A stretch of 64,000 nucleotides of DNA, from contig JAULBX010013983.1 of NCBI GenBank assembly GCA_032358255.1, positions 1 through 64,000 of the forward strand. The letters are read 5' to 3'. The notes below the pieces were generated by a model. That model made no database searches and was not told where the DNA came from. It saw only the letters and a list, made by a program, of their open reading frames with translations. Of the stretch, positions 1-64,000 are shown one piece after another (position 1 is the stretch's first letter; the number at the start of each line of letters is the position of its first letter). The translations under genes were made by a program, and so were the position numbers. The DNA is from Heterotrichella gracilis (Eukaryota > Sar > Xanthophyceae > Tribonematales > Xanthonemataceae).

Positions 1-878
1 ATGGCTCAGTCAACATGCATGCATATGGAACAACATATGCACGTAAGTTAAACTGATGCATGCAAACCTCATGATAAAAATCTAGGCCATATCACACACT
101 ATACTGGGCACGGCATATGGTGCCACACTGAGGTGTACAATCAGGATGTATCCAGAACAAGTGATTCAGAATGCCATTGTGAAGTTGAGTGGCAAGAATG
201 GCATTTGGTACAAAGTAGAGGTTGCACCATCGTTTCCCGAAGCGGTACAGGCTAATGAGCAGCTGACATGGGGCATTGAAAACACTACACTGCTGTTGAC
301 AACTCAGTCAATCCCATAGGCAACAGGTCGTGTACACTGGTGGAGGCGGCTTGCTCTATTGTGGACAATGCTGCAGCAGTGCAGGCGGAGGAGCAGGCGG
401 TGGTGAAATTCTTTGCAAGCAACATTAACTTGAAGTACTCATAGTATGGTTACCCTAGGGTTACAAGTGCAATGTCAGCATATAACATTGGTGTGTCTGA
501 ACCACCATATGCATGGCACCTGTAAGCAATTCACTGACCAAGTAATTATATTGTCGTAATCTTGCAAGCCTAGAGGGGTAGAAGTCATGCCCAGAATGCG
601 GCCATGCACTGCCAAGAGGTGTCACTGCACTGTGCCACCAAATGTTGCCCTTACAAGGTGGCATTCTTCTTGCATACCACGATGCCACATGGCGGCTTCA
701 CACCACCGTCATGGCATGAGCTGCCAGGTGGCATACCCCCTTCATGCGCTGCCAAATGGCACCCTCACAGACCCACCATGCCCTGCCAGGCAGCACCCCC
801 ACACCGTGCTCATGCGCCTACCACATGACACCCCTCAGCCCCCCCACCCCACCCCCATGCGCTCCCCAGCTGCACCCC
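1..878. other. Spacer with possible coding remnant and degenerate repeats
   Basis: Positions 161-316 (+) read as an open stretch of about 51 codons of ordinary composition ending in TAG. A second open stretch in another frame covers about 275-444 and ends in a stop. They could be the 3' end of a frameshifted gene that starts outside the window; I do not recognise it. Positions 600-870 hold degenerate GC-rich repeats of a 'gctgccaagtggc' type. They resemble the 3' end of the CTP synthase last exon at 880-940, so this is probably a decayed duplication of that exon end. Confidence 0.25.
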
Positions 879-5791
<4,913 letters not shown>

Positions 5792-6384
5792 GGCAGGTGC
5801 TGAGGGTTCACGGGGCGGCGGTGGCGGCGTGGGGCATGCTCGGGCCGCAGCGGCGGGTGTGTGGGGTTATATAGGGCGCCTGCTATGCATGCACTGTGCC
5901 GCCGAGCGCCGACAAGCGTGAGGCTAGGTCAAGAGGTGGGGATCGGTAGGTGGCGTGTATATATGCAAGCGTATGGCGGAAAGGGATGACTGCAAAGGGG
6001 TGACGGTTAGGAATCTGGTGTGGATTGTGTGCTTTGTGAACGTTGCACTTTACCTGTTTTGAACAACTGCCGCAATTTCAAACCCAGCAGTTTGCCCGTT
6101 TCATATGCTTAATTGTTCCTCCAGAGTCATGTGGGTCACATGGGCACCCATGTGACAATCAATATATGCATGTGGCTTTCTAGAAACAGGGACCCGTTGC
6201 TATGAGTCCAAAAATACACACCCTAGAAACGACCGTTTCTAATTATCAAAGTCCCAGTTACACTCTGATAATTTGCTTCGATGAACTTTCACGTACAAGG
6301 TCTGCCGCCAACTTGCATGGACAACGTGCACCAACCTACGTAAGTATATGCCTCGACACACCCTTGCTAACCTTGTCCGCAACC
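5792..6384. other. Spacer upstream of CTP synthase; no gene seen
   Basis: The segment just right of 5791 should hold the CTP synthase promoter. A GC-rich stretch (5800-5870) is followed by 'ttatatagg' near 5867 on the plus strand, but no clear TATA element can be assigned on the minus strand. From about 6000 the sequence becomes AT-richer toward the mobile block. No further gene is supported. Confidence 0.4.
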
Positions 6385-6799
6385 ATGTCGATCGCTTTCC
6401 TGCTTTTCGTGGCAAGCATGACCACCGTGTTCACCAAGCAAACACTTCTCAACGTGGTTGCCCTAGATCCGCTGCACATACAGCAGCTTCCGACGTGGCC
6501 TGTCTACACTGGACCAAACCCACACGTACGACTGTTGCAGGATAACGTTTTCTCTCGAGCAGCAGTCCAAAACACTACTTGGTTCGCAAACTTACCAGAT
6601 ACTCTCACCATACAAGACTTCAACCTGACCTTCGAGAACCACCTCCAGGTACGAGCTTACCCTGGCTTAGGGTCGATAACGTCCATATGCATGCATTGTG
6701 ATACGCTGACTCGCTTCTCCTCTGCAGGCCGTGAACAACTTCTATGCCAACAACAATAGCTTCGTCAAGAATGGAGCCAAGTTCGTGGCTGACTACATG
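6385..6799 (+). pseudogene. 5' exons of a second recombinase-family gene
   Basis: Two exons, 6385-6648 and 6728-6799, separated by a GT-AG intron, encode about 112 residues. They align along their length with the first exon of the recombinase gene at 8294: NVFSRAAVQNTTW matches QLFSPTAVQLYAKW, and SFVKNGAKFVADYM matches AFLKNGCKVVSDYL. Both end at the same place in phase 0 before a GT donor. No copy of the later exons follows; the BRO-N gene comes next. It is either a truncated paralogue or an alternative first-exon set that could splice to 8665. The N-terminal residues (about 1-25) are hydrophobic in this copy only. Confidence 0.6.
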
Positions 6800-6961
6800 G
6801 TACGCGCGGTAACAGTTTGGAATGTTTTGCACTGGAAAAGGGCCTCCATAAACATGGTCGGCTGGAGGCCTCTGGGGCCACAACTTTCTTACGCACTTAC
6901 ATGAGTGCGCGTTCATGTAACATTTAAAACTTATATACAAGGGTAAAACGTGTTAGACCCT

Positions 6962-7852
6962 ATGGATGGCCACATAGAAGATCCAAACTGTATTGTCAAA
7001 GCATTTGAAAACATAGATGTATCGATACTACGTGAACAGAAAGGATCAAGGCAGTTCTGCTACTTCCGTGCAACAGATGTTGCAAAAGCTATCGGTATCA
7101 AGAATATATACAAAACCATACAGAACTACAAACAAACTCAAGAAAGGGTCTTTCGCAAAGTGAGTACCTCTGGTGGGCCACAAGATGTAGTCTTCTTAAC
7201 TTCTCATGGAATATACAGGTTGTTATATTCTTCAAGATCAAAAGCAGGAGAACAATTTCGGGAGTGGGTTGGTGATATTATAGATGACATACTATTCAAC
7301 AATGGACAACTGTTACATAAGCAAATAGAAAAGCTACAAGATGAAATGAAACAGCTATTAATTGACACCGAAAAAACACTAATTGAGAGTTTTCACCAAA
7401 AGAGTGTTGTATACATTGCTCGGGTGAATGACACCGTTGCAAAGTTTGGTTACACAGACGACATCAGATCCAGAACTATGTCACATAAAAGGGATTATGG
7501 AAGTAATTTCAAATTGTATGCTGTCATAGAGTGTGAAAAGAACAGGGATTTAGAAAGAAAGATAAAACAGTCGGTTGAGTTCAAGTCACGCTGCACTACG
7601 TTGCATGTTGGTGGAAGGATGCAATGCGAATTAATAACAATAGATAACATATTTACTTGTGAGGAGTTCTACAAGGTAGTCAAAAAGTTGAAGCAAAAAC
7701 TTGTAACTAACTTAGACTCAATTGAACTAAAGAAGCTGCAGTTGCAAGTGAAAAATACGGAGTTGCAAATAGAATTGTTAAGAATGCAAACGGGTGATTC
7801 ATCATATCAAGTCCAAGAACAAGAACAAGAACTAGACCAAGAACAAGAATAG
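6962..7852 (+). CDS. BRO-N domain protein with GIY-YIG-like region (virus-type)
   Basis: An unspliced ORF of 296 aa from the ATG at 6962; an in-frame GTG at 6950 would add four residues. Residues about 15-110 form a BRO-N DNA-binding domain with a readable FRATDVAKAIGIKN, a TSHGIYRLLYSS stretch and REWV. Residues about 150-220 resemble the T5orf172/MUG113 branch of the GIY-YIG fold (VVYIARVNDTVAKFGYT, then R, H and a conserved E). This pairing is well known in large DNA viruses and their relatives. The protein ends in a Gln/Glu-rich tail and a TAG at 7850-7852, beyond which the same frame stays open to 8254. The likely role is DNA binding, perhaps transcription control or a homing-type function; the exact role cannot be read from the sequence. 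It lies 162 bp after the recombinase-like 5' exons. Confidence 0.85.
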   Translation: MDGHIEDPNCIVKAFENIDVSILREQKGSRQFCYFRATDVAKAIGIKNIYKTIQNYKQTQERVFRKVSTSGGPQDVVFLTSHGIYRLLYSSRSKAGEQFREWVGDIIDDILFNNGQLLHKQIEKLQDEMKQLLIDTEKTLIESFHQKSVVYIARVNDTVAKFGYTDDIRSRTMSHKRDYGSNFKLYAVIECEKNRDLERKIKQSVEFKSRCTTLHVGGRMQCELITIDNIFTCEEFYKVVKKLKQKLVTNLDSIELKKLQLQVKNTELQIELLRMQTGDSSYQVQEQEQELDQEQE

Positions 7853-8254
7853 CCTGCAGCACAGCCTGCGACAGAAATTCAAATCAACATTCCCATTGAC
7901 CCCCTACCTATTCTTCCTGCAAACATTGGCGACCTTGTTGTATTTTATCAAGGTTGGGTTAGCAATTATAAAGAATTGTATCAGCAGCACTTTGTTGCTC
8001 ACAACGGTTTTAAATGGGCTGAAATGTACGGTGCAGCAAATGCCAGAACCATACGTGTGCGCTTCTGCAAGATGAAAGGTTGGTTGGAGTTCCTTGATAG
8101 TCTGCCATCTGAACACGCAAATCAAGCTCTTTGCATTATGACTGACCTTGCAGTGAAACACGAAATCTCTCACAGTGTCTTTGTGCGGGAAGTTTTCTAC
8201 TACATTGTAAACCAGATGGAAAGTCCAGATTTCCTAACGTGGTCAATGATGTAA
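7853..8254 (+). pseudogene. Read-through continuation of the BRO-N ORF: GCR1_C-like domain
   Basis: The frame of the BRO-N ORF continues after a single TAG for 133 sense codons, ending in TAA at 8252-8254. The stop follows a Gln/Glu-rich run (a CAG codon would give TAG by one change), and the downstream protein is well behaved. The part from about 7930 (LVVFYQGWVSNYKELYQQHF) to 8230 resembles the GCR1_C-type DNA-binding region at the C-terminus of the neighbouring recombinase. RVRFCKMKGWLEFLDSLPS here matches RTMFCKYKVFFRYMDQVPS there, and SVFVREVFYYIV matches CSFVKSVVYVAT. An independent start at 7976 is possible but would cut the domain. Confidence 0.6.
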
Positions 8255-8293
8255 AGGCACAGCTTGAAGAGTTTGGATTCAAACTAGATAACA

Positions 8294-10805
8294 ATGTCTA
8301 ACAAACTAGATGTGTTGCAAAGCAATATCTCACACTGGCCCAAGCCGCCACGTACCACTGCACATCTACGTTTGATCCATGAACAGCTGTTTAGCCCCAC
8401 CGCAGTGCAGTTGTATGCTAAATGGTACCTGGATTGTGAGGATATGCTATCAAGTCATCAGCACAATCATTTTCAAACTACCGTAGAACTCAAACTCAAA
8501 GTCATTCAAAACATATACATGAATGCCTTTGCGTTCCTCAAAAATGGATGCAAGGTTGTATCAGATTACCTGGTAGGTTTTAAGCACACCTTGCTTCAGA
8601 CACTTTGTTCTTTGTACTGACTCTTTGCTCAGTACTGACACTTTGTTCTCTGTATGCGTTGCAGCGCTTATGTGGGAGGAATGGCTACCATCCTATCATT
8701 GATGATGTCAACAAGGTGGCGCAGTTCATCAGAGATACCGTTCCCAAGGACAACCCCACACGGTACTACAACTGTCTCTACAATGACCTCAAGCACCTGG
8801 AGAGAGTTGCGCAATGGCAGGGTTTCCTTGTGAGCGGTCTCACTTGCAGTAGCGCTATCAGAGTGCTAAAGGATGAGGCATCCACGCTTCTCAAGGTAAT
8901 GTGCTGGCAGTAATGTACTACAATTTTCATACCGTACAGGCAGTAACACAGTACTTGTTGCGTTACAGGTGCATCAACAAACCGCAAGTGACAAAGCAGC
9001 AGAGTCAAAGTTCCTTACCAAGCAAATTGACAAAGATGGGTTTGCAGTATTGCACAATGCACTGTGGTCTGGGACAAAGGCTGGCACTGCAAGGGAGCAT
9101 ATGCAGCATCTTACCATGTTTTATTCACACGAGAAACATGGTCGAAGAGCTGGTGATGAAAGGAAAATGACATACAATGGGACCTTTGTCAAATGCATTG
9201 CCGAAGCTGGTCCTACACGGTGCATGGCACTGGCAAACAGCATCACCGGGCCCAAGGAGAACCAGTTTGGCGAGAAGCTGCTCTTGTCAGTGCGTGGGCC
9301 AGACCCCCTTGATTGTCACCACGCAGTGTTCAGCTTCAAGACTGTCTGGATGATTGACATTAACAAGACCAACATTTTGCAGGTAATAACACTGTTGAGT
9401 AATTGACACGTGGCATAAGTGGATGCAGATTTGATTGAAACTGAAACTGAACAAATCTGATCTGCAGGACCTTGGCCAAGATTTGCAATCAGCGCTCAAC
9501 CTTGGCACTGGGGAGAGCTATGACCCTGAGTGGTGGAAATATCGCATTTTGTTTGGCAGTGATCCAAAGGCTGAGATGTCAGAATCTACCCAGCAACGGC
9601 GTGTCAAATTGTACCTCCAGGAAATGGATCTCAGCAGCAACACCCACGTGCTCCGCTACTGTATCAACATCAAGCTCATTCAGCAAGGGTAAGTAACTTT
9701 TCATCAAACTGCTGCTGGTATTGCGCTTCTCATTTGGTGATTGCGCTGTTGATTGAAAAATTGTGTTCACAGGATGGATGTGGAGGATGTGGAGATTTTC
9801 ATGGGAACGCTCAAAACTACAGCAGCTGTGTACTACTTGGAGGCGTCAGTCAAAAAGGCAGTGTACACTGCTTGCAGATGGGATGGGCCCACTGAGTTTC
9901 GGTGCTGGTGGCAAGGGGAGAGGTCAGATATCCCAGAGATTCTGCTGCAGCAGGTGTTTCCCGAGCTTCCTGAGCTGCAGCGATTGGCAGAGGAAGTGTA
10001 CCAGAAGAGCAAGGGGTCTTCGGTGAAGCAACAACTGGACTTTTCTGCCAAGCATTTCACACACATTGTCCTACCATACCTTCAGCAAACATTTCTGGAG
10101 GCAGCTGTCTATATCATTGACAAATACCCATCCAATCCAGCTTTCCAGCACCCCATCTTCACACGGCCCGACTTGCGCACAGTGTTTGATGCCTACGCTG
10201 TGGCAGAGCGCGCCAGGGGGGCCTACCGCAGAACACAGTTGTTCTCTTCAGCCACATCACCAGTTGCAACAGCCCCAATGCAACCATCACCAGTCAGGCA
10301 GCCAGCAAAGCGTGTTGCTGAACCCGTTTACATCGAGCCTGAGCAGAAGAGGATGCACATTGCTACCAGCATACTAGCACCCCGCTTCCCAGACAACAAA
10401 ACAGTGTCGCTGCAGGATTTGTATGCATCATGGACACAGCCTGGCAGAGCTGGAATCCCCGACATGTCAGGCAAGGAATGGATGGAGCTACACAACTTCA
10501 CATCACAATGGGCCAAACAATATGGATCTGACACCAATGCTGGGTTGAGGACAATGTTTTGCAAGTACAAGGTTTTCTTCCGTTACATGGACCAGGTCCC
10601 GAGCCACTTGCGCACAGATGTCATTCAGGTCATGGACAATGTCAGGCCCAGCAACATGTCAGCGTGCTCATTTGTCAAGTCGGTGGTGTATGTTGCAACC
10701 AAATCAGATGCTGAGTTGGCTGCCAAGGCCACAAAGGATAACAAGCTGGCATTGGAGCTGAGGAAACAGCTGGGCAGCAAACAGCTACCAATCCCAACAA
10801 AGTGA
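8294..10805 (+). CDS. Crypton-like tyrosine recombinase, five exons
   Basis: Exons 8294-8572, 8665-8895, 8969-9382, 9468-9688 and 9773-10805 join in phase through GT-AG introns to 725 aa. I assign it to the tyrosine recombinases from spaced motifs: an arginine in KHGRRAGDERKM (about residues 229/230), H-x-x-R in NTHVLRYC (His368, Arg371) and a tyrosine in AAVYYLEA (about 402/403), 32 residues after the second Arg, as the family requires. The C-terminus (about 590-665) has the W..W....R...K.....D pattern of the GCR1_C-like DNA-binding domain found in Crypton transposases. Such enzymes cut and rejoin DNA through a covalent phosphotyrosine. The first exon has a diverged relative at 6385-6799. 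An intact frame over 725 codons suggests recent activity. Family assignment is by motif only, without a profile search. Confidence 0.65.
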
Positions 10806-10837
10806 CTATGTTTGTTTAAAATCGATATTTTTTATCA

Positions 10838-11245
10838 ATGCGGGTTGTAATAATGTTTGAAAAGACTCTGATTTTGTGCACAGTAATTGGATTCATTGCG
10901 TGGTACTACTTTGACAAGTACCAGGATTATGAGAAAGAACACAGCATATTAGTAAAGCGTTGTGAAGAACTGGAAAGTGAAAATCACCAGATGCGAGCCC
11001 GTGTAAATGATTTGCAATTGTACAGAAATGATGTCTCCAAGACCTTTCAGATTTTGGACAACGAGTTGTTGATGATCAATGATCACATCAAGAAGCAATC
11101 TGATCAGCAACCACAAACAGTGGAACCTGCCCCAACAAATTTTGTGTCAATTCTTACACCTGAACTACTTGGTTCTTTGTTCACCAACATGAACCCACAA
11201 CGGGACCCAATTACAGACTCCGAGGTCCCTGTACCCTCAAGTTGA
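10838..11245 (+). CDS. Small membrane-anchored coiled-coil protein, virus-like
   Basis: 135 aa, starting 32 bp after the recombinase stop; a second ATG at 10853 begins MFEKTLILCTV. One N-terminal transmembrane segment (LILCTVIGFIAWYYF) is followed by a charged coiled coil (YEKEHSILVKRCEELESENH, then further heptads) and a Pro/Asn-rich tail. No family is recognised. Single-pass coiled-coil proteins of this size are common among structural or membrane genes of large DNA viruses and polinton-like viruses, but the resemblance is generic. An AT tract (atattttttatc) lies just upstream. Confidence 0.6.
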   Translation: MRVVIMFEKTLILCTVIGFIAWYYFDKYQDYEKEHSILVKRCEELESENHQMRARVNDLQLYRNDVSKTFQILDNELLMINDHIKKQSDQQPQTVEPAPTNFVSILTPELLGSLFTNMNPQRDPITDSEVPVPSS

Positions 11246-11384
11246 CTTGTGAACCTGTACTGATTAACATCCCATTGGGAAGGACACATCAAAATTTTGA
11301 CAGATTTTTGATGACCGAAGAGCCGCCAGTCAATGAAACGGACATCTGAATTGGCAGTTTTTTTTTATATTTTGTATACACCAA

Positions 11385-11636
11385 ATGTATAAACCAAACA
11401 AGATGCCAAAAATTGCCATGAGTGACGGACGCGAATTCACAGACTTTAACTCTGCGTGTACATTGAACGGTATGCTGCAAAAAAAGTATAATATCACCAA
11501 CTCACACGATTACCGGTATTTCCTCCAAAAGAATGCTGAAAAGGTTATGAAGGACCTTGCTGATTGCCAACCAAAGCAAGGTTGCCTTCTTTGCCCGGTC
11601 TGCAAACAAGCATTGGAAGCCGCTAAGAAGGATTGA
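11385..11636 (+). CDS. Short cysteine-containing protein, virus-like
   Basis: 83 aa, or 77 from the ATG at 11403. It opens with MPKIAMSDGREFTDF and contains an NGMLQKKYNITNSHDYRYFL segment and a CLLCPVCKQ motif with a CxxC pair that could bind zinc. I associate this short-protein style (DGR.FTD near the start, a Tyr/Phe-rich middle, terminal cysteines) with uncharacterised small proteins of giant algal viruses, from memory and without a search. A T9 tract and TATA-like string lie 10-30 bp upstream. Confidence 0.6.
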   Translation: MYKPNKMPKIAMSDGREFTDFNSACTLNGMLQKKYNITNSHDYRYFLQKNAEKVMKDLADCQPKQGCLLCPVCKQALEAAKKD

Positions 11637-11681
11637 CTTGAAAGGATTTTTTTTATTTGTTATTAACAAGGTAACAAATAC

Positions 11682-11861
11682 ATGGCAATACTTTTGCTAG
11701 TCTTGGCAATGATGCTCGTCTTTTACTTTACATACAACGTCATCAATGCATACAATGAAGTTCAATACGTCGAGTCAGATCTTGACCATAACATGTACAT
11801 GATCCGTACAAGCATTGGATCTGGTCGATATCTTCTGTCTTGGATGGGTGCTCCCGAGTAG
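11682..11861 (+). CDS. 59-aa single-pass membrane protein at the edge of the block
   Basis: ATG at 11682 gives MAILLLVLAMMLVFYFTYNV and then a short hydrophilic tail, stopping at 11859-11861. The first 20 residues are a clear transmembrane segment. Its last third overlaps antisense gag sequence, so the natural C-terminus may be lost at the junction. A T8 tract sits 22-36 bp upstream, as before the two previous genes. Confidence 0.5.
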   Translation: MAILLLVLAMMLVFYFTYNVINAYNEVQYVESDLDHNMYMIRTSIGSGRYLLSWMGAPE

Positions 11862-12770
11862 TAGTGCTCAGGGCCCTGCTGGTAGTCATAGGGCTCCTGA
11901 TATGAAGACTGCTGGTCCTCATAGTAGTCAAGGTCAGCGTATTGGGCTTGAGGCTGACGTTGTTGGTTGGTTGGTGGTGGAGGGGGCTGCCTCCTCCGGG
12001 GCTGGGTGCAGTCGGGTGTGATGTGCCCTTCTTCCCCACAGTTGTAGCAGACGGGTGGCCTGTAGGGCTGGCGGGAGCGGTTGACCTCCTCCTGCAATGC
12101 TTTCCTCACATCTCCCAGCAGCCTCACTTGAAGCTTCTGAAACTCCTGGGCCAGGTTGTCAACTCCATACTTGGTGGCTTCTGCGGGTCTCCCTGTTGGG
12201 TGGAGCGGGTTGCTTGTTACCGGTGGTGCTTGCGAGCCTAGGTGGTGTATGCAAAGTGGATGCATGTGCATGTACGTCTACACTAACCTGTCCTTGGTCC
12301 TGCCTCTGGAAATAGGTTGCAAGATGCACGGCCTCCTCAAAACTACTGGGCATTTTAGCTACAACTTTATCGCGTAAGGAGTCTTGGAGGTTCCTCTCAA
12401 ACAGAATTTGGAGCAGCTTAGCAGGTAGAGCATTATCACCTAATGCTTTATTCATACCTCTAAGGGCATCAGCAAAGTCCTGAGCCTCCTCACCAGTACG
12501 CTGAAAGCGGCTTTCTAGCTCCTGCAGCAATTGGGCGTCATCCTTGTCATACCTAGCCTTCAGCAGATTCTTAAACTCTTCCCAAGTAGGTAGGATATCG
12601 TCATCACATACCCCTTCGAACCAGCTAGCAGCTTTCTTCACTAATCCGGTGATTGCCTTGAGCACCAAAGTGCGCTCAGGCCAATCATGCAAATCCCTTC
12701 ATCTTTCTAACTCCTAATCCAACTGCGGACACTAACACGGTTCTGCGTACCATCAAACTCTGGGAGTTTG
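11762..12770 (-). pseudogene. Retrotransposon gag remnant with CCHC zinc knuckle
   Basis: Reads right to left. About 12770-12705 encodes LPEFDGTQNRVSVRSWI. After a frameshift near 12700, 12692-12159 encodes the gag core (HDWPERTLVLKAI, WEEFKNLLKARY, ESRFQRTGEEAQDFADAL). Another frame (12271-11762) continues through EVNRSRQPYRPP and the knuckle CYNCGEEGHITPDC into a Gln/Tyr-rich tail. Two frame changes show it is dead. The pattern is that of Ty3/gypsy-type LTR elements. No protease, reverse transcriptase or clear LTR is attached; pol on the left is replaced by the virus-like block. Confidence 0.8.
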
Positions 12771-14225
12771 TGAACAACGTGGTGTTCTGCAACCATACTG
12801 GGCTGTCAGAACTGATACAGATGCAACGGAATGTGCTTAATGCAGGGGTCAAACGGTGCGCCAACGGACTCAATAAACGTGCTGGTCGTGCCAAGTGGGC
12901 CAAAATACGTACTGTGATATAGGGTGGTGCAAACTCTTCCTAAAACGGACTGGTCAACGGGACTCAGCGTCAGGGTGTAGAGTGAGCGACAGGTGGGCAA
13001 CAAACAGACTCAAAAACGCAGAATAACGTGCTGGTTCGAACAAAAGCCAATAAACGTGCTGTAAACGACTTCAACGAGCGTGGTACAAGGCAAACGTCAA
13101 GGAACAGATACTGGTCGAAAGGGAACAAGGTTCACGTGGCGACTCGTGGGTCACGTGGGTGTCACTGAAACGCTGAAATTGCAATGAATGAGGGAATGAG
13201 TTCGAGGAAGTAGCTCTTTACGGACTGCAAACGGAGGTTACGACCTGAGTACTCGTAAAAAACGCTAACACGAACCTGAGGGACTAGCGAAACGCTCTAG
13301 TGTGCAGGCAAAGTGCAGTGCGGGCAGGGCAGTGAAGGGCGATGTGCAGCTGGCACGGGAGGCTCCCCGTCGGGAGCATGCTTTTTTTCGGAGGCGGATG
13401 GCGGCGTATCCCCGGGGCGTATAGGGCGTTGCAAAGCTGAATAAAGTGGCCACCTTCATAAACTGAAAAAATACAAATATTACTAAGTAAACTGTTTTGA
13501 CAAGGTAAAGCCATCACGCATTATTCAAGGGACCAGTTATGTCATCACAATAGTGACGCGCTGTGTGCCAAAAGATATAAAGATTTCATTTTTTTGCCAA
13601 GTTTGGTGGGGAAATGAAATGCCAGGGGATGATGTGGTGCAATAGAACCGACTGTGCCGCCGTGCGCTGGCATAGGAGTCGGGGGTTGCAGCTCTGGCCT
13701 TGGTGGCTCTCAGTTTCCTTGTTAAGGCTTCACCTAGACATAAACCTCTTATACCCCCGGCTAATGATTATACATCCTGCCAATCCCAATCCTTCGTCCT
13801 GGCCTCCACTGATTCTATTATCCCAAAGATCCCCTCTACTCCATTCAATCCTTCACCTTCCTGATTGATCATGCCATCCTAAAAAAAAAATCCTTTTAGT
13901 GGTTTTCAGCCTGTTGTTTCAGCATCCATGTTGCCAGTGATTGATTGTAAGACAAGCAGGGCGTCCCGGAATGGCCCAGCAGGGCCCATGTATCAATTGT
14001 CCTGTTTGGTGTGAATGCCGCCATCATGAAACTTCAATTGCAATAGGGCTTGACAGCACAGCGCCTGCCCACACACCACACAATTGGGTGACACTAATCG
14101 AACTGACAAGTCATGCGTGGTCACGATTCTAACTCTGATGGGGGCAGCTGCAGTCATGGTCAGCTCGGGTCTGCTGTGCGCCTATATAAGCACCCTGAGC
14201 TCCCTGAGCTCCCTGAGCAGGACTG
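12771..14225. other. Repeat-derived spacer
   Basis: 12800-13150 contains recurring 'aacgtgctgg' and 'aaacg' strings and probably represents the leader or LTR side of the gag remnant, although no LTR pair is visible. A GC-rich patch lies at 13320-13430. From 13560 to 14225 there is only AT-rich or low-complexity sequence. No gene is supported. Confidence 0.35.
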
Positions 14226-15672
14226 CTAATTGACAAAACTTGATTCGGTTATCGCCCACATTGCAGCTCCTGCTGCGTCACACAGTGCCATGATTACCTT
14301 AATGAACACAGTGCCAAACCAGGTCATCGCTGGGATGACGGCACCGCTCTTGATCCATAGTGCTGGGGTAGCAGGGGTTGTCATGATGGCGTAGATGTGC
14401 ACAATGACAACCAGGGTGAACATCAACCCCGTCTTGGCAAGGTCCACCATCAGACTGCTCCCCAACAGCCTGCCCATGGCCTTCACCAGGATGTAGATCA
14501 AGAAATGTGTAAAAATGGCGATGTGGCCTTCATAAAGCCACTCCGCGGGCAGCCTCTGGGCGTAGGGCAAAGACCAGACAATCTTCCCCGCAAATCCAAT
14601 TGTCCAGCAAATGGCGAGTTGCATGATGGTACTGTATATGATCTGCAAGCGCAACAGTGTGAGTTACGCAGGGACTGCGTCTCTGAGATGCTTGCACGCC
14701 AACACTGATGACATCAGACCACTTGCGGTGCCTTTCATGCTGTGGAACACTCGCAACTGTTGTGACCACAGCAATGGCATTCCAGATAGCACAGCCAGGT
14801 GCAATGCAGACTAGTCAGTCATAGGCTTGTCACGTGATTTCACCACAGATGGTTCAGTACGTACCGATCCCATTGTCATGGATTTGGTTTTGGTGTCCTC
14901 GGCAGCGACAAGATCTGAGGGGCATGGCCTGATGGTGGGCATGGAAGGTGGAATGTCAGGATGCGTTGGCAATGATCTGTTGGTGGGGGATGGATGCAGT
15001 GCGTTATGTTTGGTAGGATAATAGGGCAGCGCGCCGTGGGGAGGCCCAGAGCCACATGGGCTGACCTTGCGTTACGTGATTAGCTGCGTTGACACCGCCA
15101 GCTGCAGTGCAGGGATGGTATAAGCAGTGTCAGGACAGGGCTAGTTGGTGCAAGGCATGCAGGACTGCTAATCTGCCTTTATCGCTGGAACGCAGGTAAT
15201 TAAGTAAGTAAGGATGTAGGTGACAGGTGCACGATTAGGATGCAAGTATTGGGTGGCGGAGGTGGATGGTACCATCCACCTCCGCCCTGCACATGCTGCA
15301 TCGGTGGCAGCATGTGCAGGGTGGCGTGGCACTGAGCTAGTGCACAACAACAAAATCTTTAGACTGGAGTGATGGCACTGCATGGTGTGCAGGCACAACG
15401 TGATGCAATCAGTGCTTGATTTTGATCGTCGATGCGCAGGGTTCAGCACTTTCTCCACTGCACTTGTACTACGTAGTACATTTTTCACTTTGGGTTTCTG
15501 CATGCTCATCCTTTCCCATGCTTCCTTCCTTCTCCCACCATGTGCCTCACCTTTTGGCGGTTCTCTTGGCCGGATCTGATGGGTTCTGGGCGTTGTTGCT
15601 GCTGGCTGGCACAGGGCCAGTGTTGCTGTTGCCCATGCCGCTGTTGGCAGCGCTGCCGCTGCACCCCACCAC
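14226..15672 (-). CDS. Unrecognised spliced membrane protein (3' exons)
   Basis: Three minus-strand exons join in phase: 15672-15551, 15060-14865 and 14642-14226, with GT-AG junctions and a stop at 14226-14228. The first two encode a Ser/Asn/Pro-rich, likely disordered region. The last encodes four hydrophobic segments starting IIYSTIMQLAICWTIGFAG, AIFTHFLIYILVKAM, TGLMFTLVVIVHIYAIM and SGAVIPAMTWFGTVFIKVIM. No start codon is found in the first exon, so N-terminal exons to the right of 15680 are missing from this model. I recognise no family; a multipass membrane protein is all that can be said. Phase agreement across two introns makes a real gene likely. Confidence 0.45.
15040..15200 (+). 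repeat. Interspersed repeat family, diverged copy
   Basis: Shares 'ccacatgggctgacc', a 'ggtataagcagtgtc' box and 'ggactgctaatctgc' with the repeats at 17515-17735, 18150-18345 and 61205-61378. The order and spacing are the same, and it ends in a 'taattaagtaagtaag' tail where others have TAAC repeats. It overlaps the intron and exon boundary of the membrane-protein model. Confidence 0.55.
15255..15319. repeat. Perfect 32-bp palindrome and adjacent hairpin
   Basis: 15255-15286 is a perfect palindrome with arm 'ggcggaggtggatggt'. Immediately after it, 15287-15319 forms a 13-bp stem ('ctgcacatgctgc') around a 7-nt loop. Function unknown. Confidence 0.85.
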
Positions 15673-16960
15673 CTGCACAAAGCAGACGGTCAGTGGCACG
15701 GGTTGCAGTTTTAAATTTACAGTTAACACATCAGCGTCAGCCTGTGTGTTTGCAAATTCGTCAGGTTGAAAGGCAGTGCTTGGGTGGACGTGGTTGCAAA
15801 GGATGTACCCTAAACTTCAAAACTCTCTGGGCAGAAAGCTTTGACGACCCATCAATGCATGCTGCAAGGCGGAAAAATAGCCATATAATACATTGCAAAG
15901 TCCTATAAGACGATGTAGGGTTGGTAGTGCAAGTGGGTAGTCCCTATTTTAAAAAAACCACTCAGAGTCTGGCCAGCATGCTTTGGGCAAGATTACCTCT
16001 GTGAGTGGGAGGTTCAGTTGATGCAGTAACGATCGCACTTATAATTATTGCAGTAACACTTTTGTAGTAGTCGATAGTACCAGCTTGTAGCAGTGGTGCA
16101 CACCAACTGGTTATGGGTGCTCGTTGGCAACAGTGGCGTATTGGCATGGGCATGAGTCATGTGCAAAGGGTGCACATAAGCCTACTTTGCTTCTGGTGGC
16201 GAAGTTCTTTGTTGCATTGGGATGGGCGATTTTGTTTGATCTTGATATTGTATTCTTCGGCCAGTTCAGCAAAGCCGGTATTGCCAGCCTTGAAGCCATG
16301 TTTTCTTATTGAGGAATTCCCCACAATGTGCACTTTAACTTGTCTCGTTAAAAGACAAGTGGAAGAAAATTGGAAGAGCGCCAAAAGTAACCTTTTCAAG
16401 CTCACTTATGAGGCTGCTGAACTTCACTCAACGATGTCCTGTTCCCTCAACAAGTTGCTGTTCGGTGACTCCTGATAGCCTTCAAATTTGACCGGGTGGG
16501 GGGCTCAAAACTCGGCAAGGCTAAAACAAGTGCACGAGGCACCCGACAGGCCCATATATCCTGGAACGTGGGTTTCGTCATCACGGTGCAACACCCATTA
16601 CACAATGCGCTTGAAAACGGAGAACTCAGTCTGGCCAAATAAGCAAAGAGGTGCAGTGCCATGCATGCATGTCGCACATGCATGCATAGTTGTTGACTGA
16701 ACTTGCAGAACCCATTTGCAGATCCCGTCTGCTTGTTTGTACAACTTGGGCAGCAACAAACAACTTGGGCAGCAAACAACGTTGATTTGGGTTGACCTTC
16801 AGAACTAGTAGTTACTGAGCAGATACAGCTGGTAACAGTGACTAATTATCCGACGTACTACACCAAAAAAACCAAGTTATGCAAATCAATGGTGGATGGT
16901 GGATCTGCGCTTGTTGAAATATCAAGTCACCATAAGCACTTGACACGAAGCTGACACATT
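15673..16960. other. Spacer, no gene recognised
   Basis: Contains an open stretch on the minus strand at 16299-16170 that begins MASRLAIPALLNWPKN and could be a transit-peptide-like 5' exon, but it cannot be linked in phase to anything. The rest shows no coding signal. Short tandem pieces occur near 16740-16780 ('acaacttgggcagcaa' twice). Confidence 0.3.
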
Positions 16961-16984
16961 GTGCAACCAGTCATCCCTTTCTTT

Positions 16985-17145
16985 TCCTTGCTGCTGTCAC
17001 TGCTGTCACTGCTGTCACTGCTGCTGTCACTGCTGCACTGCTGTCACTGCTGCTGTCACTGCTGCTGTCACTGCCGTCACTGCTGCCACTGCTGCTGTCA
17101 CTGCTGTCACTGCTGCCACTGCTGTCACTGCTGTCGTTGCTGGCC
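16985..17145. repeat. (TGCTGTCAC)n minisatellite
   Basis: About 160 bp of 6- and 9-bp units mixing 'ctgctgtca', 'ctgctg' and 'ctgccgtca'. It is open in several frames only because the unit length is a multiple of three. Confidence 0.95.
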
Positions 17146-17219
17146 TTTCCAATATTCGTATTCATAGGGTTGAGAGAGCATGCGCAGCATGGGCCCTGCT
17201 TGGTCCTTCCCAAAGGCTG

Positions 17220-17345
17220 ACTGGCCCGCCTGCTCCATGGCTTTGTTCAAGGCCTATTTGGTTTCGAGAGCAGGGTGTGGATGCCAATGCCTGTGCGGAC
17301 AAGGGGGACCTGGTGGAGCTGTGCAGGCAGATGGATGTGGGTGTG
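17220..17345 (+). other. Possible exon fragment, unrecognised
   Basis: The phrase GVDANACADKGDLVELCRQMD reads like part of a small helical (SAP-like) domain. The 3' part is repeated in degenerate form at 17387-17420 (gagctgtgcaggcagatgg versus gagctgtgcaggcgggcagg), with TTTAGGG-like spacers between. That is the pattern seen around real exons here. No neighbouring exon can be joined. Confidence 0.25.
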
Positions 17346-17514
17346 GTTTAGGGTTTTGTGGTTTAGGGTTTTATTGTCTAGGATTTAGGGAGCTGTGCAG
17401 GCGGGCAGGCAGAGGTGGATATTCATCGATGGGGTGGGTGTGGTAAGGGGGCAGAGCAGGAGTGAGTGGAGCAGGTAAGATTGGTAACGAGACTTTAGAA
17501 TTTGAAGTGAGTGC

Positions 17515-17735
17515 ATAGTTAGTTGATTAGTTAGTTACATGCATTCCAGCAATACAGCCAGATTAGCAGTCAGTCTTGCAAATGCGGCGCCATGCAGCTC
17601 TTTCCAGGCCATGTGACGTATAAATCCCACACGACGTGAGGTCCTGCTCTAGTAGGTCAAGTGGCCATGTGGCCCTTGGCTTACCCACCCCCTTTGGTCC
17701 CTCTACCCTACCAAACACCATACATAGCCTGCACC
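17515..17735 (-). repeat. Interspersed repeat family, inverted copy
   Basis: The reverse complement matches 18150-18345 over about 200 bp (ggtgtttggtaggg, 'ggccacatgg...gacc', 'caggacctcacgtcg', 'gactgactgctaatctggc', 'attgctggaatgcatgtaac') and ends in a (TAAC)n-like tail. The two copies face each other across about 400 bp. Confidence 0.85.
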
Positions 17736-18149
17736 TGATAATACTGGTGACGCAGTAATTCCAGCTGTATAGGTTTAAGGGTTCTAGGGTTCAAAAATTA
17801 CCGCTTAGTACACTTCCTGTTGCCGGTGACATCATGTGAGAAAGGGGAGCTGCTCTGCCTACCTTTCTAGTTCAGGTGTTGGGCTACCAGAAAATACCGG
17901 GAAATGTTGAATAATTTGCTGTCTTTGTGACATCAAATTACGTGCTACAAGAGTTAATCACAAGGTATGCTGGTCACACCGACGTGCGCACATCGCAACA
18001 ACAACACTGATTCACAACAGTAAACAGGCAGGGGGAGGCTGCAGGGCTTACGCAGGTTCTATAGCCAGTGCACCTATGGTCAACCTATGAATGGTGATAC
18101 AATGTGATAACTGCGATGTATATCTAATAGAAAATGTGTGGTGTTTGGT

Positions 18150-18345
18150 AGGGAAGAGGGGGCAAAGGGGTTAGGTAAGCCAAAGGCCACGTGGGCTGAC
18201 CTACTCCAGCAGGACCTCAAGTCGCGTGGGATCAATAAGTGGTTCAAACAGTGCCAGGAAAGGGCTGCGTGGCGCCAGATGTGCAAGACTGACTGCTAAT
18301 CTGGCTGTATTGCTGGAATGCATGTAACTAACTAACTAACTAAAC
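18150..18345 (+). repeat. Interspersed repeat family, direct copy with (TAAC)n tail
   Basis: Same family as 17515-17735, 15040-15200 and 61205-61378. It has 'gactgctaatctggctgtat' and 'tgctggaatgcatg' followed by four TAAC/AACT units. The shared internal box 'gtggttcaaacagtgcc' aligns with 'gtggtataaacagtgcc' at 61 kb and 'ggtataagcagtgtc' at 15 kb. It may be a retroposed (SINE-like) repeat or an LTR/TRIM end carrying a TATA box; the sequence alone does not decide. Confidence 0.8.
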
Positions 18346-18346
18346 T

Positions 18347-18492
18347 AACTATACAATAGAAACATTTCACAAAATATACAAAATCATCGCAGCGATAACC
18401 CCACCTTGCATAGCCATGTGTGCACTTGCAAGGTGGGGTTCTTGCTGCGACGAAGGTGTATATATTGTAAAATGTTTCAATTGTATATACAT
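18347..18492. mobile_element. Foldback element with about 55-65 bp inverted arms
   Basis: The left arm runs from 'ctatacaatagaaacattt' through 'cgcagcgataaccccacctt' to 'gca' at about 18409. The right arm from about 18434 ('tgcaaggtggggttcttgc') to 18492 is its imperfect reverse complement. The loop is about 25 bp. This is a MITE-like foldback; no coding capacity. Confidence 0.8.
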
Positions 18493-20051
18493 CCTAGTTA
18501 GTGCTACAGACAAAACAAATGTACAAAAGCTAGCTGTGTGGCGGCACCAAGAATGCAAGCCAACATGCAAGGCAACATGCAAGGCAATAAGAGGGTTACG
18601 GGTTCGTCGCTGCAAGCGTAGCCATCAGCACACATCAATTTCTCCAAAGCTGCTCCATGATGTGGTGGCTTGTTGTGAATGCACTTAATCTTCAACCGCA
18701 AGTTTAACCATGATCATGTTGCCAACCTCTGAAGCCATTATTAATCTGATTTCCCCGCTGGGCGATGGTAAGCTCCTCCCCTCAGACCTTGAGCCTGTTA
18801 CCCTTGTGACCTACACATGCGGCAGCTGGGAAGAAAGAAACAAAGAAACACCAGTCCTGCATCGCATAATAGTGCGCAGCCTCACATGTGGGGGGATAGT
18901 ATACTACTTTTGATATTCCTGGGAACTTTCACGCGGAAGTGGCACTGTTGAGAATGGCGACTTCGCGACTTGGCGACTTCCGTCCTACTAGCTGCCAGGC
19001 AGCGCCTACCTTGCCCAAGGGTGAACAAAAAAAACGTTTACATCATACAAGGTCATACGGTAGCTTCGTTTTGACAAGCGACGGTCAATTACGTCATTAT
19101 GCCGATCTGAAACCGGATGCACATCCAGCGGACGCTGGCCAAACTTAGGAAAGTTTTTAGAAAGGAAGAAAGAAAGAAAACGCCCACAGGCGACAGCCAG
19201 GCACAACACACACAACAGGGCGTGTTCCAACTCGCCAGACACCAAAAAGGCGTGGATCACAAGGCATAGCCTGAAGCATAGCCTCGGTAAAAAGTTAGTC
19301 AGAATATGCGCCCAGGGGTGGATAAAAGCTAGAGCATTGATCAAGTCTGCGACACAATTAATGAAGAGTTCGGGTCCTCGCCAGCTTGGTAATAGCATTT
19401 GATGGCGGTTGTCCTTTGAGCCAGTGTGGTGCCAGTGAAGGTGGCAACACATGTTACTTTTTTCTTCCTGCACATGGGCATGCACTATTTTGCTAATGCT
19501 CAACTACTTGCATGGGGGATAACGCTGTAGCAATACCCTAGCCTAGGGTTCGTAAGGTGCAGAGAAGAACACTGACAAAAATCCTTGGTAGGGTTATGCA
19601 CCTCCAGGGAACAAATCCTGGCACCCTAGCCTAGGGTGTGTACATCTTCGCGATCAGATGTATATCGACCGATCGCACGTGCTGTGACTGGCTGTGGCTG
19701 TGGGTGCGGCAGTTGCTGTTGTGCTCGTTTAAAAGTGGCTGGTGGGGTGGTGGTCTGTAGCAAGGGGTGGAAATGCGCATGCCGTGTGCGGGCGGTTACA
19801 GAAGTGTACACCCTCTCAGATGAGGGGTCAACCAACGCATGGGGAAAAGGCCTCACATTGTGAAGGTGAAACAGAGCAGCCTTGTATTAGTTTCCTTAAC
19901 CGCCTAGGCTAGGTTTTGTTGTGGGCAAGGGGAGGAGCCCTGAGGACACCCTAGATGTCGGCAAGTGTCATTCCACGATCCTGACCATACCTAGCTAGTC
20001 ACCTTCAAGGTAACCCACGCACCCACGCTACCCCTCCCCACCCTCCTGTAG
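18493..20051. other. Spacer with short repeats; no gene recognised
   Basis: Short tandem phrases occur at 18545-18585 (aacatgcaaggc) and 18955-18990 (ggcgacttc). 'accctagcctagggt'-type strings recur at 19535-19640. A 165-codon open stretch on the minus strand (19006-19503) has no recognisable domain and I do not call it. Confidence 0.35.
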
Positions 20052-21059
20052 TCTGCTGCTGCGGCTGTGTCCGACTCCCATGCCCACCTGGATTTGGTGC
20101 TAAACGTGGCGGGGATTCTGCACATCCCGGGGGTCATGTCACCAGAAATCGCGCTGGCGCGGTTGAGGCCGCCAATCTGATGCGCTGCTTTACAACCAAT
20201 GCCATGGGACCCATACTGGTGGCCAAGGTAAGGAACAAATTTATCTCAGAAAAAGGGGGGGTAGGGGGGGCATAGGATTGCTTTTTTTATTATTATTATT
20301 TTTTGTTTAGATTTTCTATCATTGTGAGCTTGGGCTGGCTCCCTGAATGTGACTGTCATGTAAAATATATTTCTTGTAAATTGTTGGTTTTTGGGTGTAC
20401 CACAAATGCTGGGCCATGGACATACTGGCGGGCAGGCCGAGGAGCGTTTGGCACTAGCTCCATGCAGGGCGAGATCCTGCTTGGTCAGGTTATAGGGTTT
20501 AGGGTATATAATGCTCCATGCAGGGCGTGATCCTGCTTGGTCAGATCAGTCCGCGCAGACTAGTTGGTGGTTCAAAATGCAAGCTCTGCTGGATGGCTCC
20601 GTGCCCTAGGGGCCTGGCCTCCCTTTGTCACACACCCGCCCCGTTTTGCTGCAGGAGTTCTCCCCCTTGTTGGTCAAAGCTGCGGCGGTGAACGGAGCAA
20701 CAGAGTAAGCAAGCATGCCAACACACCCACACGCCACGCACCCTTGCGAACGTGCACCCAGCCACGCACCTGCACGCCATGCATCCAGACCCACGCACCT
20801 TGCTGTTGCCTCCACACCCAGCCACGCACACTTAGCCCTAATACACGCTGGAAACCCTAGTCTAGGTGTTGCTTGCACCCAGCCACGCACGCTTAGCCCA
20901 TGCACCTCGACACGCACTGCACACCCACACACACCAGGCATGCTGGTACACCCAAGCACCTGGGCACACCACCTCGTGCACTGGCCTAAGACTAAACAGC
21001 AAGAAATCGTATAAAAGGTTTTTAAACGCGATAACAAGGGTTGAAACTTTGCGCTGCCT

Positions 21060-21150
21060 GCCTTGAACCCTAAAACCCTAAACCCTTAACTTTGAGCTGC
21101 CTGCCTTGAACCCTAAAACCCTAAACCCTTAACTTTGCGCTGCCTGCCTT
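21060..21150. repeat. Three tandem units with TTTAGGG-type heptamers in an SDR intron
   Basis: The unit 'gctgcctgccttgaacccta' followed by 'aaaccctaaaccctta' occurs twice, then starts a third time just before the exon at 21182. A comparable array of 'gggttgcggctgttacatgt' units with TTTAGGG lies at 21500-21590. Confidence 0.9.
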
Positions 21151-21596
21151 GAACCCCCTCTCTCTCTTTCTCCCCGCGCAGCGAGCGGCCTGCTGTGGTT
21201 GCCAGCGTGAGTGCGCGCGTGGGCAGCATCTCCGACAACCACACGGGGGGCTGGTACTCCTACCGCGCCTCCAAGACCGCCCTCAACCAGCTGACCACCA
21301 CCATGGCGGTGGAGCTGGCACGCAGGAGGTACAAGGTGGCCTGCCTGCTGCTGCACCCCGGCACTTGCGACACAGACCTGTCAAAGCCATTCCAAAAGGT
21401 GGGCACTTAGGGTGTTGGATGTAGGGGCAAGCCATTCCAAAGGGTGGCGCTTAGGGTCTTGGATGCAGGGTCGAGCTGGGTCCTGACCTGCGTGTCTAGG
21501 GTTGCGGCTGTTACATGTAGGTTTTAGGGTTGCGGCTGTTACATGTAGGGTTTAGGGTTGTGGCTGTACATGTAGGGTCTAGGGTTGCAGCCATGG

Positions 21597-21695
21597 CGGT
21601 GGAGATGGGACGCAGGAGGTACAAGGTGGCTTATTTGTTGCTGCACTGTACCCTGGGACGTGTCATACTGATCTGCCTAGGCCATTCCAAAAGGC
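21597..21695 (+). repeat. Decayed copy of SDR exon 3 in intron 3
   Basis: Matches 21300-21402: 'catggcggtggag', 'cgcaggaggtacaaggtggc' and 'ggccattccaaaagg' recur in order. The copy would read through a damaged active-site loop and is outside the model. Confidence 0.9.
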
Positions 21696-21919
21696 TGCTT
21701 CGTGCGTAGGGTTTTAGGGTTGCGCCCTTGATCAAGTTCGAACACACCTACTCCAATGCCTTCTTGACCTTTCTCCCGTGTGCATTGCAGAACGTGCCAG
21801 CTGGCAAGCTGTTCACCCGGGAGTACTCTGTGCAGCAGATGCTGGGGATCATCGACGGCGCCACCACCGCCAGCAGCGGAAAGTTCTATGCATGGGACGG
21901 GCAGGAGATTCCCTGGTGA

Positions 21920-22430
21920 TGCACCTTCGGAGGAGGTCTGCGGCGGCGCGTGGGGAGGAGGGAGGGGGGCGGGGTGGGTGGCTGTGTGTGTGGGTGGGCT
22001 TGACACGCGAGTGGCGACATCCACAGACGGTGGCCGCTGGATCCATCCCTCGTGGTTATATTGGCAATGGTGCAAGCGTGCCCAGGCATATATTGCCAAA
22101 GTGCTTCACCACAGTCTTTTGCCAGTCCGTTTATACAGCCAGACAGCCGCCAAGTGCCCAACCAACTGGCAGGCGACGATGAAGTGATCATCAAGCCGGG
22201 TTTAGGGTTCAAGGTGGGCCATACTCGCAACAACCTGGGATTCAATTGTAGCACATTGAGATTTTGGGTCGGGGCGGCATGTTCCCCACTGAGTCAGGGT
22301 GCTAGCCTAGCGCGAGGTAATGACACGTCCTAATTAGGATGTCCCTGAGGCTCCTGGTTTTTCATGAACCAGGTCACCTTCGGAAGCTGTCGCAGCTTCT
22401 AATGATCCACAACAACCGCCAGAGCTACAA
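21920..22430. other. Spacer 3' of the SDR gene
   Basis: Possible 3' UTR to about 22100. The remainder probably belongs to the gypsy remnant that becomes readable from 22440. No independent gene is seen. Confidence 0.3.
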
Positions 22431-22435
22431 CAGCT

Positions 22436-22660
22436 GCTGACAAGTATCAACATCTGTTTGTGGATGGGTTACCACCGGGACAACCACCGGTAAGGCATGT
22501 GCAACATGCTATCCCTGTCATTCCTGGCTCTCGGCCGCCAGCCAGAGCACCATATCATTTGACTCCATGGGACAAGCAGGAAATGGAATAACAAATTACA
22601 ATGCTGTTACAGAATGGATATATGAGGGAATTACAGTTACCCTATGCTGCTTCTGAAGAT
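22436..22660 (+). pseudogene. Ty3/gypsy-type reverse transcriptase N-terminal fragment
   Basis: From about 22438 the frame reads DKYQHLFVDGLPPG, then RHVQHAIPVIPGSRPPARAP and YHLTPWDKQEME. After an in-frame TAA it continues QITMLLQNGYMREL, and then stops matching at the hairpin at about 22665. The phrase 'H.I....GS.PP...PYR..P....E....I..LL..G.I' is the classic start of Ty3/gypsy RT. One stop and missing downstream RT motifs mark it as a dead fragment. Confidence 0.8.
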
Positions 22661-22664
22661 TATC

Positions 22665-22748
22665 GTGCACGTAATAAAAGCACAATTCAATGAATGGCAT
22701 ATACCAGAGCCAACATTTCATTGTGATTTTATTACGTGCACGATATAT
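22665..22748. mobile_element. Hairpin with 24-27 bp arms interrupting the gypsy fragment
   Basis: The left arm 'tatcgtgcacgtaataaaag' continues 'cacaatt'. The right end 'attttattacgtgcacgata' is its near-perfect inverse, with a loop of about 30 bp. It sits where the RT reading frame stops matching. No clear target-site duplication. Confidence 0.7.
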
Positions 22749-23675
22749 TTATGCATATGCGCCATTAGGTTTGGGTAGATACAATACTGGAGCAGCATAG
22801 GGTGACTGTAGGTAGATGACATCCTGCCAGTAGTACTCTGATCAGTGTGGCAGCACCTGCCGTGCCTAGTATAGTTTGTGATGCGTCATAGTGACATAGA
22901 TTATTATCATGAGTAATGCATGCATCAGTTTTACTTACATGCATATGTGTGTTCCATGTGCATGCATGTTTACTGAGCCATTTTACCCAAGTCACAATAG
23001 CCAAGCGTTTACTCAAGGCCTAGCAGTAATTTGATTTAGTAACTAGTCTGCATATTATATCCCCCCACTGTTTCCTGCTGGAGCTCTGCATATCATACAC
23101 CCACTGTTTCCTGCTGGGGTCAGTCATTTCCCCGACTGTCCAACACTGCAGTACCCCCCCTGTGATTAGCACGTGTGCAGGGATTTCATAGGCTATGAGA
23201 ACCTTCGCAGTCCTAGGGAACTTCACCCGACTTGGGAACTTTCGCAGGGCTAGTGAACTTCACCCGGCCTGGGAAGCTATTTGCAAGTGCACAGTATATA
23301 AACTTTTTCTCGATTCTTAGTTCGCCCCCTTATTCTGCCGTGCTTTCTTGGCCCATTGTGGCAATATACTTCCCTTTATGAATGGCATACGCCATTGCTG
23401 TAACACCTGATCTACCCGATGGAATGACCAGTCACATACTGGCAGTGACAAGCATGTCTTTGATATGCTGGGGCCCAAACCTCTCCTAAGCTGACTACAC
23501 TTATGCACTGAAGTGGTTTGCATTGCACGGTTCATACGCATACATACGGCATCGCGCAAAATTTTTGTGCTGTGCTACGCACTGTCCGTTCGGACGTGTT
23601 AGGTGTGTCACAGCAGCCTGAAGCACACACCCACATGCTTGAGGGAGTGTGGGTATGCAGCTGTGGACGTGGCGA
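22749..23675. other. Spacer with short tandem repeats
   Basis: Two copies of a 'cccactgtttcctgctgg' unit lie at 23062-23125. Two copies of an 'aacttcacccg.cttgggaa' unit lie at 23215-23275. No gene recognised. Confidence 0.5.
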
Positions 23676-23679
23676 CATG

Positions 23680-24720
23680 GGATAACGGTTATTTTATCTC
23701 ATTACTGGCCAGCGCTGTTGTCTCTCTTTTAATGCATGCTTTGTTTTCTACATCCTTTGCCACAAATCGGCTTTCGCGTAGCAGGATGTGTGCCATTATT
23801 GCGTGGAGCATGTGCTTGTGTTTGTGGAAGCGGAGTCCTTCAGGGTTGTAAAGCACTGTGTTGATCAGCCTGAGAGTGGAGTGGAGTGAATCATCAGATG
23901 TCAGCCTGTCAGTGAGGATGTGAAGCTGGTGGCACGGAGGGGTTTTGGATAAGGCGCAGACAGCTGCTAGTTCTGCCCTGAGGTTGGTGTTGATTCTGCC
24001 ATCATTGTCCTTGAATTAAATTCTCCAGACAGCTTTGTGTGTTGGATCATTGATTTTGACAAACACCGAGGCACCGATGGCTGTGCCAACTTTGCTACCG
24101 TCGGTATACACTATACCTAGCGTAGCCTGAGGCAATATTGGCAAGGCTAGTGTTGCAAATTGTCTAGGTGTCAACTTGAAGGCGTCTTCCTTGTGCTTCG
24201 TCATGATGGCTCAGTGTACCAGAGCTCTGAAAATTGGTTGAGTTCAAACGATCACACAAAACGATGCTTGCCTTCCATGCATGCCCCTCGTCAGCACGTA
24301 TTGAACCAGCTGCAATGCACGTCTCAGAGGCGTCCAGTGTCCAGCGTGAAGTAATTAAATCGCTAAAGTTGCTTCCTGGTCCCGAGCATCTTGGCACCAC
24401 GCAGAGGGTATCATACTTGTAGTGCCACGGGAACACAAGGATGAGCCGAATGTTTACTAGGAGTGTTGCTGAATACAAAGCCATACGCCCTGGACTCTGG
24501 CGGCCGCAGGCAACGCTATGGTGTGAGGTCTGGGGCAATGTGCCAATCAACAGGCCTTCAACCCTAGCGCCAACAAATCCTAAAGCAATCGCGTCCGTCT
24601 TCAGCAGGTGCACGCCAGGTGCACGCTCTCCATTCTGAAATGATGTAACTATCTCTTGCCTTCAATACAGTTCCTGCCCTTCTACAGTCTTTAAGTGCTA
24701 ATACAGTACTTGGGAGGTAT
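23680..24720 (-). pseudogene. Non-LTR retrotransposon 3' remnant with RNase H domain
   Basis: On the minus strand 24204-24016 reads to VYTDGSKVGTAIGASVFV, the first catalytic strand of RNase H. After an in-frame TAA it continues NTNLRAELAAVCALS (the catalytic Glu), then LHILTD with the second Asp, and on to about 23680. Upstream, 24613-24164 carries RT-distal sequence (WTLDASETCIAAGSIRADEG) in another frame. At least one frameshift and one stop show that it is dead. An RNase H after RT suggests an L1/RandI-type element; the exact clade cannot be given. Confidence 0.65.
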
Positions 24721-25297
24721 AATACAGTCCCCCTAGCAATGCAGGGAGGATACAAGGTTAAACCCTATACAAACAAGCAGGGTACCTCAGGCCAAAACGT
24801 CTCCGAGAAGCAGTTGGCCAAAGCATGCGAGCCTCATGTGTGCCTGTCACAATTGCTCAGAACACGCGGCACGTGGCCCCTTGGGTACTTTGCCAGCCCG
24901 TTGCCTTTAAAACCCAAGTGCAACTTTCATCCGCCCAGCAGACCCACCCGAAGGAGACTTCTACGGCAGCCAACCCTGCGTTCAGCAGAACATCGGTTAT
25001 AGCAAGGAGCCAAACTGGGACTGAGGTGTCCATGTCACCCTTCAGATGTACTGGGAACCTCGGCAGGTTTGAACTCAGGCAGTCAACCACTGGCATATTG
25101 CAAGAAAACCAACACCACTGGCAACAACACCAATTGTTGCTTACCAAGATGTCAGGGGCAATAGAAGAAGCTGAGTCACATCAAACTGAGGATTGCAAGA
25201 CAAGTAAGTCCCCAAAGGAAGAGCACCGCTGCAACCTTGGAGCTGGCCAGTTTCATGACCAGCCACACAAAGCATTTCACCTGCAAGCAGGCTTGTG
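24721..25297. other. Spacer, no recognised gene
   Basis: Holds a 160-codon open stretch (24825-25307, +), Gln/Thr/His-rich without domain features, largely antisense to the small gene model's last exon. I do not call it. Confidence 0.3.
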
Positions 25298-25772
25298 TCA
25301 GGCATAGTTCAAACCACGTACTGTCCGCCACAAGGTCTGCAACAGCGAAGAGATTTTTCACTTACCACAGCGTTTAGAACACGGCTCCCAAACGCCACCA
25401 ACCCACCGCCCACACCCCTCGCCAGAGCAAGGCCGCTGTTCACCTAGAGAACAACGTCCCAAGTCAGAAAAGCACGATGACTACTGTATGGAGTCCAGTC
25501 AGTCGATGTATTTTGAACCACTGACTGACCTTCGTGGGCATGGCGTGCCCCTCGGTGCTGGGTGCTGGGTTCCTTGGGTTTCCAACAGCACCTGGCGCTG
25601 TTGCCGTGTTGTAGACGGGTGTGGTGCACCTGCCAGCGCGAGTGCTCCGGGCTGGTGTTGTGCTATTGTGGTGCTGTGGCATTGCCCGACCTCGTACTCC
25701 GCTTGCAGCGGCCCTGCTGCCGATGCTCAGAACGTGCTGGCGGGCGACAACTGCCCTGACAGTAGTAGTCAT
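25298..25772 (-). CDS. Possible small spliced gene (119 aa), unknown
   Basis: Exons 25772-25530, 25443-25366 and 25336-25298 join exactly in phase 0 with GT-AG junctions to a 119-aa ORF ending in TGA. The N-terminus (MTTTVRAVVARQHVLSIGSR) is Arg/Ser/Ala-rich without acids and could be an organelle transit peptide. A Pro/Ser/Thr-rich linker follows, then VNSGLALARGVGGGLVAFGS, a small glycine-rich hydrophobic stretch. No family is recognised. The support is splice consistency and composition only. Confidence 0.4.
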
Positions 25773-26739
25773 TGTTGGTTTTTTGTATCTTCACCAATAT
25801 GGGCAACGCCCAGTTCCTGCTGGAAGCAGCTGAGAGCTGCAATATGCACCAGAATGTGGGCTGGCCACCAATGCCTTGGTTGCTATGAGTGGCACACTCA
25901 GGGCTGTGGTTTTAAGCCTCAATAGCTTTCTGCCAGCAGCAGTGAAATGCTCCAACCAAGATGCCATATTCTTCTGTTATACGGTAGGTGGTGGTTAAGA
26001 TAACAAGTTCATAAGGGGTAATATATTAATCTACGGGGAGGACATATGCCTGTTTGATCTTGCATGCATGCCAATGCAGTTGTTGGCGAAAGTCTTGCAG
26101 CCCTGTCGCTACCGATGCGCACGCAGCACTTCGCCTTTTGCTCTTGATGAAAGGGCGTGTACATGATCAGGATTCAAACTGGTATGCCGCGCATGTCGCG
26201 GGTTTGTCACCCAGCGTTACACATGCCGTCGCAGAGCTCGTTCCATTGTAGCAATATAGCAAACACGCCTCTGTGCAGACTAGTCGTTCACTATGAAACC
26301 TGCTAGGCTTAGTTGGAGGGGGCTACGTTTTGAAGTGGTTTGAAGCCGATGGGACGGGTGTCGGACCTTCCTAGGGTCTGTTCGCCTGTGGCTATTATGT
26401 GTACTCGTTGCCTATTGAACGAGAACTCTCCGTCTTTTCACACAGGCCGTTGGTAGCACTTATCACACCGAAGGCGTGAAAGGGAACTTTAACAGGCCAC
26501 GATGGGTTTTGGATACACTTTGCGGCGTGCATATTTAGTGTTGTAGTTCTGGCCACCGTGGTTTTGGCATCGGTACCAGTGCAAAAGTCCGCGAACAAAA
26601 GGACAGGTGGCACCTAGTTGGTATCCTGCGACCAAACCTTTGAATGTTCTGACCTATCAGCGTCGCCATAACTTATCCAAGCAGATAAAGCTTGCCCTTT
26701 TGCCCTAGCAACCCCAAGCGTTGCGGTCACACGCCCAAG
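25773..26739. other. Spacer upstream of the multicopper oxidase
   Basis: Should hold divergent promoters for the small minus-strand gene and the oxidase. No clear TATA pair or other motif stands out, and no additional gene is seen. Confidence 0.35.
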
Positions 26740-29700
26740 ATGCCCAGGACCATCCTCTCCCCTCGCGGGGGGGTGCCCTCCCCATGCCGCCCAGTCAACG
26801 CAGGCCTAGCGGCTGCCCTTGTCCTCGCCATCGCCCTCACTCTAGTAGCTTCTCCCGTAGCTTCTGCCCTTAAACACCGGAGAAACCTACTCCTGGACGG
26901 GGAATATGGCTCCCAAGCCCCTGCCACATCTCCCACCGAGCCCCTCACCCCATCAACTCAGCGTTACGAATGGAACGTCACGCTGGGCGTGGCTGCGCCC
27001 GACTGCTTCGAGAGGGTTGTGATCCTGGTCAACGGCGCCTTCAATCCCTCGATCGAGGTGGAGCAAGGCCAGGTTCTGGAGGTGGGTGCGGCATGCAGCA
27101 GTGTGGGCTATCGCTTGAGAGGTCGCTGCCGTGTCCAACGTGAATATTCAGCCAGTTGTCATCCGTGTAGGCGCCCACACTGCTGCCACTTTCTCCTGCT
27201 GCCACCTCATCACCTCACTTGTCGCAGCTTCCTATCAAAGGCCCTGTGCCCCTCACGATAAACCCGTATGCTCGGCTAAAGTACTGGTGGTGTACTAGGT
27301 GGTGCTCTTGGTGAAAGACTGGTAGTGTACCTGGTGGTGGTGGTATCTGGTGGTGGTGTACTAGGTGCAGGAATGTTCCTTCCACCAGACCCCACACCCA
27401 CACCCACACCCTCAGAACCCTTCCACAGGTGCAAGTGTACTCCCACCCACCAGGGAGGTCTGGACACCACAAGTAACCCCACACCCACACACCCTCTCAA
27501 ACCCTTTCACAGGTGAAAGTCAACAACATGCTCCCACAAGACTACCCGCTTCCTGGTATCTCGATCCACTGGCATGGGCTCTCGCTGGCGGGAGGGGGCG
27601 CATGGTTTGATGGCGTGAGCTACATTCACACCTGCCCCATTCACCCGGGGGAAAGCTTCACCTACAAATTCAATGTCACCGACCCACCAGGCACATACTT
27701 CTGGCACGGACACTCATGTGCGTGGACCAAAAACCCCTAGGATTTACGGTTAGGGCTTAGGAATACCCTTGCAAAACCCTATGGGGCGCGTGGTTCGACG
27801 GCGTGAGCTATGTCTACCCTTAGAGCTCGTTGCCTATACAAGCTCCTAGCTTGGGCTAAGTCCTTCAGGGTGGACTATCACCGCCTGTACATGCGTGATG
27901 CAACAAACCCTAATCACTGCATAGCTCAATCTATAAAACCCCACCTCTGTGCACCCCTCACAAACCCTAAACCCTTAACCCCCACCGTGCACCCGTCCAC
28001 CCACCAAGGCAATTGACACCCCACCCCCCACCACCCAACAGCCACCGAGCGCGCCGATGGCTTGTACGGCCCCCTCATCATCCGCCCACCACCCAACACT
28101 GCCGTGCTAGCTGAGTATGACGATGAGCGGGTGCTGCTGCTGGCGGACTGGTACCACCAGCAGGCACCCGCGCTCACCATGGGACTCAACAGGTGCGCGC
28201 TGACTGGGCAAAGGGAGTAAGAAATACATGAAAACAAACCACAGGGTGTTTTCCTTGCCCCTTTAGGGCTACCAAAAGGCCACCAAACACCTGCCGCTAG
28301 GCTCCCCGCATTGGTACGACCAGCAGGCACCGGAGCTCACCATGGGGCTCAACAAGTGCGCGATGGGTGAAGAGGGTTTGTGGAAGGGGTTTGCGGAAGG
28401 GTTTTAGGTGGTAGGCTGGTACCCGCTGTATGCACTTGCACCTACAATGGGCTCAAAACATGCCATTAAGCTCCCCACACTCTTACCTATCAACACTGAC
28501 TCAACCCCACCCATCCACCCCCCACCACCACAGGCCCTTTGACTCTGCCAAGGCCACCAATGCCACCGGCGCCTGGCAGTGGGTGGACGTGCCCCAATCC
28601 CTGCTCATCAACGGCCACGCGGTGTATTCAGACTGCGCACTGGGGCCTTCTGGCAACCCCAAGAACATCACCTGCAACGTCACCAACTACTGGGTGCCTG
28701 GGGGGCGGTCAACGGCCAACCCCTTTGCGACTTTTGCCAACCCAGGTGGGTTGCATACCGCAAAATCAGGAATTTAGGTCTTTGAGATGCGTCCTGGGGA
28801 ATTGTCACCCAGGCTGCGCGCACATCAACATCACCCTGAACACTGAACTATAAACCTTGTTCAAGGAACACTATCAAACTGTTTTTGGGGAAAGGTGCCA
28901 TGCAGGCTCCCCGCACGCCAACATCACCGTCACCCCCGGCAGCACCTACCTGCTGCGCATCATCAACGCCCGTTAAATAGCCGCGATTATAACGCCAACA
29001 GCTGCCGTTGCAAAGGCTTTTTGGGCGGTTGTCACTTGCAACAATAGTATGGCACCCGCATGCATGCAGTACTGTACTGCATGCAGTACGGTAGTGGAAC
29101 CTCCCTGATGACAGTCAAGTGTTGACAAACCCTTTTCACCCCATCATGCAGGCTGCGCGCACGCCAACATCACTGTCACCCCGGGCAGCACCTACCTGCT
29201 GCGCATCATCAACGCAGCCACCCTGTCCTACCAAACCATATGCTTCTGGGGCCACAACGTGACGCTGGTGGCGGCGGATGCGGTGCCCATTGAGCCGCTG
29301 ATGGTGGGATCCTGCCTGGACGTGAACGCAGGGCAGAGGTGGGTGGCGGTGGTGTGTGTGGTGGGGGGGGGTGGTGTGTGGGGGGGTAATTGCCAACTCC
29401 ACAGCATCGTTCCGGCAAGGGTAATATGATAGTTATAGTCCTATTATTATCTTATTACCTTTGGTTCCGGCTACCACAGCAGGCTAGGCGACAACTGGAG
29501 CGCTTCAAGCAGGCGGAGAAGCACTCCAAAAGAGATGACACCTCCTCCCTTTGAAATTCGCTTTTATTAGAAAAATGACCACAACTAGGGACAAGCAGCA
29601 GGGAATTTTGCTGGTTTATTTATGTTCTTGTGCAAGTCCCCGGGTATGGTGTGCTGCTGGACCCCCTCCCCCCTCCCCCTTTCTCTCTCAACTAAACTCA

Positions 29701-32531
29701 AATCATGGTTTTTGTTAATGTTTCTGTTATTTTCGTTTCGTTGTATCCCTATTTGGTCATTGTTCTGTTTTCCCTAGGTACATTGTGCTCCTTGAGGCAA
29801 ACCAGCCCGTCTCCAAGTACCAAAACCCTAATTTTTGCTTAATAAACTTGTACCTATGCCTCAGATATTTGTTCTGCTTTTACCAGGTATGATGTGCTCC
29901 TAGAGGCAAACCAGCCCTCCTCCAACTACTGGGTGTCCACCCAGGTGCAGTACCGCACAGGCACGCCAGGGGGTTACGCTGTGCTGACCTACGAGGGGGT
30001 GAACGCAACCCTGCCTGCCTCCCCTACACCCGCGCCCAACGCCACCGCCCCTTGGACCCAGGCGCAAATTGATGCGGTGTGGGACTGCAGCAATCCTCCC
30101 ACGGCGCCATTTGTGTGCATCAGATAGGATCTTCTTTAAAGAGCTTGAGAATGATAGCATATACATAGGCATATAAGTTGCAACATGTATTGTGTGCATG
30201 TTGATTGCATATCGATTGCAACGCATGTGTGCTTGGGAGTTGTTGAAACTTTTGTCCTAGGAGTTGCTCGATGGTTTGCTCCATTGGGCAAAAGCTGGCA
30301 GCACCCCCCTGAAAAGTACCCCCCTCACACCCCTTGCAGGTGGTATTGTCCGATTCCCTGCTGGGTGATGCCATGGCGTCAGACGGCATGACCACGCTTC
30401 CCTCTGACGTGCTTGCATACCTCCCTGTGGGGCTCTCCGATCTCACCCCGCCAGGTGAGGAAAAGGAGAGTCGGCTTTTAGCAGGGTTGTGAGTCGTTTT
30501 GAAGGAGGGATGCAAGTGTGCACGGATTCTCAATGCAATGCTGTTGCGCCGCACTTGGGTGTCGATTTGCGCATACTCTGTAGCGTCTCTTTCTTTTTAC
30601 ACTTCACTGAAGTGACTCCAGGGATAACTCTGTATACTCTTAGTATATATTTGTACACAAGGACGTCACCTTTACATAATCCATGCGATGTACGTACACA
30701 ATGCCCGCCTCTCACCACTTCTCATTCCCCACCCGCCACCCGCGTACTGCTGCCCATGCTCCGGTGGTCTAATAAAATCGCTGTTGCACTTACCCATATT
30801 CACCTTCAAACCTCATGCAGTGCATGTCCTCATGGCATACTTGCATGATCCGGAGACGTATACATCCACTGTGGGGTTATGACCACCTCCTCTCACCCCC
30901 CAACCCCACCCTCCCGCATCCGCTACCCGCCTGCTGCTCCTCAACATCACCCAGCCGCTGCTGCCCACGGGCCAGCTCCGATGGGCCATGAAAAACATCG
31001 CACTCAACCTCATGCGATGCATGTTCTCAAAATATAATACACCTGATCCTGAGACATACACATGCACTTTGGGTCTATGTCACCTCCTCTCACCACCCAC
31101 ACCCCACCCCCACCCGCANNNNNNNNNNNNNNNNNNNNNNNNNNNNNNNNNNNNNNNNNNNNNNNNNNNNNNNNNNNNNNNNNNNNNNNNNNNNNNNNNN
31201 NNNNNNNNNNNNNNNNNNGCCGCCACCCGCCTGCTCCTCCTCAACATCACCCAGCCCCTGCTCCCCACCGGCCAGCTGCGATGGGCAATGAACAACATCG
31301 CACTCAACCTCATGCGGTGCATGTTCTCAAAATATAATACACCTGATCCTGACACATACACATGCACTTTGGGTCTATGTCACCTCCTCTCACCACCCAC
31401 ACCCCACCCCCACCCGCAGCCGCCACCCGCCTGCTCCTCCTCAACATCACCCAGCCCCTGCTCCCCACCGGCCAGCTGCGATGGGCAATGAACAATGTAG
31501 CCCTCACCAAGGAACCCCCCTGCAACCCCCTCATGGGGCTACTGGACCAGGACCCCGCGTGGGGTCAGCAGCACTTGGTGGGGGTGCAGGGGGGCGTGGC
31601 GGCGCCAAACCCTAACCTAGGGCTGGAGGAGGGCACTGGGACGGACGTGCGGGTGTTTACTGAGAAGTCGCCCGTGCTGCTGGAGCCCACTGCTGGTAAG
31701 GGTTTTTGCTAGGGGTTTGGGGGGGGATGCAGGGAGAAGGGGAGCTGGTTTGATGTGGTAGAAATAGTCAGCAGCCTACTCTGCAGCTCTGTGTGTGATC
31801 CCTGTGTGTTGACCATTACGAGAGCAGATACTCCAGCCGAGATGCGTATTGCTGCCAATGAATGTTTTCATCAGAAATTTGGATGCCATGTGCACTTCAA
31901 TGTACCGCATATGTACATGTACCTGGCCTTCGACCCCCACCCAATGTCTAATGTACCAACACCCCAACCACTGCTCGTTGCCCCACCAAACCCCCCCACC
32001 ACACCACACCCAGGCACCCACCTGATCAACATCCAGCTGGGCGACGTGGTGGACATCGCCCTCCAGAACCTGCCCGCAAACGCAAACGGGGGCGACTATC
32101 GCAACAGCACCCCCGGCTCCGCACCCGCCAACCGCACCGCCATGGAGCAACACCCCTTCCACATGCACGGCCACCACTTCTGGGTGGTGGCCAGCGGCAC
32201 GGGCGCCTTTGACCCCGCCACCTACAACCAAACCCTGAACGAGGTCAACCCGGTGTACAGGGATACCGTCACTGTGCTCAAAGGTGGCTGGGTGGTGGTG
32301 CGCTTCGTGGCTAACAACCCTGGGGTGTGGATGTTCCATTGCCACATCACCTGGCACCTATACATGGGGCAGGGGGTGGTGCTGGTGGAGGGCGCGGGGA
32401 GGTTCCCTGCCCAGCCGCAGGGTCCCCCGTCCTGCCCCGCGCAGTGCTTGTATAACACTGCCCCCTTCACTGCGGAGTATGTAAGCAAGAGGTGGGGGAG
32501 CACTGGGTTTGAGCTCCCGCGCGGGGGCTAG
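26740..32531 (+). CDS. Secreted multicopper oxidase (ascorbate-oxidase/laccase-like), nine exons
   Basis: Exons 26740-27081, 27513-27717, 28042-28192, 28534-28745, 29152-29338, 29887-30112, 30340-30454, 31420-31695 and 32014-32531 join to 743 aa with every phase consistent. An N-terminal signal peptide (AALVLAIALTLVASPVASA) predicts export. The copper ligands are present in four motifs: HWHG (His133/135), FWHGHS (His179/181), HPFHMHG (618-623) and HCHITWH (680-686). Such enzymes couple one-electron oxidation of phenols, ascorbate or metals to reduction of O2 to water at the type 2/3 cluster; the substrate cannot be read here. The type 1 axial position, Met in ascorbate oxidase (HLHMGMG), is Gln691 here (HLYMGQG). 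The start is the first in-frame ATG before the signal peptide. Introns carry many decayed exon copies, and intron 7 holds an assembly gap. Confidence 0.93.
28311..28455 (+). repeat. Two decayed copies of oxidase exon 3 3' end
   Basis: 28311-28364 (ggtacgaccagcaggcaccg, then 'ctcaccatggggctcaacaa') closely copies 28150-28200. A weaker copy at about 28405-28455 retains 'ggctggtacc' and 'caatgggctcaaaaca'. None is used in the in-phase model. Confidence 0.9.
28903..28975 (+). repeat. Truncated copy of oxidase exon 5 start
   Basis: 'catgcaggctcc' followed by CACGCCAACATCACCGTCAC and the codons for TYLLRIINA duplicates 29147-29215. It runs into a TAA, so using it would truncate the enzyme. Confidence 0.9.
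29420..29459. mobile_element. Short palindromic element, copy 1
   Basis: 'ggtaatatgatagttatag', TC, 'ctattattatcttattacc' forms a hairpin. The flanks carry the direct repeat 'gttccggc' on both sides (about 29409-29416 and 29463-29470). Same family as 53555-53597 and 54575-54616. Confidence 0.8.
30730..31419 (+). repeat. Tandem array (about 200-bp unit) of oxidase exon 8 start and intron, with N gap
   Basis: The unit contains the acceptor, the codons for ATRLLLLNITQPLLPTGQLRWAMN, and 'caaaatataatacacctgat'. Copies begin near 30921, 31221 and 31421 (the functional exon), with an older copy from about 30735. The 100-N gap (31119-31218) falls exactly between units: sequence before and after it would join as one continuous repeat. 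Spacing of intact copies is 200 bp. Confidence 0.95.
31119..31218. other. Assembly gap of 100 N
   Basis: A run of exactly 100 N, the usual placeholder for a gap of unknown size. It lies within the tandem array, so the true copy number is unknown. Confidence 0.99.
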
Positions 32532-32640
32532 GGTTTAGAGTTAGGGTTTGAGCTGCCTAGGGGGGGCGAGGATTTAGGGTTTGAGCTTCCCAGGCGGGGC
32601 AGAGATTAGGGTTTAGGCTTTGAGCCGCCCAGGAGAGGTT
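32500..32640 (+). repeat. Repeats of the oxidase stop region
   Basis: The last coding phrase 'ggtttgagctcccgcgcggg' is followed by three degenerate copies (gggtttgagctgcctagg, gggtttgagcttcccaggcg, ggctttgagccgcccagg). Each is linked by 'gatttaggg' or 'attagggttta' strings, about 40-50 bp apart. Confidence 0.9.
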
Positions 32641-34572
32641 GAGAAGCGGGGATATATTGGCATTCCTTGCAGGTGCTTGATTTGAGCCATGGCATGCAGA
32701 GTGGATCGATTATTTCTGTCCTCGATGAGTGTTTACTTTTCAAGATTGCCATTGGCGGGGTCTGCACTCTGTGCCAATTTGGTTCCAGTGCTAGGTGCGT
32801 GGTATGATGACTCGTCGTAAGAAATGGTATGATATAAGTGTCATGATAATTATTATGTAGGTAGATGGTAGATGTAGGGACGCAGAGGGTCAGTGCCAGT
32901 GGTTTTGGCATGGCCTGCCTGAAAGCTGCGCACCAGAGATTTGAAATTATGCAACATGGAGCCAGTGCTGGGGGTGCAAGGTAAATATCTGTCTATGCAA
33001 TGTAGAGCCCGTGGCTATCCAGATGATGTGGCATTGGATACTGTATGCTGGTCTTTTTCGGCACTCCAAGATTAAAATCTAGACAGGTGGTGGTTTTCTT
33101 GATACTTAGATATGTTGTGTGGTTATCATGGGTTGCTGTTGTAGTCATGGTGAGTCCCCTATGCGTGTGAGTCTTGTATGGCTTCACAGCCAGTGTAGTA
33201 TCCTATGACAGTGCTTGTGTGCCGTTATTTTTGCTGTTTTTTGAGAATGGCCACCTGGTTGACAAAATGCAGATCCAATAAGATTTTTGACAAAGAAAGT
33301 ATGGTACATATCTGTGGCTAATTTTCAGGCGTTTGAACAGATGAGGTAGATGATGATAACTATTTGATACAGCAGTAGCGGTTAATTGAGGTTTTGAGTT
33401 GGGTTTTCTTAGCAACTCCCCAGCTGGCAATCCAACCATCACATGGAGTGCACTGTAATATGTGTGTTGAGCTGGTTTACCTCAACACCTACATTGGATG
33501 CAGCTCGCCCGCTGTAACCCTATAGGGTGCAAGGGGTGAAACACCAATGTGATCACCAGGAAGCAAAAGCTTACATCAAGTCTCACTGATAGAGTATATG
33601 ATATTGCAGTCGTTGGCGCACGAAGCCCAACTTTTTTCGAACAAGCACATCAAAACAGGAGCGCAACGTAAAACCCAGCTCACCCCCCTTTCGCGCAATG
33701 GAAGCAGTGGACGACGCCTAGAGAAACCCATGAGTTCTGAGCCTCGTTGCAACGCCAATTGGGTAGGTTGCAAGGTCAATGGCGTAGTATCGTATATGTA
33801 TGCAGCCTTATTGAGCTGCTTTGCACAAGGTTGCGGCCTGCATGTGTGCATGCATATTGACATGCGGGGGCTATCCGCTCAAGGACGCCGCCCACGCTCG
33901 TCCCGCGCTCCCGGTTGACGCCACCCCTTTCAGTCATCTTTGCACTGTACCTTGAAAACTATTTTTCTTGGCATTTCCTACGGATGCCGTAGTCTACAAG
34001 AAAAATTTGCAAGGGTGCGTCCAAGAACAAGAAACACATCGAGCGTCACTTTACCCCCAAACAGAACGGCAAATGCCCCACCTTCTCGGAAGAACAAAAG
34101 CTTTTAGCCTTCAAAAGCGCATATTCTCACCATCTCTCCACATCCAAGCATTCCTTTTCCTCCCGCTTCTAGCCATCTTCACACCAACATCTTGCTATAT
34201 GGTCCAATGCAACAACGTTGATCCAACATGCTGTGCTAGGTAGACTCTGCTTGGTGATTCCCCTTTTCTTACACTTATCGTGTTCTGGCAGGGAAAGCAA
34301 GTGGTCCTTGTGACTCATCTCTGAAAGGTCTAGAGGACAGGTACCAGCGCCAATAACCCTCCTGGTACCCTCAACCACCATCCGGCCTCACTTGGACCCT
34401 CCCTATCTTTCCCGGTGACAACTCCTCGAAGGCTTTGCCAACATAACAGAAAGCTACAGTGACAGCCTACCAGTGAGGATACCAGGAGACTTCAGGTCAC
34501 TTTGCAAGCCTGGCCGCACCAGTGTCGTGCAATGATGCAGCAGCTGTGTAGCCAACAGCGGAGGAGCAGAGG
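32641..34572. other. Spacer, no gene recognised
   Basis: Mixed sequence with AT-rich patches (32810-33360). Open stretches at 33598-33918 (+) and 33576-33863 (-) overlap each other and show no domain. The 3' UTR of the oxidase and the promoter of the channel gene should lie here. Confidence 0.4.
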
Positions 34573-37500
34573 ATGGATCAACAGGCCCAGAGTCTGAGCA
34601 CTCCACAACCCGCAGCAGGCAAATATGGGTTGAACCAGAGGCCTTGCTGCTTCGGGAGATGCTCTCCTGGGGGTGGAGCCAGGGGGCCAATGGGCGGGCC
34701 AAAGACAAGCCCTCGGGCGCACACATGCTTCCTCCAAGCACTCCTTTCACTATTGCTCATCCCTGGGAGTGGTACCAGCTCGCCAGCTGGCGCACCCGTG
34801 GTACCTTCCAGGACCAAGTTGACTGTGACGTGCCTCCCTGGTGTGGCTGCTATGTTGGTGGTTTGGAGTGGAGTGGTGGGGCAGTGGGGGGTACTGGCCC
34901 AGCCACCAGACCCCCCACCACCCCCTACAGTCATACCCCAATCGTACCCCCGACCACCACCCAGGCCTCCATCCCCCCCTAGACCACCAAAACCACCACC
35001 ATCACCACCAAAACCGCCGCCAGCCTTGCCACCACCACCAGACCCACCACCGCCGCCGCCCGACCCCCCCTCCCCACCCGCACCCCCACCCCCACCTGAC
35101 CTGCCGCCACCATCACCACCACCACCAGATCCACCGCCACCACCACCAGCACTGCCACCAGCATTGCCTCCACCACCATCACCACCACCACCATCACCAC
35201 CACCACCATCACCACCACCACCATCGCCCCCTCCTCCATCACCCCCTCCACCAGATCAACCGCCACCATTCCCACCCCCTCCCAATCCACCCCCACCATC
35301 CCCCGTACCGCCATCGCCACCACCACCATCGCCACTACCGCCATCATCACCACCGCCAGCCGCATCCCCACCACCGCCTACACCACCCCTACCAGTGCCA
35401 CCACCACCTCGCCCACCGCCACCAGCCCCATTACCACCACCGCCACCACCAATCTCCCTCCCCCCAGCGCCCCCACCACCACTCTCCCCGCCACCACCTC
35501 CCCCACCCCTCCCCCCGCCACCATTCCCCCCGCCACCACCCACCCCCCTCCTCGACACCACTCCTCCCCTCCTCACCCTCCTTGGTGCCTCCCCCCTCAC
35601 CATGTACCAGGGGAGGCGTTATACTGACCCTGGGGCAGTAGCCATGGATGATGTGGATGGGCCGGTGGCAAACATTTCAGTGGCAGGAACAGCAGGCGTG
35701 GACACAATGAGGGTGGGTACAAAACCCTAGGCTGTAACCCTAGCACATAAAAACCCTGATGAAACCCTTCAGGCCTAAAACATTGCAGTCGCTGGAGCAG
35801 CAGGCGTGGACACAATGGGGGTGGGTACAAACCCTAGGCTGTGAACCCTGCGATTTGAAAGTAACTGCAAGTGGGAGGACCCTTGTGAAACCTCTTCAGA
35901 TGTGGTACTCTTTAGCTTTGGCAATTCCAGCAAAAACGACTTGTTTTCAAACAACCCTTTGGGTGTGAAATTCCTTAGTCTTGGCATGGACACCATTACC
36001 TTCTTTTCACCCCCCACTTGCCTCTCCCCCCCCAGGTTGGCACCTACAACGTGACCTACACCGCCACAGATGCAGCAGGGAACAGAGCCACCGCACTGCG
36101 CCAGGTGGTGGTGGTTAGCCCATGTGCCCCACCTGAGGCCATGTGCCCCGCCACGTGCCGTTGCAGCACCTATGGGGTGTGCTTTGCAGCGGCGGTGGTG
36201 GGGGTGGTGTGCGAGGGAGGTGCAGGGGCAGGTATGCGTGGGGATTTGTGAAGGTTTCTCAAATGCAAATAATTGTCATTTATCCATTTTTACCTAAAAA
36301 TATTGCTTTGATTCTATTCGTATGTGCATTTCTTTCAACTTTGATTGTTTCAAGTTATTCAGTTTCGCTTTGTACTTTTATATGTTTTCATTTATTACGA
36401 TATTGTTTTTATATTATTAAATGGCATGCGCTGGTGCAGCGGTTGACTCTGGCATCGACACCACTCCACCTGTCATCATCCTATTCAATGTGACCCAAGG
36501 GGAGGACAGCACATGGACCACGCTGGCTAACGGGACAAGGGTACTGGACACAACAGTGACAGTAGGTAGGCGCACATTGTGTGAGGTGCATGCAATTTAG
36601 CAATTCCATGGTGCTGGACACTGCTGAACAGCGCCACACCCACCCCACCCACCTGCACCTCCTGCCTCTACCCTCACCCACCCCACACCCTCAGGCACCA
36701 CCTGTATGGACTCCTACCTTGCACTGGATGACACTATCGGCAGCATAGCCTCCCTCTGTTTCCTTCCCCTCCACGCACCCCCTATCGCCTCCCCCGTCCC
36801 ACCTCATCCGTCCTGTTTCCCCCTCAGCACCCCTCCTCATTCCCCACCCACTCTGCAAACCTGTAAATGAAGTCTCCCCATTTCAGGCACCACTTTTATC
36901 GATTCCTTCCTTGCCCTGGATGACACTTACGGAAACATAACCTCCTCTGTTTCCTCCTTTGGTGGCGCCTCCCTTGACCCCAGCCAGCCCACGCCCCCCC
37001 AGCAGCCCCACCTCATCACCTATGATGTGGTGGATGGGGCGGGGAATAAGGCAGCCACGCAGCGCAGGAGGGTCAACGTGCTGTGCCCACAGGTGCGGGG
37101 TGGGTTAGTAGGGGGGAAAGGGGTGCTGAGTTGTGGGTGGATGGGTGTGGGGAGGGGGAAGGTGAATGCATGGGCTGTTAATGGTGTGGGTAACATGGCG
37201 GCAAGACAGGAGGGTTTATGTGCTGTGCCCACAGGTGGGGGGTGGGGTGGTGGGGGGAAGGGTGCATGTGCTGTGGCTGTACGTGGGGAGGGGGTGGGCG
37301 GTGGTGGGTGCACATGCTGTGCGTACATGTGGTGGTACAAATGGCTACAGACAGAGGTGGGGTGTTGAGTGGCGTGTGGGTGACAGCAGCAGACAATGCA
37401 TGGAGTGCATGCGTGAGGATTTGTAGGCCTTCTATCTTCAATTCTAAAACGATATCTATGCTTGCAGGGCCAGTTCATTTGCACCCCCCTAGATGGTGGG

Positions 37501-40500
37501 CCCCTATTTTGCAGCAAATCAGCAGCCTGCCCCCCTCCCCTGGATTTGGGCACCAGCACATTTGCGCGCCCCTTGCCGGTCATCCAGCTCATAGGACCCT
37601 CGATTGTGACCACTTCCGAGGGGGCGGCGTACCAGAAATGTGCCCCAAATGCGCCGCCCAGCAGCATTTGTGACAGGTGATGGCCAAACCTCCCGCCATT
37701 ATCGTGTCATAAAGCTACCATACCATCAATGCAAGAACCAGGAATTGCTTGATATGCACATTTCGAAATCGGCCTCCTCCTAATCATAATGAACATGCCA
37801 CAGCTTGCGCAACCCCAAACTCCCACAATGGGGCCCTCTCACGTTCGACTTTTCGGTTGGCACCCCCTGGCGGCGCCGTAATCATGATCATGAGGTTGTT
37901 TCCAAAATTGCCGTAATCATGGCGATTTTGGAACCAACCTCCTCCTTCTACACCCACCTGCTACAGCTGTGCAACTCCAAACTCAAGTTGCGTGCATGTC
38001 CACTTTTCCTCCCCCTCTTCACGCGTGGCCTTTTGGTTCCTGCAGGGGTGCCACTGCCTTCCAGGCGGAGGACAACAATCTCACGCCCCGGGTGGAAGCC
38101 TGCTCTACCCCCAGGACTAGGTGGGTCATCATCTTGGGGATGAGAAAATTCCCGCCTTGACACCCTGCCGTCCTTTCTCCTGCCAGACTTGGACCCCAAA
38201 ATGAAATCGGCGTGCATTTCCCATACCGTACTTGCTTATTTATTGAAACATTTATTCATTTATTCATTGCGCAGGTACCTGTGGGGCGATGTTGGCCTCA
38301 GGGGGTGCGCACTCAACACCAACCAGGCGGGGAGGTACCCCATCACGTACAGCGTGGCGGACAGCATGGGCAGGGTGGTGGCTGTGAACCGCACCCTGAT
38401 GGTGGCCAAGGTCTGCCCGCAAGGGGAGCTAACATGCCCCGACCAGGTACGCGTGGTAGTAATCTTAATTATATTCAATTATACGCCAATCTCAGCAATC
38501 CATCTCGCCGAGTTGAACCGCCACCTCAGCAATGTGCCTCTTGGGTTATTAACTGATGGCATGCATGCATAGCTGCCCACCAGCACCAGCAGCGCTGTCA
38601 AGCTGACTGTCAATGTCAACACCAAACCTGCTGTCACCACCCTCTTGCCAGCACTGGAGGCCATCCCCTGTATGGCGACTGTCCTTATCCTCCCCTGCCG
38701 GTGACTCAAGCCAGCCCCCATCCCCCTTCACCCCTCCCCAGGTGTCATGCAGCAGTGGCGGTGTGTGCTTGGCTGCGCTGGGTGGTGGTCAGCTGGCGGC
38801 CGCCCCAGCACCCACCGCACCCCCCACCATCCGGCTGAACACCGGGCCAGGCGTAGGGGAGGCGGTGTCAGTCAAGGAGGTAAGGGGAGGGGAAGTAGCA
38901 GAATGCACTGCACTTCATTGCAGTGATTCCATGTAATACGTGCCTTTGCTCAATAAAAGATTTTTATTGATGTCAAATAATATGCAGCCTCTGCCGCCCA
39001 CCAATAACCTGCCCATGAAAACCCTTCTCCAGGGTTCCACATACGCCGCCTGCGCGCCCGGCACCGCCCCCTCCGCGGACGCCCCATGTGATCCCGGCGC
39101 GACCGCAATGGACGCCACGGGCCGCAACATCACCGCCGCCATCCTCGCATGCCCCTCCGCTGCCTGTCGCGCCGCGGGCTGCGCATCCGCAACATGCACG
39201 CCCTTCCTCTTCCAGACCCGCGGCCTCGCGCCGTGCGCCCTCGACACCTCGCAGCAAATAGGCACCCTGATAAATGTCACATTTGTGGTGTGGGATTCCG
39301 GGACGCCCCAGCGGATGGCGGCGGTGGTGCGCAAGGTGGTTATCACACGGCGATGTGCGGTGGGGGAGAATGAGTGCGCAGTGGCGGGGGTGGGGGGCGT
39401 GGCGGTGCAGTGCACCTCCCTGCCCTGCGAGCTGTGGTGAGTAAAATATTACCCCTTGGATTTTCACCATGCTGTCATTGTCCTGAGTTGTGCATTTGAT
39501 ATTGAACCCTGGCCGGGTAGACCAAAAATGGTTTAAAACTGTGATTTTGGCATGGAGATCATTGAACTGAAATATATATAAAAAAATCACCTTGCATCAT
39601 TACAAATGGAACCACCAACCACCGTGCTGTCCTTCTGCTCATGAATTTCCTGCATTTTGTATTTCTCCAATATCTGTCTGGAGGCATGCATGTGTTAAAT
39701 CCTCTCCATGCCAAATGCAACAGGGTAGACCAGAATGAATTATACGCTGGTTTTAGAAATTGATGAGCACGTTTTCATCTGATGTGGAAGTGGACAGTAA
39801 AACTGGAATAGTAGGAACAGTAGCGGCATGCGCGTAGATGATTGCCACACCATTTTCTCCCCCCTCTGACGTATGGCACTCACCTTGCAGGAACCTCTAT
39901 GGTGGTGCCATCACCTCAGCCCTGCCCCCACACCTGACAGTATTAAACCACACACACCTCACTCCCTGGGTCATCCCCTACGGCATGCGCCCCACCTCCC
40001 CGCCCCTCCTCCCCTGCACCACCACCCCCCTGGCACCCACCGCCCCCCAGCAATGCGCCGCATTTGCCACCACGGCAGGGGGGCGGGAAACCTCCCCCAA
40101 CATCCGGGTGGTGGACGCCACCCCCTGCGGCCCAAATTCGACCTGTGCGGTGTGCGACATTTGGGGGGCAAATGTGGGGGCCTGCCCCCCCGGCCAGTAC
40201 CTGCTACGGTACGAGGTGTGGGATTACGACAGCTGGCAGTACGCGGCGCAGCACCAGCCATTGACGGTGGTGCAGCTGTTCCAATTCAGCCTGGTAAGCC
40301 ACCAGTATTCTACTGTAGGGCAAATGGTAGGGTCTTTGATAGGGACGATGCATAGTTGCTACTCCAGAGACATGTCGCGCTCCCCACCCCCCATTTTTGC
40401 TTTATCTACATTGCCCTCTGCTGCCAACTTCAGGCCTTTCCCCCCTCATCTGATTGCACCCTCTCAATCTTACCAGTAATCAAACCCAATTACACCACCG

Positions 40501-43500
40501 TCTGGCAGGACCTGTCCATTGATGTAATTGCATCCGATTACTCCACAGCCAGCGGGTATGCGGGTGCCCTGTCAGCCAATCGCACTGCACTTGAGGCCCT
40601 GCTGCGTTCCAACCTGAGCGCTGCTCTCTCCCCTGCAAACCTCATCCTCACCTCCCTGGCCCTAGGGGACATAAAGGTGCGTGGGTACCCTACACTGAGT
40701 ATATTACATGCACTCCGACAAAAAAATCCCATCAGCAAAAACACCCTACTGTACTGAGTAAGCTATTGTAAAGTCAACTGCAAGCGTGCACGCGCTGTTT
40801 TGGTCTCTGCATGCATATGAGCAGATAATATGCCTGCATTTTCCTGTTGATGTTTTGTGGGAAGGTCCCAAGCATTAAGAAATTTGCACCACGGCGCGCT
40901 TGCTTGTTTAAACCAGCATAATAATAGCATATTCGGGAAAATTTTGTGCAATGGTGCAGGTAGCGGCCACTTCCCTCCCCACCACTTTCACCGTGATCAT
41001 CCCCTTGGCCGCATCCCTGGGTGCCCCAGGAGGTGTGGGGGGCGCGGGGGGGAGCAGGCGACGTCTGCTGGGGTTTCATGAAAACCCCAGGGGCAATGGC
41101 ATGCGATCCAGGATACTTCTTGGTGCAGGTAGGTTGACGCACCCTGGTTTATGTGGTGCATGGAAGCACTGAAATTTATGTTTGTTAAATATGTTATCCA
41201 TGTTTCACCCCTTTAAACTGTATGTACTTTAAGTTTCACCCTTTTAAACTGTATGTACTCTAATAGAATTTTTGTAGTCCGTCGTTTGCCAAAAACAACA
41301 AGAGTACCTGCCTCCTTTCCTCCTACTGACAGCTTTGAGATGCCCATGCTGGTACTAACCCGCTCCCCTTGACCCCCACAGATCCCCTCCCCCCCATCCA
41401 AGCCACCCTCCTCAACGCCCTCCCCCCCGCCCTCACCAACCTCTCCTCCTACCTCACCACCACCCTCTCCACCCCCCTTGCACCCCCCTCCCTCACCACC
41501 CCCACCGCCAGCCTGACAGCCGCCGCCCAGGTTTCACCTCCTGTCAGTGGGGAGGTGGCGGGGTATGGGAGTGTGCTGGGGAATGTGACCCGGATGGCTT
41601 CCAGGCTGGATTTCCTGCTGAATGCCACCCAAATGGCATTCAATGTGGAGGTGAGGAATGCGCTCCTTTGAGAATTGGCACCCTCTGTGTGTGCATGTGT
41701 CTTGGCGTATTAAACCTTGGCGTATAAAACCGCGACACATGCGAAGCCACGTATTCAATCCACAAGCAAAAATCCTTGCACAATGAAACAAAAGAAACAG
41801 GTATCAGCAACAAATTCATTGCTCCATTTTCAGCTGACATCTGCTCCCCTCGCCCCAGGTTGAGACCGTTGAGGCCATTGCTGCTGCTTGGAGCCAGCTG
41901 GGGAGGGAGGTGCGCACCAGCCAGGTGGGTGGGATATGGAACTGTGTTTGTCAGGGGAGGAGGAGGCCAAGGGTGAACAGTAACTGCTCCAAAAAATATA
42001 ATACAAAATTGATCGAAGCACTCAGCAACGTGTGTGAATTGCTTGTCGGTTACCGTATCCCCATGGCTCCTCGATTACAACACGCATCTTCAAGACAATT
42101 TCTATGCTATTATCATTTTCTTCTTTATGTGTATTAATTTGATACCCACTTCTTTTACCCCTTTGTTTATCATTTCATCACTTTTCTTGCCCCCAGGCCA
42201 CCTTGGCTACCCTGGCCTCCCAGCTGGCAGCCAAGGTCAAGGGGGGGAAAGCAAATCAAGACCTGGCAGACACCTACGCCAGCCTGTCAGCCATGCAAGC
42301 AGCTGCCAACCAGCTGCTGGCAGCACAGTACTCCAGCGTCCAGCTGGCACTGCGGAACATGTTTGACCTGGGGATGCTGGACGGGGATGGGGGAAACGTG
42401 GGGGGATACTGCGGGGAGGTCGGGGAGAGGGGGGGGTACGCGCGGGTGTACTTCAATGTGAGCAATTTTGGGGAGGGGCAAGGGGGCAATAGCAGCGGGA
42501 ACGCCACCAAAGGGGGGGTCAGCAGCAGTGTGGGAAACGGGGGTGGGATGCGCAAAGACCCCAAATGGGGATTCGTGTTCCAGTCTCCCAGTCCCAGCCA
42601 AAGTGAGGTATCATCCCAGCGAAAGCGCTACATCGGCAATAACGCAAATGTGGTGATTGGGGGCCTATTAGTGCACCAGGTCCGGTCCACGACCCCCCCA
42701 CATTGCGCCACCAGATTCCACCCCCTGGTGTTCAAATGCGACCCCAACCGCATTGCGGTGGCCCAGGCGTGGCGCAACGCCACAAACCCCAGCAGCAAAA
42801 CCCTAGGATCCTCTAGTGCCACCCCCAGCAGCCCCTTTGGGGTGGACCCTGTGTTCCTGGAGACCTCGGAGATGTTCAATGCGGAGGTGGCGGGGCAAGT
42901 GGGTGCGTCACATTTGGACCCCTTCCATGTGTACACCTGCACACACTAGCAGGGGTATACTAATAATACTAACCCTAAACACCAAACCCTAAACAGTTAG
43001 TATTATTAGTATACCCCTGACACTAGCATTTGCCCTTGGAGAGAGAGTAGTCATGTTGACCATGCTTTAAACCCTAGAATGTGCATGCTTGCCACCACAC
43101 ACCTGCAGGAGATTGCCAATTGTTGCTCTCTAGTTGCTAGTTTTTGGTGAGAATGCACTTGCCGATGTCTACCCATGTGTACAGTTGTGTGCATGTTCGA
43201 GATTGTTCATCGGGAGTCAAAATGTACCATGCAAGTGAAGAACGCTCTTCGTGTGCGTAACCCAAATTTTAACATGAAAACCATCTCTTGCAGGTGTCTA
43301 CTACAACTCCTCCCCTGGATCGCCAGATCTCAACACGTATGGAAAACCCTACGGCTTCCACAGCCTAGGGTTTACCGGCCTGCCCTTAGGGTTTCCAATC
43401 CTGGTGGATGGCCAGATGTCCAGCGCCTCAGCAGGTGAGCTGTTTTTAAAGGTGCCTTTAAGTATTTAAATTATATTATTTAAGCTTCAAAGATGTTACC

Positions 43501-46500
43501 AACAGCGCTGTAGCACTACATGTACAGCCAGACCTACAGAATGCCCTACATGAGCACTTGGCACCAGGACAGCACTGCTGCTTTTGCGCAAATCATGTGC
43601 TCTGCCCCAGTACATGCATATATGCCACAATCACTGAGTTCAGGAAAAAAATAAATTTGAATTCTGAGGTATGATTGTTATTTGCAGGTGCTCTGCTCCA
43701 GTACCTTAAGGATGGCGCCTTCCTCGATGCCTACACGCGCCAGCTCAGCATCAGGCTGCTCACGTACAACTCAAAGCTGCAAGTGTTTGGGTAAGGGTTC
43801 AACCAACTGAATCCGTGCAAGGGTTTGCAAGGCTGGCCAAGGGTTTTGCGAAGTTCTGTGTGTTGGGCATTTGTTGTTGTACTTTCAGCTAAGCTACAAC
43901 ATATTGAATCCTTAACAACACGGCGTTGTCCTCCCAGCCCACTCCCTCTCACCCCCGCAACCCTATCCCATACCCACACCCATCCTCCCCCTCCCCAGCT
44001 ACGCCAACCTCCTCCTCACCTGGCTACCCTCCGGCTCCATTACCCTGCGCACATGGGTCAGCACCATGCCGCTCCTGCAGTACTCAGCCACGTCCGCAGC
44101 CACAGCCGACCACTCCTCCAGCCTGCGCGCCGCCACGGATGTGCTTCTGCTGGTGCTGGTGGCTGCACAGGCAGGGTTCTGGGCGCACGTGATGTGGCAG
44201 CGGGTGCAGGCAAGGGTCACGCACAAGGTGGGTGGAGGACGGGAGACATGTAGGGGGAGAGAAGGGGAAATTTGAGGTTTGGAGATATATATGATCCGAT
44301 TTTTTATTGGTGGGGGAGGGACGCATGATGTGGCAGTGGATGCAGGCACGGGTCACGCACAAGGTGGGTGGATGGGGAGGAAGGGAGGGGACGGTTAGAG
44401 CACTTAAGGAGGGAACGGGGAGAGTATGGACATTCCAACTTTGTAGGTTGCTGGCTATATGGCAACCCCATTGAGTGAAAATTTGCCGTGTTTGTGTTGC
44501 ATTAACCCCCATCCCCATGCGTGCAGATCAACATCAACATCAGCATGCGGTGGATGGCAGTCGACGCAATGGACCTGGTCATGGAATGCATGTCCCACCT
44601 CAGAAATTCACATATTAGAATTACCCAGAATTTCACCCTGAAACTCGTGCTCCACCTTTCCCCACCACCCTCCGCAGACCAACATCAGCATGCGGTGGAT
44701 GGCATTTGACGCAATTGACCTCGCCATGAAGATGGGCATCCTGGCAATTTTCGGGACCTACGCGCTTGGCGTCACCCGCCGGTTTGATGCCGATCCCCAC
44801 TACATGGTGTATGATTCTATTGATACCCCCCCTGCTCACATGCTGCTGACCAATCGGGTGGGGGATGGGGAGGGGGGCCCAGGGGGTGCGGGCAGGTGGA
44901 TGCTGCAGGAGAATGCAAAGGGTAGGTCACCTTGAGGACTGTGTGGTATGGTTCTTTCGAACTGCGGCGGGCTTTTCAGTATTATATCTGCACATGTATT
45001 GTGTTTTGGTTCGTGAGGTCTGTGTTGGCCTCATAGCCTGATTGCTGTGTCTTCATGATTAACCGTTAAATGAATAACAGTACGAGTCACGTTTAATAAC
45101 ATGAATCATGAAGCAAATGCACCTCGTTGCCACCAACGCAGAGTTCAATATAGAATATTTTAATACTTGATATAGTCATTTATAATACACAACCCTTGCA
45201 GGCATCGACTCCCTCGCCCACCTGCTCACCTACCAGCAGCGCCTGGCCACCCTAGCCACCGCCTACACCGCCCTGCAAGGCATATCCATTCTCCTCATGG
45301 TGGTGCGCCTCCTGTGGTTGCTATCTGCCCAAAGGAGGCTGCGGGTGGTGACCGCAGCCCTGTTTGTGGCGCTTCCCAAGCTGGCGTACGTGGGGGTGGT
45401 GGTGGTGGTGCTGATGGTGGGCATGGCGGGGGTGGGGGTGGTGGGTTTTGGGGACTGGATGGCGGAGGTGTGCAGCGTTGCGGAGGCGGTGTCAGGTGGG
45501 TTGGTGGGACGTCAGGCCGGCGCAATGCAAGGAAAGCATTAAAAGATAACAGGGGTACGCGTTTTGATGTAGTTTGCCATGCAAGTGTGAACAAAATGAA
45601 AGATGGGATCTATTTTCTGCTATTTTGATCGTGAAGATCCACGTATGTGATTGTAGGCCATTCCCCTCCCCTTCTTGACACCTCAACCACCACCTGCAGG
45701 CGTGTTTGTCGAGATGTTCAGCGGCCAGATGCAGCCCTTTGTGTCCAACGTGCGCTCATCGCCCTACGCGCAAGCGGCTGTCACCAACGCCGCGCAGCAG
45801 GTGCTAGCGGGGCTGTGGTACTTTCTGGTGCCCCTCGTCACATTCATTGTCATCTGGAGGTGCGCATGTTTGAAAGACGAGCATGCTATAAAAGTACTAG
45901 ATAATTCTCATTATTTAAGACTATTAGTAGTAGTACTGTAATTATTTTTATTATGCGTTTATCATTATCTACTGTCAATAAGATTGATATTCATTTAAAT
46001 AATTGTATGATGCCAGGGAATGCCTGGGTAGTTACGTTTGGTCCATTTATTGCCTTGTGCTTATCAAAAATGTTTTGTTTGCTTGTCATTTTTTGTCTCA
46101 TATTCCTGCATTACTCTTAATTTCTGCATTTACAACTTCTTTTCTGTATCTGCTTTTCCGCGCTGAACCCACCCCCTCCACACCCCATCACAGATCCGTA
46201 CTGGGTGTGCTGGTGGGTGAGTTCCGCGCCCAAGCCGCAGCCGCCAAGGGCGCCCCCTCCATAGCCACCGAGCTCAAGCACCTGCTTGAGGAGAGGTGCC
46301 AGGTGGCGATGGGTGGCGCGCCCTCGAACCCTAGCCTGCTAAGGGTGCTGACCCTGGCGGCGTTCAGGAGGTAGGTGCGGCGGTGGGGGTGTGGAGGAGG
46401 GGACATTTTTGTGAAGCTTCTCTGTTACTTTTAATATCTCCACCCTGGACCCTGGCCTCCTGCCACCACACTTTATTCTCTACCCTGTAATCAACCCCGC

Positions 46501-49500
46501 TCCTGCCCCCTCTAGGACCGCACACGCCTCCGTGGACCTTGAAGCCCTCGCCTCCCGTCCCGACATCCTCAACAAGCTGCACTAATTAACACAGTCCTGT
46601 ATCATCCATTCAATTGTCCACTCTTCGTATATTCATATTACATTAGACACTTAATATAGTTGTTCATCCCCATCTCCCCAGGACCGCGCGCGCATCCGTG
46701 GACCTTGAAGCCCTTGCCTCCCGCCCCGACATCCTCATCAAGCTGCAGCGCAGGCGACGCCTCTCCCACCTCATCACACAGAGACCCGCCCGCCGCATTG
46801 GTGGGGAGGGGGGTGGCGGCGGGGGCGGGGCGGTGGTGGGTGTGGCTGGTGGTGTGGTGGGTGGTGCTGAGCTGCGGGGGCTTCTTGCTGAGGTGGCGTG
46901 GGACCGGGGGATGCCCATAGGGGAGGTGGGGGTGCTGGCGCAGGCGCTGGTGGACAGGTGAGGGATTGGAGGGAGGGTGTGCGTAGGGTTCACTGGGAGC
47001 AGGATTCCTGTTCAAAACTATGTCTTGTGATCCAATGTTGGTTCTTGGTGACTTGCCCCAACCCAAACCAGCCATCTGTAAGCATTTTTATTCTTCCTTC
47101 CTTTGGGGTTTATGCATCTGCCTGAAAAGTACCGTGCCCATTCTGCTGGCGCAGCCTTGGTGTAGGGTTTTTCCTTAGAGTTCTGTAAGGGTCTCTGATT
47201 ATACTTGAGACCTTACGTATTTGCTTTGCTTGCACAGATTTGGGACACTGCCTGAAGGCTCCAAACGCGCACACCGCCAATGGCGCTGGTGGTGGCCATT
47301 TTCCTCCCCAGATGGACACGATTACACCTCCCTTGATGGCGATAGCACAGATGGCCACCCGCCCGCACCTGGCAGCGGACCATGGGGGCTGAAAAATGCG
47401 CTGCATTCATGGCAGGGGCACAACTCCCAGCCCCCTTCGCAGCGTCACCGGCCCACCATGTTCAACGCAATTGACGATGCCCCCCTTGGGGGCCAAAAGA
47501 AGGGGCCCCTGCGGGGCAGCATTGCGCCCGGGGTGTCCGCATTTGCGGGCAAATTCACCATTTTCCGGAGGAGGAGGAGTAACAGCAACATCATGGTTTC
47601 CCGCCACAGTAACTTCATGTTCAACCGCATGTCGACAGCTGGCAGCGTGCTAGTGCAGCGCGTCAGCCACTTTTTCGGAAACCCAGCTGGGATGGAACGG
47701 ATCCCTATGGATGGGGATGGGTCAGAAATGGCGGGGGAGTCAGATGTGGAAACCGGGGGTGGGAGCGACACCCCCGGCACGCCACTTTCACAGCCAGGGT
47801 CGCCGATCAAAGCGTTTGGATCAGCCCCAATTGGGTTTGCATCGGCTCCTGCATCAGCTTTCGGGGGGGATTTGCAAAGGGGCGAGGCAGCACTATGCAC
47901 AGAGGAGGGAAGCGCCTCAGGCACTGCAAATATCCACAGCCACCAGGGGGGAGATGGTAGCATCAGCCCCGTTAGGAAGCACACCGTCCATTTTGCGATT
48001 TCAGAAAGCATGAAATCGGATGGTGACAGCGACTACAGCAGCGCAGTTAGCTCTCCCAGGCGGGGGTCAAAAGGCACCCTCCTGGGGTCCACAAATGCGG
48101 GCCAAATGGGGGGTAATTTGGAGCAGGGGGGCAACCCGCTGTACAGCAGGGGATCAATCAGGGCATCGGTGACCATGCGCAGGTTCAGCGATCACATCCG
48201 CCTATCCAACCTGATCAAAGATGATCAAAGCTCATCAGAGGCGACAGAGCCCACATCAGATACAGATGAACCGTGCAGATCATCAGAGCAAGGGGTGCAC
48301 ATTCAGGGGGGTCAACAAGGGGAGGGCAGCGCTGGTTCAGAGGAGTTTTCAATCCCAATGCATGCCCTTGCAGCATCCCAGGCTGCGGACGATACGGTTG
48401 ATGGTGCAGAAGATGCTGAGACAGGGCTTGCAAATGACCTCCCCTCCTTGCTTGATGAAATTGAGGCTGTAACCACCTGGGACGACCTCTATGCTGCCAC
48501 AAATCAGGTACAAGCACTGCCAGGGGTGTAAAATGCTATGAACCAGGGTTCCTGATACTACCTGTTGCAAATGTGGTTGCGATTCATTTTCACGTTACTT
48601 TGTGTGAAGCATTTTGGGAGAACAAGGGCTGTTGACATGCACATTGTATGCGCGCCCACTTGATGCACACACCCTTGATGGCATGTGCACCCCCAATTTG
48701 TTGACTTGCAACATGACAAAAGCACTTGTACTCAATCCTCGTTTGTGCATGTGCACCCTCCGCTTTGCAACATAACCTCGTATGAATACTTCCCCTTGGC
48801 TGACTGACCAATGTGCCTATGGTGTGTGGTGCAGGTGGTCCAGGTCATGGCTGGGCAGGCTGAGGATTTCATTAGGGTATACAGGGAGGTGCTGGCCAGC
48901 ATGAGGGGGATGCAGTCAGGTGCGCTGGAGGGGAGAAGTGGGGAGGTTGAGTATCAATACTGTTGATTTAGGTTGAGTGTAATTATTTTGTTGCCCACCC
49001 ATTGTGCCGTTGGCAAAGTCACGCAAAAATGGGACAGTGTTCCAGGCCGCTTGTTCAGAGTTTAGGGGATAGGGTTACACTTCTACACCCTGCCCAAGGG
49101 TTGATGACCGACAGCCAATCACGTGCAGCTGCTTGCAGGGGCATGGGGCGCGCACGCCCAAGGGAGGGGGGAGATGGCAATCCCTAGGGTTGGCATCACC
49201 GCCAGTGCAAACCCTACCCAGGAGGCGCACCAGGGGGAGCAAATCAGCCACGGTGCAACGGGACGAACATCACGCGGGTGGAGGATCTTCAGGAAATTCA
49301 TGCCCCTAAATAGGGTCATGGATGACCCTGGGATGGCACAGCGGGAGATGGAGCAGCGCGCGCATTTTGGTCAGGACCGGAATTCCTCCAACCCTCCCAC
49401 GGCCCCCGGACAATGGGCCCTTTGGCGTGCACGGCACGATGACCTCCCCTCTGCAAAAGTCTCCCCACTCTCCCCTGGCGCCCATCCCCCACATAGTCAT

Positions 49501-50637
49501 GTGCGCGCACCCCCTGCTGAGTCAGATGATGACGTCAGCATGGGGGGTGATGATGTCAGCGATAGCGACAGCACCATTGCGGATGTGTACAGCCAGCGGG
49601 TGACCCCCAGCCCCTCCATTTGGTCCCCTGCAAACCACAGGCTGACAGGTGGCATGCACGCCACCACCCGCCAGCAGCAGCCAATCACCGGGGAGGGCAT
49701 TCGAGATGCCATGTGGCGCTCCCGGAGGCAAACCCAGGGGGCTCACAGGCTCAGCGTGAGCACAGGACCTGGGGATGGGCCGGGTCCACCACCATCATCA
49801 GCCGCCGATCACATTCAATCATCGAGCGTGCTCAGCCCATCAACATCATCAGCCACCGATCACTCGCCAGGCAGCGATGCTTTACTCGGTTCTGATGATG
49901 ATGCGCCGGGCTTTCAAGTTGGGGGATCAGATGGCGACAGCACCATCCCCGACACCTTCAGCCACCGCATGACCCCCAACCCCTCGGTCTTCGCCCCCAG
50001 GCAGCGCGCCACCCCCCTCTCTTCCTTCATTCTTGGTAGACCCCCTGGGGGGATCGCCACTGGCCGATCAGGCAGCCTGGCCAACACCCGGGAGATCTCC
50101 GAACAGGCCCTCCATGCGGCACTGGCAGCAAAGTTTGGGCGCAGGTCCAGGCTGGGCAGCGGCGCGGATGGCGCATTGGGGTTGGGGAGGGAGAGGGATG
50201 TTGCTTGGGGGTCAGGCAGCTCGCATGATCAGCCAGACCCTAGTGTAGGGTTTGGGGGCAGGGAGGGGCGTGCGCGTGGGGGTGCCCAGGGAGGTGACGG
50301 TACACTGGGGGGTGGGGCAACGGGGAGGAAATCCATTCTTGGCAGGGCGGTGCGACATGTGGACCATGATGCAGCAGGGGGTGCGATACCTCCCAAAGCA
50401 GAAATGCGTGGCCCTAGGGCAAATGTGGAGGAGTCGCATGGAGCGGGTGGAGGGGGCGGCTCGCCATCACATGATGCCATGCAGGGCCTTGCAGGGAATG
50501 ATCATGGGGGTGATGACTTCAGCACAGGCCCAGTGGGGGATGATCATGTGGGTGATGACATCAGCAGCAAGGACAGCACCCTGGCTGATGTGTACAGCCG
50601 CCATGGCAGCGTGATGACCTGGCACCAGGGGGAGTAA
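34573..50637 (+). CDS. Polycystin-type channel with polyproline and Ig-like ectodomain, 26 exons
   Basis: Exons: 34573 or 34852-35712, 36036-36231, 36440-36565, 36887-37092, 37468-37676, 38046-38120, 38275-38446, 38742-38879, 39033-39436, 39891-40293, 40434-40676, 40960-41128, 41382-41650, 41859-41924, 42197-42902, 43294-43434, 43688-43790, 43999-44227, 44678-44921, 45202-45495, 45700-45859, 46194-46370, 46682-46957, 47238-48507, 48835-48919, 49139-50637. All phases join: 2,906 aa from ATG 34852 (hydrophobic leader) or 2,999 from 34573. Order: polyproline about 20-245; DUF5011/HYR-like Ig modules (TYNVTYTATDAAGN, PITYSVADSMG) with Cys clusters to about 930; a linker; polycystin domain about 1415-1530 (VYYNSSPGSPDLNTYGKPYG, then MPLLQY); hydrophobic segments near 1545, 1595, 1675-1725 and 1785-1815; a disordered tail of about 1,090 residues. 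It is probably a ciliary or surface cation channel and recalls the polycystin and polyproline proteins tied to Chlamydomonas mastigonemes (inference). Confidence 0.88.
34910..35565 (+). repeat. Polyproline-coding low-complexity region
   Basis: About 650 bp of CCA/CCC/TCA codons encoding PPPPSPPPP-type runs with interspersed Asp, Ala and Leu. Such runs are typical of hydroxyproline-rich algal wall or flagellar glycoproteins. Confidence 0.97.
36690..36755 (+). repeat. Decayed copy of channel exon 4 start
   Basis: 'caggcaccacctgtatggac', 'tccttaccttgcactgg'-like sequence and 'atgacactatcggcagcata' mirror 36883-36945 (GTTFIDSFLALDDTYGNI versus GTTCMDSYLALDDTIGSI). It has a usable AG but runs into a stop after about 57 codons. 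It is a dead duplicate, or conceivably an alternative exon. Confidence 0.85.
37166..37345 (+). repeat. Decayed copies of channel exon 4 3' end
   Basis: 'aggagggtttatgtgctgtg' followed by 'cccacaggtggggg' at 37208-37248 copies 37066-37105. A third, weaker set ('gcacatgctgtgcgtacatg') follows near 37310. Confidence 0.8.
42950..43019. mobile_element. 70-bp palindromic element with hAT-like ends
   Basis: The ends CAGGGGTATACTAATAATAC and its inverse GTATTATTAGTATACCCCTG enclose a loop with two 'ccctaaac' telomere-like heptamers. 'acactag' flanks it on both sides (42943-42949 and 43020-43026). The CAGGG termini and 7-8 bp duplication fit a minimal hAT-type MITE. Confidence 0.8.
44322..44600 (+). 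repeat. Duplicated exon 18 end and exon 19 start in a channel intron
   Basis: 44322-44372 ('gcatgatgtggcagtggatg' ... 'ggtcacgcacaaggtgggtg') copies 44187-44235. 44521-44590 ('caacatcagcatgcggtgga' ... 'gacgcaatggacctggtcat') copies 44681-44730. Together they form a partial copy of the exon 18/intron/exon 19 junction. Confidence 0.9.
46510..46585 (+). repeat. Truncated copy of channel exon 23 start
   Basis: 'aggaccgcacacgcctccgt' through 'gacatcctcaacaagctgca' copies 46680-46750, but stops at TAA after 23 codons. Splicing to it would remove the long cytosolic tail. Confidence 0.9.
49561..50613 (+). repeat. Three DST-x-x-D-x-Y/F-S motifs in the channel tail
   Basis: DSDSTIADVYSQRVTPSPSI at 49561-49620, DGDSTIPDTFSHRMTPNPSV at about 49930-49989 and SKDSTLADVYSRHGSVM at about 50566-50616 are spaced copies of one protein motif rich in Ser/Thr-Pro. 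The repeat is at protein level with different codons. Confidence 0.9.
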
Positions 50638-51471
50638 GGGGGGCGACGGGCGGGGGGGTGGTACCGCCGTGTTGAGGGGGTTTGCACTGCGGGATGTGAT
50701 TGTGGTTGTGCCACCTGGGAGCTTAGACATGCGCCAACCTTTGGGCCCCACAGGGCAACCAACCATCCCACTTTCTTGCTCATGGAATGTGGTTTGCATC
50801 AGGCGGTGACATGGTGGCCCACTAGTGATCCGCCTTTATGATAATTTGGGATGCAGCAACTGCTGCTGAATCCTATGGGACTACACTACTGTTGGGTGGG
50901 AGCGTGTAGTGCAGTCACTGATGCCACAATGCTAGGATTCTTTTGATAACACCCATTTTGCTCTTTGTCTACTTGGCAGGTGTGCCTTTGCGCTTTCCAT
51001 TCACTGCCAGGGATTGCAAGGTGTTACTAACCTCTAGGGTGCGTTACTGCACAGGTTGCTGCCATGCCTGGCTGTATTTTCAACATGGGTTGTGGCGTGC
51101 CGCCATTTGTGGGGGTTGTTTTGTATCTACCTTTTTAGAGGACCAAAAATATCAGCACAAATTTATATCAAATGCATTTTCCGTGAAAATACATGGAATT
51201 ACCCAAACATATCTGATTCGTATCCCAAACCTTCTGGGACCGTGTAACCCCTTTCCATTTAACCAGGAGCATCGCCTGCGCGATACCTATTTTGCTTGGA
51301 ACGCACCAGTGTGTTGCTCCTCTAAACCCTGGCAACCTTTTCACCAGGTGCACGTTGGGTGGTGCATGCATGCATATGTGTGTGGACCGTGCCATGGTCA
51401 GCATATCTCCGCATCAGCCCTCGCAACGTCCAACCCACAGTACTAGCAGCTGAACACTCATCCACAGCGAC
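50638..51471. other. Spacer between channel and dehydrogenase genes
   Basis: GC-rich to 50730, then mixed. No gene recognised. It should include the 3' UTR of the channel gene and the promoter of the next gene. Confidence 0.4.
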
Positions 51472-54400
51472 ATGCTGAGAACCGCTGCACGGTCCACAGC
51501 GGCCACCGTTTCCCGCCACCTGTGGCATGGCTCACCATCCATCGCACTGGCGGGGTTTGCATCCCAGCCGGACCCCTGGACCGAGAAAGGCAGGGACGCT
51601 GGCGCGGGGCCGCAGCGGTGGCACAACCCGGCGGCGGTGCTGTATGGCGTTGACGACCTGCGCTTTGAGAATTTCCCCCTGCCAGCTGAACCTCCCTCGG
51701 GCTGTGTGCGGGTTGAGATGCGAGCAGTGGGGATCTGTGGCTCCGATATCCACTACTTGAAAAAGGTGTGCCTGCTTATAACTGTTTACTGCCGCTATTG
51801 TGGTATGCATTTTGCGTTCCAGGTGTTTTGGGTCAGTTTGTAGTCTGGGGTCCAAAGTGTGGGCCGTGTATGGCGGTGGCATGGTGGGGGGTGGTGCAGG
51901 GCTGCAGTCAGCAAGGACACTAACAAAAAATGCAGAAGTTGATGTATGGTACTGTAATTCTTTATGAAACCCCATTATTGCATGCTGCTCACCATGGTGG
52001 CACCATGGTGGAGGCAGTCCCAGGTTGGAGGGTTCTGGGCGTGCAGAAAACCCTCTCACACCCTACCACATCCCGTCCAACCCCTTACAACCGCCACCCA
52101 AAGCCTGCCATTGGGCCCTAAACACTAAGCCCTACTGATTTCGTTGGCGCCCATGCAGGGCAACATCCGCCGTGCCTCAACGCCACCCCAAAACCTACCG
52201 ACACCCTACCCAAAACCCTACTAACCCGCCTGCACAGGGCCGCATCGCCGATTTCGTGATCAAGGAGCCGATTGTGACTGGCCACGAGTCATCGGGCATT
52301 GTGAGTCACGTCGGCCAGGGGGTGAAAACACTCAAGCCAGGGGATAGGGTGGCGCTTGAGCCGGGGGTGCCATGCTGGGCGCACCACCACTGCAGGTGTG
52401 CAGCCGTAAACCCTAGAAGGAAACCCTGGAAGGGTCTGAGGAGTGTACGGCTGCGCGTGGTTCCCTGGTGCTGTGCTATGTGGCGGCATAGTAGGGTGAT
52501 GGAGGAAAACCCTGAAACCCTGCCACTTCCCTCGGCGCCCCATTGGGAGCGGGTGGTGCTGGAGCCAGGGGTACCATGCTGGGGCACCACGACTGCAGGT
52601 TGCACAATGCAACTCTTGCAATGCCATGACAAATAATCCTATAACCAAACGTTCCCGGAAGAAATGCGGTTCTTCTGCCCTTTGGTCTTCCTTTTTCCCA
52701 TTCCTTGCCAGAAAGGTCATTGTTTTGGTCGTTTAAAACAACTGCAAGCCAATCAATTGATTGCGCTTGTTCCACGCCATGCAAATCTTCCCACGGTATG
52801 GCTCTGCACTCTATGCTGCAGCCCTCTAAACCCTGTATGACTTCCTTTCCTGCAGAGAGGGCCGCTACAACCTTGACCCCGACATAAAATACTTTGCAAC
52901 GCCACCCCATCATGGCTCACTGGCTGAGGTGGGTCACTAAAACCCTAGCCAAACCCTTGAGCTGCGTCCACCAATGCCCTACCCAAAACCGAGCAGTGTG
53001 TGCTCATGTGGTCACCAAGCAGCAACTTAATTTTTTAAGTACAATGCGCAGCCTGTACGAAGTAGGGCCACCACACTGCTGGACAATTGCAGTCCCATTA
53101 GCATCCTCAAGTTTTGTGCTGATCAATCAATCCGCTCTGGTTGGAGGGACTTGGTGCCATGCTGTGTAGAGAACCTACCCGTTGACAACATTCCCTTGCA
53201 TTTCCCTTGCCCCTCCCGCCACCTTCCCCTTACCCCGCAGTATGTTGACCACCCTGCGGAATTCTGCTACATTTTGCCCCCCGAGGTGACTTTTGAGGAA
53301 GGGGCCTTATGTGAGCCCCTGAGCGTGGGGATCCATGCGGTGCGAAGGGCAGGGGTGGCGCCGGGCACAAATGTGGCAATCATGGGGGCGGGACCCATCG
53401 GTGAGTTGAAGCATTACAGCGCATTGGGCGTTATTCTTGTGGGGGTTCACTAGGTCCCCTGAGGGCCACAAGCAGTACATCTAGAGAATGGACATGTCTG
53501 GATTGAATACGGTGTTTGCTATGGCTGGACCAGTGCTGTATCAGTGCAAGCCATGGGTAATGAGACAATAATAGGTCCTATTATTATCTTATTACCCTTG
53601 GGGCAAGCTATGGGTCTCGGTGGCTCCACGTTCTCCTCTATAGATCTGTGGTCACATGAGCTGGCACTGACCCCCTATGCCTCATTTTCACCACATTAAA
53701 GACCACATCTTGCCTCAATCCCAGAGCCTTGAACAGTGGTTTTGACCCCCACACGCAGGCCTAGTCACCCTGCTGGCCGCGCGAGCCTTTGGCGCCGACA
53801 GAATCGCCATCACCGACCTCAAGGATGACAACCTGGATCTTGCCTGCCAGCTGGGCGCTGACGTCACCTTGTCCGCTGCCAGGTGAACCCTAAACCCAAC
53901 ACCCCAACCTTGAACCCCAATCAGTATTATCATAACTGACCTCAAGGATTGACAACCCGACTTTGGCATGCCAGCTGGGCGTTGATTGCATCTTGCTGAC
54001 GTCGCTTTATCTGCTGCCAGGTGTTGCCCCGCTGAGCTGGCGCACCACGTGGCCAAGATGCTGCCGCCGCACGGGCCCCAGGTGGTCATTGACTGCGCAG
54101 GGTTCCAGGACACAATGGAGGTGAGATGAAAATATGAACACTTTTTGAGGATATCGTCGATTTGAATCAAATCTCAGATTTGTTCAAGGATGCACGTGTG
54201 ATTCTGTCATCAGTTTCTCATTATTGCAGATAGGAATTTTTCTCATTGTATATTTCAATCAAATCGTTGGTTTGGGGTCTATATTTGCAGCAAGATCTTA
54301 CCTCTGGTATCCCTATTCGAGAGGTTTTTTACAGAGGCGATAACAAATTTAATTGTAATGTAATTGGGACATAAAACCCCGGTCAACGGCACACTTACCG

Positions 54401-55465
54401 GTATTGGATTGTAGTTGTGCTTGTCCCTTGTGCAGCAAGACTGAGTGAATAAGTTTTTGACAGGGCCCTTTGTACAGGTAAAACATACATGTTGCAGGGA
54501 TGTGTTGGGAGTTTCCTACAATGTGCGTTGTAGAGGGCGTGCCATCATTGCATCACATCATATGGTCATAGCAAGGGTAATAAGATAATAATAGTCCTAT
54601 TATTATCTTATTACCCGTGGTCATAGCCAACCCCTGCTCTCCTTTTACCCACCTTATGACCCCAAATTGTTCATCCCCACTCTCTTAGACCGCCCTCGCA
54701 GCCTGCCACTCTGGAGGCCGCGTGGTTTTGGTGGGGATGGGTCAGGATGGCAACCTGTCCCTGCCGCTGGCTGGCGCATCCATTCGAGAGGTGGACATAC
54801 TCGGCAGCTTCAGATTTGCAAACACGGTAGGGTCCATGTGTGGCCTTGTGGGGCAATGCATATGGGTGGGAATGTCTGCAATTGCATAGAATGTACGCAC
54901 ATGGTTTCATTAGGTGCATCATGCAAAAATATGGTAATATGTTTCATGTATTTATCCTCCAATTCAATTTCACTTCTGGTTGATGCGCAACAGTCACTGG
55001 CGCAGTGGCACTGTCTAAGACCTGCCTGGAACCGCAGCCTCAGCGGGCGCGTGTGGGGGTTGACTGCTAACTTTGCTGTGAGCGGAAATGCTTGTAATTA
55101 ATTTAAATCAACTCATTAGCCCCAAGTCTTTCCACCAGTCAGCCTGGCCTGCATGCTGTCAATGTCTGCAGCATGGCGGTATCACCTCCCTTTGACCATC
55201 CCATCATGCGGCACGCTCTTTGCCTGCTCCTCCCAGCAGCGTTCAACGGTCCAAATTGGACTCATTTACTCATTCCCGTTTGTTTTCTTTCTTTTCCCTG
55301 CAGTACCCCCTCTGCCTTCACCTCCTACAATCAAAAAAAGTTGACGTGCTCCCCCTCATCACCCACCGATTTGGATTCTCGGCATCTGAGGTGGCAGCTG
55401 GCTTTGACACCGCCTACAGGGCAGCAGACACGGGGGCAATCAAGGTCATGTTCAACATTGACTGA
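51472..55465 (+). CDS. Sorbitol-dehydrogenase-like zinc MDR enzyme, organelle-targeted
   Basis: Exons 51472-51765, 52238-52395, 52856-52928, 53241-53400, 53759-53882, 54021-54120, 54689-54826 and 55304-55465 join to 402 aa in consistent phase. Residues about 1-50 ([20 protein letters not shown]) look like a mitochondrial or plastid transit peptide. The medium-chain dehydrogenase core follows: catalytic zinc ligands in GICGSDIHY and VTGHESSG and the CEPLSVG glutamate, and the NAD-binding [15 protein letters not shown] glycine loop followed by Asp in ITDLKDD, indicating NAD rather than NADP. Known role: oxidation of sorbitol, L-iditol or xylitol to the ketose; the polyol is not determined here. 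The structural-zinc lobe keeps only two Cys ([16 protein letters not shown]), as in SORD types that lack that zinc. Decayed copies of the exon 2 end and of exon 5 lie in introns. Confidence 0.94.
52548..52600 (+). repeat. Decayed copy of dehydrogenase exon 2 end
   Basis: 'ctggagccaggggtaccatg' then 'ctggggcaccacgactgcag' mirrors 52348-52395 (codons for EPGVPCW and the donor). Not used in the model. Confidence 0.9.
53555..53597. mobile_element. Short palindromic element, copy 2
   Basis: 'gggtaatgagacaataatag', a short loop, and 'ctattattatcttattaccc' form the hairpin. 'gcaagccatggg' at 53546-53557 and 'gcaagctatggg' from 53603 form near-identical flanking repeats. Confidence 0.8.
53930..54020 (+). 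repeat. Decayed copy of dehydrogenase exon 5
   Basis: 'atcataactgacctcaagga' ... 'tgccagctgggcgttgattg' ... 'ctgctgccag' repeats 53803-53882. Its final AG is the acceptor of the real exon 6, so the functional splice site may derive from the duplication. Confidence 0.85.
54575..54616. mobile_element. Short palindromic element, copy 3 (perfect hairpin)
   Basis: Arms 'gggtaataagataataatag' and 'ctattattatcttattaccc' are perfect 20-bp inverse copies around TC. 'tggtcatagc' occurs on both sides (54564-54573 and 54618-54627), as expected for a 10-bp target duplication. Confidence 0.9.
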
Positions 55466-56515
55466 AGTGGTTTGGTTGGCAGCCTAACTCATAAGACACC
55501 TAATTAGAGCGCTGCCCTGCCAGGTGTCTTGGCCACCGCCGTGGCAACGCATGTTCCTGGCGGGGCAAATCAAGGTGTTCAGATTTTGCGCCACCATGGG
55601 GTTGGGTTGGATGTCGTCGCCCTTGGTCATACTACACTTTCTTATCGCGGCTCAAGCTCTGTAGCTGTTGATCATTGGACTTCATGGCATCTGCGGTTAA
55701 CAATCATTGGACATGAATGTGGAGAGTGTGTGTGACACATGTTATGCTATTGTTGCGTCAGCTCGGCTGACAACCTAATAATTATGACAAGCTAATTTTA
55801 TCATAATAATAGTAATAGTAAAAAATTGTCGAGTTTCTGAGAGACAAAAAATCTGTATGCGGCGCCGCGCTATGCAGTGGCTGTGGATGCCAATTGGGAA
55901 TGACTCCACCTTTGTGCCATTTCTTTCTTTCTTTCTACATGCACGATGTGGGCCTGTACACAATGTCACCAGCATTTGCTCCTAAGAAGATGCTGCTCCA
56001 GTTGCAGCTTTGAACAGAATTGCCTAAACTCTGCTAAGAATGCAGTGTCTGGCTTTGTCTGGGAATGCATTTAAATCCATCCGGAGGGCCTCTAATTATG
56101 GTACATGCACTGGTGCTGGACTAAATCATGGTAGGTTATCGGAAAGGTAGCAGACTACTAGTAGTGACTACTGTGTAGTGGCTGCGTACGCCGCATGTGA
56201 AACTGTTGTCACCACGAGGTGCAGTGACAATTCTGTTCAATACATGCGTGGCAAATTACAAACCGTGGGTTTGGAGAAACAGAGGGGACACACTTTTGGT
56301 CAATAGACATCACCTACAGTGTCCTTGGTCTAGTAGGGTTGGTTCGAAACTACCATGCTGAGCGTGCTGGGCACCAATCTGGTTTGAGGCTAAAATATCA
56401 TCCCTCGGTGTTGAGGCTCAATACTGTTGTTGATATCAAAGCGTGTTTAAGGATCAGCTTTGAAAGTTGACCTTTCTTTGAGGATACTTCACCTTTAAAA
56501 GGTAAACATTTGCAG
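55466..56515. other. Spacer, no gene recognised
   Basis: AT-rich in part (55750-55830). No coding stretch is convincing in either strand. Confidence 0.4.
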
Positions 56516-57027
56516 TCGTGCAAGGTGCACCCCTCTAAGAGTTACTCACCTTCCTTTGGCAGTTACTCACCTTCCTTTGGGAGGGAACTGGAGGCCGTTC
56601 GATAGGTCTCGCTACCACTTCGGCACCTTCTTGTCAAGCAGACGATGGCTACTTTGTTTCAAGCAATTTGACTTCGGAGTCTGGTCACCCGTGTTGAGAT
56701 CAGGTGTGTTGGACTTGGGCACCCACGTATGCATGCATGCATCTGTGTTTGGGCTGCCTTTCCTTCCACCCATAGCTGTGGCATAGCTCAGAACACTTAC
56801 CCAAAATATAGTTTCGTTCTCAAACGATTGAATCAAAGCTGCATTTGCGCCTTTTGAGGATGCAAGTGCATGGCCGCCCACGTAATGCATGCATTGGCTT
56901 TGATGTGTGAAGTAACCCCTGTTAGTGCATGCCTAGGCCCTAAACGTAGTACCCCTCCCTCGCAGGTGCATACAAAAGCGATAACACTTTGCATATTAGT
57001 TTTGACAGGCATACGCACTTGCACTCC

Positions 57028-58352
57028 ATGGCGCCCCGCTGGCCTGCAGGTGTCACCCAACAGCTACACATGGACCAGTCTGCAGTAGCAACGACCAGAA
57101 CCAGCAGCCCTGCAGTGCAGTGTGAGGGGTGCCCCATAAACTCCCTCCCCGACCACCTGCTGCAGCGCATCTTTGGGTTACCGCCAGGGGACCAAACCAA
57201 CCAGTGTATGTGGATCGGTATCAAGCACCAAATGCGGCTGCAGCTGGTTTGCAAGCGCTGGAAGCAGGCCCTTGCAGGCCCAAGCTCGGCATGGGAGTAT
57301 GTGTACTTTTTGCCTCACAACCAGCCTTTTCTCGACTGGATATGCCCCAGGCTTGGAGCGACCAGGTCCCTCACCTGCTGCGCGTTCTCAACAGCCTCAA
57401 CCCAGCTTGTCTCACCTCCCTGCCCTTGACCAAGATCATATGCAGCAGGCAGAGTGCCAGGCAGTTGCTTGAGGCCACATTGCGCCTCACCTCCTTGTCT
57501 TCCTTAGACCTGGGCCTGTTGTGCACTCGGGAGCAGGTGGAGCCTTGCCTGCCTGCCATGGCAGCACTGGTCAACCTGGAGGAGCTCAGCCTTGATGTCT
57601 TGAGCCCTTCCCTTAGCAAGCAGAACTGGTGGCCACAGCTCCCATGTCTTCCCAAGCTGGGAGTGGCATGGGTGCAAGTGAACGAGGTGGACTTTGTCCC
57701 AATGCTCGCCCACCAGCCAGCACTCACCAGCCTGAAGATTTTTTATGGCTGTGCAGACGGCTTTACAATCGGCACCTCCTTGCGGCAGCTCACCCAGCTG
57801 AGGAGCTTGCAATTGGCGGTTAGAAACATGGACATAGCGCCTCACAGCTTCCCAACATTGCTACAACACGTTGACATGTACTGTAGTTCTCGTGCTATGG
57901 CGCTCCTCCCAGAGCTTGTCCACCTCACATACCTCCGCCTCAGCTCCAGAAGCATACAGCGCTTGACCCCTGCGCTGGCCAGTCTCAACAATCTCAAGGA
58001 GCTAAACGTCTCCCGCCTGGAGGAGCCACTCATGCCGCCGGTCATGCCTCATCTCACACTGCTGGAGATATGCGATGGGCGTGGCGTGCAGCTGGAGGTG
58101 CCAATCAACCCCACCCTGCGCATCCTGCCATGGGGCGGGTGGCACAGAGCGACGCATGGCGAGGGGTTGAGCCTCAAGGGGCAATATGGGGAGTACAGCA
58201 TGGCCGTGGATGTGGATGGCTGCATGGTGGTGCAGACCTTGCAGCGCCCGCCCCCTGATGCTAACCCCGTCGCTGACTGGGTGCATGGGGCGAGGAAAGA
58301 GCAGGAGCAGTGCTGTGCATTTCTGGATGCAGCTGCAGAGTGGAGGTCCTAG
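57028..58352 (+). pseudogene. F-box and leucine-rich-repeat protein, copy 1 (one frameshift)
   Basis: ATG 57028 opens a frame with an F-box (INSLPDHLLQRIFGL ... LQLVCKRWKQALAGPSSAW). F-box proteins bring substrates to SCF ubiquitin ligases. Near 57380 the frame changes, and a long open frame to 58352 holds about six leucine-rich repeats (LRLTSLSSLDLGLL, VNLEELSLDVLSP, LTQLRSLQLAVRNM, LVHLTYLRLSSRS, LNNLKELNVSRLEEP) and a conserved tail ending AFLDAAAEWRS. Compared with copy 2, 25 bp are missing at the join, which explains the frame change. It is either a pseudogene or a gene with an unrecognised intron there; no GT-AG pair fits obviously. Confidence 0.75.
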
Positions 58353-59515
58353 GACTTTGCTAATAATTTTGCCAGTTGCGCCAACAATTTGCCATTTTAC
58401 TCGTCAAGTACAGCACCTATCACAACGTACAGCAAGTTTTTGACCCCCTCAGGTGGTCAAATTGGGATAGATCATATTTCCACCACGGGGAGCTTTTTCA
58501 CCGCCACAGCTCGCTAGAGAGCTTAATCAGGCATGGGGTTATATCGACCTCGATACAGCACCGGACGTTACCCTATTTAGCTCAGGACGAAGCTTGAGGT
58601 ACTTGTTAGAGATTGTATGTCGCAGATTTTGCAATGGTGGTTGCATTACATTGTTCTAGACCATGATACCATGGCTGATGGTGGGCCATCAAGGTTGCCA
58701 TGCAGACTTCATCTATTTTAGCATGCTGATGCGTGCTGTGTCTGCTGAGCTAATGCCATGTTTGAGCATGACTAATACTAAATATCGGTGTTCAAGGCCC
58801 CCTCACGGCTTGTAGTATTACAATTGTCGATATCACTGCGTTTTTGGGTTTGCAGAACGAGGACACTCCAGCAAAAAAATAGTTGAAGACTCCTTTGAAG
58901 TCGTGCACCCACCTTCCTTTGGGAGGGATCTGGAGGCAGTTCAAAAGGTCTCGCTACCGTTTAGACACTTCTTGTGAAGTAGACGAAGGTTACTTGTATC
59001 AAGCAACTTCACCTCGTAGAGACTGGTCACCCGTGTTGAGATCAGGTGTGTTGGAGCCGGACCCACCGATGCATGCATGCGTGTGTCACACAACAGGACA
59101 GGTTTGGACAGCCTTCCTTACCACCCATAGCTATGGCGAAATTCAGGGCACGTACCAATGTATGGTGTCGCTGTAAAACGAGTATAGCAAGTTCTCTGTG
59201 CGCCGCTTGAGGATGCAAGTGCATGGTCGCCCACGTTATGCATGCATTAACTTTGATGTGCGTCCCTGTTTATGCAAGCCTAGTCCTTAATTGTAGTCAC
59301 CCTCTCTCCCAAGGTGCATACAAAAGTCATGTCACTTTGCATACCAGTCTTGACTGGGTGGCCTCTCCGGAGGTACGCATCTGCATGCTGGCTCCTCTAC
59401 AGAGAGCTACCTTTGTCAATTGCAGCCCACCTTGGCCATATTATTTTCTGTGACTGGTTCCACCCACGGCCTTTGCCTCTCCCGCTGACCTGCAGGTGTC
59501 GCCCAACAGCTAAGC
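58353..59515. other. Spacer between the F-box copies
   Basis: From 58900 this is the duplicated 5' flank. 58440-58890 is unique sequence without a recognised gene. Confidence 0.5.
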
Positions 59516-60863
59516 TTGGACCACTCAGCAGTAGCAACGACCAGCACCAGCAGCCCTGCAATGCCAGCCCACCTGTGTAAGGGGTGCCCTATACACACCC
59601 TCCCAGACTATATACTGCAGCGCATAGTTGGGAGACTGTCACTGAAACTGTCAGGCAAGGTTGAACAACTGGAGCTCCCGTATGTGACCAAGCACCGACT
59701 GCGGCTGCAGCTGGTGTGCAAGCGCTGGAAGCAGGCGCTCGCAGGCCCAAGTGCGGCATGGGAGGATATCTACTGTCCGCCCCACAGAGAGCCAGTTCTG
59801 GACTAGCTCTGCCCCAGGCTGGGAGCGACCAGGTCCCTCAACAATCTGAAAGGAGCGCCACACGACGTGCTGCGCGTTCTCAACAGCCTCAACCCAGCTT
59901 GTCTCACCTCCCTGCCCTTGCTTCAAAACATATATGCAGCGGGCACAGTGTCGGTCAGCTGCTGCAAGCCACCTTCCGCCTCACCTCCCTGACTTCCTTG
60001 ACAGTGTGCCTAGACCAGTGCTGCAACCTGGAGCAGGTGGAGCCGTGCTTGCCTGTCATGTCAGCACTTGTCAGCCTGGAGAAGCTTGGCGTTGAGATCA
60101 GGAGCCCTTCCCCTGGCCCAGGCAGGCGGCACTGGTGGATAGAGCTTCCTCCCCTTCCCAAACTGGGGATGGCATGGGTGCAAGTGAACGGGGTGGACTT
60201 TGTCCCAATGCTCGCCCACCAGCCTGCACTCACCAGCCTGACAATAGTTGGCTGCGCCCCAACATTCGGCACCCCCTTGCGGCAGCTCACCCAGCTGAAG
60301 AGCTTGCAATTGAGGGTCAACTCCATGGACATCGCGTCTCACAGCCTCCCAACATCGCTACAAAGCCTGGACATTCACCCTTCTCGGCCTGTGGCCTGGA
60401 CGCCATGGCGCTCCTCCCAGAGCTTGTCCACCTCACATACCTCCGCCTGCGCTCCAGAAGCATACAGCGCGTGACCCCTGCCCTGGCCAGCCTCACCAAC
60501 CTCCAGCAGCTGGAAGTGGTCAGTGGCCTGGAGGAGCCACTCATGCTGCCGGTCATGCCTCATCTCACACTGCTGGAAATACGCGATGCGCGGGGCGTGC
60601 AGCTGGAGCTGCCAATCAACCCCAACCTGCGCATCCTGTAGCGGGGCAGGTGGCACAGAGCGACGCATGGCGAGGGGTTGAGCCTCAAGGGGAAATATGG
60701 GGAGTACAGCATGGCCGTGGGTTTGAGTGGCTGCATTGTGGTGCAGACAGTGCAGCGCCGGGCCCCCGATGCTCTTCCAGGTGCTGACCGGGTGCATGAG
60801 GCGAGGACAGAGAAGGAGTGGTGCTGTGCATTTCTGGATGCAGCTGCAGAGTGGAGGTTCTAG
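59516..60863 (+). pseudogene. F-box and leucine-rich-repeat protein, copy 2 (decayed)
   Basis: Same architecture as copy 1. The start ATG is TTG (59516). A TAG at 59804-59806 replaces a Trp codon of copy 1. Frame changes occur near 59925 and 60385. A TAG at 60639-60641 replaces a Pro codon before the conserved tail that ends AFLDAAAEWRF at 60863. F-box (IHTLPDYILQRIVGRLSL) and LRRs remain easy to read. It keeps the 25 bp lost from copy 1. Confidence 0.88.
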
Positions 60864-61114
60864 GACTGTGGTAATATTTTTGCCAGTTTTTGACACCAAT
60901 TTGCCATTTTACTCATCAAGTACAGTACCTATCACAACTCTGCAACGTCCCTAAACGTGTGTGGGGTTGGTTCTGGTGGTGGGGGTGACGGGGAGTCTGT
61001 GTGAAGGGGTGTGAGGGTGAGGGTTTTAAAGAATGGAATGGGGATGACCGTGGCAAGAATTAATGGACATGTTTCCTGAATACTTTTTCCTGACTCCTTG
61101 CGTGTTTGCCAAGC

Positions 61115-61180
61115 CGTGTTGCCTTTAAGTTTGCCTTTGAGTTTGCCTTTGAGTTTGCCGTTGAGTTTGCCTTTGTCCAT
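61115..61180. repeat. 12-bp minisatellite (AGTTTGCCTTTG)n
   Basis: About five units of 'gtttgcctttga', one with a G variant. Confidence 0.9.
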
Positions 61181-61204
61181 CCAACTTGTTTGTGGCACTT
61201 GTAC

Positions 61205-61378
61205 TAGCTGACTTAAGTACGGGAAGGGCCACATGGGCTGGCCTTATCCAGCAGGACCTCAAGTCGGGTAGGATCAATAGGTGGTATAAACAGTGCCATG
61301 AATGCTTGTGTTGGTTCAACACTGCTTGGCGCCGCAATGCGCATGGTTGATTGCTTATCTGGCTGTATTGCTGGACTG
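61205..61378 (+). repeat. Interspersed repeat family, copy at 61 kb
   Basis: Contains 'ccacatgggctggcctt', 'cagcaggacctcaagtcggg', 'aggatcaataggtggtataa' and 'ctggctgtattgctgga', in the same order as 18150-18345. It lacks the TAAC tail; 'gcttgtgttggttcaacact' occurs twice nearby. Confidence 0.85.
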
Positions 61379-61621
61379 CTTGTGTTGGTTCAACACTCAA
61401 AGTTGCATCTGCACAACCACATATGGTAATATACAGCTATTGCCGCTTCTACTTATGGGCGTTCATCTTCTTTTCTTTTCTTACAGCCTGGGTAAAAGTG
61501 GGAGTCCCCCTTTCGAAACCCTCCTGTAAAACCCTGCTGGCAGGGTTAGTGGTGGATGACTTCCGTTAAAAACAAAACAAGAAGCGGCAGGTGTTATAGC
61601 ATTACTCTAACAATACCAGTG

Positions 61622-64000
61622 ATGCAACTGTCATTTCCTGCCATACACAAGCTCGGCGTGCCATTTGCTTGCAACAAACGGTGTGCTCCTCGCCCTACCA
61701 GCTGTAGCCACAGGGGCCGACACAACTCCGGCACCACACGACGCACTCCACGCCTTATATCGGTCGCTGCACGAGCGGAAAACATGAGCGACCTGGATGA
61801 GTCGCTGGCGAGGCAGCTGCAGGTGCAGTTCACTTGGGTACTGTAGTGTACATGCACATATGCATGGGATTCAATCATCTAAAAACAACGATTGGACGGG
61901 GGCAGTAAAACGGGGTTTGGGAAGGGGAGATTGGAGCAGGATGGGCACACGCTTTGTTGAACCCCGTTGAGGTGTAGCGTCCACAGTGGCATCCAAGGGC
62001 ATTGCCATATGCACAGGCAATACACTTCCACCCTCCCTGCTCCTTGACAACACCTTGCACTGGACAATGCACCGCAAACATTTGCCCGCATCTCATTCCA
62101 TATGTTTTTTATTTGGTGCGCCCGAAACATGTGGCTTTGATCACCCACGCACCCTCTCACCCTCACCCTTGCCTTCTGCCAGCTGGAGGAGCAGGCGGGT
62201 GCTGCCATGCTGCGAGGGGTGAGCCGCCCGGAGCAGGAGTTTGCAGGCAGGCTGCAGGCGCACGCACTGGGGGTGCTCCAGGTGGGTGAGGTGGGGGTTG
62301 GGGAGGGGGGAGTCATCAGGTGGGGGTTGGGGGCGCATTGCCTGGGTGGCGTGTATGCCTCATCCACAAAGAAGGGTTGCTCGTACAGTAGGGTTCAGGC
62401 AACAGTTTGATCCTCCCACGGCGCAGATACATGCATATGCGGGGCCCGCCATGCCATGGCGTTCCGATGGGGAAGCGCAGGGCTGCTGGTCGGCAAGCTT
62501 CCGTGCGGGTTACACAGGGTTATGGGGTTTAGGGTTTATGCGCATGTCCAGGTCTGCCCAGCGAATGCCACGTGGCTGTGACCAGATCAGGATGAGTTGA
62601 CTAACGCCAATGCCAAGGACCAGGATGCCAAGGGCATACGCATGCCTTGCCAAGGGCCCCCTCGCCGCATTCCTTTCAGATGGAGTACAATAGGGCTAGA
62701 AAAAATAATAAAATAGAATAAGGCTCTTTGTTTGCGTCAGATCCAACCAACTCCAATCTCTTGTTTTCCCGCAGTATGATGACCCCTTGAAGCAAGCCCT
62801 TGCCCTCAGCGTGCTCCCACTGGACAGGCTGGAGGCACAGGCGGAACAGGCTGTGGAGGTGAGCGGCACCATAGGAGAGGTTCAACCTGCCGCCATTAAA
62901 CATTGTCCCACCTGTGATCGACAAGGTTCCGCCTGTGGCGACTAAAAATACCACTTGTGGTCGCTCCGGTGCCGCCTGTGGCTATTGAAATACCACCTGA
63001 GGTTAATGCGCTTATGCCTGGAGCCATTGGAAATTCCACCTGTGGTTGCTGAGGTTTCGCCTGTGGGGCGCTGAGGTTCCGCCTGTGGCCCGCAGGTGAG
63101 CTGCGCCATGGGGGAGGTTCCGCCTGTGGCCAGAGAGGATGGCCTGGCTCGGGCGCTGCTGGCGTGGTTCAAGGCAGACTTCTTCAAATGGGTGCGTGTG
63201 CATGCCTGGGGAACCCAAAACCCTACTAATCTGGGGAAAACCCTGGTGAATGCTACATGGCACCGGGCGGCACAGGGAGGGTTGCATGGGGATAAAGTCA
63301 TCAAAAAAGAAGGGGGAGTGGAAGGCTACATTACTGGTTTAAAGCACATCTGTGTACCAATTCTCCCCGCATTTTTTATGCTTGTCATTGCTACCGGCTT
63401 TCCTCCCCATGCACCCCCCGTGTATGTCCCCCCCTTGTGTCCCCCCCATGTGAACCCTTGTCTCCCCTTACTTTCCTCCCCTTTTTTCCCCACCAGGTTG
63501 ACCAGCCCCCCTGTGACTATTGCGGCCATGGGGCCACCCAAGGGGGGGCCGGTGCGGCGCCCAGCGGGGAGGAGAGGGAGCATGGGGCTAGCAGGGTGGA
63601 GCTGTACAGATGCGGGCAGTGCGGGAACACCACGCGGTAAGTGTGTGGGTTGGGTGGTGGAGGGGTGCAGAGCGGGGACACAACGCGGTGGGTGGTGTGT
63701 GGGTGGTGGTGGGAGAGGGAGGGGGGGTGCGGGGACACAACTCGGTGGGTGGTGGTGGGGGTGGTGGGGAAGAGGGGGAGGAAGGATGGTGGTGTACAGA
63801 TGCGGCCAGTGCGGGAACACCACGTGGTGGGGTGGTGCGGTGTGGAAGACGAAGGAAGATGATGACAATATTTATCAGTTTATATGAAATGATATGGAAT
63901 CATGTGAAATAACATGAAAATAGTTCATTTTTTCTAAATAAAAACTGCGTTTCTCCCCACAGGTTTCCGCGCTACAACGACCCCGCCAAGCTGCTCGAAA
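61622..64000 (+). CDS. Peptide:N-glycanase (PNGase), first six exons, cut by window end
   Basis: Exons 61622-61822, 62183-62281, 62775-62858, 63096-63191, 63497-63636 and 63963-64000+ join in phase. The enzyme removes N-glycans from misfolded glycoproteins exported from the ER, normally in the cytosol. Identification rests on LARALLAWFKADFFKWV, the zinc pair CDYCG...CGQCGN, the linking HGASRVELYRCG and RFPRYNDPAKLLE, a run typical of the transglutaminase-like core. The catalytic Cys-His-Asp lie beyond the window. The first 50 residues (Arg/Ser/His-rich, few acids, PRLISVAARAENM) look like an organelle presequence, odd for this enzyme; an internal start at MSDLDESLARQLQ (ATG near 61784) would give an ordinary cytosolic form. 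Repeats of 'ggttccgcctgtgg' fill intron 3, and the end of exon 5 is echoed at 63788-63828. Confidence 0.88.
62870..63095. repeat. Degenerate minisatellite 'gaggttccgcctgtgg' in PNGase intron 3
   Basis: About ten diverged 15-35 bp units. The phrase also forms the start of exon 4 ('gaggttccgcctgtggcc' at 63113-63130). 62855-62890 resembles 63092-63130, so the intron appears to have grown by duplication of the exon 4 start. Confidence 0.85.
63788..63828 (+). repeat. Decayed copy of PNGase exon 5 end
   Basis: 'ggtgtacagatgcggccagt' then 'gcgggaacaccacgtgg' mirrors 63601-63638 with few changes. Confidence 0.9.

Follow-up and report, generated by a model that had tools for sequence, protein, structure and literature searches.

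By analogy, the closest functional precedent for the locus described here is probably Odn (Gp88) of phage ICP1, a T5orf172 nuclease that, in the sections of PMC8263062 used here, carries a PLE RepA_N-like DNA-binding domain, that is, the DNA-targeting domain of a rival element. Crypton-derived genes (Gcr1, Msn1, Hot1 and Cbf2) are described in the relevant part of PMC3212892 as retaining a C-terminal domain, with the catalytic site of Cbf2 and Gcr1 not preserved. Among polinton-like viruses, OmPLV was reported to carry GIY-YIG, tyrosine recombinase and BRO-N genes, with BRO-N fused to a nuclease domain (BRO-N-VRR-NUC; excerpts of PMC12721341), and GIY-YIG and tyrosine recombinase co-occur in cryptophyte representatives (excerpts of PMC12220804). 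A literature search returned no described system in which a BRO-N gene and a recombinase are paired by a shared module. BRO/KilA-N proteins of large DNA viruses and phages are reportedly domain-shuffled, an account said to go back to Iyer in 2002.

The locus, found in the xanthophyte Heterotrichella gracilis, shares features with each of these systems. As in the available description of Odn, a putative GIY-YIG-superfamily region accompanies a module homologous to the DNA-handling protein of a mobile element; however, the Odn domain resembles the replication initiator of a hostile element and cutting has been reported, whereas here the partner is the putative recombinase encoded next door, a BRO-N domain occurs as well and a stop codon intervenes. 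As in Cryptons, above all CryptonF as portrayed in part of PMC3212892, a putative tyrosine recombinase with NDC10_II similarity bears a C-terminal extension, but unlike in CryptonF there was no GCR1_C match, the gene has five exons, a single copy was found and a second gene has BRO-N in place of the core. The combination of a GIY-YIG-like region and a putative tyrosine recombinase recalls polinton-like viruses, that of OmPLV including BRO-N as well. In contrast to the locus, modules common to the BRO-N gene and the recombinase are not reported in the portions of PMC12721341 and PMC12220804 drawn upon, and no capsid gene was found here when the genome was searched for Capsid_NCLDV with a silent control. 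BRO/KilA-N proteins and PHROG anti-repressors likewise have BRO-N followed by variable C-terminal domains, but the C-terminal module of the present locus is a paralog of the tail of a neighbouring recombinase.

The window analysed was a 64,000-nt stretch of contig JAULBX010013983.1, in which an upstream copy (copy A) and a downstream copy (copy B) were delineated (Table 1).

Table 1. Features of copies A and B on contig JAULBX010013983.1, numbered from the start of the window.
Feature	Position	Strand	Basis
Copy A N-terminal exon A1, homologous part	6496..6648	+	Match to exon B1
Copy A intron, 79 nt, GT-AG	6649..6727	+	Splice sites; sole in-frame junction of two tried
Copy A exon A2, then phase-0 GT donor at 6800	6728..6799	+	Match to exon B1, splice sites
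BRO-N/T5orf172-like (GIY-YIG superfamily) ORF, ending in TAG 7850-7852	6965..7852	+	Bro-N match
Tail A: linker and predicted C-terminal helical module, BRO frame after stop	7853..8254	+	Homology to tail B; low-confidence helical model
Putative recombinase (copy B) exon 1 (B1)	8294..8572	+	GT-AG model; homologous to A1+A2
Putative recombinase exon 2	8665..8895	+	GT-AG model
Putative recombinase exon 3	8969..9382	+	GT-AG model
Putative recombinase exon 4, HxxR-like motif assigned by eye	9468..9688	+	GT-AG model
Putative recombinase exon 5: catalytic-domain end, NDC10_II region, linker, tail B	9773..10805	+	NDC10_II match; tail homology
Tail B, end of ORF 9753-10805	about 10365-10802	+	Homology to tail A

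The assignment of copy B (8294-10805, five exons, 725 aa) as a putative Crypton/Ndc10-like tyrosine recombinase was supported by profile searches. NDC10_II matched exon 5 above its cut-off (E 9.4e-11) and its region was recovered at 9894-10172 in the genome search (E 1.8e-9); Phage_integrase matched the spliced protein below cut-off (E 0.002). Candidate R-H-R-Y catalytic residues were assigned by eye, the candidate Tyr being placed in exon 5 at the end of the catalytic domain. Comparison of phage records with exon 5 gave no match at E ≤ 1. The first-pass annotation had likened the C-terminal domain to the GCR1_C module of Crypton recombinases. This likeness was not upheld, with no GCR1_C match in either tail at E ≤ 1 or E ≤ 10 and none in a genome search run with a silent control.

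Homology between the stretch following the BRO-N stop (tail A) and the recombinase C-terminus (tail B), as initially proposed, was confirmed by sequence comparison, both peptides being found in place. The strongest match paired 8000-8206 with 10491-10697. The Smith-Waterman score of 88 was reached by none of 40,000 shuffles (highest 64), and BLASTP gave an E value of 1e-8, with 19 of 63 residues identical and one gap. The alignment had been described as lacking long gaps, which is true of this core but not of the sequence on its 5' side (about 7904-8000), where several gaps are needed. Of the 751 open stretches of 50 codons or more in the window, none other scored above 49 against tail A or above 54 against tail B. 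Searches of the 68.5-Mb genome recovered tail B with tail A as the query (E 1.9e-4, 3 candidates scored), and tail A with either tail B (E 3.3e-4, 2 candidates scored) or the whole of exon 5 (E 0.0019, 2 candidates scored) as the query, the two tails being mutual best non-self matches among the candidates scored. A reversed tail A decoy yielded nothing at E ≤ 10. A further match to tail A, at C763 elsewhere in the genome (E 0.006; Smith-Waterman 84, reached by none of 3,000 shuffles), scored no more than 22 against tail B and is likely due to chance. As this match also exceeded all of its shuffles, the shuffle tests overstate genome-wide significance, and the weight of the tail homology derives from the short prior distance, the reciprocity and a second homologous pair on the 5' side.

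The open frame of tail A spans 7853-8251, immediately behind the TAG. From 7904 onwards its 116 codons contain no stop, which was the case for 0.28% of 20,000 sequences simulated with similar composition and indicates that tail A remained coding during divergence. Three helices were predicted at matching positions in the two tails, in models of low confidence (pLDDT 58.9 for tail A and 54.4 for tail B), and for one model the other tail was the only alignment partner. Comparison of the tail A model with BFVD and PDB folds gave no match at E ≤ 0.001. The tail would be expected to bind DNA or the recombinase.

The second homologous pair comprises the 5' exons. Spliced A1+A2, trimmed to the matching part, scored 125 against exon B1 by Smith-Waterman (0 of 20,000 shuffles) and aligned by BLASTP at E 4e-16 (28/79 identical). 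In addition, the donor at 6800 in copy A matches that at 8573 in copy B in place, both being phase-0. The upstream locus is therefore a paralog of the gene for the recombinase, arranged head to tail with it. The 5' and 3' pairs occur in the same order and on the same strand in both copies. Two proteins with a shared targeting module had been suggested; the tails are indeed homologous, but the pairing exceeds them, and as the 5' exons are common to both, the unit is better described as a duplicated recombinase gene with a different core. In copy A, the BRO-N/GIY-YIG-like ORF takes the position held in copy B by the catalytic core, and a search for a core remnant in copy A between 6800 and 7905 gave nothing that outscored the highest of 50 control stretches. 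The A exons, which are short, came to light when the two copies were compared directly; they were not among the matches at E ≤ 1 in a genome search with exon B1.

The ORF in question gave the only Bro-N match found in the genome (PF02498, E 1.4e-11, 45.3 bits, cut-off 25.6). Together with the NDC10_II match, this agrees with the original description, in which one tail follows a BRO-N ORF that also has a GIY-YIG-like region and the other ends a tyrosine recombinase. MUG113 (E 0.001, 20.1-20.4 bits) and T5orf172 (E 0.057, 14.4-15.6 bits) fell below their cut-offs of 22.3 and 20, respectively, and residues resembling the GIY-YIG motifs were recognised by eye only. The C-terminal part of the ORF is coiled and Q/E-rich. 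NCBIfam gave no match at E ≤ 0.1 for the ORF, tail A or recombinase exon 5. Phage records matching the ORF numbered 85 of 50,697, none covering 80% of it, and in the three that were aligned, similarity faded past BRO-N as judged by eye.

The reading that we place at roughly 50% probability is that the upstream locus is a core-swapped chimera which kept the helical C-terminal module of the recombinase. The region would be what is left of a mobile or virus-like element with a tyrosine recombinase, the gene for which underwent a head-to-tail duplication. Of the two copies, the downstream one would have retained the recombinase, while the upstream one lost its core, the BRO-N/GIY-YIG-like ORF coming to lie between the kept N-terminal exons and the C-terminal module. 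In the resulting chimera, this module would deliver the BRO-N and nuclease-like parts to the sites, or the recombinase complex, that it serves, with cutting, blocking or regulation of recombination predicted at the target. The principle would be that of Odn, which is described in part of PMC8263062 as borrowing a parasite's replication-initiator domain. We infer that BRO-N and tail A once formed one protein, and cutting by the nuclease-like part may be envisaged. Tail A lies in the BRO frame, a match with a 1-in-3 chance by itself. Its GC3 of 0.42 is indistinguishable from that of BRO (0.36, p 0.28) and distinct from those of the exon 5 linker plus tail B (0.58, p 0.006) and the A exons (0.63, p 0.006), but it shows no difference from recombinase exon 1 either (0.47, p 0.50), in several uncorrected tests on short stretches. 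The TAG separating BRO-N from tail A counts against the chimera. Direct splicing of the A exons to BRO-N as an N-terminal fusion is disfavoured; the only phase-0 acceptors joining them to the BRO frame within 6830-7062 are at 7039 and 7054, and their use drops residues in the PHROG-profile domain, but not the Pfam-matched part. The in-frame stop and the single copy suggest that the locus is now decaying or silent.

If the chimera is real, it would represent a eukaryotic case arising from a duplicated recombinase, and would illustrate how the integrases of mobile elements can be turned into regulators or weapons by the elements themselves; the two tails would form a concrete test pair, expected to recognise related sites or the same partner. 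A more specific proposal, which we regard as unlikely, is an element with two proteins that share C-terminal (ancestrally also N-terminal) recombinase modules and have exchanged cores (tyrosine recombinase versus BRO-N nuclease), the second acting where the element itself recombines, perhaps by excluding or destroying competing copies, as an integrase-derived eukaryotic counterpart of Odn.

It is also quite possible that the recombinase paralog was invaded by an independent gene of homing-endonuclease-like character, namely the BRO-N/GIY-YIG-like ORF. The TAG would then be natural, no BRO-tail protein would exist, and the paralog would be either a broken copy or a core-less recombinase consisting of the N-terminal part and tail A, perhaps joined by splicing from 6800 to 7864. 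The donor and the AG at 7864 share phase 0 and preserve the frame of the tail, BRO-N could start at an ATG of its own and has a differing composition (GC 37%), and the GIY-YIG genes of polinton-like viruses are treated in the sections consulted of PMC12220804 as homing endonucleases, mostly stand-alone. However, the candidate acceptor at 7864 is T-poor (0.13, compared with 0.27-0.47 in five introns), although in pyrimidine share (0.47) it is level with the lowest of these introns; the intron would span 1065 nt rather than 73-92, and the GC3 of tail A goes with BRO rather than with the A exons. Even on this reading, the locus would be a clear example of a BRO/GIY-YIG-like gene occupying the position of a recombinase core.

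Independent acquisition by BRO-N of a GCR1_C-like targeting module like that of the recombinase, without gene duplication, would account for the tail homology but is very improbable, given that homology extends to the 5' exons, with order and strand conserved, and that GCR1_C was not matched. That the tails merely share a chance likeness of helical, low-information sequence, as the near-equal score of C763 might suggest, is scarcely credible in view of the reciprocal best matches 2.5 kb apart, the shuffles at both ends and the empty decoy.

No confirmed relative locus was found in IMG/VR; the queries were a few short patterns reaching only close relatives, and this absence is therefore weak evidence of rarity. 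A sequence search of the PDB gave no significant match. A C511 match to ORF 11385 was judged to be chance.

Crypton insertions are marked by short terminal direct repeats at their ends; no repeat of at least 25 nt within 5600-22000 frames the region. TGTAA serves green algae as a polyadenylation signal. It is present behind A2 (6916), where tail A ends (8250) and behind copy B (10846), but further instances at 7702, 8206 and 11002 make it too frequent to be a firm guide. Downstream of copy B, retrotransposon-like sequence starts near 11,740-11,815.

The first-pass annotation had proposed that the read-through of the BRO-N ORF and the C-terminus of the adjacent Crypton-like recombinase share one module, and this similarity was borne out by Smith-Waterman, BLASTP and reciprocal genome searches. 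The open stretch after the BRO-N stop (tail A) and the C-terminal part of recombinase exon 5 (tail B) aligned with a Smith-Waterman score of 88, which was reached by 0 of 40,000 shuffles, the next-best scores among the 751 open segments of the window being ≤49 with tail A and ≤54 with tail B. A single BLASTP comparison gave an E value of 1e-8 (19/63 identical). When the 68.5 Mb assembly (903 contigs) was searched, the best non-self match of tail A among the few candidates scored was tail B (E 1.9e-4) and that of tail B was tail A (3.3e-4); the entire exon 5 matched tail A at 0.0019, and a reversed tail A decoy had no genome match at E ≤ 10. A second match to tail A, at 7563-7763 on the minus strand of contig C763 (E 0.006, Smith-Waterman 84), lies in an open frame of 249 codons that includes hydrophobic segments. 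It beat all 3,000 of its own shuffles and scored only 22 against tail B, and was taken as chance; scores this high and shuffle tests alone are therefore unreliable genome-wide. Judged from their sequences, tails A and B are homologous.

AlphaFold2 models of tail A (tail B as sole alignment partner; pLDDT 58.9) and of tail B alone (pLDDT 54.4) were both all-helical and of low confidence. Three helices matched by the alignment corresponded (A 61-83, 86-102 and 107-122 with B 56-77, 80-92 and 100-112), those preceding A 61-83 and B 56-77 agreed less well, and the correspondence is weakly consistent with homology. The tail A model had no fold match in BFVD or PDB at E ≤ 0.001. The proposed likeness to GCR1_C was found in neither tail in searches at E ≤ 1 and E ≤ 10, and assignment to CryptonF, which that domain defines, was rejected.

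Sharing was not confined to the tails. Two exons upstream of BRO-N (A1 and A2), missed by the earlier annotation, matched recombinase exon 1, with single-exon scores of 65 (A2) and 63 (A1) above all 20,000 shuffles, the A1 margin being narrow (highest shuffle 62). Spliced together and trimmed by the analyst to the matching part, they scored 125, reached by 0 of 20,000 shuffles (BLASTP E 4e-16, 28/79 identical). Because neither of these short exons appeared at E ≤ 1 when recombinase exon 1 was searched against the genome, the evidence for N-terminal homology comes from comparing the sequences directly. Each region ends, following a shared motif, at a GT donor in phase 0 (6800 in the upstream locus, copy A; 8573 in the recombinase gene, copy B), and divergence is alike in both pairs (35% N-terminal and 30% tail identity in aligned parts). 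The exon homology, the common donor and the similar divergence thus make the upstream locus a paralog of the recombinase gene, arranged head to tail with it. No counterpart of exons 2-4 or the catalytic part of exon 5 was detectable within 6800-7905, where the best scores were 36, 29, 31 and 38, respectively (50 control stretches: means 30-35, maxima 37, 51, 43 and 40); the BRO ORF stands in place of the recombinase core. Copy A was probably coding during much of its divergence, because no stop interrupts 116 codons of tail A (as in 0.28% of 20,000 simulations) or 75 codons of the A exons (4.7%).

The BRO ORF, the sole Bro-N match found in the genome (1.4e-11), continues into a GIY-YIG-superfamily-like region below the cut-off (MUG113 0.001, T5orf172 0.057) and a coiled, Q/E-rich last part. 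A TAG parts it from tail A. A single chimeric protein is slightly favoured: tail A is in the BRO-N frame (chance 1 in 3), a hydrophilic linker lies either side of the TAG, and GC3 of tail A is indistinct from that of BRO (p 0.28) and lower than that of the exon 5 linker plus tail and of the A exons (p 0.006 each). Compared with recombinase exon 1, too, GC3 of tail A showed no difference (p 0.50); the GC3 p values are all uncorrected. Somewhat less favoured are two proteins, with BRO-N ending at the TAG as a normal stop and nested in an intron of copy A; a splice from 6800 to 7864 could connect the A exons with tail A across a 1065-nt intron containing BRO, although the acceptor at 7864 is T-poor. 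N-terminal fusion of the A exons to BRO-N is disfavoured, and BRO probably has its own start, since a direct phase-0 splice from 6800 has just two possible acceptors among the AGs of 6830-7062, at 7039 and 7054, and both would cut into the stretch covered by PHROG profile matches, which start at residue 14-18; the Pfam-matched part, beginning at residue 37, would be retained.

The recombinase itself is encoded by five exons (725 aa; GT-AG introns of 92, 73, 85 and 84 nt). Its designation as Crypton/Ndc10-like is based on NDC10_II (9.4e-11 with exon 5, 1.6e-10 with the spliced protein); Phage_integrase was below the cut-off (0.002, spliced protein), and an HxxR motif (exon 4) and candidate tyrosine (exon 5) were assigned by eye. 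The genome search listed no further copies of exon 5 or exon 1. Exon 3 had one weak match (contig C867, 4759-5061, minus strand, E 0.044) with three internal stops, perhaps a fossil relative.

The C-terminal module would place the recombinase on its DNA or into its complex; BRO-N and the nuclease-like region, followed by a copy of this module, would be carried to that place as well. A precedent for delivery of a nuclease part by a borrowed module is reported for Odn of phage ICP1, which cleaves PLE origins and whose N-terminal domain is 42% identical to PLE1 RepA_N (PMC8263062). A BRO-N-VRR-NUC protein is described from an endogenous polinton-like virus, so that BRO-N joins nucleases in such eukaryotic elements (PMC12721341). 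Crypton-derived yeast genes are reported to keep the C-terminal domain, the catalytic site not being preserved in Cbf2 and Gcr1 (PMC3212892). The ingredients are known; our literature search found no report of the arrangement, nor a system with both flanks common to a BRO-N gene and a recombinase.

Features of the element between the CTP synthase-like gene and the retrotransposon-like sequence
Feature	Position	Strand	Remarks
Copy A exon A1	6496-6648	+	First in order, upstream of BRO-N
Copy A exon A2	6728-6799	+	Second in order, upstream of BRO-N
BRO-N ORF	6965-7852	+	
Open stretch (tail A)	7853-8254	+	BRO-N frame, after BRO-N stop
Recombinase gene, five exons	8294-10805	+	
Small intronless ORF 1	10838-11245	+	32 nt after recombinase; N-terminal hydrophobic segment and coiled part
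Small intronless ORF 2	11385-11636	+	83 aa, CxxC motif; spacing 139 nt
Small intronless ORF 3	11667-~11815	+	Hydrophobic; overlaps retrotransposon-like sequence; spacing 30 nt

All these features lie on the plus strand in a region of lower GC. The tight packing of the three small ORFs looks virus-like; the first has a weak Rz-spanin-like PHROG match (2.1e-4), and a Capsid_NCLDV search, with a silent control, found no viral capsid gene in the genome. Upstream, minus-strand exons at 3624-5791 look like those of a CTP synthase gene; the element directly precedes the apparent start of this gene at 5791 and may lie within its promoter region. Downstream, the retrotransposon-like sequence starts at ~11,740-11,815, and no direct-repeat pair long enough for LTRs was found in 5600-22000. 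Minus-strand Gag-like ORFs (11743-12692), which carry a CCHC zinc knuckle, border the element and appear to cut it short. Elsewhere in the window, two similar leucine-rich ORFs (57129-58352 and 59716-60474), with starts ~2.6 kb apart, look by eye like a tandem duplicate.
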